From Candidatus Saccharimonadota bacterium (GTDB lineage: Bacteria; Patescibacteriota; Saccharimonadia; Saccharimonadales; Saccharimonadaceae): a stretch of DNA of 40,759 nt. The notes under the pieces are model-generated. The model was not told the DNA's origin. It did not search any database and saw only the letters and a program-made list of their open reading frames with translations. The stretch covers positions 1-40,759 of the forward strand of contig JAFWLO010000007.1 of NCBI GenBank assembly GCA_017545595.1, read 5' to 3'. The translations under genes and the position numbers were made by a program. This document shows, in pieces, positions 1 to 40,759 of the stretch; positions within the stretch are counted from its first letter, which is position 1, and the number at the start of each line of letters is the position of its first letter.

Positions 1-2805
1 GCCGGAGTTTCTAGGTAATTGCCAACCGAGAGGGCAGATGGAGTCTACGGCATCCTCATTACTCCAGTTTGTTATGGTGGAGCCGGCGGTGGCGGCGTAG
101 AAGTTATACCAGTTGCCGTCGACTTGAGAATTAGCTAGGGCCTGTCCATTACCATCAGTACAAGTCACGAAACTATATGGCTGAGATGTTGCAGGATCAA
201 CCAGAGTACCGCTAACCGTCCCAATACTAGTCGCAACAGAACTTACGCTCGAACCTGTCGTAACTGCAGGAATGCTTCCGCCTCCACACAAATTACTTCC
301 GTCACCATCATTCGTAACAGCACCATCAGTGTCAGTAATCGCAGTAGTGTAGTAATAAGGCCCAAAGTCATAAACGTGCACGCCATCCCCAGCTTTTCTT
401 TCCCAGCGCCAGTCGCCAGCGTGGCTACTAAATGGCCATACAACTGTTTCAGAAGTAGCGCTTTCAAAGGAAATATCAGTCGCAGTAGCATTGCTAATGG
501 TGAAATCCGAAATAGTAGCCCCGTCTGCATCTTTCGTGATATTCGGAACAGTCATCCCATACCCATTCATGTCAAGACCTGAGTCTTTCCCAAACTGAGT
601 CAAAACCGGATCACCTGTAGTTTCCACCACACAAGCATTATTATCATATAACTTAAACTCACTACCGCTACGAACAATCCTCATAGTACATTGCGCAACA
701 GATGTCGTTCCAGACTTCTCTCCATTCGAATTAATCAAATAACTCGTCCAATGCCCACCGGTGTTCGGATCCATCTTCCTGACCTGGAATGTAATCTTCG
801 CATAATATGCTCCAGCCATGAACCCTTCAATCATGCTTCCACTACTATTTCTCGTGGAATACCCATCTGCTAAAGCCTTAGCAGCAGTAACAGCCGTCTC
901 GGTCCCATTGTTGTCATAAAAGTACCCAATCGCTCCGTCAACTCTCGCATAGCAAGGCTCTTGTTGAGTTCCTCCACTACAAGCCGCGACGGTAGTACTC
1001 CCCCACGTATCCCCACTCTTTGTATATTGTTTCAAGGTAACAGTTTCAACCCCATGCGATCTCTGCCATCCAGCTCTCGTAGAACCCTTCCCAAAAGTCC
1101 ATCCCGGATCAGGCTCAGTCGCCGCCTCAACAGCTTCACTAGCCAATGTCCAAGTATCCTTCCCGTTAAGATCTGTATCAGCACTCGTAAAGGTCATCCC
1201 AGAATAAAGATCTAGGTTAAGATTCTGAGCCATCCAACACTCGCCATCAGCCTGTCTCCTAACGACATATCTCTTCCCATCCCTAGTATCCTTAAGCGTA
1301 AAAGTACCTTTCGCAAGCACAGCGCCATTGTTAGCTCCATTCGTCAACAATGTTGTGGCATCAGTCGTTGCTATATTGCTTCCCCCAGCAACAGTCAACA
1401 AATCAGTTCCATTGTAATCATAAAGCAACGCATATCCTCTCGTTCCATCTACAACCCCGTTATCTCCCGTAATCTTGCTCACCATACCGCTTTTCCCCCA
1501 CCTATACGTCTGATCGCAAATTCTCGAAGTCATCTGTTGCATCTGGTCAACATAATGCGTATTCGCATCTCTCATACTCTGCAACCCAACATACGCAAAC
1601 GATTCCGTCGCCCCACTATTCACTTCAGACACATAATTAAAGTTATAACCCTTGACGTTCACCCAGAAATCAAACTTTCCATGCGTATCCGTCCCCGTAT
1701 CATCAACAACACCATCCGTAGTCGCAGGCATCTCACACTGAGCAGTAGCCTTATGCTCATCGATAGTAAATGAAGTTATATTACATTTCCCATAATTACT
1801 CTTATTCGCAGCAATCGCAGAAATATCATATTCACTCCCAGTCTTCGCCGCTGTGACTGTATCATGTGGCACAACATAAATATCAACATCCCCACTAGTT
1901 ATAGAAGAAGACAATGCACTTTCGGCTAAGTCGAACACAATAGACTGAGGTTCGCCAGTCCCACCCATGCTAACAGCCCTGTTCACGTTCGTACTAACCT
2001 TATCCAAACTATTCGTACTCGCCACAGCTGTATAAACTACTTCGTTTTCGTAAGTCCCCGCGAGCACACTCGTATCAATCATCGTCGCATAATAAACATC
2101 GAAATTCTCCGTCACCTCACTCCCCCCGGCCAACGAATTATTTTTCCAAATCTGTTGTTCTCCCGCAGAAAACGTAGGAACAGCAGCCCACTTTGAAGTC
2201 GAATAATAAGTCCCTCCAGTCGCAACAGTCAAATCCTTATCAAGCAACGAAGCATCCGGTGCAACAAATCCACTTCCGCTCACAGCTGTCGGAGAATTAG
2301 GAACAGAAACGCCCCATCCTACGCTGTTCATAACAGCTGGCGCAGACCAAGTCCCCGTCGTCGCAGGAATCTCAGAGAAGGAATCAACATCAGAAACAAG
2401 TCCATTAGTCGTCTCACCGTTAGCCATAGAAAGATAAACAGAATAATACTTTCCGGTTGTCGTTACACCAATTTTCTTCTTGACGAGTTTCATTGTTCCA
2501 TAATTCGCGTCGGAAGTATTTCTTTCGGAAGGCGTAATTGTGCCGAATTCAACGTCTCCGTGAGTAGCAAGAGAAGGATCCTCTCCTCCGGAAGTCGCCT
2601 CAACGTCAGGATCGAGCGTTATACTGACTGGGTCCCAAATAACCGCAGCAGAAACGTCGTTCGTCGCACTCGCTTCAGCAATTATATATGGTAGAAAAAT
2701 AAATGCTAAAACAAAAACTGCCAACGCAATGCACGAACCTCTCAATGCGCGGCCGAAAACAATTGTTTCCTTTATTTTTCCTAGCTTTTTTTCTGTTTTT
2801 TGCAT
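1..2805 (-). CDS. Large secreted surface protein with FISUMP-like motifs, 3'-truncated by the contig end
   Basis: The frame is open from an ATG at 2805 to base 1 (935 codons) with no stop, so the C-terminus is missing. The start is preceded by AGGAGG and by a TTGACT-N17-TATAAT promoter. The N-terminus has a basic stretch and one hydrophobic segment (about residues 26-45) followed by EASA, a plausible signal peptide or anchor. The body is Thr/Ser/Gly/Asp-rich as in secreted adhesin-like proteins. Around residues 505-535 it contains RYVVRRQADGECWMAQNLNL, and at its visible end YNFYAATAGS followed by SICPLGWQLPRNSG. These are the hallmarks of the Fibrobacter succinogenes major paralogous (FISUMP, TIGR02145) domain, frequent in Saccharibacteria surface proteins. 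The two halves are separated by about 390 residues, far more than usual, so there is a large insertion. Role inferred: cell-surface attachment. A wall anchor may lie in the missing part. Confidence 0.8.
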   Translation of the reverse strand, partial: MQKTEKKLGKIKETIVFGRALRGSCIALAVFVLAFIFLPYIIAEASATNDVSAAVIWDPVSITLDPDVEATSGGEDPSLATHGDVEFGTITPSERNTSDANYGTMKLVKKKIGVTTTGKYYSVYLSMANGETTNGLVSDVDSFSEIPATTGTWSAPAVMNSVGWGVSVPNSPTAVSGSGFVAPDASLLDKDLTVATGGTYYSTSKWAAVPTFSAGEQQIWKNNSLAGGSEVTENFDVYYATMIDTSVLAGTYENEVVYTAVASTNSLDKVSTNVNRAVSMGGTGEPQSIVFDLAESALSSSITSGDVDIYVVPHDTVTAAKTGSEYDISAIAANKSNYGKCNITSFTIDEHKATAQCEMPATTDGVVDDTGTDTHGKFDFWVNVKGYNFNYVSEVNSGATESFAYVGLQSMRDANTHYVDQMQQMTSRICDQTYRWGKSGMVSKITGDNGVVDGTRGYALLYDYNGTDLLTVAGGSNIATTDATTLLTNGANNGAVLAKGTFTLKDTRDGKRYVVRRQADGECWMAQNLNLDLYSGMTFTSADTDLNGKDTWTLASEAVEAATEPDPGWTFGKGSTRAGWQRSHGVETVTLKQYTKSGDTWGSTTVAACSGGTQQEPCYARVDGAIGYFYDNNGTETAVTAAKALADGYSTRNSSGSMIEGFMAGAYYAKITFQVRKMDPNTGGHWTSYLINSNGEKSGTTSVAQCTMRIVRSGSEFKLYDNNACVVETTGDPVLTQFGKDSGLDMNGYGMTVPNITKDADGATISDFTISNATATDISFESATSETVVWPFSSHAGDWRWERKAGDGVHVYDFGPYYYTTAITDTDGAVTNDGDGSNLCGGGSIPAVTTGSSVSSVATSIGTVSGTLVDPATSQPYSFVTCTDGNGQALANSQVDGNWYNFYAATAGSTITNWSNEDAVDSICPLGWQLPRNSG

Positions 2806-2829
2806 AGTCCTCCTATTAGTCTATCTATC

Positions 2830-2858
2830 ATTATACATAGGCGGAATAAAACAGTCAA
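2830..2858 (-). promoter_or_regulatory. Sigma70-like promoter of the FISUMP surface protein
   Basis: On the minus strand, TTGACT and TATAAT are separated by exactly 17 bases, a near-consensus housekeeping promoter. The leader of about 18 nt contains an AGGAGG ribosome-binding site directly before the ATG. Confidence 0.75.
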
Positions 2859-2929
2859 GCTTTTTATTTTAAGAACCTTAGTCTAAAGGTATTAAAAATC
2901 ACAGGTTATATCCCACCCATTTTTTACGC

Positions 2930-3310
2930 TCAGTCACCCATCTCCAATTTTTCCTGTATTTCCTTAAATTCTTCGTTAGAAAGCTCTAGAGTTCGTCCAT
3001 ATTCCCAAGTCTCATCCAAAGGCATGAGGTGCACATGCGCATGCGGAACATCCGTTCCGACAACTTTCATAAGTGTCCTTTTTCCGAGAACATCTTCCAT
3101 ATGCTTCGCTACTTTTTTTACAGCTCTAAAAAGGGAATCATAATCTTCATCTTCAAGATCAAAAATCTTATCAACCTCAACCTTCGGAATGACCAAAACA
3201 TGTCCCCTACTCTCTGGATGAATGTCTAAAAAAGCTAAATTTTTCTCATCTTCAAAAATCTTATAACACGGAATCTCCCCCGAAACAATTTTAGAAAAAA
3301 CACTACTCAT
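2930..3310 (-). CDS. HIT family nucleotide-binding protein
   Basis: This 126-residue protein has the full length of a bacterial HIT (histidine triad) hydrolase. It shows the N-terminal pattern SVFSKIVSGEIPCYKIFEDE, the central FLDIHPESRGHVLVIPK strand, and the catalytic triad HAHVHL near residue 90. Family members hydrolyse purine nucleoside phosphoramidates or dinucleotides via a histidine nucleotidyl intermediate; the physiological substrate cannot be read from sequence. The gene stands alone between the surface protein and tRNA-Ser. Its ATG has no Shine-Dalgarno site; TGT-TAATAT lies 6 bases upstream, so the mRNA is probably leaderless. Confidence 0.92.
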   Translation of the reverse strand: MSSVFSKIVSGEIPCYKIFEDEKNLAFLDIHPESRGHVLVIPKVEVDKIFDLEDEDYDSLFRAVKKVAKHMEDVLGKRTLMKVVGTDVPHAHVHLMPLDETWEYGRTLELSNEEFKEIQEKLEMGD

Positions 3311-3316
3311 GTATAT

Positions 3317-3325
3317 ATATTAACA
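3317..3325 (-). promoter_or_regulatory. Extended -10 element of the HIT gene, probably leaderless
   Basis: TGT-TAATAT on the minus strand ends 6 bases before the ATG at 3310. The surrounding sequence is very AT-rich, so the assignment is weaker than for the other leaderless promoters. Confidence 0.45.
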
Positions 3326-3327
3326 TA

Positions 3328-3354
3328 AAAATCAGCCTACCACAGGCTGATTTT
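3328..3354. terminator. Bidirectional hairpin between tRNA-Ser(CGA) and HIT gene
   Basis: A perfect 11-bp stem (AAAATCAGCCT / AGGCTGATTTT) with a 5-base loop gives a U-run on either strand. It can end transcripts coming from the tRNA side before the HIT promoter. Confidence 0.6.
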
Positions 3355-3366
3355 ATAATTCTATTC

Positions 3367-3383
3367 TGGCGGAAGAGAGAGGG
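3367..3383 (-). repeat. Duplicated 3' end of tRNA-Ser(CGA)
   Basis: The bases at 3367-3382 repeat 16 bases of the tRNA-Ser 3' end and its encoded CCA (also at 3489-3504). A T-loop-like TTCGA lies upstream on the minus strand, but no full cloverleaf can be built, so this is a tRNA fragment and not a gene. Compare the analogous fragments beside tRNA-Ser(GCU). Confidence 0.6.
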
Positions 3384-3444
3384 TCGCGTGATTCTTCGCT
3401 TCGCTTGAATACGAACCTAGGCTCGAATCCTCCTTTTTATACAA

Positions 3445-3486
3445 AAAATCCGCCTAGACTCCTCTTCGGGGAGTCCACGCGGACTT
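3445..3486 (-). terminator. Probable terminator of tRNA-Ser(CGA)
   Basis: Downstream of the tRNA on the minus strand, a long imperfect stem (TCCGC...GACTCC / GGAGTC...GGCGGA) is followed by TTTTTTGT. It forms the expected Rho-independent structure just after the CCA end. Confidence 0.6.
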
Positions 3487-3488
3487 CC

Positions 3489-3580
3489 TGGCGGAAGAGA
3501 GAGGATTCGAACCTCCGAACGAGTTTAGCCCCGTCACACGATTTCGAGTCGTGCGCCTTCAACCACTCGGCCACTCTTCC
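3489..3580 (-). tRNA. tRNA-Ser(CGA), reads UCG
   Basis: The minus strand folds into a class II tRNA. The acceptor stem is GGAAGAG/CTCTTCC with discriminator G and an encoded CCA. The D-arm region is GGCCGAGTGGTTGAAGGC, the anticodon stem CACGA/TCGTG carries loop CTCGAAA (anticodon CGA), a long variable arm follows, and the T-arm contains GGTTCGAATCC. The long variable arm together with CGA identifies serine. Confidence 0.95.
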
Positions 3581-3657
3581 ACTCAAAATTCTATCATTTT
3601 TTTCTTAACAACGCAATGTTATCTGAGCAACAATTAAACTGTCTAGTAACAAAGCGA

Positions 3658-3687
3658 ATAAAAACTCCCTCCATATCTCAGGAGGGA
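3658..3687 (-). terminator. Terminator of the two-gene hypothetical operon
   Basis: On the minus strand a 7-bp stem TCCCTCC/GGAGGGA is followed by TTTTTATT, directly after the stop codon of the 92-residue gene. Confidence 0.65.
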
Positions 3688-3697
3688 ATCATAATTC

Positions 3698-3976
3698 CTA
3701 TTCCGCGAGAACTACCGGCCCAGCCACATAAAACTCCGGATCCCCAACCTTAACTTCCTCAACACCCGACTCGAAATTCTTCTTAAGCTTTTCAATTAAC
3801 TTCTCATCTTCAATCGGTTCAAGATATTCTTCCGTTCTCTTCCAATCAATCCCCCCGAGAACTTCCTTACCCTCCCCAAAATTATCTTTTACTCTCGCAT
3901 ACTTTTTCAGCCTCTTAAACTTCCCGTCAGTATCCCTAATTATCGTCTCAATCTCATATTTCTCATTATCTTTCAT
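3698..3976 (-). CDS. Hypothetical 92-residue charged protein
   Basis: I do not recognise a family. The protein is rich in Lys and Glu, has no signal peptide or membrane segment, and is probably a small soluble cytoplasmic protein with mixed strands and a helix around residues 55-72. A good AAAGGAGC ribosome-binding site precedes the ATG. It lies 11 bases downstream of the 607-residue acidic gene and shares its terminator, so the two are likely co-transcribed and may be functionally linked. Confidence 0.65.
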   Translation of the reverse strand: MKDNEKYEIETIIRDTDGKFKRLKKYARVKDNFGEGKEVLGGIDWKRTEEYLEPIEDEKLIEKLKKNFESGVEEVKVGDPEFYVAGPVVLAE

Positions 3977-3987
3977 TCCACGCTCCT

Positions 3988-5811
3988 TTAATTACTCTTT
4001 TTCTTAGCAACATAAGTAAAGGCTCTATCCCCGACCTTATAAAACTTCTTAGAAAGATACTTGCCGTCAACCCATTCCCAACCATTTTTATCTTTTTCGC
4101 TTTCTTCGCCCGTAAGCGTCTTCAACGAGTTCGCATCAAAAGAATATGGTCTGCCGTCAACCTGAGAAACCCAAGCACTCCCTCCAAACTCAAACCTATC
4201 AAGCATAATATCTTCTGCATCAGTATCTTCCTCTTCCGAACGTGCATTTTCTTTCGCCTCACTAGCTTCCTTCTCGACATTCTCCACTTCGGTATTCCCT
4301 GTTTCAGCATGCACTGCATCAATCTCTTCCGCCCCACCATCTTCAACATCAACACCCCCAGCATCACTACTCTCTGCTTCAACATTCTCCTCAGCCCGGC
4401 TTCTTTCCATCCCTCTAAGTCTTCTCTCAGTTTTATCTCTTCTGTAATTGTCGAAGTTTACAACCCTATTCTCTGATTCTTCAGTCTCTCCAGCTACGTC
4501 AGAACTCTCCACGCCTTCAGCTTCATTCTCCTGAACGTCAGCCTTCTCCTCATCCCCTCGTCTTCTAGAAATATATCCCCAAATCGCCCCAGCAACTTTA
4601 AGATATTCAGCTTGTGCTCCATAAAACCTCTCAGAAAGCCCCTTCAGTCTTCCTCTGAGCCCCTTCTCAACTTCTCCATTTTCAGCGTCCTCACTCCCCG
4701 CAACCTTTGCGTTTTCAACAACATCTTCAACATATTCATTTTCCGCATTTCTAGCCTCGAGCGCCGTCGGATATTTCTTCATGAAAGCATCAATCGCAAC
4801 CATAGAAATTCTCTTCTGTCCCTCAGCATCAGGTTCTCCGTGTGCCTCAGGCATATCACTCCAAGCCTCTGGAACTCTGCTGAACACCATCTTAAGCATC
4901 TCGGGATTATCTTTAATCTTCTCATACATCTCGCCCGCACCCTCCCGCTTGTACGGAGTCTCAATCTTCGAAAGAACTCCCGAAGTCCTCTGATTAAACT
5001 CTTCCTCGGAAGTATTTTTATACAAATCGACAACCTCTTTCGACTCTTGAGCCTCTCTTCCAAAATCAAAATCCTGCTTCAAAAGCGCCTTCGCGCCATA
5101 GGCAAGCGCCACAGTCATCTTCCTAACTTTACGTCCGAAGTCGCGTTTCGCCCGCTCAACCGCGCTCTCCCCCTCAATTTCCTTAAACTCAACAGACTTA
5201 ATTCCTCCGAACTCTGTCTTCCCCTCAAGCTCCTCGCCAGAGTTCCTATCAGTATCCTCAGAATGACTTTCCTTCAAGCTCTCATCACCAGAAGCAGGAG
5301 AAACCTCCGCCTTTTCTACAACTTTTTCACCAACATCCTCAAATCGGCTCTCTTTCAAATCCTCGCTAACAGTAGATTCTTCGCCACTAGAAACAGGAGT
5401 TATTTTTCCTTTTCCTAACTCTCTGCCAACCTTCTCAGCAACTTTCTCTCCCGCCGTCTTAAATTTCGACAAAGAAGGGAATTGCTCAGCCATACCCTTA
5501 TCTATCTCAGAATAGTCATCCTCTTCTACCTTAAACAAATCCTCAAGCTTATCACGAGACTCTTCGTCATCCTCCCTAGACTTGAGAGCGTCTAGCGATT
5601 TTTCAACGCCACCAGGTTTACTATGATCATAATCATACCACGACCCAGCTTCCTTAGCGTCATTCTCTCTAGACCTTAGTGCTTTCACAGACTTTTCAAC
5701 TTCGCGAGGATCATTAAAATCATAATCATACCATTCGTTCGCATCAAGCGAATCCGAATCACTCGCGGAATTATTTGCTAAAAACTCTTTGTTATTTGAT
5801 AGAAAAGCCAT
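3988..5811 (-). CDS. Hypothetical 607-residue acidic protein with N-terminal WYDYD repeats
   Basis: No known family is recognised. The N-terminus carries two tandem units of about 32 residues (residues roughly 26-88), each beginning WYDYD and continuing with xxPxxVEKSxxALxSRE. Long Glu/Asp/Ser-rich, low-complexity, probably disordered stretches follow. A more ordered segment (about residues 215-420) contains hydrophobic helices, and the last 60 residues form a Trp/Tyr/Phe-rich domain with SWVSQVDGRPYSF-like and GWEWVDGKYLSKKFYKVGDR patterns. There is no signal peptide. The ATG has no ribosome-binding site but a TGATATAAT box 6 bases upstream, indicating a leaderless mRNA. It precedes the 92-residue gene in an operon. 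Confidence 0.7.
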   Translation of the reverse strand: MAFLSNNKEFLANNSASDSDSLDANEWYDYDFNDPREVEKSVKALRSRENDAKEAGSWYDYDHSKPGGVEKSLDALKSREDDEESRDKLEDLFKVEEDDYSEIDKGMAEQFPSLSKFKTAGEKVAEKVGRELGKGKITPVSSGEESTVSEDLKESRFEDVGEKVVEKAEVSPASGDESLKESHSEDTDRNSGEELEGKTEFGGIKSVEFKEIEGESAVERAKRDFGRKVRKMTVALAYGAKALLKQDFDFGREAQESKEVVDLYKNTSEEEFNQRTSGVLSKIETPYKREGAGEMYEKIKDNPEMLKMVFSRVPEAWSDMPEAHGEPDAEGQKRISMVAIDAFMKKYPTALEARNAENEYVEDVVENAKVAGSEDAENGEVEKGLRGRLKGLSERFYGAQAEYLKVAGAIWGYISRRRGDEEKADVQENEAEGVESSDVAGETEESENRVVNFDNYRRDKTERRLRGMERSRAEENVEAESSDAGGVDVEDGGAEEIDAVHAETGNTEVENVEKEASEAKENARSEEEDTDAEDIMLDRFEFGGSAWVSQVDGRPYSFDANSLKTLTGEESEKDKNGWEWVDGKYLSKKFYKVGDRAFTYVAKKKSN

Positions 5812-5817
5812 AACCTC

Positions 5818-5826
5818 ATTATATCA
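5818..5826 (-). promoter_or_regulatory. Extended -10 box for a leaderless mRNA (607-residue gene)
   Basis: TGA-TATAAT on the minus strand ends 6 bases before the ATG at 5811, so transcription should start at or next to the A of the start codon. Confidence 0.7.
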
Positions 5827-5918
5827 CAAGAAAAACAAAAAAGAATAACAATTTTAAAAATATAACTATCAAAAATTCACTAAAATTAATCCAAAAAAGT
5901 TTTTCTCCAAGAAGCAGA

Positions 5919-6022
5919 AAATTCGTTAAGAAAATAGCCTAAGAAGGTATTTTCTCCGAGTGAAGCGCATCTTAGGAACAGAGAAAATTCAGTAAAAAAA
6001 TGGTTCAAGAGGCTGTTTTCTC
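5919..6022. repeat. 104-bp direct repeat, copy 1
   Basis: This copy matches 6031-6134 with a few substitutions and a period of 112 bases. Each copy itself contains two related modules of about 40 bases (GAAAATTC...TTTTCTC) separated by a linker with GAAGCGCATCT. The gene-free stretch 5812-6205 consists almost entirely of these modules. Confidence 0.85.
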
Positions 6023-6030
6023 TAAATTGT

Positions 6031-6134
6031 AAATTCGTTAAGAAAATAGCCTAAGAAGGTATTTTCTCCGAGTGAAGCGCATCTTAGAAACCGAGAAAAT
6101 TCAGTAAAAAAATGGTTCAAGAGGCTGTTTTCTC
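6031..6134. repeat. 104-bp direct repeat, copy 2
   Basis: Second copy of the unit at 5919-6022. Its last module forms the left arm of the long inverted repeat that ends at the 3' end of tRNA-Arg. Confidence 0.85.
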
Positions 6135-6206
6135 CGAGCGAAGCGCGTCTTAGTGGACGAGCGAGAGAGGAAAAACAGTCTATTGGACCATTTTTTTCTG
6201 AATTTT
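6094..6206. repeat. Long imperfect inverted repeat abutting tRNA-Arg
   Basis: The left arm (6094-6131) and right arm (6171-6206) are imperfect reverse complements of about 36 bases. The intervening tip contains GAAGCGCGTCT. On the minus strand it lies immediately after the tRNA CCA end and has long U-runs inside the stem, so it may end or process the tRNA transcript. Confidence 0.7.
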
Positions 6207-6282
6207 GGTACACCCGACAGGATTCGAACCTACGACCTTTTGCTCCGCAAGCAAACGCTCTATCCAGCTGAGCTACGGGTGC
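6206..6282 (-). tRNA. tRNA-Arg(GCG)
   Basis: The minus strand gives a 77-base cloverleaf. The acceptor is GCACCCG/CGGGTGT with a G-U first pair, discriminator A and encoded CCA. The D arm contains GCTCAGCTGGATAGAGC, the anticodon stem TTTGC/GCAAA carries loop TTGCGGA (anticodon GCG), and the T arm contains GGTTCGAATCC. GCG reads CGC and, by wobble, CGU. Most bacteria use ACG with inosine for this box, so the anticodon is noteworthy. Confidence 0.93.
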
Positions 6283-6418
6283 ATATGTGGATATTTTCGC
6301 GTAAACGCAACAAACATCCACCTAGAAATTAAATGTTCATCACGCTCTCGCATGACACTTTTATTATATCACAAAATCGCCAATTTTGGTAGTCTTTTTT
6401 ACTGTTTTTCCCAGATTA

Positions 6419-6427
6419 TGGTATAAT
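6419..6427 (+). promoter_or_regulatory. Extended -10 box for a leaderless mRNA (Mur ligase-like gene)
   Basis: TGG-TATAAT ends 8 bases before the ATG at 6436 and no ribosome-binding site is present. A weak TTACTG sits 17 bases further upstream. Confidence 0.7.
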
Positions 6428-6435
6428 ATGCCTAT

Positions 6436-7197
6436 ATGGATACGAACAACGCCTCTAAAAACAGTTCAAAGAAAAAACCTTCTCTTAAAGCCAAGGCTCA
6501 ACGCGCCCGCGCTCGCTTCTTATCCTCTTATTATGGTCGCCCGATTCGCGACATGAAACTCATCTGCATTACTGGGACCTCCGGAAAGGCCATCGTCGCC
6601 CACTTCGTTCACGAAATCCTTCGCTCCGCCGGTCAGCACGTCGCCGTCCTCGCTTCCGACTCCACGATTAAAACCTCCGTCCTTCATAAATTCTTCGCCG
6701 AAGCTTGGAAGGCCGGCTCGAATTATTGCGTCGTAACCGCCCCCGCCGATTCTCTTAAAAACAATGTCTTCTATGGCCTCCCCGTCCATGTCGCTGCCCT
6801 AACCGACTTCCTCTCCGCCTCCCTCGATGCTCCCTCCGCCGCCGATTTTCTCGAGTCCGAATCGACCCTCTTTAAAATGTCTCCCGAAATCGTCGTCTTA
6901 AACGAAGACGACGCGAACTATCCCGACTTCGCCAGTTTCACCGGTCGCGACCAAACCTTAACCTACGGAACAACCCGCTCCTCGACCATCCGAATCGACT
7001 CCGCGAAACTCTACAAAAAGGGAACCGAAGCGAACTTCTCCCTCGGTTCAAGTCGCTTCACTTGCGCCTCGTTTCTGACCGGCGAACCCGTCGTCTCTTA
7101 CATGGCTTGCGCCGCCGCCATCGCCGCCTCTCTCCATGTCTCAACCGACATCATCTCCGAAGGAATTGCAAATTACAACCCTGACAATGTCAGCTAG
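6436..7197 (+). CDS. Truncated, degenerate Mur ligase-like protein
   Basis: The 253-residue product has the Mur ligase central-domain pattern: a strand plus P-loop KLICITGTSGKA at residues 41-52, a later NEDDANYPDF segment matching the NADD region of MurE, and a final helix SYMACAAAIAASL matching the NSLAAVCVGEKL region. The P-loop Thr that binds Mg-ATP is replaced by Ala (GTSGKA versus GTNGKT), the MurE-type HEHLDYH motif is absent, and the protein ends before the C-terminal ligase domain. The N-terminal 40 residues are basic. It is convergent with intact murE at 7301-8689. It is inferred to be a non-catalytic paralogue, perhaps a murein-precursor binding or regulatory protein. The frame is intact, so it is not an obvious pseudogene. 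Confidence 0.75.
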   Translation: MDTNNASKNSSKKKPSLKAKAQRARARFLSSYYGRPIRDMKLICITGTSGKAIVAHFVHEILRSAGQHVAVLASDSTIKTSVLHKFFAEAWKAGSNYCVVTAPADSLKNNVFYGLPVHVAALTDFLSASLDAPSAADFLESESTLFKMSPEIVVLNEDDANYPDFASFTGRDQTLTYGTTRSSTIRIDSAKLYKKGTEANFSLGSSRFTCASFLTGEPVVSYMACAAAIAASLHVSTDIISEGIANYNPDNVS

Positions 7198-7300
7198 TCA
7201 TCGCCCTAATTTACCTTCAGCTCAACCCCTCCCTTGCCAGTCATCTTCACCTCGGCTCTCAGACACAACTCTCAAACCGCCCCTCAAAAAAGCACACCCC

Positions 7301-8689
7301 CTAAACAATATTCCCGTATTTTTCCTCTTCTTTTTTCTTGCGCTCAAGTTCCTTCTTTTTCTTTTTGAGAAGCTCCTGTTCTCGTACCTTTTTCGCCTTC
7401 AAAATCGCAACCTGCCTCGCCTTCACCTCCCTAACTTTCTCTCGAAGATACTTTCTCGTCACCTCCGCATCAACAAAGTCCACCGCCCCCTCTTTTCTCA
7501 GTATCGTCTTCTCATGCCCCTTCCCGAGAATTAGAACCAAATCCCCCTTCCTCGCAAGTTTAATCGCACCCCTAATCGCCTGCTCCCTATCAAGATCAAC
7601 CACCAAATTCTTCCCAAGCACTTTCCCGGCTCTCTCCGCCCCGCGTACAAACTTTTTCGCAATCTTCTCCGGGTCTTCATCTCTCGAATCGTCTTCTGTA
7701 ATAATAACAATATCACTATTCTTCGCCAAAATCTCTCCTCGCTCCGCCCTCGTCGTCTCGTCACGCCTCCCCGCTCCCCCATGCACAGAAATCACTCTCC
7801 CAGAAACTTCCGGAATCGCCTCAAACACTTTCTCCAGTGCATCCGGCGTATGCGCATAATCAACAATCACAGAAAAATCCTGCCCCTCATCAATAAGATT
7901 CATTCTTCCATCCACGCTCTCTAACGCAAAAATCCCTTTCTCAATTTCCTCGTCCTCAAGTCCTAACTTTTCCCCAACACAAACCGCCGCAAGGGAATTA
8001 TATACATTAAACTCTCCAGGAATTCTCGTTTTTATTTTTATATCACCACACGAATATTCCGAGCCAAAAGCACCCAATTTAACGTTTTCCGCGCGCCTTT
8101 TTCCGTTTTTTATACCATATGTGATATATTTTTTAGAAGATTTTACAAAATACTTCGAACTTCTATCATCGGCATTTATCACTCCATATTTCGCTTTCTT
8201 AAACAGCTTACATTTCGCCTTTCGATAATTATCGAACGTCTTATGATAGTCTAAATGCTCATGCGTCAAATTTGTCCAAACCGCAATCTCAATCGGAACT
8301 CCAAGCGTCCTAAATTGCTCCATCGCATGACTCGTCACTTCAAGAACTAAATATTCCGCCCCATCCTCTCGAATCTTCTTAATCCTTTTATTCAGCGTTT
8401 TCGAATCGACCGTCGTCATATGATTAAGCTCGTCATGTAAATTCATTTTTCCTACCCCGCCCCAAGCAACCGTCGTCATCAGCCCCGCTTTTCTTCCGCT
8501 TTCGTTCAACATCTTCCAAATCATAAAACTCGTCGTCGTCTTTCCATTCGTCCCCGTAACTCCGATAACTTTCATCCCTCTCGCTGGAAACCCTGCACAG
8601 ACGGCAGAAAAAACCGCCCTAAAAAAATGCAACGGTTTCACTGCGCTATTATAAAAAGACATCCCCTCTAACTTCCTCTTCAAGCTCAT
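7301..8689 (-). CDS. murE: MurE-type UDP-MurNAc tripeptide ligase
   Basis: The enzyme would add the third amino acid to UDP-MurNAc-dipeptide in peptidoglycan synthesis. Visible motifs are the P-loop VTGTNGKTTTS (46-53), LEVTSHAMEQFR (116-127), TNLTHEHLDYH (139-149), YRKAKCKLF with the probable carbamylated Lys, DYAHTPDAL (278-286) and the C-terminal GKGHEKT (389-395). The amino-acid-selecting loop is DDSRDEDP (333-340): it keeps the Arg of diaminopimelate-type DNPR loops but not the Asn-Pro, so the substrate is uncertain. The P-loop is about 65 residues nearer the N-terminus than in ordinary MurE, so the UDP-binding N-domain is mostly missing. The last 50 residues are a Lys/Glu-rich helix. 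The start has no ribosome-binding site and a TGT-TATAAT box 8 bases upstream. Confidence 0.87.
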   Translation of the reverse strand: MSLKRKLEGMSFYNSAVKPLHFFRAVFSAVCAGFPARGMKVIGVTGTNGKTTTSFMIWKMLNESGRKAGLMTTVAWGGVGKMNLHDELNHMTTVDSKTLNKRIKKIREDGAEYLVLEVTSHAMEQFRTLGVPIEIAVWTNLTHEHLDYHKTFDNYRKAKCKLFKKAKYGVINADDRSSKYFVKSSKKYITYGIKNGKRRAENVKLGAFGSEYSCGDIKIKTRIPGEFNVYNSLAAVCVGEKLGLEDEEIEKGIFALESVDGRMNLIDEGQDFSVIVDYAHTPDALEKVFEAIPEVSGRVISVHGGAGRRDETTRAERGEILAKNSDIVIITEDDSRDEDPEKIAKKFVRGAERAGKVLGKNLVVDLDREQAIRGAIKLARKGDLVLILGKGHEKTILRKEGAVDFVDAEVTRKYLREKVREVKARQVAILKAKKVREQELLKKKKKELERKKKEEEKYGNIV

Positions 8690-8697
8690 GTGTATTT

Positions 8698-8706
8698 ATT
8701 ATAACA
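8698..8706 (-). promoter_or_regulatory. Extended -10 box for a leaderless mRNA (murE)
   Basis: TGT-TATAAT on the minus strand ends 8 bases before the murE ATG. Confidence 0.7.
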
Positions 8707-8762
8707 CAAATACCATTTTCTTTAAAAAAATTTTCCTACCCCCGTTAATGGCAAAAAACCTA

Positions 8763-8791
8763 TTGCGCTAACGTTAAAACTAAGCTAAAAT
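8763..8791 (+). promoter_or_regulatory. Probable promoter of the SipW/TasA-like operon
   Basis: TTGCGC-N17-TAAAAT precedes the signal peptidase gene; a GGAGG ribosome-binding site at 8808-8812 lies in the short leader. The match to consensus is moderate. Confidence 0.45.
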
Positions 8792-8816
8792 AGTATTAAT
8801 AAAGTGTGGAGGTTAA

Positions 8817-9560
8817 ATGTTAAAGGACAATAGTCCGGTCGAAGACAGCGATGCCGTTATCATCCCTGTCAACGTGATAAAATCCGATTCCGGTTCCGAC
8901 AGTTCTATTGCTGGCTCATGTGCGAGCTTTAATGACGTCCGAGAACTTTCTGTCGAATGCCATGAAGAAACATTCTATCCTTCCGTTTCCATTACCCATA
9001 CAGCTTCTCCTGCCCCCGTCTCGAAGCATCATTCTCGTCGTGGCCTTAAAATTTTCTTTTCTAAATTAGAAACCGTCGCAACCTTCGCCGTTGCTGCTCT
9101 CGCTCTCGCTTTTCTCGGGACAAAACTCGCCGGCTTCAAAGCCTTTACGGTTATGTCCGGTTCAATGGAACCCGACTTTCCTGTCGGCGCTATGATTTAC
9201 GTCCGCCCGACTAACTATAAAGACCTTAAAGTCGGCGACGTCATCTCTTACGTCGCAAACAGCGATAAAACCGTCGTCACTCACCGAATCGTCGGCATAG
9301 AACCCGACAAGTCCGATCCAGAAACTCTCCGCTTCAGAACTCAAGGCGACGCCAACGCTTCCCCCGACGCTAATCTCGTCCACTATAAAAACGTCCTCGG
9401 GACTCCCGTCCTCACCCTACCTTACCTCGGTTACGTCGCTTACAACATCCAACGTCCCCCAGGAATATACATCGCCCTGATAGCAGGCACGCTCTTACTA
9501 GCATGGACGTTCTTGCCAGGAACCCTAGAAGGAAGAAGAAAACAACCAATAACAGCATAG
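8817..9560 (+). CDS. SipW-like (ER/archaeal type) signal peptidase I
   Basis: The 247-residue membrane protease has a cytoplasmic N-terminal stretch of about 85 residues, a membrane segment at about 88-106, the catalytic serine box MSGSMEPDF (Ser116), then VGDVISY, and VVTHRIVGI where His156 replaces the lysine of ordinary bacterial type I enzymes. It has a C-terminal box QGDANASPD and a second membrane segment at about 212-232. The Ser-His arrangement is typical of ER, archaeal and Bacillus SipW enzymes (family S26B). In Bacillus, SipW processes TasA. The next genes here encode TasA/CalY-like proteins with matching signal peptides, so the same division of labour is inferred. The N-terminal extension is longer than in SipW. 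Confidence 0.9.
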   Translation: MLKDNSPVEDSDAVIIPVNVIKSDSGSDSSIAGSCASFNDVRELSVECHEETFYPSVSITHTASPAPVSKHHSRRGLKIFFSKLETVATFAVAALALAFLGTKLAGFKAFTVMSGSMEPDFPVGAMIYVRPTNYKDLKVGDVISYVANSDKTVVTHRIVGIEPDKSDPETLRFRTQGDANASPDANLVHYKNVLGTPVLTLPYLGYVAYNIQRPPGIYIALIAGTLLLAWTFLPGTLEGRRKQPITA

Positions 9561-9597
9561 CCTAGCGAGGGGCTATAAAAGTAGAGAAAGGAGGAAA

Positions 9598-10287
9598 ATG
9601 TATCACAAGTTTAGAATCACAGTGGCATCGCTGACGGTCATGGCATTGTGCATGCTAAGCTCGACAGCTACAATATCGTACTTTACAGATACAGACACCA
9701 AGTCAAACGAATTCACCGTCGGAAATGCCGAAACGACCTTGTCAATCTTTGACGACGTCTCAAGCGAAGACAGAGAACAGTGGCGAGCCTTCGACGTTAC
9801 GAATTACACCCCCTTGACCGACGGAATAGAAATCCCATTCTATCTCTCCGCTAAAAACACCGGAAACATCCCCGTTTACCAACGTTTCCGCGTCGTTCTC
9901 CCAACCTCCCTCTCGAATCTAGTTACAGTCAACTTTCCCAATCTCGATAATTGCGCCCCCGAAACCGCCCCCAACAACACCTGCGAATCATCCGACTTTT
10001 CAATCACCTACAATCCCGCCGTCGAAGTCGAAGGCGAGCCGACATACGCCGAATACTATATCACAAGCCTGACTCCCCTAGCCCTAAATTCCGAAACTTC
10101 CGTCTCTCCGACCGAAAAAATCAAAATAAACGGTCTTTCCGAAACCAACAAATCCCTCTTCACCTGCGAAAATAACGACCAAAATTCCTGCGCCTTCGGC
10201 ATAAACGTATATTCAGACGCCATCCAGATAACCGGGTTCGGAAATGCCCTCGAAGCCTTCTCGAACTTTGCCGAAACGTATAACTAA
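9598..10287 (+). CDS. TasA/CalY-like secreted protein 1
   Basis: The 229-residue precursor starts with a hydrophobic signal segment ending SSTATISYFTDTD and continues KSNEFTVGNAETTLSIFDD. This matches the SipW-dependent signal and first strands of camelysin/TasA proteins (AYFTD...NxFxxG.....L). The rest is predicted beta-rich, with paired Cys residues around 120-130 and 190-196. The C-terminus (SDAIQITGFGNALEAFSNF) shares the AIQ...A.EA pattern with the next gene. A strong GGAGG ribosome-binding site lies 7 bases before the ATG, 37 bases after the peptidase gene, so they form one operon. Predicted to be exported and assembled outside the cell. Confidence 0.83.
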   Translation: MYHKFRITVASLTVMALCMLSSTATISYFTDTDTKSNEFTVGNAETTLSIFDDVSSEDREQWRAFDVTNYTPLTDGIEIPFYLSAKNTGNIPVYQRFRVVLPTSLSNLVTVNFPNLDNCAPETAPNNTCESSDFSITYNPAVEVEGEPTYAEYYITSLTPLALNSETSVSPTEKIKINGLSETNKSLFTCENNDQNSCAFGINVYSDAIQITGFGNALEAFSNFAETYN

Positions 10288-10328
10288 TTTAATTTCGTTC
10301 AATATCAAATAATAAAAGGAGTTATAAA

Positions 10329-11345
10329 ATGAAAAAATCAAACAAAAAAGTTGTCCTGACAACCGCTGCTGCTCTTGGTCTCGCCGCTCTCTCAATCGGC
10401 GGAACCATCGCCTACTTCACCGACAAAGATGAAAAAACCAACAGCTTCACCGTCGGGAACGTTGACATCACCCTCTACGAGTCTCAACTCCACCGCGAAA
10501 ACTCCGGCCGCATGGGCAACTTTCCGGCTCTAGCTTCCGACCCTGACTACTGCGACTGGAATGCTTCTAGCACCGTCACCACCACCGCCGGCAACCCTAG
10601 CCTTATCAACGGCTCTTACGATAGTGCACGCTACTGCACTCCAAACAAGGACGTACAAGTTGCAGGTGCTGATAAAATCACCGCTGTCGCAAACGGACAT
10701 ACCGCTTCTAACCGCGGTTGGGGCTTCGCCGATGCCGATATTATCGCCGACGCTCGCACCTACAAAAATGTCGCCGGAGAAGCAGGCGCAAACGAAGATG
10801 GTTACTTCACTCGCGTCTCCAAAGACATCGTCCCTGGCCAATGGGTTCGTAAATTTGCCTATGTCCAGAACGACGACGAAAGTAGCGACGCTTACGTCTT
10901 AATCCGCTACATGGTTCCAACTAGCTACGCCGATAATGTCGAAATCAAGATCCCTGGCACTCCGTACGAAGAAGATGTCGATACAACTAAAGAAGGTATC
11001 CAAGGCTACTTCACTGCTGTCACTAAAAACGCTTCCAACAACCAATACGAAGCTTTCCCAGTCACCGCTAAGGACGACATGGATAACTACGATCCATACA
11101 CCGAAACCATCGAAGGCGTCGAATATAAAGTTTATTCCGCTGTCACGACTCAACCCATCAAAGCCGGTGAGATGACCTTCTGGAGCCCAGTCAACAACGT
11201 CCGCCTCTCTACCGACGCCACAAACGTCGACACCACCGATCCAACCTACGTCGCTCCTGGCGAACAAATCGACGTCAAAGTTGACGCTCAAGCTATCCAG
11301 GCTAGAACCTTCTCCGATGCAGTCGAAGCTATCAATAATCTTTAA
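10329..11345 (+). CDS. TasA/CalY-like secreted protein 2, candidate major fibre subunit
   Basis: This 338-residue protein has the clearest SipW-type signal: ALGLAALSIGGTIAYFTDKD followed by EKTNSFTVGNVDITLYES. TasA-family fibres polymerise by donating the N-terminal strand freed by SipW cleavage; that mechanism is inferred here. The body is Thr/Asp/Tyr-rich and beta-rich. The C-terminus VDAQAIQARTFSDAVEAINN matches the family pattern (EAIQ...A..A). An AAGGAG ribosome-binding site precedes the ATG. Its codons are smoother than its neighbours' (GCT/GCC, GGC, AAC), in keeping with high expression, which would suit a structural subunit. Confidence 0.83.
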   Translation: MKKSNKKVVLTTAAALGLAALSIGGTIAYFTDKDEKTNSFTVGNVDITLYESQLHRENSGRMGNFPALASDPDYCDWNASSTVTTTAGNPSLINGSYDSARYCTPNKDVQVAGADKITAVANGHTASNRGWGFADADIIADARTYKNVAGEAGANEDGYFTRVSKDIVPGQWVRKFAYVQNDDESSDAYVLIRYMVPTSYADNVEIKIPGTPYEEDVDTTKEGIQGYFTAVTKNASNNQYEAFPVTAKDDMDNYDPYTETIEGVEYKVYSAVTTQPIKAGEMTFWSPVNNVRLSTDATNVDTTDPTYVAPGEQIDVKVDAQAIQARTFSDAVEAINNL

Positions 11346-11366
11346 TAGCTAAGGAACTGACAATCC

Positions 11367-11942
11367 ATGCGCCACAGAACCAAAATTAACTCACTCATCG
11401 TCCTCGGAAGCCTTCTGCTTCTTGCGACGTCTGGTTCTGTGGCGTATTTTGTCGCCACAAACACCGCTAAAAACATCGTCTCGACGGCGAAAAATGTCAA
11501 CATCGAACTTTATGAACTCGCCGGACCGTCCGAAATTCAACCCCTAAACGACATAGAGAACGTCATTCCCGGCGTAACCTACAGTAAAATCCCCTACGCC
11601 GAAAACGCAGGTGTCAAACCAGTCTGGCTCCGCGCAAAACTCATTCTAAAAAGAACTCAAAACGGCGAAGAAACAACTCTCCCCGACCCGACTTCTCTGC
11701 TCGAGCTCGGCGGTCTCGGAGAAAACTGGACTCTCTCGTCTAACGGCTTTTATTATTACACCCCAAGCCTCTCTAGCGGGGAATCGTCCGAACCAATTTT
11801 TAAAACAGTAAAGCTTAAAGAAGATATGGACGAAATCTACGCGGACGCTACCTTCTCTTTTACTGTAAAAATTGAAGCCACCCAAGTTAAAAACAACGGC
11901 TCCTCAGCCCTAGAGGCGAGTTGGACCGCGGAGGGAGAATAA
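11367..11942 (+). CDS. TasA/CalY-like secreted protein 3
   Basis: The 191-residue precursor has a signal peptide (about residues 7-25, LIVLGSLLLLATSGSVAYF) and a divergent SipW-type cleavage region, AYFVATNTAKNIVSTAKNVN, in which the usual TD after AYF is lost. The mature part is beta-rich and keeps the C-terminal VKIEATQVKNNGSSALEASW signature. The start has a moderate AAGGAAC site. Its stop overlaps the ATG of the next gene by one base (TAATG), implying translational coupling. A minor subunit, chaperone or initiator of the fibre is possible. Confidence 0.8.
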   Translation: MRHRTKINSLIVLGSLLLLATSGSVAYFVATNTAKNIVSTAKNVNIELYELAGPSEIQPLNDIENVIPGVTYSKIPYAENAGVKPVWLRAKLILKRTQNGEETTLPDPTSLLELGGLGENWTLSSNGFYYYTPSLSSGESSEPIFKTVKLKEDMDEIYADATFSFTVKIEATQVKNNGSSALEASWTAEGE

Positions 11943-12613
11943 TGAAAAAACTTTTTTCTAACATATTTTTATCCTTTCTGCTCGGTTTAACTCTTAATTT
12001 TAACGCTTTCGCCACTTCCACCGTCCAATTCGAAAACGGCGCCGAAAACTTCGTTTTTTATTCCGACAGCGCTTGGTCGGAAACCGATTTATTCAGCGGT
12101 CTTAAAAACCTCATGCCAGGCGACCGCCTCTCCGAAGACATCTTGATAAAAAACTCCGCCCCCGAGTTCGACTACGTAAAAATTTACCTCCGCGCCGAAC
12201 CAGCCTCGGCCTCCTCGTCCGCTTTCCTTTCTCAACTCACTCTTAATCTTTATAAAGATTCCGAACTCATCTCCAGCTCCTCAGCCTCCGACTCAGGCTC
12301 TCTCGAAACAAATTTCAACCTCGGAACTTTTAATTTTGCCGACGAAGTCCTCCTGACCGCCGAAATCCTCGCTCCCGCCTCGCTCACAAGCGAATTCGCG
12401 GACACTTCCGCCGAAATCTCCTGGGTTTTCACCGCCGAAGCCTATAAAAACGGAGAAATCGTCCCCTTCGTCCCCCCGACTTCTCCCGATACCGGCGCCT
12501 TATCCTTATTCAAAAACCTTTCCACCTCAGAAATCTTAACTGCTATCTTCGCTACCTCTCTTATAATTACCAGCGTTACACTATTACACCGTAAAGCAAA
12601 AACCAAAAGTTAA
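11942..12613 (+). CDS. Secreted protein with a sortase-type C-terminal anchor
   Basis: I start it at the ATG at 11942 (223 residues), which has a GGAGGGAG ribosome-binding site and overlaps the upstream stop; an in-frame start at 11921 would only add seven residues. It has a signal peptide ending NFNAFA, a beta-rich body with FVFYSDSAWSETDLFSGLKN and MPGDRLSEDILIKN, and a C-terminal sorting signal: SPDTGA, a hydrophobic segment of about 20 residues, then basic HRKAKTKS. The DTG/TG core resembles LPXTG-type sortase substrates, though the first residues differ from LP. The body resembles TasA-associated anchor proteins. Inferred role: linking the fibre to the envelope, as TapA does functionally in Bacillus. 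Confidence 0.75.
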   Translation: MKKLFSNIFLSFLLGLTLNFNAFATSTVQFENGAENFVFYSDSAWSETDLFSGLKNLMPGDRLSEDILIKNSAPEFDYVKIYLRAEPASASSSAFLSQLTLNLYKDSELISSSSASDSGSLETNFNLGTFNFADEVLLTAEILAPASLTSEFADTSAEISWVFTAEAYKNGEIVPFVPPTSPDTGALSLFKNLSTSEILTAIFATSLIITSVTLLHRKAKTKS

Positions 12614-12656
12614 AAACCTACATTTCTCAAATCATCATTCCAAAATCCTAACCAAT

Positions 12657-12683
12657 TTAGCACTCCATGCTTGACAGTGCTAA
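12657..12683 (+). promoter_or_regulatory. CIRCE operator (HrcA site)
   Basis: TTAGCACTC-N9-CAGTGCTAA matches the CIRCE consensus with a single mismatch (consensus second arm GAGTGCTAA). It overlaps the -35 region of groES, as expected for HrcA repression. hrcA itself is not in the window. Confidence 0.93.
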
Positions 12684-12698
12684 TTTTTGCGTTAGAAT
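12671..12698 (+). promoter_or_regulatory. groES-groEL promoter
   Basis: TTGACA-N16-TAGAAT; the -35 box lies inside the CIRCE palindrome, so HrcA binding would block RNA polymerase. Confidence 0.75.
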
Positions 12699-12722
12699 AG
12701 ATTGTAGAAAAGGAGAACAAAC

Positions 12723-12983
12723 ATGAGTCTAAAACCACTAAAAGATCGAATTGTTGCAAAAGTAGAAAAACCCGCCGAAAAAACCTCCTCTGGTCTTCTT
12801 CTACCTAGCGACTCAAAAGAAAAACCAGCTTTCGCCGTCGTTGAGTCCGTCGGTCCAGACGTAAAATCCGTAAAAAAAGGCGACAAAATTATTTACAAAG
12901 AATACTCCACAACTCCTATAAAAATTGATAAAGAAGAATTTCTCATCGTCGAAGAAAAAGACGTTTTAGCAACATTAAACTAA
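12723..12983 (+). CDS. groES: Co-chaperonin GroES
   Basis: The 86-residue product is a complete but short GroES (usual length about 95). It shows LKPLKDRIVAKVEKPAEKT at the N-terminus, the mobile loop SSGLLLPSDSKEK, and the beta-barrel motifs VVESVGPDVKSVKKGDKIIY. It caps the GroEL ring during folding of cytoplasmic proteins. An AGGAG ribosome-binding site lies 7 bases before the ATG, and the CIRCE element controls the operon. Confidence 0.97.
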   Translation: MSLKPLKDRIVAKVEKPAEKTSSGLLLPSDSKEKPAFAVVESVGPDVKSVKKGDKIIYKEYSTTPIKIDKEEFLIVEEKDVLATLN

Positions 12984-12996
12984 AGGAACTTTGTTT

Positions 12997-14616
12997 ATGA
13001 AAAAAATCTACTATGAATCAGAAGCTCGAGAAAAAATTCTCTCTGGCGCAAAACAACTTTACGATGCCGTCAAAGTTACTTTCGGTCCGAAGGGAAAAAA
13101 TGTCATCATCGAAAAAACCTACGGCGCCCCAACCATAACTCACGATGGTGTCACTGTTGCCGAAGCTGTCGAACTAGGCTCAACCGAAGATAATCTTGGC
13201 GAAGAAATTGGCGCGAAACTCATCAAATCCGCCGCTCAAAAACTCAACAAAGTTGCTGGTGATGGCACTACTACCGTCACTGTCTTGACTTACGAAATTT
13301 TAAACGAAGCAAACAAACTTGTCGCCTCCGGCATAAACCCCATGGAGCTCCGCAAGGGAATTGAGAAAGCTGGCGCAAAAATCGTCAAAGAAATCGACTC
13401 TCTCTCCGAGAAAATCGAAGGTGATTCCGAAAAAATCGCTTCCGTCGCTTCTATCTCCGCTGGTGACGAAGAAATCGGAAAGCTAATCGCAAACGTCATC
13501 GAAAAAATCGGTAAGGACGGCGTCGTCACAGTTGAAGCGGGCCAAGGTCTAGAAATGGAACAAGAAATCGTCGAAGGATTCTCCTACGACAAAGGCTATT
13601 CCTCTCCGTTCTTCGTCACAGACGTAAACCGTAGCGAGGCCGTCTTCGACAAACCCCTTATCCTCATAACCGACAAGAAAATTTCCTCAGCTTCTGATAT
13701 TCTCCCCATCCTCGAACAATGTGCAAACGCCGGAAAGAAAGACCTCGTCATCATCGCCGAAGAGGTTGAAGGCGAAGCCCTCTCCCTCCTCGTCCTTAAC
13801 AAACTAAAAGGCGTCTTCAACTCTCTCGTCCTTAAAGCTCCGGCTTTCGGTGACCGCAGAAAAGAAATCATGGAAGACATCGCAATTCTAACCGACGCCA
13901 CCCTCGTAACTGAAGATAAAGGCCTCAAACTCGAAGAAGTTGGCATGGAAGTTCTCGGTTCTGCCGGAAAAGTTATCGCGACAAAAGACGAAACAACCAT
14001 CATCAAAGGCGCAGGTGATAAAAAATCCGTCGAATCCCGAATCGCACTTATCAAAAACCAATCCACCCTCGCGACGTCCAACTACGAACGTGAACAATTC
14101 GAAAAACGAGCCGCTGCCCTCTCCGGAAAAGTCGCCATTATCAAAGTCGGTGGCGCAACAGAAACAGAAATCGACGAAAAGAAGTTCCGCGTTGACGACG
14201 CCGTTGCCGCAACAAAAGCCGCTCTCTCTGAAGGCATTGTTCCAGGTGGTGGAGTTACCTTAGTAAACCTCTCCTCAAAACTCGACGAATCTGACGCTGG
14301 CGAAAAAATCGTCAAGAATGCTCTAAAACGTCCGCTTGTCCACATCCTCGAAAATGCCGGCCTTAACGCTCAAGCCCTTCTTGCTGAAGTAGAAAAAGCC
14401 AAACCAGGCCAGGGAATTAATGTCATGTCTCCCGAAAAAGGTCTCGTCGATATGAAAAAATCCGGCGTCATCGACCCAGCTCGTGTCACTCGCGAAGCCG
14501 TCCAAAACGCCATTTCAATCGCCGCAACGACTATCACGATGGGAGCTCTCATCTGCGAAGTTCCAGAAAAAGAGCCCGAAGTTTCAACCGGCATGGGCGG
14601 TGGAGCAATGTATTAA
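12997..14616 (+). CDS. groEL: Chaperonin GroEL
   Basis: The 539-residue protein is a full-length group I chaperonin. Conserved stretches include VTFGPKGKNVIIEKTYGAPT, ITHDGVTVA, the ATPase loop VAGDGTTTVTVL, AFGDRRKEIMEDIAILT, VGGATETEIDEKK and IVPGGGVTL, and it ends in the Gly/Met tail GMGGGAMY. I prefer the ATG at 12997, 7-8 bases after AAAGGAAC, over an in-frame TTG at 12991. It lies 13 bases after groES. Confidence 0.97.
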   Translation: MKKIYYESEAREKILSGAKQLYDAVKVTFGPKGKNVIIEKTYGAPTITHDGVTVAEAVELGSTEDNLGEEIGAKLIKSAAQKLNKVAGDGTTTVTVLTYEILNEANKLVASGINPMELRKGIEKAGAKIVKEIDSLSEKIEGDSEKIASVASISAGDEEIGKLIANVIEKIGKDGVVTVEAGQGLEMEQEIVEGFSYDKGYSSPFFVTDVNRSEAVFDKPLILITDKKISSASDILPILEQCANAGKKDLVIIAEEVEGEALSLLVLNKLKGVFNSLVLKAPAFGDRRKEIMEDIAILTDATLVTEDKGLKLEEVGMEVLGSAGKVIATKDETTIIKGAGDKKSVESRIALIKNQSTLATSNYEREQFEKRAAALSGKVAIIKVGGATETEIDEKKFRVDDAVAATKAALSEGIVPGGGVTLVNLSSKLDESDAGEKIVKNALKRPLVHILENAGLNAQALLAEVEKAKPGQGINVMSPEKGLVDMKKSGVIDPARVTREAVQNAISIAATTITMGALICEVPEKEPEVSTGMGGGAMY

Positions 14617-14636
14617 ATCACTCCTCCCCTCACTCT

Positions 14637-14666
14637 AAAATCCCCCGTTTTAAGGGGGATTTTTTC
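14637..14666 (+). terminator. groEL terminator
   Basis: Stem AATCCCCC/GGGGGATT with a short loop, followed by a T-run, 20 bases after the groEL stop. Confidence 0.85.
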
Positions 14667-14710
14667 TCTGTTATTATTTATCCCAGCTCCCACCTCTAAA
14701 CCTAGGCTAC

Positions 14711-14733
14711 AAAATCCCCCTCTTTCGAGGGGG
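14711..14733 (-). terminator. Terminator of the Ala/Pro-rich gene
   Basis: A CCCCCTC/GAGGGGG stem with a 4-base loop; on the minus strand it is followed by ATTTTG. It faces the groEL terminator across the convergent junction. Confidence 0.65.
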
Positions 14734-14761
14734 AGTTAATTTATGACCTTCTTTTTCTTAG

Positions 14762-15307
14762 TTACTTCGTAGCGTCAATTATCCGAAGAAGTGCTTCCGC
14801 CTTCTTTGTCTCATCGCTAAATTGCTTTGCCGCCGAAAGCGCAACAGAAATCGCACTTTTATCTGTCTCGGCAACTTCCATACAAATCTCAAATTTTTCT
14901 TCTGGCTCCATAGAGACTTTATCAAGAAGCGGATAAAGCTCCTTCCTAGCCTCTCTCGCGACCGCTTCAAGATCGGAAGAAGGCGCGCTAACTTCCGGAG
15001 CGCCAACACTAGAAACGCTCGGATTCATCACGATTTCCGGAGCAGGCTGAGGCGCAACTTCGACTGGTTGCGGAGCTGGAGCAGGAGCAGCCTCTGCTGG
15101 AGGCATAGCTGGAGCCTCCGGAACCACAGGCGCCGGCGCGGCAGGCATTTCTGTCGCTGGCTCAACCGGAGCCGTTTCAGCAGGCATCGCCGCAGCGATT
15201 TCATTCGCTAAGGCTTCATTATCCGCAACGCTAGCATCAACCGGAGCAGGCGCGGCATTATCTCTAGTAATATCATCGATTGCTTTTTGCAATTCGTCGT
15301 TATTCAT
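14762..15307 (-). CDS. Hypothetical Ala/Pro-rich protein
   Basis: About 181 residues from the ATG at 15307, which has an AGGGTGG-like site; a GTG two codons upstream is less likely. The N-terminus NNDELQKAIDDITRD is helical and acidic. A central Pro-Ala-rich linker (about residues 18-105) has repeated PAAPAP/PAEAAP patterns. The C-terminus (about 112-181) is a compact helical domain with LEAVAREARKELYPLLDKV and ALLRIIDATK. There is no signal peptide or membrane segment. I do not know the family. The long PA linker tethering a small domain suggests a scaffold or interaction protein (inference). Confidence 0.7.
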   Translation of the reverse strand: MNNDELQKAIDDITRDNAAPAPVDASVADNEALANEIAAAMPAETAPVEPATEMPAAPAPVVPEAPAMPPAEAAPAPAPQPVEVAPQPAPEIVMNPSVSSVGAPEVSAPSSDLEAVAREARKELYPLLDKVSMEPEEKFEICMEVAETDKSAISVALSAAKQFSDETKKAEALLRIIDATK

Positions 15308-15377
15308 GACCACCCTTTTTTTATTTTAAATAAAATACTTATCCCTATAATATCACTTTACGATTCTAAACACAAGC

Positions 15378-15863
15378 CTAAATTCTCAAAAACTTCACAA
15401 TTTTATCCAAAAAGTCCAGCTTAACCTCCTCCATCGGTAATCGTACCCCAAAGGCATCTACAATTTTCTCCCCCGATTCTTTCGGGAAATAAACCGTCAC
15501 CCCCGGAGAAAACCTTTTCCTTGGCGTCAACATAATCGCAAAATGTTCTCCGTCCTGATAAACCCCAAAACTCTTATATTCACTATAATCATACAATCTA
15601 TTCCCCTCGGAAAGCCCCTTATCAGACAGGGAATAATGAAGCACCCTCGGAGGCCTAACCGAATAGATAATGAGTGCTATCGCCGAAAGCACAACAAGAA
15701 CCGTAAACGACCACCATCCGAGATAAATCGACAAAGCAATTAGCCCTCCCGAAACCAAAATCAGCCCAACATACCACCCTCCATTTTTATCCCTCGCCAC
15801 ATATTCTTCCGCATCCCAATTAACAATTTCACTTTTCTTGCTCTCTCGACTTTTCTTACCCAT
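15378..15863 (-). CDS. Two-TM membrane protein, hypothetical
   Basis: From the ATG at 15863 the product is 161 residues: a basic/Ser-rich cytoplasmic N-terminus (MGKKSRESKKSE), two adjacent membrane helices (about 32-50 and 54-72), then a soluble C-terminal domain of about 85 residues with RVLHYSLSDKGLSEGNRLYDYSEYKSFGV, a beta-rich pattern that resembles bacterial PH-like domains but not decisively. A longer reading starting 12 codons upstream would translate the promoter itself: its MWYN corresponds to ATG TGG TAT AAT, the -10 box. The leaderless start at 15863 is therefore preferred. Confidence 0.75.
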   Translation of the reverse strand: MGKKSRESKKSEIVNWDAEEYVARDKNGGWYVGLILVSGGLIALSIYLGWWSFTVLVVLSAIALIIYSVRPPRVLHYSLSDKGLSEGNRLYDYSEYKSFGVYQDGEHFAIMLTPRKRFSPGVTVYFPKESGEKIVDAFGVRLPMEEVKLDFLDKIVKFLRI

Positions 15864-15869
15864 AAGTAA

Positions 15870-15878
15870 ATTATACCA
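15870..15878 (-). promoter_or_regulatory. Extended -10 box for a leaderless mRNA (two-TM protein)
   Basis: TGG-TATAAT on the minus strand ends exactly 6 bases before the ATG at 15863. Confidence 0.75.
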
Positions 15879-15884
15879 CATCTC

Positions 15885-15965
15885 AGGCGGCTCCGCCAAA
15901 AACTAAAGCATTAATAGGGGACCAGAGATAGAAAAAATCAGTCACGGCTGATTTTTTTCATCTCT
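15885..15965. repeat. Tandem repeat unit 1 downstream of tRNA-Ser(GCU)
   Basis: A unit of roughly 80 bases starting GGCGGCTCCGCCAA and containing CCAGAGATAGAAAAAATCAG...CTGATTTTTTCATCTCTGG, an imperfect hairpin. It is repeated at 15966-16105 with an internal insertion. Confidence 0.75.
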
Positions 15966-16105
15966 GGCGGTTCCGCCAAGAACGAGAGCATTAATAGGGA
16001 ACCAGAGATAGAAAAAATCAGTCATATTGGTAGTTTCTTCGACTGAAGCGCGTCTAAAGACGAGCGAAGGCGAAAAACTGCCGAGATGGCTGATTTTTTC
16101 ATCTC
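15966..16105. repeat. Tandem repeat unit 2 with inserted second hairpin
   Basis: It starts GGCGGTTCCGCCAA and repeats unit 1, but its hairpin loop is replaced by a longer inverted repeat carrying the GAAGCGCGTCT tip (16045-16055). Its end runs into the 3' end of tRNA-Ser(GCU). The right arm follows the tRNA on the minus strand. Confidence 0.75.
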
Positions 16106-16198
16106 TGGCGGAGGGTGGGAGATTCGAACTCCCGCTCCAGGTCTCCCCAGACTAACGATTTAGCAAACCGTCCCCTTCAGCCACTTGGGTAACCCTCC
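16106..16198 (-). tRNA. tRNA-Ser(GCU), reads AGC/AGU
   Basis: The minus strand folds as a 93-base class II tRNA: acceptor GGAGGGT/ACCCTCC, discriminator G and encoded CCA. The anticodon stem ACGGT/ATCGT carries loop TTGCTAA (anticodon GCU in RNA), a long variable arm (TCTGGGGAGACCTGGA) follows, and the T arm contains GAGTTCGAATCTC. Confidence 0.95.
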
Positions 16199-16367
16199 AT
16201 TCACTCTATTCTACCACATTTTCCCCAAAATCCTCAAAAACCCTAAAAATACCAAAAAAATCCCCGAAAATCCCCTTTTTCTCTATAATTCTCCTCAAAA
16301 ATCCCAAGAAAATCACAAAAAATCCCTCAAAAATCCCCCATTTTTCAGCCAAATTTAATCTTAACTA

Positions 16368-16396
16368 TTGTATTTTTTTCAAAAGTATGCTATAAT
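16368..16396 (+). promoter_or_regulatory. Promoter of the first VirB2-like gene
   Basis: TTGTAT-N17-TATAAT with an upstream TGC (extended -10). The leader is about 28 nt with no clear ribosome-binding site. The gene-free stretch 16199-16367 before it is A/C-rich with many AAAATCCC-like words and no recognisable gene. Confidence 0.7.
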
Positions 16397-16430
16397 AGAC
16401 ATAAGAAATCATTAAACTGCGAGATTATTA

Positions 16431-16799
16431 ATGAAAAACATTGCTAAAACAGCTTCCCAAATTTTCACTGGCGCCGCCGCCTTTTGTACGCTTTTTGCCG
16501 GAAAAGTCATGGCTCTCTCCGTCCGAGAGGGAATTGACGCCGTCAAAACCGAAGAAATGCCTGCCGACCTCATGGGCAAAAACGGTGTCTTCACCGAAGT
16601 CACCCACACTATCCTCTTCGCCGTCGGAGCGATTTCCGTCATCATGCTCATTGTCGGCGGTCTTCGCTACGCTCTTTCCGCTGGCGATTCCAAAAAAGTT
16701 ACCGACGCAAAAAACACCATCCTTTACGCCCTTATCGGTCTCGTTATCGCTATTCTTTCTTACGCGATTGTCGATTTCGTCCTCGGAATCATCTCATAG
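16431..16799 (+). CDS. VirB2/TrbC-like small membrane protein 1
   Basis: The 122-residue protein has an N-terminal signal segment (about 5-29, ending KVMALS), a soluble spacer of about 30 residues, and two membrane helices around the family motif SVIMLIVGGLRYALSAGDSKKVTDAKNTILYALIGLVIAILSYAIVDFVL. The order helix, (S)AGD, basic turn, helix is that of VirB2/TrbC pilin-type subunits of type IV secretion systems. Four further paralogues lie at 18685-20332 on the opposite strand. It is monocistronic, with its own promoter and terminator. Confidence 0.85.
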   Translation: MKNIAKTASQIFTGAAAFCTLFAGKVMALSVREGIDAVKTEEMPADLMGKNGVFTEVTHTILFAVGAISVIMLIVGGLRYALSAGDSKKVTDAKNTILYALIGLVIAILSYAIVDFVLGIIS

Positions 16800-16823
16800 T
16801 TCATCTATAAGTTTTGAGCTTCA

Positions 16824-16846
16824 AGAAGCCCTTCGGGGCTTCTTTT
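16824..16846 (+). terminator. Terminator of VirB2-like gene 1
   Basis: An 8-bp perfect stem AGAAGCCC/GGGCTTCT with a TTCG tetraloop, followed by TTT. Confidence 0.85.
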
Positions 16847-16944
16847 CTATCTCGACAACCATAAAAAAACAAAACCGCATCCCCCCAAAAAAACTCCACG
16901 CCACAACACCACGCAAACCTATTACTCTCTATGCCCCTAAAATC

Positions 16945-17859
16945 CTAAACTCCCCAAAACATCTCATTCTCTCCCCTAATCATCGGACTCCGCCCCTGTC
17001 TATTTTTTGTAATCGCAAGCGCATCAACTTTCTTCACCCCCGCTCGCTTCAATAATTTTCCCGCCTCCGTCAAGCTCGCCCCCGTTGTCCAAACATCATC
17101 AAGAATCACCAACCGTTGTCCAGAATACTCCTCTAAAACCTTCCCATCCTCCCCTAAAAACCTCGGAGAAACTCTAACCGCCTCCTTCGCCTGCCTCTTT
17201 CTCGTTTCCTCATCCGCCCCGACCTGAACCGTATCTTTCGCTCTCTCTAAAATCCTCAATCTCTCCACTCGTCCTTCCGATATTCTCTCTATCTCTCTCG
17301 CGACCTTATCAATATGATCAAATCCTCTCTCTCTGATATGTTTTCTCGACGTCGGCATAGGAACAATAAAAATCTTCTCCGACTTCACCGACCTCCTCAA
17401 TTTCTCAACCCCTCTCGCCTTCTCTATTTTATCGACTTTTTCCAGCTTCTCAGCCTCCCCCGGCCTCTCCTTTCTTAAAAACTTCCTTTTCTCCCGTCGA
17501 GTCCTCGCGTTCTTCTTCTCAAATCTTTCAAAATACTCCGGAAAAATCCCAGCCTCATAAACAATCTCAGAAATAGGCAGAGAAAGCTCCCTCACGGAGC
17601 TATACTTATATTCTTCGACCATCTCCCCTAAAATCCCATCTCGAACCCCGAGAAACTTCGCTCTTGAGAACACGCCTTTTTTGGTCTCCTCGAGTTCTCT
17701 CAACCTACTTTCACGAACTATGTAATTTTTACAACAATCACACAGGATTTTTCCGCTCCTCCCACACCCACGACATAACGGGGGAGAAATCAACTCAAAA
17801 ATCCGAGAAAAATCCAAAAATGTTGTAAAATTTACTCGTTTTTCGCGTTTTTTTAGCAT
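16945..17859 (-). CDS. comF: ComF-family phosphoribosyltransferase-like protein
   Basis: The 304-residue protein starts with a zinc-binding region CRGCGRSGKILCDCC (about residues 34-48) and ends with a PRTase-fold domain whose PRPP loop is RLVILDDVWTTGASLTEAGKLL (about 250-270). This is the ComFC/GntX architecture linked to DNA uptake in naturally competent bacteria. Between them (about 130-170) sits a Lys/Glu/Arg-rich insertion lengthening the usual 220-240 residues. The gene lies between two VirB2-like genes but on its own transcript. A TGA-TAAAAT box lies 11 bases before the ATG, giving at most a very short leader. Role in DNA import is inferred from family only. Confidence 0.85.
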   Translation of the reverse strand: MLKKREKRVNFTTFLDFSRIFELISPPLCRGCGRSGKILCDCCKNYIVRESRLRELEETKKGVFSRAKFLGVRDGILGEMVEEYKYSSVRELSLPISEIVYEAGIFPEYFERFEKKNARTRREKRKFLRKERPGEAEKLEKVDKIEKARGVEKLRRSVKSEKIFIVPMPTSRKHIRERGFDHIDKVAREIERISEGRVERLRILERAKDTVQVGADEETRKRQAKEAVRVSPRFLGEDGKVLEEYSGQRLVILDDVWTTGASLTEAGKLLKRAGVKKVDALAITKNRQGRSPMIRGENEMFWGV

Positions 17860-17932
17860 ATTCTCTATTGATTTTATCAGAAAAATCTATTACAATAAAG
17901 CTTATACCAATAAAAGTGGAGGAAAATCGAGT

Positions 17933-18472
17933 ATGGCTCGTAAAAACAACGATGACATGCTGATGGAAGATGAACTAGCTGCCGCCTTTTTAGACGAAGC
18001 TACCACTATGCTCGAGCCCGATGAGCAACTTTTATCCTCTCCCGAATCTGAGGAAGAAGAGCTTGTTGAACCCGAGGAAGAAGAAGAAACAGTCGAACCA
18101 TCAGATGAGGGGGATGATGGGTGGGAAACCGGCGATGATTTTCCAGGACAACTCGCAGTTGATGTCTATGAAACCGCCGACAAATTAGTCATAAAAGCCC
18201 GAACTGCCGGGATTAAAAAATCCGATCTTAACGTCTCTATTCACGACAGTATTCTGACCATTTCTGGCGTCTTGAGTGGCGGAGAAGACGACCAGACGAC
18301 CCGTTGGCATATTCAAGAATGTTATTGGGGCGAATTCTCCCGAACAATCGCCCTCCCTGTCCCCGTTCGTGACGACGAAAACTCCGTAAAAGCCGAACTC
18401 CGCGACGGTGTCCTCACGATAACCTTCGAAAAAGAAAAGGTAGAAACCGAAAAAATCATCCACGTGAACTAA
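17933..18472 (+). CDS. Small heat shock protein, Hsp20 family
   Basis: The 179-residue protein has a very acidic N-terminal extension of about 70 residues (runs of Glu/Asp), then the alpha-crystallin domain: LAVDVYETADKLVIKARTAG, DLNVSIHDSILTISG, an ECYWGEFSRTIALP strand, and the diagnostic ELRDGVLTITFEKE. It would hold unfolding proteins in the cytoplasm. A GGAGG ribosome-binding site precedes the ATG and TACAAT lies about 40 bases upstream. No CIRCE site is seen here. Confidence 0.93.
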   Translation: MARKNNDDMLMEDELAAAFLDEATTMLEPDEQLLSSPESEEEELVEPEEEEETVEPSDEGDDGWETGDDFPGQLAVDVYETADKLVIKARTAGIKKSDLNVSIHDSILTISGVLSGGEDDQTTRWHIQECYWGEFSRTIALPVPVRDDENSVKAELRDGVLTITFEKEKVETEKIIHVN

Positions 18473-18480
18473 CCTTTCGT

Positions 18481-18503
18481 CCCCCTCCGGGGGGATTTTT
18501 TTT
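18481..18503 (+). terminator. hsp20 terminator
   Basis: CCCCC/GGGGG stem with a short loop, followed by A and eight T residues. The 130 bases after it hold no gene that I can see. Confidence 0.85.
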
Positions 18504-18633
18504 AGGTGTCTTAGTATTCCTCATACTGCAACATTCCTCGTACTACAACATTCTGCGGTCCATCAGCATTCTCATTATCCTACGCCCCGCGCCACGCCAC
18601 GTCTCGCGCCTCACCTCTGCTATCTTTACCAAC

Positions 18634-18660
18634 AAAAATCCACCCCAAAAGGGGTGGATT
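18634..18660 (-). terminator. Terminator of the VirB2-like gene cluster
   Basis: Stem ATCCACCCC/GGGGTGGAT with loop TTTT on the minus strand, followed by TTTTTGTT, just after the stop of the 130-residue gene. Confidence 0.8.
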
Positions 18661-18684
18661 CGCAGTAACTAAGGATACCCCTAG

Positions 18685-19077
18685 CTAACCTCCAAGTTGC
18701 GTCAAAACAAAGTTCACAATTGCATATGCCAAAATCGCAACAATAAGCCCTACGATACCGTAAAGGATAATATTTTTTGCTTTCGTAACCTTAGCAGAAT
18801 CACCCGCCGAAGTCGTATAAGTAATACCACCAAAGATAATCATAATAACAGCTAGAATACCAATAACATAAAGAAGGGCATTAACTACCTTCGGAACAAG
18901 GGTTTTTATATCAGTAACTTTTCCACCATTCAACCCTGTCTCGGTCACTCCCTTTTTAGCTTCAGCAAGAGGATCGGTGGCAGCATACGCCCCCTGCGAC
19001 AATCCAACAGCGCCAACTCCCGACGCAACCAAAACCCCCGCAAAGAGAAGTGTCTTTATTTTTTCAGATAACTTCAT
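18685..19077 (-). CDS. VirB2/TrbC-like small membrane protein 2
   Basis: The 130-residue protein has a signal peptide ending QGAYAAT (cleavage near residue 33) and the family core LAVIMIIFGGITYTTSAGDSAKVTKAKNIILYGIVGLIVAILAYAIVNFVL. It has an AGAAAGGAAA ribosome-binding site and its own promoter (TTTACA-N17-TATTAT). This is the best pilin-like candidate of the set because of its clear signal peptide, short length and independent promoter, but expression is not visible. Confidence 0.87.
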   Translation of the reverse strand: MKLSEKIKTLLFAGVLVASGVGAVGLSQGAYAATDPLAEAKKGVTETGLNGGKVTDIKTLVPKVVNALLYVIGILAVIMIIFGGITYTTSAGDSAKVTKAKNIILYGIVGLIVAILAYAIVNFVLTQLGG

Positions 19078-19107
19078 CTAAATTTTCCTTTCTGTTAAAT
19101 TATCTCC

Positions 19108-19136
19108 ATAATACCAGAAATAACCATAACTGTAAA
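19108..19136 (-). promoter_or_regulatory. Promoter of VirB2-like gene 2
   Basis: TTTACA-N17-TATTAT on the minus strand with TGG upstream of the -10; leader of about 25 nt containing the ribosome-binding site. Confidence 0.65.
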
Positions 19137-19177
19137 GGATTTTCGATTTTTTTTATTACTAAATTCCCGCTAGCCTT

Positions 19178-19609
19178 CTACTTCAATTTCGTCAAAACAA
19201 AATTCACAATCGCATATGCCAAAATAGCAATAGCAAGCCCAACAATCGCATAAATCAACGTATTCTTAGCTTTCGCAACCGCGCCAGGATTTCCTGCGCT
19301 CGCCGTCAACTGTATCCCCGAAACAATAATCATAACAACAGAAACCGCCCCAACTACCCAAAGAAGGACTTGAACGACGGTTTTAACTAGCCCTTTCGCA
19401 TCTTTATCATTCGAACACCCCGCCGCGGCTTTAAGATCAGCGTCAATCTCGCTATTACTACATATTTCGTCGCTACTACTCCCGCTCGCCCCCGGCGCAG
19501 CAAACGCAACCTCAGGAGACAACATAACTCCCCCAATAATTCCTAAAATCAATGCCAACCCCGCCCCAAACCTTACTATTCCTCCACAGCATCTACGCAA
19601 ATTGCTCAT
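19178..19609 (-). CDS. VirB2/TrbC-like small membrane protein 3
   Basis: From the ATG at 19609 (143 residues; a GTG three codons upstream is less likely). It has a signal peptide with hydrophobic core LALILGIIGGVMLSPEVAFA, a Ser/Cys-containing spacer (two Cys around 50-70), and the family core VVMIIVSGIQLTASAGNPGAVAKAKNTLIYAIVGLAIAILAYAIVNFVL. The GGAGAG ribosome-binding site lies in the end of the upstream gene, only 5 bases separating stop and start, so translation is coupled. Confidence 0.85.
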   Translation of the reverse strand: MSNLRRCCGGIVRFGAGLALILGIIGGVMLSPEVAFAAPGASGSSSDEICSNSEIDADLKAAAGCSNDKDAKGLVKTVVQVLLWVVGAVSVVMIIVSGIQLTASAGNPGAVAKAKNTLIYAIVGLAIAILAYAIVNFVLTKLK

Positions 19610-19614
19610 CACTC

Positions 19615-19884
19615 TCACTCTCCAATCTTCGTCAACACAAAATTAACAATCACAAACGCAAGCACGCTAATAATAAGCCCGACAATCGAGAAAATCATAG
19701 TATTTTTCGCCTTTGTCACGGCTCCCGGGTCCCCCGCACTCGCACTCATCCTAAGCCCTGACACAATTATCATCACAACCGCAACCGCTCCGACCGCAAA
19801 AAACAGCCAAGAAATCGCATTCGTCTGGAACGTCGCCGCGTCATTCTTAGGAATTTTATCTAACTGTTTACTAACAGCATCCAT
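19615..19884 (-). CDS. VirB2/TrbC-like small membrane protein 4, no signal peptide
   Basis: At 89 residues this is the shortest paralogue. It begins MDAVSKQLDKIPKNDAATF without a cleavable signal and goes straight into the core AVVMIIVSGLRMSASAGDPGAVTKAKNTMIFSIVGLIISVLAFVIVNFVL. A GGAGGAGGAGC ribosome-binding site lies within the end of the upstream gene. Absence of a signal peptide suggests it stays in the membrane unprocessed. Confidence 0.85.
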   Translation of the reverse strand: MDAVSKQLDKIPKNDAATFQTNAISWLFFAVGAVAVVMIIVSGLRMSASAGDPGAVTKAKNTMIFSIVGLIISVLAFVIVNFVLTKIGE

Positions 19885-19885
19885 T

Positions 19886-20332
19886 TTATGCTCCTCCTCC
19901 GCTCGACATCATGCCGAGAATAGTATTAACAATAACTTGCGCAAGCACGACAATTATAAGTCCAACAATCGTCCCCGTCAGCATCTTTGTCGCTCTCGCC
20001 GCCTTCCCAGAATCCCCCGCCGAAGTTATATAGTTAAACCCCGCATAAACAATAAGGATAACCGCCAAAAATCCCGAGAGAAAGAATAAGTCGTTCAGAA
20101 CAGTCAAAACAATCTTCCAAACCGCCGGAACGAGTTTATCTCCCGAGAACTGAGTCTGATCAATATCCTTCTCGCTCGAACAGTCAAGATAATAATACCA
20201 ACTCTTCATCCCAAACAACTTCGCCTTATCCCCGTTAAGCGACCCGCAAGATTGCGCATACGTCTGGACAGGGAAAAGCGCCCCGAGCATAATCAAGAGT
20301 CCCCCAAGAATACAAAAAATCTTCCTTCTCAT
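19886..20332 (-). CDS. VirB2/TrbC-like small membrane protein 5
   Basis: From the ATG at 20332 it has 148 residues: signal peptide MRRKIFCILGGLLIMLGALF...TYAQS, a spacer of about 60 residues with two Cys (CGSLNG and LDCSSE) and aromatic WYYYLD, then the core AVILIVYAGFNYITSAGDSGKAARATKMLTGTIVGLIIVVLAQVIVNTIL. A longer reading beginning MWYNFC would be translation of the extended -10 box itself. It heads the operon of proteins 5, 4 and 3, with the leaderless promoter 6 bases upstream. The divergent core makes it the most distant paralogue. Confidence 0.85.
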   Translation of the reverse strand: MRRKIFCILGGLLIMLGALFPVQTYAQSCGSLNGDKAKLFGMKSWYYYLDCSSEKDIDQTQFSGDKLVPAVWKIVLTVLNDLFFLSGFLAVILIVYAGFNYITSAGDSGKAARATKMLTGTIVGLIIVVLAQVIVNTILGMMSSGGGA

Positions 20333-20338
20333 ACAAAA

Positions 20339-20347
20339 ATTATACCA
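20339..20347 (-). promoter_or_regulatory. Extended -10 box for a leaderless mRNA (VirB2-like operon)
   Basis: TGG-TATAAT on the minus strand ends 6 bases before the ATG at 20332. It is back to back with the promoter of the small ORF at 20369. Confidence 0.75.
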
Positions 20348-20353
20348 CACCTA

Positions 20354-20362
20354 TGCTAAAAT
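20354..20362 (+). promoter_or_regulatory. Extended -10 box before the 31-codon ORF
   Basis: TGC-TAAAAT ends 6 bases before the ATG at 20369, the same spacing as at the better-supported leaderless genes. Confidence 0.5.
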
Positions 20363-20368
20363 ATAAAA

Positions 20369-20464
20369 ATGCAACAAATCTTCTCTATTATTCCTACAAG
20401 GCTTCATGACAAACTCCTCGAACTCGAAGACACTCACGCCGTTCTCTATAAAAAACGCCCCTAA
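20369..20464 (+). CDS. Candidate leaderless small ORF, 31 residues
   Basis: ATG to TAA encodes a 31-residue product that starts MQQIFSIIPTRLHDKLLELE and ends VLYKKRP. It is not hydrophobic enough for a membrane peptide and looks like an amphipathic helix with a basic tail. Support is the extended -10 box with leaderless spacing and its placement between divergent type IV secretion operons. No family is recognised and chance cannot be excluded at this length. Confidence 0.35.
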   Translation: MQQIFSIIPTRLHDKLLELEDTHAVLYKKRP

Positions 20465-20478
20465 TTCCTCTTCTCCTC

Positions 20479-20507
20479 TTGACTTTTCCGCTTATGTGTG
20501 CTATAAT
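20479..20507 (+). promoter_or_regulatory. Promoter of the main type IV secretion-like operon
   Basis: TTGACT-N17-TATAAT, near consensus and with TGC before the -10. Predicted start about 14 bases before the ATG at 20528, leaving a short leader without a ribosome-binding site. Confidence 0.8.
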
Positions 20508-20527
20508 TAAGTTAAGTACTGTCTATT

Positions 20528-23500
20528 ATGAGTGTGTCAGATAAACTGAAACGAATTTTTCTCTGTTTGGGCGCAATTTTTTTAAGTGTTTTTCTCTCAA
20601 TAAACATCATTTCCACCCCAGTTTCCGCCGTTCCGAGCACCTCAAATACCGCAAACAACACCTCAAATACCCCTTCAACCCCCACTCAAAACACCTCTCC
20701 TGTGGAAAACCCTGTGGAAAATTCTGCGAATAACTCCGTGGAAAACTCCCAAAATCCGACCCAAACCACTCAAAACACAACTCAAAATACCCAAAACACT
20801 CAAAATCCCACCAATACATCCCAAAACACAACCCAAACCGACACAAATACCTCCACCTCAACGAATTCAGAAACCTCCGACGCGAGCTCCTCTGAAGAAT
20901 CAGGGAAGACCATAAACACCTGCTACGACGAATCCGGCTCTCTCGGCTGGTTCGTTTGTCCAACAACCGGTTTTCTCGCAAAAGTTACCGATAGCATCTA
21001 TGGCATAATCGAAGATTTTCTCATCATCTCCCCAATCTCAACAGAAACCAACTCCCCCTACCACCAAGTCTGGTCAATTTTCCGCGACATCACGAATGTC
21101 GTTTTTGTCATTTTCTTCCTCATCGTCATCTACTCTCAGCTCACCGGCGCCGGAATTTCCAACTACGGTATAAAAAAGGCCCTCCCGAAAATTATCGTCT
21201 CTGCCATCCTAATCAACCTAAGTTTCATCATCTGCGCCCTCCTCGTTGATGTCTCTAATATCCTCGGGGTCTCCCTTCGTGGCCTATTTTCCAACATCGA
21301 ATCCTCAATCACCGCGACCGGAATCCTCGCAAGCGCCGGTTCTTCTTCCTCCTCAATCAGCTACTCCGCTCTCGCCGGAGGTCTTGCTGGCGGAACCGCC
21401 ATTGCCGGCCTCGCCATCGGTGCAACAGGCGGCTTTGGTTATCTCTTTTTCTCCCTCCTTGCCGTCCTCCTCGGCGCCGTCGTTTCTATTCTTATCGCCT
21501 TCGTCACCATCGCAACCCGTCAAGCTTTCATCTATATTCTCATCATGATAAGCCCCCTCGCCTTCGTCTGCTACCTCCTTCCAAACACCGAATCTTGGTT
21601 CAACAAATGGAAATCCTCCCTCCTCCAAATGCTCTTCTTCTTTCCAATGTTCGCCGCTCTCTTCGGAGCTTGTTCTCTCGTCGGCTGGGTTATCATCGCC
21701 TCAGCAGAAACCCCTCTCATGATCATCCTCGGCATGGCCGTGAAGGTCGTTCCTCTCTTTGCCGCCTGGAATCTTCTTAAAATGTCCGGCACCCTCCCCG
21801 GTCAAATCAACTCCGCTCTCTCCAACTTCGCTTCAAAACCCGTTGGCGCCGGAAAAGCCATGCTCGGCGAACGCGCCGCTCTTCGTCGCGCACGCTACTT
21901 CGGAGAAACCGCAAAACCCTATCAATATAACCGTCGTCTAAACCAATTCCTCCAAGAGGGAAGATTCAAACGCCTCTCCGACATAAAAACCTATGAAGAA
22001 GCCAGTGCTATTCGCGCTCAAGAAAAAACCGCTCGTCTAACAAATTCAAACGGAACCGTTACTCGTCGCGCTCGCGCCATCCAACGCATCCAAACTCAAA
22101 ATCTCCGCAACCGTGCTGCAATCGTTCGCACTGAGAAAAACGCCGACGAAGGCCTGAGCTCAATCACCTCTCCGAACGCAAAAAACTACTCAAAGCTCCT
22201 TAAAAACGACCTCAAAATCATGCACGCCGCCGACCAACTCGCGATGGAAACCTCTGATGCTGAGACTGTCCGCTACAATAACGCCGTCGGCCGCCACGAA
22301 CGCTTCTCAAACGCCATCAACGCTCACGTCCAAAGTTCCCTCTACGGCCGAACCGTCGACCCCGAAGCCCTCAGCCGTTACAATCGTATGCTCGCTGCTT
22401 CTCGTGGTGACCATGATGACGTTCGTTATATCGCCGCCGACGCTGCTCAATCTCGCGCAGTCGAAGACAAGATCCGCACTCAAAAGTTCGACACTTACTT
22501 CCGCACTCTCCCGCCAACTCAAAACCTCTACGATCAGCTTGTCACTATGACCGGCGAAGGCCACAAAAACAACGCAAATATCGACGTCATTCTCGACGGC
22601 GTCCGCGCAATCGGCCAACGCGGTGATACCGACCTCGTAAAAGATATTATTGACCGCGTTGTCGAAAGCGGAGAAATCAAGCTCGGCACCCACGCCTCTC
22701 AATCCCTCGCCAACTACCTCATGTTCGACATGGGTGGAAAGGATGTTCTTCTCCGTCGCTACGGAAAATACATCAACCTAGAAACCGCCCGCGTTTATAA
22801 CGAGGGTCAATCCTCCGGAAAACGCATAAACGACACCCTCTCCTTCCGCGAATACATCCGTGGCGAATATGTTGACTACGTCGACCCCGACGGAACTGTC
22901 CATATGGGGAAGAGCAAACGCGCCGCCGCGAAGCTCCTCGAAGGTACTTCTCTTGACGAAATCGAGCGCACAGGTTACGGCGTAATCGACGCCAGCATCA
23001 GAAAGGCCTACACAAACGAGGACGGAACCGTTGATCTCGAAGGCTTCAAGCGCAGTCGCGAAGAAATCCAAAAATCCCTCATGCCTGCCTTCATTAGCGC
23101 CAACCTAAAATACCTCTCTGGCTCCGAACAAATCCAAAACGCCGCTGAATTCTTAACTGGTCTTCACCAGAAAAACGGCAAGTTCGAGAAACGTTGGGAA
23201 GATTCAAACGACGTTCTCTTCGGCCTCGACCCAGAATACTTCCAAAAACAGACAAATATCTACCTCACGGCCCAAACCCCGACTCAAATTCTCACCCTCC
23301 GCACCGACCTCTTCAACCCCATCAAAGAACTCCTCGCCGACGAAAGGGAACAAGAACTCCGTGCCTCCGATTCTCTCCCAGAAGGTTATGACTCTCTCGA
23401 AGAAAAAGACAAAAAAATTGCCCGCGACGAACTCGCAAAACAGAAGTTCCAGGAGCTTCTCGATTCGAAAGGAAAGCTGGAAACCATCTACCGCTCCCGC

Positions 23501-23899
23501 ACTTCCGGTGCCGCCAACAACGCAAAAGATATCATCCGCGACTTCCTCGACTTCAACGACGAAGGAAAAATCACCAGCTTCCTCAAAAAACGTCGCAAAG
23601 ACCGCATGGTCCGTCAACAAATCTACGAAGAAACTCACGGAGACACCCCAAGTTCTCTCCCGACAATTTTCGACGAATCCGACCGTCAATATTTCCAAGA
23701 CCGAATGTTTAGTCTCTTCGACGAAGATCCTGACAGTGTCGACTTCTTCGACAAGTCCATCTCTCTCGTAAGGAATGATTTCGGCCAAGAATATATTGCG
23801 CGTCGCTATGAAGAGTTCCGTACCGACCATCCCGACGCCACAAACTCCGACCTCCTAAGCGTCATTTCTGAGCTTCTCGCAAATCCAGAAAACTACTAA
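20528..23899 (+). CDS. VirB6/TrbL-like polytopic membrane protein with a giant C-terminal region
   Basis: The 1123-residue protein begins with a hydrophobic signal segment (about 13-36) and a low-complexity Asn/Thr/Gln/Ser stretch (about 37-125) made of degenerate QNTTQN-type repeats. A membrane domain (about 180-425) follows with five or more helices, including VFVIFFLIVIYSQL, IIVSAILINLSFIICALLV, LLGAVVSILIAFVTIATRQA, YILIMISPLAFVCYL and MAVKVVPLFAAWNLLK. This layout and the helix after RQAF resemble VirB6/TrbL inner-membrane channel proteins. The remaining 700 residues are soluble, charged and mostly helical, with no recognised domain; ordinary VirB6 is about 300 residues. It heads the operon with PrgI and VirB4. 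Confidence 0.8.
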   Translation: MSVSDKLKRIFLCLGAIFLSVFLSINIISTPVSAVPSTSNTANNTSNTPSTPTQNTSPVENPVENSANNSVENSQNPTQTTQNTTQNTQNTQNPTNTSQNTTQTDTNTSTSTNSETSDASSSEESGKTINTCYDESGSLGWFVCPTTGFLAKVTDSIYGIIEDFLIISPISTETNSPYHQVWSIFRDITNVVFVIFFLIVIYSQLTGAGISNYGIKKALPKIIVSAILINLSFIICALLVDVSNILGVSLRGLFSNIESSITATGILASAGSSSSSISYSALAGGLAGGTAIAGLAIGATGGFGYLFFSLLAVLLGAVVSILIAFVTIATRQAFIYILIMISPLAFVCYLLPNTESWFNKWKSSLLQMLFFFPMFAALFGACSLVGWVIIASAETPLMIILGMAVKVVPLFAAWNLLKMSGTLPGQINSALSNFASKPVGAGKAMLGERAALRRARYFGETAKPYQYNRRLNQFLQEGRFKRLSDIKTYEEASAIRAQEKTARLTNSNGTVTRRARAIQRIQTQNLRNRAAIVRTEKNADEGLSSITSPNAKNYSKLLKNDLKIMHAADQLAMETSDAETVRYNNAVGRHERFSNAINAHVQSSLYGRTVDPEALSRYNRMLAASRGDHDDVRYIAADAAQSRAVEDKIRTQKFDTYFRTLPPTQNLYDQLVTMTGEGHKNNANIDVILDGVRAIGQRGDTDLVKDIIDRVVESGEIKLGTHASQSLANYLMFDMGGKDVLLRRYGKYINLETARVYNEGQSSGKRINDTLSFREYIRGEYVDYVDPDGTVHMGKSKRAAAKLLEGTSLDEIERTGYGVIDASIRKAYTNEDGTVDLEGFKRSREEIQKSLMPAFISANLKYLSGSEQIQNAAEFLTGLHQKNGKFEKRWEDSNDVLFGLDPEYFQKQTNIYLTAQTPTQILTLRTDLFNPIKELLADEREQELRASDSLPEGYDSLEEKDKKIARDELAKQKFQELLDSKGKLETIYRSRTSGAANNAKDIIRDFLDFNDEGKITSFLKKRRKDRMVRQQIYEETHGDTPSSLPTIFDESDRQYFQDRMFSLFDEDPDSVDFFDKSISLVRNDFGQEYIARRYEEFRTDHPDATNSDLLSVISELLANPENY

Positions 23900-23939
23900 A
23901 CTCAATATTTAGCTTATCCTCGCAATTCCTGCCATTTTA

Positions 23940-23948
23940 TGATAATAT
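23940..23948 (+). promoter_or_regulatory. Possible extended -10 box before prgI
   Basis: TGA-TAATAT ends 9 bases before the ATG at 23958. The area is very AT-rich, so the position is uncertain. Confidence 0.4.
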
Positions 23949-23957
23949 ATATTATAT

Positions 23958-24899
23958 ATGGCGCAATATAAGGTCCCTCAAGATGTAGAGGCCGACGACA
24001 AACTCATTGGCCCTTTTAACTTCCGCCAATTCATCTATCTCCTCGTCGTGGCCGCTCTAATCGCTCTCGCGTGGGCGCTAGCCCAAATTTTTCCCCTGCT
24101 TGCTATTTTTCCAGTCCCGCCTGCACTCTTTCTTCTTGCCCTCGCCCTCCCTCTGAGAAAAGACCAACCTATGGAAACTTATCTCGCTGCCCTCATAAAA
24201 TTCTACACAACCCCTAACAAACGTTTCTGGAACCCTGGCCAGCGTGAATCAACCATCACCATAACCGCCCCTAAGGTCGTCGAACAAGTCCTAACAAAAA
24301 ACCTCTCCGAGGAAGAAGCCGGTCGTCGCCTCTCCTTCCTTGCGAACATCGTCGACACCGAAGGCTACTCCATCAAGGGCGACCTTTCCGCCGCCCCTTC
24401 TTCCTCCCCAATTCGCGGAGAAATCCTCGCCGAGGCGAACAACGCGACCGACATCTTCGACACTTACGAGTCCACAAAGGTCGGAACTTCTCTAGAGAAC
24501 GAAGCTTCCCGCCACCGTGCCCAGCTCGTCGCCGGTATGCGCGCCGCCCTTAAAGGTCAGGAAACCGCCTCCGCCCCCTCCTCTCCGAGCATCTCCCACT
24601 CTTTCTCCTCCTCCGTTTCCTCTTTGAACACTTCTAAAACTCAAGCTTCGAACAACCCTTCCTTCGAAATCCCCCAAACTCCAAGCTCTGAAGCTTCTCA
24701 AAAAATCGATTATTCTGACATTATTGTCAATCCCGCCGCCCTTGCCGCCCCCGCTCAGCCTTCAACCCCTCCCGCCGTAAATCCCGACCTCATCTCCCTC
24801 GCAAAAAGCGACGACTTGACCGTTGCGACCCTCGCCAAACAAGCCAACAAAAAGTCCAAATCCTCCGACGACGGGGAAGTATATATTAGTTTACATTAA
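23958..24899 (+). CDS. PrgI family protein, VirB3-like T4SS component
   Basis: The first 100 residues are the PrgI domain (Pfam PF12666): YKVPQDVEADDKLIGPFNFRQF, two adjacent membrane helices (about 28-70, IYLLVVAALIALAWALAQIF and LLALALPLR), then a segment with FYTTPNKRFWNPG. PrgI is the Gram-positive and Patescibacteria counterpart of VirB3 and works with VirB4 at the membrane. The remaining 200 residues are a Ser/Pro/Ala-rich, probably disordered cytoplasmic tail with a short structured patch (SEEEAGRRLSFLANIVDTEG). Its stop lies inside the ribosome-binding region of the next gene. Confidence 0.88.
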   Translation: MAQYKVPQDVEADDKLIGPFNFRQFIYLLVVAALIALAWALAQIFPLLAIFPVPPALFLLALALPLRKDQPMETYLAALIKFYTTPNKRFWNPGQRESTITITAPKVVEQVLTKNLSEEEAGRRLSFLANIVDTEGYSIKGDLSAAPSSSPIRGEILAEANNATDIFDTYESTKVGTSLENEASRHRAQLVAGMRAALKGQETASAPSSPSISHSFSSSVSSLNTSKTQASNNPSFEIPQTPSSEASQKIDYSDIIVNPAALAAPAQPSTPPAVNPDLISLAKSDDLTVATLAKQANKKSKSSDDGEVYISLH

Positions 24900-24908
24900 G
24901 GAGAGAAC

Positions 24909-25730
24909 ATGAACCCCCAACAACCTCAACAACAATTCCAGACCCCGGGCCAAGTCCCCGCTCAGCCGGCGACCATCATCGGTGGCTCCGCCTCTGCCCC
25001 CGCCCCCGCTCAACCCGCCATGCAACAAGCTCCAGCTCAAGCGACCCCCGACTCCCCCCTCTCGACCCAATCCACCCTCCTCATCTCCGAACTTCGCGAC
25101 TCGATGGTTATCATGAAAGACGGCTCTTTCCGCGCCGTCGTCGCCTGCCAATCCATAAATTTCGATCTCATGTCTTCTTCTGAGCGCGAAGGCGTCGAAT
25201 ATTCCTATCAAAATTTCCTTAACTCCCTCAATTTCACGACCCAAATCCTCATCCGTTCTGAACGCGTCGATATCGGTCCATACATCACAAAACTCACCAA
25301 CATTCGTCGCAACAACGACAATATGCTCCTCGGAATCTTAATGGACGATTACATCGATTTCATCGACCGCCTCTCTCAAGAAGCAAACATTATGAACAAA
25401 TCTTTTTACATCACTGTCCCTTATTACCCCTCCGCCGAGCAAGAAAAAATGTTGATGGAAACAAAGAATCTCTTCGCCTCCTTCCAACGCCAAAAGCCCC
25501 AAGTTGTCACCCGCATCGACCGCGCAACTTACGAAAAAGCCGCAACCGAAATTAACAACCGCATCGACACCATCATGTCCGGCCTCTATCAAATCGGCGT
25601 CCGCTCCGTCCGTCTAAACACCAAACAACTCGCCGAACTCTATTACGATTTCAATAACCCCGACACAGCCGTTCGTGAACCTCTCGTCGATTTCACAAAA
25701 CTAGCCACAACATACGTCAAGAAAGGATAA
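24909..25730 (+). CDS. TraC/VirB4 N-terminal-domain-like protein
   Basis: The 273-residue protein has a Gln/Pro/Ala-rich disordered N-terminus (1-55) followed by a folded domain: LISELRDSMVIMKDGSFRAV, EYSYQNFLNSLNFTTQILIRSERVD, and NKSFYITVPYYP. This matches the accessory N-terminal domain of VirB4/TraC ATPases, here as a separate gene directly before virB4 and lacking Walker motifs. An AAGGAGAG site overlaps the prgI stop, and one base separates its stop from the virB4 ATG, so all three are translationally coupled. Inferred: a partner of the ATPase at the inner membrane. Confidence 0.75.
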   Translation: MNPQQPQQQFQTPGQVPAQPATIIGGSASAPAPAQPAMQQAPAQATPDSPLSTQSTLLISELRDSMVIMKDGSFRAVVACQSINFDLMSSSEREGVEYSYQNFLNSLNFTTQILIRSERVDIGPYITKLTNIRRNNDNMLLGILMDDYIDFIDRLSQEANIMNKSFYITVPYYPSAEQEKMLMETKNLFASFQRQKPQVVTRIDRATYEKAATEINNRIDTIMSGLYQIGVRSVRLNTKQLAELYYDFNNPDTAVREPLVDFTKLATTYVKKG

Positions 25731-25731
25731 T

Positions 25732-27564
25732 ATGGCCAAGAAAAAACAACTTTCCGCTTCCCAAATCGCCGCCCAGTCCCAAATGAACGAGGACATGGCC
25801 ATCCAACGCGCCTTCGAACAGGGAATCACAACCCTTCGCGACCTCATCTCTCCTTCTTCTATAGAAATCCACGCCGACCATTTCCGCCTCGGCACAAAAT
25901 ACGGCCGCACTATCTATATCTACGGCTATCCCCGCACCCTCTTCACAGGTTGGCTCTCCCCCATCATCAACATCGACGAAGTTCTCGACATCTCCATGTA
26001 CATTTACCCCGTTGATACTCAAGTCGTCATGAAAAACCTCAGAAAAAAGGTTACCCAGCTCGAAGCTTCCATGAACGTCAACGCCGAACGTGGAAAAGTC
26101 CGTGATCCTGAGCTTGAAGCCGCCATCAACGACGCCGAAGAACTCCGCGACCAACTTCAAGTCGGCGCAGAAAAATTCTTCCGCTTCGGCCTCTATGTTA
26201 CGCTCTGGGCCGACTCCCTCGACGAACTCAAATTCGTCCAACAAAAGGTCGAAACCATCTTTGGCCAACTCATGGTCTTCTCAAAAGTTGCCACTTCTCA
26301 ACAAGAACAAGGTATGCAATCCTGCCTTCCTCAATGTTCCGACCAACTCCAAATCCGCCGCAACATGAACACCGGCGCAATCTCAACCTCCTTCCCGTTC
26401 ACCTCAGCCGACCTCACCCAAGAACAGGGAATCCTCTATGGCGTAAATATGCACAACAACGGCCTCGTCATCTTCGACCGCTTCTCCCTCGAAAACGCCA
26501 ACATGGTTGTCTTCGCTAAATCCGGCGCCGGAAAATCCTTTACTGTCAAACTCGAAGCTCTCCGCTCCATGATGCTCGGAAGCGAAATCGTCATTATCGA
26601 CCCCGAGAACGAATATCAAAAACTCTGCGACGCCGTCGGCGGCTCCTATGTTCGCCTCAGCCTTAACTCCGATGTCCGCATCAATCCTTTCGACCTCCCT
26701 AAAGTCGTCGATTCCGAAGACGCAAACGACGCCCTCCGCGCCAATCTCGTCACCCTCCACGGCCTCTTCCGTCTCATGCTCGGTGGCTCCGCAACTGGCC
26801 CAGGCGGCTCCCTAGTCTCTGGTCTAACCGCCGTCGAAGAAGCCGACCTCGACCAAGCCCTTATCGACACATACGCCCGCGCCGGAATCACCTCCGACCC
26901 TCTCACTCACCAATCCACCCCTCCGACCATCATCAACCTCTACGACACCCTCCTCCATATGGAAGGGAGCGGCCCCGCCCTTGCCCAACGCCTCAAAAAA
27001 TATACGACCGGAACCTTCGCTGGCATCTTCTCTCAGCAATCCAACGTCGACATCAACAATCCTATGGTCGTTTTCAACATCCGCGACCTCGAAGACGAAC
27101 TCCGCCCCGTTGCCATGTATATCGTCCTCTCCCACATCTGGAATATTGTCCGCGCCGAACAAAAACGTCGCCTCCTCATCGTTGACGAAGCCTGGCAGCT
27201 CATGCAATTCGAAGATTCCGCGAACTTCCTCTTCTCCCTCGCTAAGCGCGCCAGAAAATACTACCTCGGTTTAACAACCATCACCCAAGACGTCGACGAC
27301 TTTATGGGAACAAAAATGGGTCGCGCCATTGTCGCAAACTCCTCCATGCAACTCCTCCTCAAACAATCCGCCTCTGCCGTTGACGTCCTCTCCGATGTCT
27401 TCAAATTGACCGAAGAAGAAAAGAAACGCCTCGCCAACTTCCCAGTCGGCCAAGGTCTCTTTTTCGCCGGCTCAAACCACGTCCATATCCAAATCATCGC
27501 TTCAGAAACTGAAGAGTCCCTCATAACAACCAACCCCACCGCCCACAACAACCCTTCCTTGTAA
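25732..27564 (+). CDS. virB4: VirB4 family type IV secretion ATPase
   Basis: The 610-residue ATPase has an N-terminal region (about 40-190) of the VirB4/CagE type, then the motor domain: Walker A FAKSGAGKSF (261-270), VIIDPENEYQKL, the Walker B strand RRLLIVDEAWQLM (479-491), and a final TQDVDDFMG...VANSSMQLLLKQS pattern. It energises assembly or transport of a type IV machine at the inner membrane. It is the strongest marker of the locus. An AAAGGA ribosome-binding site sits in the end of the preceding gene. Confidence 0.95.
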   Translation: MAKKKQLSASQIAAQSQMNEDMAIQRAFEQGITTLRDLISPSSIEIHADHFRLGTKYGRTIYIYGYPRTLFTGWLSPIINIDEVLDISMYIYPVDTQVVMKNLRKKVTQLEASMNVNAERGKVRDPELEAAINDAEELRDQLQVGAEKFFRFGLYVTLWADSLDELKFVQQKVETIFGQLMVFSKVATSQQEQGMQSCLPQCSDQLQIRRNMNTGAISTSFPFTSADLTQEQGILYGVNMHNNGLVIFDRFSLENANMVVFAKSGAGKSFTVKLEALRSMMLGSEIVIIDPENEYQKLCDAVGGSYVRLSLNSDVRINPFDLPKVVDSEDANDALRANLVTLHGLFRLMLGGSATGPGGSLVSGLTAVEEADLDQALIDTYARAGITSDPLTHQSTPPTIINLYDTLLHMEGSGPALAQRLKKYTTGTFAGIFSQQSNVDINNPMVVFNIRDLEDELRPVAMYIVLSHIWNIVRAEQKRRLLIVDEAWQLMQFEDSANFLFSLAKRARKYYLGLTTITQDVDDFMGTKMGRAIVANSSMQLLLKQSASAVDVLSDVFKLTEEEKKRLANFPVGQGLFFAGSNHVHIQIIASETEESLITTNPTAHNNPSL

Positions 27565-27577
27565 ATCCATACTTTTA

Positions 27578-27586
27578 TGGTATAAT
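27578..27586 (+). promoter_or_regulatory. Extended -10 box for a leaderless mRNA (peptidoglycan hydrolase)
   Basis: TGG-TATAAT ends 7 bases before the ATG at 27594, with no ribosome-binding site. Confidence 0.75.
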
Positions 27587-27593
27587 TACCTCA

Positions 27594-28991
27594 ATGAACC
27601 TAAAGTCCCGCCTCTCTATTTTCTTTTTGTTCTCTCTAGCCCTCTTCGGCCTCTCCTCAAACTGCCTCGCTCTCTCCGCCTCCGAGCTCCGTTTTTATGG
27701 TCAAAACAACATTCTGTTCTACGCTCCAGAAGAAGACAACTGTCTAGAAAGCTCCTCCAGCTCCGCCACCTCTAGTTCTTCCGCCTCTACCTCTTCCGCC
27801 GAAGGCGCTCACAACCTCTCCGCCGAACAAGTCCAATTCGTAGAAAAATACCACGACGCCGCCGTCCTCCACAGCATCAACTACGGTATCCCTTGGGAAA
27901 CCGTCGTCGCTCAAGGCATTCTCGAATCCGCCTCTGGCTCCTCCCAAATCGCCCGAGAGAAGAACAACTTTTTCGGCGTTGGGGCTTTTGATTCCTGTCC
28001 CTACGAATGTGCAAAATCCTACTCAACCCCCGAAGAAGGCTGGGAAGGTTACTATAAAAACATCGTCCAAACCTCCGTCTATCGAGAAAACGGAGTCTTT
28101 TCTGGCGACACTATAACCGACCCTATCGCCTACCTCCGCGCCATTAAAGCCGCTGGCTACGCCACCGATCCTTCCTATGTAGAAAACACCACCCCTCTAA
28201 TAAACTCCATCATCGCCATCTCTAAAGATCGTGGCTGGGAATCCTCCGCCGAACTCGCAGAAAAACATCCCGAGTGGAAACAAAACGCCGAGAAAAACCG
28301 CCAGGGCGCCTCTACCTCTTCCTCCAACTCCTCCTCTGGAACTTCAAATGCTTCTTCTTCAGTCAAACTCTGCACCCCAGGCTCAAAATCCTCAAGTCCA
28401 AAATCCTCCTCCTCTAAATCTTCCACGGAGGGAACTACTGCTTCTTCCGAACTCATCTCCGGCGGCATGACCCTCTCCGAAGCTGAGGCTTTTATGGAAA
28501 CCTACGCCTCCGAGTCTGATAAGTTCGCAACCGGGAACCTCTCCTTTTCTGGAGCAACCGTTCTCGACGCTGGCTGCCCGAGTGGAACCCTAAACAACTG
28601 CTCCGCCTTCACGCAATGGTTCCTCAACAAATACACTTCTCTCGGCCCCTCCGGCGCTAATCTCGTCCAAGGTTCTCAAGCCGTCCAACAATACACCGCG
28701 ACCGGCCAACTCACCTACGGCGGAAAAACTCCAAAGCCCTACGCCGTCGTCAGCATGGGTCCCTATTCTGGAACCGCCGACGGCTGGCCAAACCACACTG
28801 CTATTGTCCTCGGAATCGACTCCTCCTCCGACCAAATTATCATCGGCGAAGCCAGCTGTGGCTCCGGAAACGGTGGTCGCTACTATCGCCCTCAAGCAAA
28901 AGTTTATAGCCTCTCCGAATACACTAACAGCTCCAGCGAATACGGCCCAACCTACGCCTACACCGATTCCGTCTTGAAAGGTCTAAAATAA
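27594..28991 (+). CDS. Secreted glucosaminidase with C-terminal CHAP-like domain
   Basis: This 465-residue protein has a signal peptide (residues 1-27, ending CLALS), the motif RFYGQNNILFY (33-43), a Ser-rich linker, and a glucosaminidase domain of the FlgJ/LytG type (about 78-212) with catalytic Glu in QGILESASGSSQ (Glu111) and NNFFGVGAF. A long Ser/Lys linker leads to a C-terminal Cys-His hydrolase-like domain: LNNCSAFTQWF (Cys336) and NHTAIVLGI (His401) with Glu419, the CHAP/NlpC arrangement. It would cut both glycan and peptide bonds of murein, the job of VirB1-type proteins of type IV systems. The target could be its own wall or a host's. Confidence 0.88.
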   Translation: MNLKSRLSIFFLFSLALFGLSSNCLALSASELRFYGQNNILFYAPEEDNCLESSSSSATSSSSASTSSAEGAHNLSAEQVQFVEKYHDAAVLHSINYGIPWETVVAQGILESASGSSQIAREKNNFFGVGAFDSCPYECAKSYSTPEEGWEGYYKNIVQTSVYRENGVFSGDTITDPIAYLRAIKAAGYATDPSYVENTTPLINSIIAISKDRGWESSAELAEKHPEWKQNAEKNRQGASTSSSNSSSGTSNASSSVKLCTPGSKSSSPKSSSSKSSTEGTTASSELISGGMTLSEAEAFMETYASESDKFATGNLSFSGATVLDAGCPSGTLNNCSAFTQWFLNKYTSLGPSGANLVQGSQAVQQYTATGQLTYGGKTPKPYAVVSMGPYSGTADGWPNHTAIVLGIDSSSDQIIIGEASCGSGNGGRYYRPQAKVYSLSEYTNSSSEYGPTYAYTDSVLKGLK

Positions 28992-29857
28992 TGAAAATCC
29001 CGACCCCACAAAAATCCCTCACCTTTCTAAACCGCCTCGGCTTTTTCCTTAAAAACCCTACTCATTCTTCCGATTATTCCCCAAATCACCTCCATAAATC
29101 CTCTAAATCTTCCACGCTTTCCACATCCTTTTCCACAAAGTTTTCCACAGAAAATCACAAAACTCAGCTCAAAATCCTTATTTTTACATCTGTTTTATTA
29201 TTTTTTACAACACTTTTTATCCTCTTCTGTAAAAATTACAACACTATCGTAAAAATAGAAAACTACCCAGCCGTCCTCCCGGTTTCTTATAAAAAATCCC
29301 TCGAAAAACAACTCCGAAACGCCCTCCGTCTCTCCATTGGCGAAGAAAACGACAAATCCCCCTTTGTTTCAGGCAACATTCGCCTCTCATCTTACTCTCA
29401 ATCCTCTAACCAGGGAACAACCAATGCAACCTTCCTAACCGACATTGACGCCTTCGAGCAGACCTTCTTTGTCTCCCTCTCCTGGGCCGATTCTCCTGAA
29501 GCCATCGAAATCCCCAACGGAATTATCATCACTTGCCCTCCTCAGTCCGACATGAAATTTCCATCCTCTTCCTGTAAATCCGCCTACGATTCCTCCGAGT
29601 TAAACGAAGCTAAAAAATCTAATCCTCTCTATTCATCCCTCCCAATAATCATCGACGACTTCGACTTCTCCTCTCGCTCCGCCACTCATTACGAAATCCA
29701 CGGCTACTTCGACTTAGGAGGCGCCCTAATCATCAACATCTTCGACTACAGCGGGGGGAACTACGAATCAGCTCTAGAAAAACTCCGCTCCCTCGGCGTC
29801 GACCCCTCCTCCCTCAAAATAAACTACATAGAAAAGTTCAAATCTGGAGAAAACTGA
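28991..29857 (+). CDS. Single-pass membrane protein, C-terminal domain shared with two downstream proteins
   Basis: The 288-residue protein has a Ser/Lys-rich cytoplasmic N-terminus, one membrane helix (about 58-77, ILIFTSVLLFFTTLFILF), and an extracytoplasmic part. Its last 80 residues contain LPIIIDDFDF...YEIHGYFDLGGALIINIFDYSGG followed by a helix (YESALEKLRSLG) and the strand LKINYIEKF. The proteins at 32834 and 33913 end with the same helix-strand order. The ATG overlaps the previous stop by one base. It is not a recognisable VirB8, although it sits where a VirB8-like anchor might be expected. Confidence 0.75.
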   Translation: MKIPTPQKSLTFLNRLGFFLKNPTHSSDYSPNHLHKSSKSSTLSTSFSTKFSTENHKTQLKILIFTSVLLFFTTLFILFCKNYNTIVKIENYPAVLPVSYKKSLEKQLRNALRLSIGEENDKSPFVSGNIRLSSYSQSSNQGTTNATFLTDIDAFEQTFFVSLSWADSPEAIEIPNGIIITCPPQSDMKFPSSSCKSAYDSSELNEAKKSNPLYSSLPIIIDDFDFSSRSATHYEIHGYFDLGGALIINIFDYSGGNYESALEKLRSLGVDPSSLKINYIEKFKSGEN

Positions 29858-29863
29858 CTTAAA

Positions 29864-29893
29864 ATTGACTTTTTACCATAAGTTCCATATAAT
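29864..29893 (+). promoter_or_regulatory. Promoter of the 976-residue protein, leaderless
   Basis: TTGACT-N18-TATAAT, with the -10 ending 8 bases before the ATG at 29902; no ribosome-binding site. Confidence 0.8.
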
Positions 29894-29901
29894 AATTACA
29901 G

Positions 29902-32832
29902 ATGAAAGGTCATTTCTCCCCGAAATCTTCTATCTTTTTTGTCATCGGCTTTTTTATTCTCTTTTTCTGTTTCAAGTCCGCCAGATCCGCCTCCGCCGCG
30001 ACCTCACTGACCGAAGAACAACGTCGCTTTTACGCTCTAAACAACATCTTCGCCATCGGCGACTGCACCCCTGGCGCCAGTTTCCAAATCTCCGGAACTC
30101 CAGTCTCCGGCTCCGTCTTCCAAGCCACCCCATATTCCGACCTCACCGAAGGACAACTCCGAGGCATCATGGCCGCCGTTAAGGAAGAAAACGCCGGAAA
30201 TTTAAACGCTATCCGTTACCAAGCTTCCATTATGGCGAATCTAGTCGAACGCGACCACCCCGACTGGGCAGGAAAGGGCGATAAACTTATCGAATATGCC
30301 TCGACGACTTGGTTCGCTGCGAACACTAAAGCCACTATCACTAACCAAGAATTCTCCGACTACACCGCCGAAGAAATGCAAGCCGTCGTCGAAGTTCTTA
30401 AAGAAGGGAAGCGCGCTCTCCCGACTTACATCGACGAGCACGACCAAGTAGAAGATCTCGCCTCCGTCAAAATAAACGGAGAAGACAAAGATAAAAACAC
30501 CATATCTAGCTACGTTAAAGACCAAACCACCATAAATAATATATACGAGTCGACCTACACCTTCTATGATTGGGCAAACCCAAACGGGACAGTCATCAGT
30601 AGCTCTTCGGAGGGGAACGGAACGGGCGATGTTTATGGCTACACCGGTAGCGCCGGAAGTCCGAGCTCTTCTAGTTCCTCCTCTAGCCCCTCCTCGTCAG
30701 AAGCCACAGGAACAGAAACCTCCGCCGTCTCTGACACCCCTTCCGAATCCTCGTCCGCCCAAACTGGAACCGAAGAAACCTCCGCTGTCGAAGGAAACTC
30801 TTCTGGAGGCTCATCTCTCGGGACTTCCGGGACAATAAACACCACTTCTTCCGGCTCCGCCGTAAATTACAAGGGCGACAAAGTCCTCGAAGATTCCGAC
30901 ATCGCAAAAATCAAAGAGCTCCAACCTCTCTACGAAGAAGCCGTAAAAGGAACGAACGTCCCTTGGCAAGTCCTCGCAACTATCCACTATCGCGAGCACA
31001 GCCTCAGCAAAGAAAACGCTTCAAACGGCCAAGGTATCTTCCAGCTCTATGACCATTATATCGCCGGAGAAACCTTCCCAACTTCCGGCGAAGCCTCCGA
31101 CGAAGAGTTCATTCGCCAAGCTAAAATGGCCGCCGAAGATTTCGCAAAAGCCATCCCGGACAAATACAACATCAACAGTGCCGAAGGCATAAAATTCGGC
31201 TTCTTTGCCTATAACGGACAAGCCGACGCCTACAAGGCTCAAGCCTTAGCTCTCGGCTTTTCTCAAGACGGCGCAGACATCGGCGAAGGCTCTCCTTACG
31301 TCATGAATCGCTACGATGCCCAACGCGACCCGACTGCCGGAGCCGACAAATGGGGTCAAATAAAATCCGACGGTGGCGGAATCGAATATCCCGCAAACAA
31401 TGATTTTGGCGCCTTTGTAGTTTACACCGCCCTAACCGGAGGAGCCTGGTCCTCGACCGGCGGAACGACAAACGCCATCGACGCCTGCGATTCCGCATCC
31501 CTCGTCGACGGAAACAGCACCGGCGGAAACGGTGGCGAACTTATCGCCGCAAAAGCCCGCGAGCTCGCCTGGTCCGACACAAGCCACTACAACGAAGTCA
31601 ATCCTTCCTTCCTAGCTGCCGCCAAAGCCCTCGGAGAGGGAACGAGAAACTACTGCGGTGGCGATGCCGAACTCGACTTCGCTCAAGATTGCGGTATCTT
31701 CGTCTCGACCGTCGTTCGCTCAACCGGCATCGATCCTGACTTCCCAAAAAGCTACACCCCCGACCTCGAACACCACATGTCAAATTCTAGCCTCTGGACA
31801 GAAATAGAAAACACTGGAAGCGAAGATAATCTCCTCCCTGGAGACATCTTCGTCGTAAACGCCGGTAGCCATGGCTACGGTTCAAAAGAATACCCTGACG
31901 GAGGCGGAGGCGGCGCCGGTCACATCTTCATCTATCTCGGAGGAGAAGACAAAACCGCAAGTGCTTCGCTCTGCGGTCGCTCCGGAAACCTCAAAGAAGA
32001 CGTCCAATTCTCAAGCTCCGGAACCCAATATCGCATTTTCCGCTCAACCGTCCAATCCGGAATCTCCGGTGGCTCCGTCGGAAGCTTCGACGAAGAACTG
32101 AAAGCCCTCGAAAAAGACGGAAGAAAAGTCGGCGCTGCCGTCGCCGCTCCCGGAACAAAAGATGTTTCCCAGGTTCAAGTTGGTGGCTCCTGGCTTACAG
32201 GTCGTGCCTGGTCCACTATAAAAGTCCCACTCTCCATCGCCGCTACTCAGAAAAACGCCTCAACCGGCTCCGTAACCGATCCATACGGAGAAACCTGCTC
32301 TCACGATCTCAGTTCCGCAATCAACGTTGCCATTACCCAGTCCAACAACTGCGGAGCTTGGTGGCTCTGGACCGCCCTCGGCGGCGACAATTCCTCCGCT
32401 GCTGATTCCGTCACTTCCGTAATAAAATCCGGCGGAGACTCCGGAACAACCGTCGTCAGTTCAGGTGACGGAAAAAGTCTAACTTCCGGAAAAACCGAAT
32501 GGTCTCTCGCTGGCCAAGCTATCTTTGCCGCGAACATGGCTTCCATCTCTGGCGCCTCCTCCGTCATGTCAGAAATGAAAGTCCACAACGCGAGCGACGG
32601 CTCCTACGGCCTCAACATCTACGATTCCGCCATGACCAAAGGCGGCTGGGGTTCAGACGACGGTGGAGCGACTCGTCAGTTCGGAATCGTAAAAGTCTCA
32701 GACGGAAAATGTATGGCCGTCGCCATCGGAACAAACGGAAACGCCCAATTTTCCACCCTCACCGCTATTGTCAGTGTGCTAAATAATCATGCGGACAGCC
32801 TCCCAACTGGAAGTTGCCCCTCAGGGTTCTAA
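29902..32832 (+). CDS. Four-module secreted murein enzyme: N-terminal module, SLT-like, NlpC/P60-like, serine beta-lactamase-like
   Basis: The 976 residues read as follows. Signal segment 10-33; motif RFYALNNIFAIGDC (42-55). Module A (about 75-245) is unassigned, with LTEGQLRGIMAAVKEENAGN. A Ser/Thr/Glu linker spans 250-325. Module B (about 333-520) resembles lytic transglycosylases: VPWQVLATIHYREHSLSKEN with GQGIFQLYD. Module C (about 545-715) resembles NlpC/P60 or CHAP amidases: QDCGIFVSTVV (Cys597), LLPGDIFVV, GHIFIYLGG (His674). Module D (about 728-965) resembles class A beta-lactamase/penicillin-binding folds: S771-T-I-K774, S814-N-N816 and K913-G-G. Domains B-D would cut or remodel peptidoglycan. 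The last module could be a carboxypeptidase, a beta-lactamase or an inactive binder. Confidence 0.8.
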   Translation: MKGHFSPKSSIFFVIGFFILFFCFKSARSASAATSLTEEQRRFYALNNIFAIGDCTPGASFQISGTPVSGSVFQATPYSDLTEGQLRGIMAAVKEENAGNLNAIRYQASIMANLVERDHPDWAGKGDKLIEYASTTWFAANTKATITNQEFSDYTAEEMQAVVEVLKEGKRALPTYIDEHDQVEDLASVKINGEDKDKNTISSYVKDQTTINNIYESTYTFYDWANPNGTVISSSSEGNGTGDVYGYTGSAGSPSSSSSSSSPSSSEATGTETSAVSDTPSESSSAQTGTEETSAVEGNSSGGSSLGTSGTINTTSSGSAVNYKGDKVLEDSDIAKIKELQPLYEEAVKGTNVPWQVLATIHYREHSLSKENASNGQGIFQLYDHYIAGETFPTSGEASDEEFIRQAKMAAEDFAKAIPDKYNINSAEGIKFGFFAYNGQADAYKAQALALGFSQDGADIGEGSPYVMNRYDAQRDPTAGADKWGQIKSDGGGIEYPANNDFGAFVVYTALTGGAWSSTGGTTNAIDACDSASLVDGNSTGGNGGELIAAKARELAWSDTSHYNEVNPSFLAAAKALGEGTRNYCGGDAELDFAQDCGIFVSTVVRSTGIDPDFPKSYTPDLEHHMSNSSLWTEIENTGSEDNLLPGDIFVVNAGSHGYGSKEYPDGGGGGAGHIFIYLGGEDKTASASLCGRSGNLKEDVQFSSSGTQYRIFRSTVQSGISGGSVGSFDEELKALEKDGRKVGAAVAAPGTKDVSQVQVGGSWLTGRAWSTIKVPLSIAATQKNASTGSVTDPYGETCSHDLSSAINVAITQSNNCGAWWLWTALGGDNSSAADSVTSVIKSGGDSGTTVVSSGDGKSLTSGKTEWSLAGQAIFAANMASISGASSVMSEMKVHNASDGSYGLNIYDSAMTKGGWGSDDGGATRQFGIVKVSDGKCMAVAIGTNGNAQFSTLTAIVSVLNNHADSLPTGSCPSGF

Positions 32833-32833
32833 A

Positions 32834-33514
32834 ATGCAAGAAAACAACTTTCTCTCAAACATTTTCCAGTCCTCTCCAAGCGAACAAGACGGCTCTCTTA
32901 AGCCTAAAAACATCTTCCTCCTCGTCCTGGTTTCCATCGGAATTTTCTCTATCATTCTTCTCGTTATCCTTCTCACCTTCCTCTCCCGCTTCCGCTACTC
33001 GACTCTAAACCTGACTTTCTCCCCCCTCTCCGCCGTCGCAACAATCGACGGAACTCAAGTCTCCTCCGGCGCTGTCCATATCTCCCCAGGAACCCACCAA
33101 ATAACCATAGAAAAGTTCGGCTTCGAAACAAAAACCGAAACTTTCACCCTCTCCGCCGGACAATCCCGCGACTTCTCCGTCATGCTCTCCCCCTCAGAAG
33201 ATTTCACAAAATCCTGGTATTCCTTCCATCCCGAAGATGGAAAAATCAGCGAACAAATCGGTGACAAATCCGCCGACGACTTCACTGCTAGCTTAGAAAA
33301 AACCTATCCCTTCGCCTCTAAACTTCCCATAAAAACCGCCAACTTCCAAATCTACCGCTCTTCATGCAACGGGGAAGTATGCTTCACCATTTCCGCCTCC
33401 TCCGAACACCTCGACGAGGCTCTCAACTATTTCAAATCTCGCCTTTATTCCGATCTCGGAAGCCTCAACATCGTTTTTAAAGATTATCACAATCCATTCA
33501 AGGGGGAGGGCTAA
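32834..33514 (+). CDS. Membrane-anchored PEGA-domain protein 1
   Basis: I start at the ATG at 32834 (226 residues), two bases after the previous stop; an upstream in-frame ATG would overlap the hydrolase gene. One membrane helix (about 26-50) follows a short cytoplasmic part. A PEGA domain follows (about 53-120: LSAVATIDGTQVSSGAVHIS then PGTHQITIEKFGF), and then a C-terminal domain with NFQIYRSSCNGEVCFTISAS, helix LDEALNYFKSRL and strand LNIVFKDY. PEGA domains are surface beta-modules often found with envelope proteins. It is in line with the following two genes. Confidence 0.82.
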   Translation: MQENNFLSNIFQSSPSEQDGSLKPKNIFLLVLVSIGIFSIILLVILLTFLSRFRYSTLNLTFSPLSAVATIDGTQVSSGAVHISPGTHQITIEKFGFETKTETFTLSAGQSRDFSVMLSPSEDFTKSWYSFHPEDGKISEQIGDKSADDFTASLEKTYPFASKLPIKTANFQIYRSSCNGEVCFTISASSEHLDEALNYFKSRLYSDLGSLNIVFKDYHNPFKGEG

Positions 33515-33904
33515 ATGCAAACTCTAAAACAAAACAAAAAACTTCTAATCGTCGGCATCATCTCAATAGTTATTATCCTAATCATCTGTCTTTTTAGCCC
33601 CTTCGGAACTTCCGACACAAGTTTATGCCTAAAACTCAAACTCGCTTCAGAAAAATCATCCCTCGAGGAGTCCTTAAAAGGGAATTACTCCTTCCTTCCC
33701 AGTCTAGAAATTAAAAAGCTCCTCATCATAAAAAACAACAAATATCTCGGCGCCACTTTTTCCTACGAAGGCGCAACCTATCGCGCTCTGCTAGTTAGAA
33801 AAAACGACTCTTGGATTGTTCATTCCACTCCCTCTCTTATTCTCGCTTATTCCGATTTCCCCGACGTCCCTAAGGAAGTTATAAAAACAATTAACAATAT
33901 GTAG
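33515..33904 (+). CDS. Small membrane-anchored protein, hypothetical
   Basis: The 129-residue protein has one membrane helix (about 10-27, LLIVGIISIVIILIICLF) and a small extracytoplasmic domain with YSFLPSLEIKKLLIIKNNK and YRALLVRKNDSWIVHSTP strands. I recognise no family. The ATG directly follows the stop of the PEGA gene, with a GGGGGAGGG purine stretch as ribosome-binding site in the end of that gene. Confidence 0.72.
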   Translation: MQTLKQNKKLLIVGIISIVIILIICLFSPFGTSDTSLCLKLKLASEKSSLEESLKGNYSFLPSLEIKKLLIIKNNKYLGATFSYEGATYRALLVRKNDSWIVHSTPSLILAYSDFPDVPKEVIKTINNM

Positions 33905-33912
33905 GTTTAACT

Positions 33913-34554
33913 ATGTCATTTCTCAAAAAACACCCAATCCTCTCAACAATAATTTTCGTCCTCGTCGCCTCCATTCTAATTTCCGCCATCATCATCTTCG
34001 TCGACTCTAGTCGTGACAGGACCGCAACCGTTTATATCTCCGTCGCCCCTCAAGGTGCAGAAATCTCTTTCTCCGGAGAAGAAACTCTAACCAACAATTC
34101 TACAAACCGCCTAAACCCCGGAACCTACACGATTTCCGCCTCCCTCCCTGGTTACGAAACAGAGTCGAGAACTTTCACCCTCGACCCAAACGGCTCCGAA
34201 AGTATCATTCTCCCCCTCCTTCCAACAAACAACGATTTCTCCGCCTACGAAAAAAATTTCGACGACCTCTACGATCTCCGTTTTTACTCCTCAAAAAACC
34301 CCGACAACTCCGCCGTCTCTAAGTTCCTCATGGGTTACGACAAAAAAGCCACAATAGAATCCGTCCTCCCTCTATATCGCTACGAGCCAGTGGACTATTA
34401 TTATGTCTTCTTTAAAACCAACGAAGATGCCTGCGAACGCCTCTTCTGCCTAGAAATCGGCGCCCACACCGATTCTGCCTATTCCGCCGCCCTCCGCGAC
34501 ATCGCCTCTCACGGCTACAATCCTTCCGATTACGAAATCGTCCGCTCCCGCTAA
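33913..34554 (+). CDS. Membrane-anchored PEGA-domain protein 2
   Basis: The 213-residue protein has one membrane helix (about 10-30), a PEGA domain (about 36-104: YISVAPQGAEISFSG then LNPGTYTISASLPGYETES), and a C-terminal domain with VDYYYVFFKTNEDACERLFC, helix AYSAALRDIASHG and strand DYEIVRSR, the same order as the proteins at 32834 and 28991. Cys pairs occur before the final helix in both PEGA proteins. Its stop is only three bases from the stop of convergent recF, with no room for a terminator. Confidence 0.82.
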   Translation: MSFLKKHPILSTIIFVLVASILISAIIIFVDSSRDRTATVYISVAPQGAEISFSGEETLTNNSTNRLNPGTYTISASLPGYETESRTFTLDPNGSESIILPLLPTNNDFSAYEKNFDDLYDLRFYSSKNPDNSAVSKFLMGYDKKATIESVLPLYRYEPVDYYYVFFKTNEDACERLFCLEIGAHTDSAYSAALRDIASHGYNPSDYEIVRSR

Positions 34555-34557
34555 ATT

Positions 34558-35568
34558 TTATTCAATATCTTCAACCGCCCCCACGCTCGTAATAATCACC
34601 TGATTCTTTTTAAAGTTCCGAACGAGCGCTTTTTGTCGCGTCTCGTCTAGCTCAGAAAACACATCATCAAGTAACACTACCGGGCTTTTTCCGAGAACTT
34701 CTTTCACCATCTCCGCCTCGATAAATTTCAGTGCAATAACAATCGACCGAACTTCTCCTCGACTCGCCGACCCGTCCGCCTCTGTTTTATTAAACAAAAA
34801 CTTATAATTATCCCTATGCACCCCAAAACTCGTATGCCCCACGATCGAATCTCTCTCAAACCTTCCTTCAAGCTCCCTAAAATACCCATTTTCATCCACC
34901 TCCGCATCTTTCTCGAGCCTAATCAAGATTTCATCCTCATTATCTGCAATCGAACGATAAATATCTGTAAGCTTCTTATTAATGTTTTCCACAAGTTCAA
35001 CCCGACTTTTCCACAAGTCCACCCCCAATCTACTCAAAAGCACATTCCAAGAAAACAACTCTTCCTTCTTTAAAAACTCTTTTTTAAGAAGCTCATTTCG
35101 TTGTTTTAATGCTTTATTATATTTAGACAGGGAACTACTATACCTATCGCTCAGTTGCGCAAAAAACCTATCGAAATAATCGCGCTTCCTACTCGGGCTC
35201 GCCCCGACAATGTTTAAATCATCCGGTTCGAACAACACAATCGGATATTTATATTTTTTTGGCAACCTCGCCGTCTTTTTTTCTCCTGCAAAAAATGTCT
35301 TTTTTCCACTCTCTGCCTCATAAGTTACAACAACTTTTTCTCCGTCAACGTATTCAAGTTCTACTCGATAAAATTCCGCTCCTCTCCGAATAATCTCCCG
35401 ATCGACCGCCCTAAAACTTTTCCCCCTCGTTGTCTCAACAATCGCTTCTAAAATCGAAGTTTTCCCACTTCCATTTTCTCCAGAAATCATCGTCGTTTCT
35501 TTCCAACACGACAACAAAAACTCCTCATGACATCTAAAGTTATTTAATTTTACAGATTTTATAATCAT
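34558..35568 (-). CDS. recF: DNA replication/repair protein RecF
   Basis: The 336-residue SMC-like ATPase has the N-terminal INNFRCHEEF-type start (VKLNNFRCHEEFLL), Walker A MISGENGSGKTSILEAI, the RecF helix RDYFDRFFAQLSDRYSSSLSKY, the signature ASRGEVRSIVIALK, and Walker B SPVVLLDDVFSELD. It loads RecA at single-strand gaps together with RecO/RecR. Start overlaps the dnaN stop by one base. It is slightly shorter than usual (about 360). Confidence 0.95.
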   Translation of the reverse strand: MIIKSVKLNNFRCHEEFLLSCWKETTMISGENGSGKTSILEAIVETTRGKSFRAVDREIIRRGAEFYRVELEYVDGEKVVVTYEAESGKKTFFAGEKKTARLPKKYKYPIVLFEPDDLNIVGASPSRKRDYFDRFFAQLSDRYSSSLSKYNKALKQRNELLKKEFLKKEELFSWNVLLSRLGVDLWKSRVELVENINKKLTDIYRSIADNEDEILIRLEKDAEVDENGYFRELEGRFERDSIVGHTSFGVHRDNYKFLFNKTEADGSASRGEVRSIVIALKFIEAEMVKEVLGKSPVVLLDDVFSELDETRQKALVRNFKKNQVIITSVGAVEDIE

Positions 35569-36674
35569 TACGATTTGAGTGGCATTATTATATGTGTATA
35601 TTTATCACTTTTCTCATTTTTTACAATAATCGGCGCCAACTTTCCGGAAAATCCCAATTTAACCTTTTCTTCATCAAGCACATTTAGCGCATCCATTAAA
35701 AACCTCGAATTAAGCGTAACCCTCTCGTCTTTCGGAATATCCGTTTCTATCTCTGAGTCGTTTTCTCCATACTCATTCGCAACCGACCCAACAGAAAACG
35801 TTCCTGTCGCTGTTTTCGCCTCTAGAACTATCGACCCTCCGACCTCTCTTGCAAATAACGCCGCAAGTTTCGTAACTCTTATAAGTTCTTTCTTCTCCAC
35901 AACAATCTCCGCCTCGCTTTCTTTCGGAATCAGCTGACGATAATCCGGGAAACTCCCTTCAATCAACTTCGAAGTTATTTCTATCTCACCAATCCTGAAA
36001 ATAACTTGCGCCTCATCAAACAAAATCTCAACCTCCTCCGCTTCTTCACTCATCGACCTCATCACTTCCGCAAGGGAACTAGTAGGCACAATCGCTTTTA
36101 TCTCACTCTCGACTTTCTCAATAAACTTTCTCTCTGCAAGTCTATATCCGTCCGTCGAAGCGATATAAAGTGCCCCCTCATCCGTATTAAAATACACCCC
36201 CGTAAGTGCCGGTCTAGTTAAATCATTTGAACTCGCAACAATAACTTGATTTACTCCGACCTTAAACTCATCCACCCCCATCCTAAATCTCACCGCTTTA
36301 TCCTCATCAATCTCCGGAAGCTCAGGAAAATCATCTGCCGGCGTCCCATTAAACGTCGACTTATACCCCTTCGACTTCACCGCAATTTTCGTTCCGTCAA
36401 CAGAAATATTAACTATATTCCCCTTAGGAAGGTTAGAAACAAACTCCGCTATAAGTTTCGCTGGAACAGTAATGACTCCATTTTCGCTTTTACTAACTGG
36501 CAAATAGACAACAACTGCCATATTCAAATTTGTTGTGGTTAAACTAACTTTTCCTTCATCCGCCCTAATTAAAACATTACTAAGTATCGGAAGTCCAGAT
36601 TTGCTTCCTCCTGCAACTCTACTTACTATATTTAATGCCTTAGATAGTTTCCCAGAATCAACTTCAAGCTCCAT
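35568..36674 (-). CDS. dnaN: DNA polymerase III beta subunit (sliding clamp)
   Basis: The 368-residue protein has normal clamp length and three repeated domains. Recognisable stretches are LSKALNIVSRVAGGSKSGLPILSNVLI, VPAKLIAEFVSNLPKGNIVNI, SNDLTRPALTGVYFN, YRLAERKF, FPDYRQLIPKE and the C-terminal LAPIIVKNEKSDKYTHIIMPLK. It tethers polymerase III to DNA. An AAAGGAGA ribosome-binding site precedes the ATG. Confidence 0.97.
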   Translation of the reverse strand: MELEVDSGKLSKALNIVSRVAGGSKSGLPILSNVLIRADEGKVSLTTTNLNMAVVVYLPVSKSENGVITVPAKLIAEFVSNLPKGNIVNISVDGTKIAVKSKGYKSTFNGTPADDFPELPEIDEDKAVRFRMGVDEFKVGVNQVIVASSNDLTRPALTGVYFNTDEGALYIASTDGYRLAERKFIEKVESEIKAIVPTSSLAEVMRSMSEEAEEVEILFDEAQVIFRIGEIEITSKLIEGSFPDYRQLIPKESEAEIVVEKKELIRVTKLAALFAREVGGSIVLEAKTATGTFSVGSVANEYGENDSEIETDIPKDERVTLNSRFLMDALNVLDEEKVKLGFSGKLAPIIVKNEKSDKYTHIIMPLKS

Positions 36675-36984
36675 TTTGTCTCCTTTCTTTTAAAAACTTC
36701 CTTTAATAAATATATATTTAGTAATCATAGTAGTATGGTATGTGGAAAAAATGAATAACTCGGAAAACTTAACTATTCGCCCCAAATAACTTTTCCCACA
36801 CGCATTTAAAACTTTTTCGCAAAAACCGAACAAGTTCCCACAAAACCGAACACTTTCCCACAAAACCGAACAAACCGAACACGCCGATTTTTTGTTCTCC
36901 ACAGCCTTATGAACAAAAAATCCCGCCCCTCTCCACAGCATTTTCCACAAACTTTTCCACAAAACGCTCATTTTTACTCGATTT
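36675..36984. other. dnaA-dnaN intergenic region with repeats and DnaA-box-like sites; possible second part of the origin
   Basis: These 310 bases hold no convincing gene. They contain TTTTCCACA at 36941-36949 and 36953-36961, its complement at 36741-36749, a TTTTCCCACA at 36791-36800, and the ACCGAACA repeat array described separately. In many bacteria the region between dnaA and dnaN is part of oriC. Confidence 0.6.
36821..36881. repeat. Iteron-like ACCGAACA array
   Basis: ACCGAACA occurs at 36825, 36845, 36865 and 36874. The first three are spaced exactly 20 bases apart in units of the form CAAAACCGAACA(A/C)(G/T)TTCCCA; the fourth is 9 bases on. The helical phasing suggests a protein-binding array. 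Confidence 0.75.
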
Positions 36985-38382
36985 TTACGCATAAATAGCT
37001 TCCTTTATTTGCTCGACCTGATCCCTCAGCTGTAAATTCGTTTTCTGATCCGTTTCAATCTTTCTTATCCCATTCATAACTGTCGTATGGTCCTTCACGC
37101 CAACTTCTGGCGCGATTTTTGTCGTGGACATCCCTAGTTCCTTGGAAAGAAGATACATCGCAACCTGTCTCGCGGTTTTTATATGTGCCACCCTACTTTT
37201 CCCAGTCATCTCGACCACCGTCAGATTATAATATTTAGCAACCTTCTCGACGACCTGCCTCGACGTTACTGCGCGCGTTCTTCGGACGACCGAACCCGAA
37301 ACATACCCTTCATTTATAAGCTCTAAAGGCGTCATGCCTTTGATTTCTGCCGTGAGCATAATTTTTTGGAACTCACCTTCAAGCTCGCGCACATTTGTTT
37401 TGACGTTTTCCGCGATAAATTCAATCGCCGCATCTTCAATTTCTTGTCCGAGATATTCCGCCTTTGCCTTAAGAATAGCGCATCTATCCTCAAACCCAGG
37501 AAAAGAAATGTCGTACGCCCCCGCACTCTCTAATCTCGAACTTAATCGAACGTCGAGAGTCTTTATTTCCTTAGGCAATCTATCGCAGGTTATTATTATC
37601 TGTTTATTTGCTTGATGTAAGTCATTAAATATATTAAAAAACTCTTCCTGACTCCTATCTTTTCCAATAATCATCTGAAAATCATCAATAATAAGAACGT
37701 CAAGTTTTTGATATTTCCTTACAAACGCATCTGGTTTATTTGCTTTAATCGAGTTAATAAATTCCGAATAAAAATGATTCATCGTCGCATAAAGGACTTT
37801 ATAATCAGGATATTTTTCCACGATAGCATTTCCGATTCCCTGAACAAGGTGGGTTTTCCCAAGCCCAGGCCCACCATAGAGAAAGAATGGGTTGTTTTTC
37901 TTCCCAGGTTCTGCAACTATCAACTTAGCAACCCCGGCTGCAAGTTCATTACTACTCCCAACAACGAAGTTATCCAGTGTATATTTAGAATTAAGCCCCG
38001 TCGAAGCTGTCCTTGCGCTATCTCTAACTCTCCCTAGTCCATTTACATAATCTCCAACCGAATTGACTCTCCCGCCCCCGCCGAGTTTTATACCATCCTC
38101 GCTCGTCACTTCTCTTGCGCGAACTCGTGTACCTCTATTAGAGGATTTAACGGTAAAATCTATCTGTTTCAACTCAATTCCATTATTTTTAAACGCTTCC
38201 ATGAGCATTGTTCGATATTTTGAGTCGAGCTGTTTGGAAATAAACACGTTTGGCGTCCCAATAGTGGCGACACCTTCTTTTTTGTCAAGCGAGATAAGTC
38301 TAATGTCTTTGAACCAAATATGATTAGCATCAGAAACTTTGCTCTGAACCTCCGCTAAAACATTTTGGAACACATCAAACAT
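36985..38382 (-). CDS. dnaA: Chromosomal replication initiator DnaA
   Basis: The 465-residue initiator has the N-terminal helical domain, a Gly/Arg-rich linker, and the AAA+ core with Walker A YGGPGLGKTHLVQGIGN and Walker B LDVLIIDDFQMI. FPGFEDRCAILKAKA follows as sensor region, then the DNA-binding domain IV with ARQVAMYLLSKELGMSTTKI and signature VGVKDHTTVMNGIRKIE. In the last motif the usual GRDH is VKDH, so one arginine is replaced by lysine. AAAGGAGGT lies about 14 bases before the ATG with an AGGGG nearer. A TATAAT at 38416-38421 and a DnaA-box-like site at 38438 suggest autoregulation. Confidence 0.97.
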   Translation of the reverse strand: MFDVFQNVLAEVQSKVSDANHIWFKDIRLISLDKKEGVATIGTPNVFISKQLDSKYRTMLMEAFKNNGIELKQIDFTVKSSNRGTRVRAREVTSEDGIKLGGGGRVNSVGDYVNGLGRVRDSARTASTGLNSKYTLDNFVVGSSNELAAGVAKLIVAEPGKKNNPFFLYGGPGLGKTHLVQGIGNAIVEKYPDYKVLYATMNHFYSEFINSIKANKPDAFVRKYQKLDVLIIDDFQMIIGKDRSQEEFFNIFNDLHQANKQIIITCDRLPKEIKTLDVRLSSRLESAGAYDISFPGFEDRCAILKAKAEYLGQEIEDAAIEFIAENVKTNVRELEGEFQKIMLTAEIKGMTPLELINEGYVSGSVVRRTRAVTSRQVVEKVAKYYNLTVVEMTGKSRVAHIKTARQVAMYLLSKELGMSTTKIAPEVGVKDHTTVMNGIRKIETDQKTNLQLRDQVEQIKEAIYA

Positions 38383-38623
38383 TATCCCCTTATGACCTCC
38401 TTTATAACTTATCTAATTATATCCCAGTTAAGAAAAGTTTTCCACAACTTTATAACCTAAAATTTCATATTTTATAATATGCTAAAAATTAACAGGGAAG
38501 GAGTTTTCCACTGTTTCGATTTTACCCCGTTGTAATTGTGGAAAACTCCTTGATTATGGTGGAAAACTTTGATATAATAAAACAAATATTTGCAAATAAT
38601 TAAACTATATAGGATTCTATTTT
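38383..38623. other. Probable replication origin (oriC) between dnaA and rpmH
   Basis: Four DnaA-box-like sites (TTTTCCACA and one-base variants) lie at 38438-38446 and 38504-38512 on the plus strand, and at 38537-38545 and 38558-38566 on the minus strand. A perfect 14-bp inverted repeat (AAGGAGTTTTCCAC, 38499-38512 and 38538-38551) makes the central pair symmetrical. An AT-rich stretch at about 38450-38492 could be the unwinding element. The sites differ from TTATCCACA by A to T at position 3, apparently the local consensus. Confidence 0.75.
38550..38578 (+). promoter_or_regulatory. rpmH promoter with an embedded DnaA-box-like site
   Basis: TTGATT-N17-TATAAT. The box at 38558-38566 lies in the spacer, so DnaA binding could repress rpmH transcription. 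Confidence 0.7.
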
Positions 38624-38761
38624 ATGCCCAAACGAACTTATCAGCCCCACAAGCGACAGCGCAAAGCTGAACACGGTTTCATGAAGAGAAACTCCAACCA
38701 TACCGGCCGTCTCGTCCTTAAACGTCGCCGCCTAAAAGGTCGCAAACGCCTCACTGCCTAG
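38624..38761 (+). CDS. rpmH: 50S ribosomal protein L34
   Basis: The frame encodes a 45-residue protein beginning [20 protein letters not shown] and ending [11 protein letters not shown], the size and basic composition of L34. A weak TAGGA site lies before the ATG. Its position next to rnpA and dnaA is the classic bacterial origin arrangement. Confidence 0.97.
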
Positions 38762-38774
38762 TCTTACGCCCATC

Positions 38775-38797
38775 TAAATACCCCGAAAGGGGTATTT
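38775..38797 (+). terminator. rpmH terminator/attenuator hairpin
   Basis: A stem AAATACCCC/GGGGTATTT with loop GAAA, immediately before the rnpA -10 box. It has no long T-run, so it may only be partial. Confidence 0.6.
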
Positions 38798-38798
38798 A

Positions 38799-38807
38799 TG
38801 GTATAAT
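38799..38807 (+). promoter_or_regulatory. Extended -10 box before rnpA
   Basis: TGG-TATAAT ends 11 bases before the ATG at 38819, leaving at most a leader of a few bases and no ribosome-binding site. Confidence 0.65.
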
Positions 38808-38818
38808 GTATTCATCTT

Positions 38819-39160
38819 ATGTTGACAAAAACTTACCGATTTCACTCCCGAGGAGGCGTTAAGCACGCCTATCGCGCCGGAAAGACCATTCGTCGCCCTG
38901 ATCTTAGTCTGGTTTTCTGCGACAATCCTAAGGGCTTCACGCGCTTTGCTGTTGTTGTCTCTAAAAAGGTTCTCCGTTCTGCCGTCGGTAGAAACCGCAT
39001 TCGTCGCCGCGTTTACGAAGCTATCCGTCTCAACCTCTCCGAGTTTAAACAACCTCGAGATTATGTTTTTGTCATTTATAGCCAAAGAATAAAATCCCTT
39101 CCGTTCTCCGAACTAGAAAAAGAAATCAGGGAACTATCAAAAGAAAGTATGCTACAATAA
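38819..39160 (+). CDS. rnpA: Ribonuclease P protein component
   Basis: The 113-residue basic protein shows the RnpA pattern: FHSRGGVKHAYRAGK, LSLVFCDNPKGFTRFAVVVSKKV and the RNR motif SAVGRNRIRRRVYEAIR. It binds the RNase P RNA and helps 5' processing of tRNAs. The RNA subunit gene is not in the window. Confidence 0.96.
   Translation: MLTKTYRFHSRGGVKHAYRAGKTIRRPDLSLVFCDNPKGFTRFAVVVSKKVLRSAVGRNRIRRRVYEAIRLNLSEFKQPRDYVFVIYSQRIKSLPFSELEKEIRELSKESMLQ
39150..39158 (+). promoter_or_regulatory. Extended -10 box for a leaderless mRNA (yidC), inside the rnpA end
   Basis: TGC-TACAAT ends 8 bases before the yidC ATG at 39167. It overlaps the last codons of rnpA. Confidence 0.6.
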
Positions 39161-39166
39161 TCTCAT

Positions 39167-40219
39167 ATGTTTAGACTAATCGATTTTCTTATTGTCCGCC
39201 CAATCTCGAACATCTTGTTTCTAATCTATAATTTTGTCGGCGACTTCGGGATTGCCATTATCCTCTTTGTCGTTCTGGTCAAAATCCTCATGTGGCCCCT
39301 TGTTAAAAAACAGCTCCATCAAACAAAGCTCATGAAAAAACTCCAGCCCGAGCTTGCTGAAATAAAAAAGAACTGCAACGGGAATCGCCAGCTCGAATCT
39401 CTTCAGACTATGGATCTTTACAAAAAATACAACGTAAAGCCTTTTGCCTCTCTTTTAACCGTCTTGATTCAGCTTCCGATCTTCATTGCTATTTTTAGCG
39501 CTATCCGCGTCATGGCTACTCCTCCGACCGTCGAGAAAAACCTCGACCTCCGTGCTTACTCTTTTGTAAAATCGTCAGATTCCCATGTTGGAGAAGTTGT
39601 CAATCTACAAAGCGCCTACCTAGAAGAAAAAACCGCCTACGACGAAAAACAATCCGATGAATCTCTTTCCTCTGAGGAAAAAGAAGCTCTTAAGGCTCCG
39701 GTTTATCAGTTTCATCCTAAGCTTTTCGGAAAGATAAATCTTGAGGTAAAACCAGGTTTTGGTTCAAAGTCTGCCATTATAATGCTCGCCTTCACGATTG
39801 GCGCCTCTATTATTCAATTTTTCATCGCCCAGCAGCAACGTCCTTCTGGAAAAAACAAAAAATCAAAAACTTTCCGTCAACTTATGAAAGAAGCCGGAGA
39901 AGGAAAAGAACTTGACCAAGCCGACATAAACGATATGTCTTCCGCCCAAATGGCCTATATGATGCCTTTTATGCTTCTATTCATCATGATAAACCTCCCA
40001 GGTGCCATCGTATTCTATTATTTCCTCTCCAACGTCATTACTCTCGTTCAGCAAAAAATCATTTTAGACAAAGCGGAAAAAGAAATGGAAATCTCCGCCG
40101 ACAAAGCTATTCTCAAAGAACTTAAACGCGCCGAAGAGGCGGAAATAATAGAAAACAAAAAAACAGGAACAAAAATAACTCGTATCTCCGCAAAAGACAT
40201 TAAAAAGAAAAGGAGATAA
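39167..40219 (+). CDS. yidC: YidC/Oxa1 membrane protein insertase
   Basis: The 350-residue protein is of the Gram-positive YidC type. It has membrane helices at about 10-45 (ILFLIYNFVGDFGIAIILFVVLVKILMWPL), the cytoplasmic hairpin KKQLHQTKLMKKLQPELAEIKK, then VLIQLPIFIAIFSAIRVM, an external insert of about 60 charged residues (YLEEKTAYDEKQSDESLSSE), further helices IIMLAFTIGASIIQFFIAQQ and MMPFMLLFIMINLPGAIVFYY, and a Lys-rich cytoplasmic tail. It inserts membrane proteins alone or with SecYEG. An extended -10 lies directly upstream. Confidence 0.95.
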   Translation: MFRLIDFLIVRPISNILFLIYNFVGDFGIAIILFVVLVKILMWPLVKKQLHQTKLMKKLQPELAEIKKNCNGNRQLESLQTMDLYKKYNVKPFASLLTVLIQLPIFIAIFSAIRVMATPPTVEKNLDLRAYSFVKSSDSHVGEVVNLQSAYLEEKTAYDEKQSDESLSSEEKEALKAPVYQFHPKLFGKINLEVKPGFGSKSAIIMLAFTIGASIIQFFIAQQQRPSGKNKKSKTFRQLMKEAGEGKELDQADINDMSSAQMAYMMPFMLLFIMINLPGAIVFYYFLSNVITLVQQKIILDKAEKEMEISADKAILKELKRAEEAEIIENKKTGTKITRISAKDIKKKRR

Positions 40220-40220
40220 A

Positions 40221-40676
40221 ATGAATCAAGACGAATCAATTCGTTTCGCAACAAAATACCTAGAAGACTTGTTGTCGTTTTTTGGAATAAACGTCGCAGT
40301 TTACTCGACGATAGACGACGAAGTTATTCAACTCAGTGTCCCTTCAACCTCAATGAACTCCCTCCTAATAGGGAAGAACGCAGACAATCTTCGTAGTCTT
40401 CAATATATCGTTTCTCAAAGTCTCGCCGCTCGGGGCGCAGAAATCACTCGCGTAAATGTCGATATTGCCGACTACAAACGTCAACGCGCCGACCGCATTT
40501 CCGAACGCGCCGAAGGTTGGATAAAAAAGGTCCGCGCAACCGGTGAACCTATGACGGTCAACCTGAACGCCGCCGATCGTCGCGTCGTCCATAAACTCGC
40601 TGAGGATTATTCCGACATTACTACCCATTCTGAAGGGGAAGGTCGCGACAGAGTGTTAATTATCTCAAAAATTTAA
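40221..40676 (+). CDS. jag: Jag/KhpB-type KH-R3H RNA-binding protein
   Basis: The 151-residue protein has a KH domain (about 35-90) with LLIGKNADNLRSLQYIVSQ and an R3H domain (about 93-150) with RRVVHKLAEDYSDITTHSEG (R-x3-H). The N-terminal Jag_N domain of Bacillus homologues is absent. The KH loop reads GKNA where many homologues have GxxG. It follows yidC by one base, with an AGGAG site in the yidC end; yidC-jag pairing is widespread. The stop is next to the terminal palindrome, and the gene itself appears complete. Confidence 0.93.
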   Translation: MNQDESIRFATKYLEDLLSFFGINVAVYSTIDDEVIQLSVPSTSMNSLLIGKNADNLRSLQYIVSQSLAARGAEITRVNVDIADYKRQRADRISERAEGWIKKVRATGEPMTVNLNAADRRVVHKLAEDYSDITTHSEGEGRDRVLIISKI

Positions 40677-40759
40677 AATAATCCCCCCGGGGGGATTATT
40701 TTAAATTTTTGAGATAATTAACACTCTGTCGCGACCTTCCCCTTCAGAATGGGTAGTAA
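40618..40759. repeat. Perfect 142-bp palindrome at the contig end
   Basis: Bases 40689-40759 are the exact reverse complement of 40618-40688, with the centre at CCCCCC|GGGGGG and no loop. The right arm is a mirrored copy of the end of jag. The true terminator is probably an AATAATCCCCC/GGGGGATTATT stem like others in the window, so the last 71 bases are likely not real chromosomal sequence. Confidence 0.9.

Follow-up and report, generated by a model that had tools for sequence, protein, structure and literature searches.

What might a secreted wall enzyme of a type IV secretion system (T4SS) do with a domain resembling a serine β-lactamase? The question is raised by a 40,759-nucleotide stretch (the window) from a Candidatus Saccharimonadota bacterium (contig JAFWLO010000007.1), in which a single open frame with an ATG start and no internal stops encodes a protein of 976 residues carrying such a domain at its C-terminus. 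The uninterrupted frame had been noted in an earlier, sequence-only reading and is kept in relatives. The protein is best read as a secreted VirB1-like murein enzyme of the Saccharibacterial T4SS (Table 1).

Table 1. Features of the T4SS locus and of the multi-module protein in the window.
Feature	Position	Strand	Evidence or remark
Extended VirB6-like protein, 1123 aa	20528..23899	+	TrbL/VirB6 0.0024, below cut-off; precedes PrgI and VirB4
PrgI/VirB3-like protein	23958..24899	+	PF12666 3e-11
VirB4-type ATPase (T4SS)	25732..27564	+	TraG P-loop 2e-28
Second murein hydrolase (glucosaminidase), directly after virB4	27594..28991	+	PF01832 2.6e-21
VirB1-like multi-module murein enzyme	29902..32832	+	976 aa; frame and relatives
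Signal peptide or N-terminal membrane segment, aa 1-33	29902..30000	+	Hydrophobic stretch, SASAA; model helix 9-28
Module A, aa 75-245, helical	30124..30636	+	Also in proteins of relatives G008, G338, G001, G022
SLT/lysozyme-like module, aa 315-520 (likely SLT)	30844..31461	+	Candidate catalytic Glu365 = 30994-30996
NlpC/P60-like cysteine peptidase module, aa 544-716	31531..32049	+	Cys597 = 31690-31692; His674 = 31921-31923
Class A β-lactamase-fold module, aa 725-976	32074..32829	+	Pfam, PDB profile and fold searches
STIK (S771/K774) = Ser70/Lys73	32212..32223	+	HMM/family alignments
SNN (S814/N816) = Ser130/Asn132	32341..32349	+	HMM/family alignments
KGG (K913) = Lys234	32638..32646	+	HMM/family alignments
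Three small membrane/PEGA-domain genes, downstream	32789..34554	+	Beside fusion gene in G008, G362, G269

The T4SS genes adjoining the frame support the earlier proposal of a multi-module secreted murein enzyme within a type IV-like locus. With the glucosaminidase gene that directly follows virB4, the wall enzymes encoded by the locus number at least two. The fusion gene is the third after virB4 in the window and in the related genome G269, and the second in G338. In G362 some 17 kb separate it from virB4, although both are on one contig, and the PEGA genes stay beside it even there. The neighbourhood relative to virB4 is known for these four copies, the contig of a further relative, G008, stopping at the fusion gene. 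An array of at least three VirB2-like T4SS pilins (PF18895) is spread over 16431-20350, with members on either strand and other genes in between. At 34558-40219 the T4SS locus adjoins dnaN, dnaA and a YidC-type insertase, likely the replication origin region, as it also does in G008 and G269.

A simpler version of the protein is found in G020, where a 433-residue SLT-NlpC protein encoded directly after virB4 shares 38% identity with the central part of the window protein, and in G033, where one of 424 residues is encoded by the second gene after virB4. The window protein is thus such an SLT-NlpC core, extended at both ends by additional modules. The sequence-only reading had held that these activities normally reside on separate proteins. 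The G020 protein, with just these two modules, counters this, as does the fact that two-domain VirB1 proteins joining SLT and CHAP modules are established in monoderm T4SSs (PMC12102498, PMC12857230). TraG of pIP501 and PrgK of pCF10 are likewise secreted multi-module T4SS murein hydrolases, composed of SLT and CHAP-type modules, with a degenerate extra module in PrgK. In contrast to the window protein, whose cysteine module is NlpC/P60-like, they have neither a module of class A β-lactamase fold nor module A. Since monoderm VirB1 proteins were already known to join SLT and CHAP, what is new is the acyl-serine-fold module.

The cysteine module matched NlpC/P60 in one relative (P0006, E-value 1.4e-5) and MepS by profile (2.6e-5), and Cys597 and His674 are invariant in 31 sequences. 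While the Cys/His pair of the earlier reading therefore stands, its amidase label does not, NlpC/P60 fitting better than either amidase or CHAP; the module is of the CHAP or related cysteine peptidase type found in VirB1 proteins. In the lytic-transglycosylase-like module, Glu365, in an HxxE context, and Asn438 are invariant in 14 relatives and a YN motif is conserved, but Pfam detection of SLT (PF01464) was weak, with a match in one member only (E-value 0.0027) and none at E ≤ 10 in this genome, and the profile of the module gave only noise against the PDB. An SLT assignment of residues 315-520 would seem likely from these conserved positions. Module A, for which the earlier reading could offer no family, has a few residues conserved across relatives but matched no Pfam or PDB family, the weak PDB matches being noise. 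An assignment to SleB/Hydrolase_2 was rejected, with no match to PF07486 at E ≤ 10 in five genomes.

Searched as a single sequence, the window protein matched nothing in Pfam at E ≤ 1, and nothing of use in the PDB or NCBIfam; matches to cytochrome c6 and Cps2A were noise. The STIK (771-774), SNN (814-816) and KGG (913-915) motifs of the C-terminal module were confirmed, with spacings of 43 and 99 residues. Alone the trio is weak evidence, since loosely spaced versions in the same order also arise on shuffling, in about 5% of cases for the C-terminal module and about 20% for the full-length protein. That the motifs are real is argued by their retention in all but one of the five fusion proteins and in all six actinobacterial homologues (one with KSG), together with the match of profile and fold searches to class A β-lactamases. 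Pfam Beta-lactamase2 was detected in 5/5 members scanned singly, at best with an E-value of 7.4e-8, the window's own copy reaching only 0.068. Against the PDB, a profile of the five fusion modules found class A β-lactamases at 5e-6, and with the six actinobacterial homologues added the best match was 4ewf (E-value 3.4e-8 over 196 profile positions).

By VIA, the C-terminal module of the full-length AlphaFold model (AF2; mediocre overall, with a mean pLDDT of 54, but with blocks of residues 725-976 mostly at 63-86 except around 851-860 and 891-920) aligns to BEL-1 with a Z-score of 18.1 and an rmsd of 3.2 Å over 221 residues, and a Foldseek search ranked LRA-5 top at about 17% identity. A separate model of the module, although poorer there than the full-length one (mean pLDDT 55.5), still matched class A enzymes. 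STIK, SNN and KGG align with the class A motifs SxxK, SDN and KTG/KSG, KGG being a variant of KTG, and the HMM alignments place Ser771, Lys774, Ser814, Asn816 and Lys913 on Ser70, Lys73, Ser130, Asn132 and Lys234, which implies a shared active site, with the loop around Lys913 modelled at low confidence. The predicted structure and the profiles together settle the class A fold of the C-terminus with high confidence. The serine β-lactamase/PBP-like module read from the sequence is thus upheld; a predicted fold unlike either, which would have spoken against it, was not what the model and fold search returned.

In class A β-lactamases Glu166 is the deacylating residue. No conserved acidic residue is present at or near this omega-loop position in any of the five fusions, where the stretches read VVSSGDGKS, VNSTKSGNT, VNGTRNGDY, VNGTGDGTS and VNGTGKSTGF. 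As three of the six actinobacterial homologues carry a Glu at or beside the position, the trait varies within the family. LRA-5, from soil DNA, has Val166 and confers control-level MICs, and addition of Glu166 and Gln69 raised kcat/Km up to 11,000-fold (PMC12777564). PBP-A, a cyanobacterial relative from Thermosynechococcus that also lacks Glu166, acts as both a D,D-carboxypeptidase and an endopeptidase and strongly prefers stem peptides that are amidated (PMC11189452). Neither is an effective β-lactamase (PMC12777564, PMC11189452). Both have the class A fold and SxxK, SxN and KxG-type motifs, as does the window module, to which their sequence identity is low; they are stand-alone proteins whereas it is fused. 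The window module is PBP-A-like in combining a class A fold and the acylation residues with the absence of Glu166; the orthologue in G008 is without the acylation residues. Because the module shares the lack of Glu166 with LRA-5 and PBP-A, an antibiotic-destroying role appears unlikely and a peptidoglycan substrate is favoured, by analogy in the form of a D,D-peptidase or stem-peptide-binding role. The anti-β-lactam function suggested earlier is accordingly not supported. A β-lactamase protecting the epibiont or its host would be consistent with the fold and the acylation motifs, and some class A-like proteins of CPR bacteria do have β-lactamase activity in vitro (PMC9145738), but all the fusion proteins lack a counterpart of Glu166, LRA-5 gives MICs at control level and the module is physically fused to murein hydrolase modules, so that such a role is very improbable.

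To which bacteria the module is related was examined with the NlpC/P60 and C-terminal stretch, whose matches among 72,556 plasmids were confined to Actinomycetota: the C-terminal module matched seven Mycobacteriales records, and the NlpC/P60 module one Glutamicibacter protein annotated as a lytic transglycosylase. Among the homologues found for the C-terminal module, the plasmid-borne Mycobacteriales serine hydrolases (e.g. WP_343467071.1) are the closest, at 33-36% identity, and share the signatures AWSTIKVPLA, SDN, FGQT.W, KGGWG and RQFG. Unlike the window protein they are stand-alone, secreted-looking or lipoprotein-like, with no fusion to a murein hydrolase. On Rhodococcus plasmids these homologues are preceded by a hypothetical gene without clear family (L090:1836-2801; also L093 and L094). 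In a tree with long branches, uneven letter make-up among its rows and Actinomycetota taken from plasmid records and not chromosomes, the fusions form one clade (100/100) and group with the actinobacterial proteins (95/95), apart from the Saccharibacterial stand-alone Beta-lactamase2 proteins; at the base of the group sits a stand-alone protein that is divergent and has a very long branch. The stand-alone proteins belong to the same Pfam family and occur in most genomes of the genus, but are distant, the module profile giving E > 0.01 on the genus copies tested. They are about 310-340 residues long, with some match in 140 of 170 genus genomes. The C-terminal module was probably acquired from an actinobacterial gene, the direction of transfer being read from plasmid-only sampling. 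In G+C and GC3 it does not stand out from the remainder of the gene, which leaves a recent transfer without a trace in composition.

On balance, we lean towards a VirB1-like T4SS wall enzyme whose PBP-A-like C-terminal module, probably actinobacterial-derived, reacts with or grips stem peptides. The SLT-like module would open glycan strands where the secretion channel or pilus crosses the wall, either the cell's own or that of the host, and the NlpC/P60 module would open stem peptides at the same site. The C-terminal module, like PBP-A, may react with or grip stem peptides of the D-Ala-D-Ala type through Ser771, either trimming them by D,D-carboxypeptidase or endopeptidase activity or anchoring the enzyme to the wall. 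Were it derived from an actinobacterial gene, its natural substrate would be actinobacterial peptidoglycan. The processive wall-remodelling machine and the host-directed action proposed in the earlier reading are conjectural, although the actinobacterial affinity of the module makes the latter more plausible. Cultured Saccharibacteria grow on Actinobacteria (PMC12857230), and the T4SS is essential for epibiotic growth in Southlakia epibionticum, the one species tested, as summarised in the same paper. It is tempting, as a tentative extension, to suppose that an epibiont recruited a serine enzyme acting on peptidoglycan from the lineage of its actinobacterial host, that it fused this to the T4SS wall enzyme for recognition of the host or editing of its wall, and that in one species the module has become catalytically dead and wall-gripping. 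A T4SS wall enzyme with a module of actinobacterial affinity offers a tangible and testable candidate for recognition of the host wall, and bears on how epibiotic Saccharibacteria breach or grip the walls of their actinobacterial hosts.

The dead module is that of G008, whose full-length relative of 948 residues was found in a search of 60 related genomes in which many other matches were partial. Of 40 positions invariant in the other ten sequences nine are changed, and these include Ser70, Lys73, Ser130 and Lys234; the chance of all four catalytic positions falling among nine changes of forty is about 0.0014 (hypergeometric). The module keeps its reading frame, its four cysteines and 51% identity. 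That four residues were lost together indicates that the catalytic site is a genuine unit, and one open to loss. Since the module was kept after their loss, catalysis cannot be all that it does in G008, and at least in that species it may serve a non-catalytic purpose. The degenerate LytM domain of PrgK down-regulates muramidase activity (PMC11323569) and inactive VirB1 homologues have been proposed as adhesins (PMC12857230). Together with the G008 orthologue, these are consistent with the C-terminal module being a non-catalytic part that binds peptidoglycan in the manner of an adhesin or regulates the protein itself, an explanation that deserves some weight but seems the less probable, as every acylation residue, unneeded for pure binding, is retained in the other four fusions and all six actinobacterial homologues. 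The intact, window-type version and the dead one form a natural pair for comparison.

The module is rare. It is present in four of 393 genomes of the class, the window's own included, and in five of 174 genomes of the genus, representing five species of one genus, and is therefore regarded as accessory. A scan of 84,980 species, with strict peptide patterns that distant copies may have escaped, led back to those four other species, which are all Saccharibacteria; three of them come from gut sources (goat jejunum, roe deer rumen and sheep ileum). No relative was found in the viral contigs and phages searched. Looking for the fusion in other Saccharibacteria, as the sequence-only reading had suggested, thus gave four further species, among which the N-terminal modules differ. 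The NlpC/P60 and C-terminal modules are together in all five proteins while the N-terminal part is swapped: module A and an SLT-like module in the window and G008; SGNH-like, phage-lysozyme-like and A modules in G338; phage-lysozyme-like and SLT-like modules in G269, where the N-terminus resembles by eye the SGNH-like part of G338; and Amidase_2 in G362. Such extreme shuffling, and the distance of the G362 gene from virB4, might suggest a secreted bacteriolytic effector directed at competing or host bacteria. This is nevertheless unlikely in place of a T4SS assembly factor, given that three of the four copies of known neighbourhood lie two to three genes after virB4 and that the NlpC/P60, and partly the SLT, core is common to them and to the minimal two-module VirB1-like protein. 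Multi-module architectures are also seen in proteins of two other relatives. In G003 (L043:8078-11251) one SLT-like module is followed by three tandem NlpC/P60-like modules in a single protein, and in G024 (L044:7864-11286) a glucosaminidase, two NlpC/P60-like modules, an Amidase_2 and a C39-like peptidase share one frame of 1141 residues.
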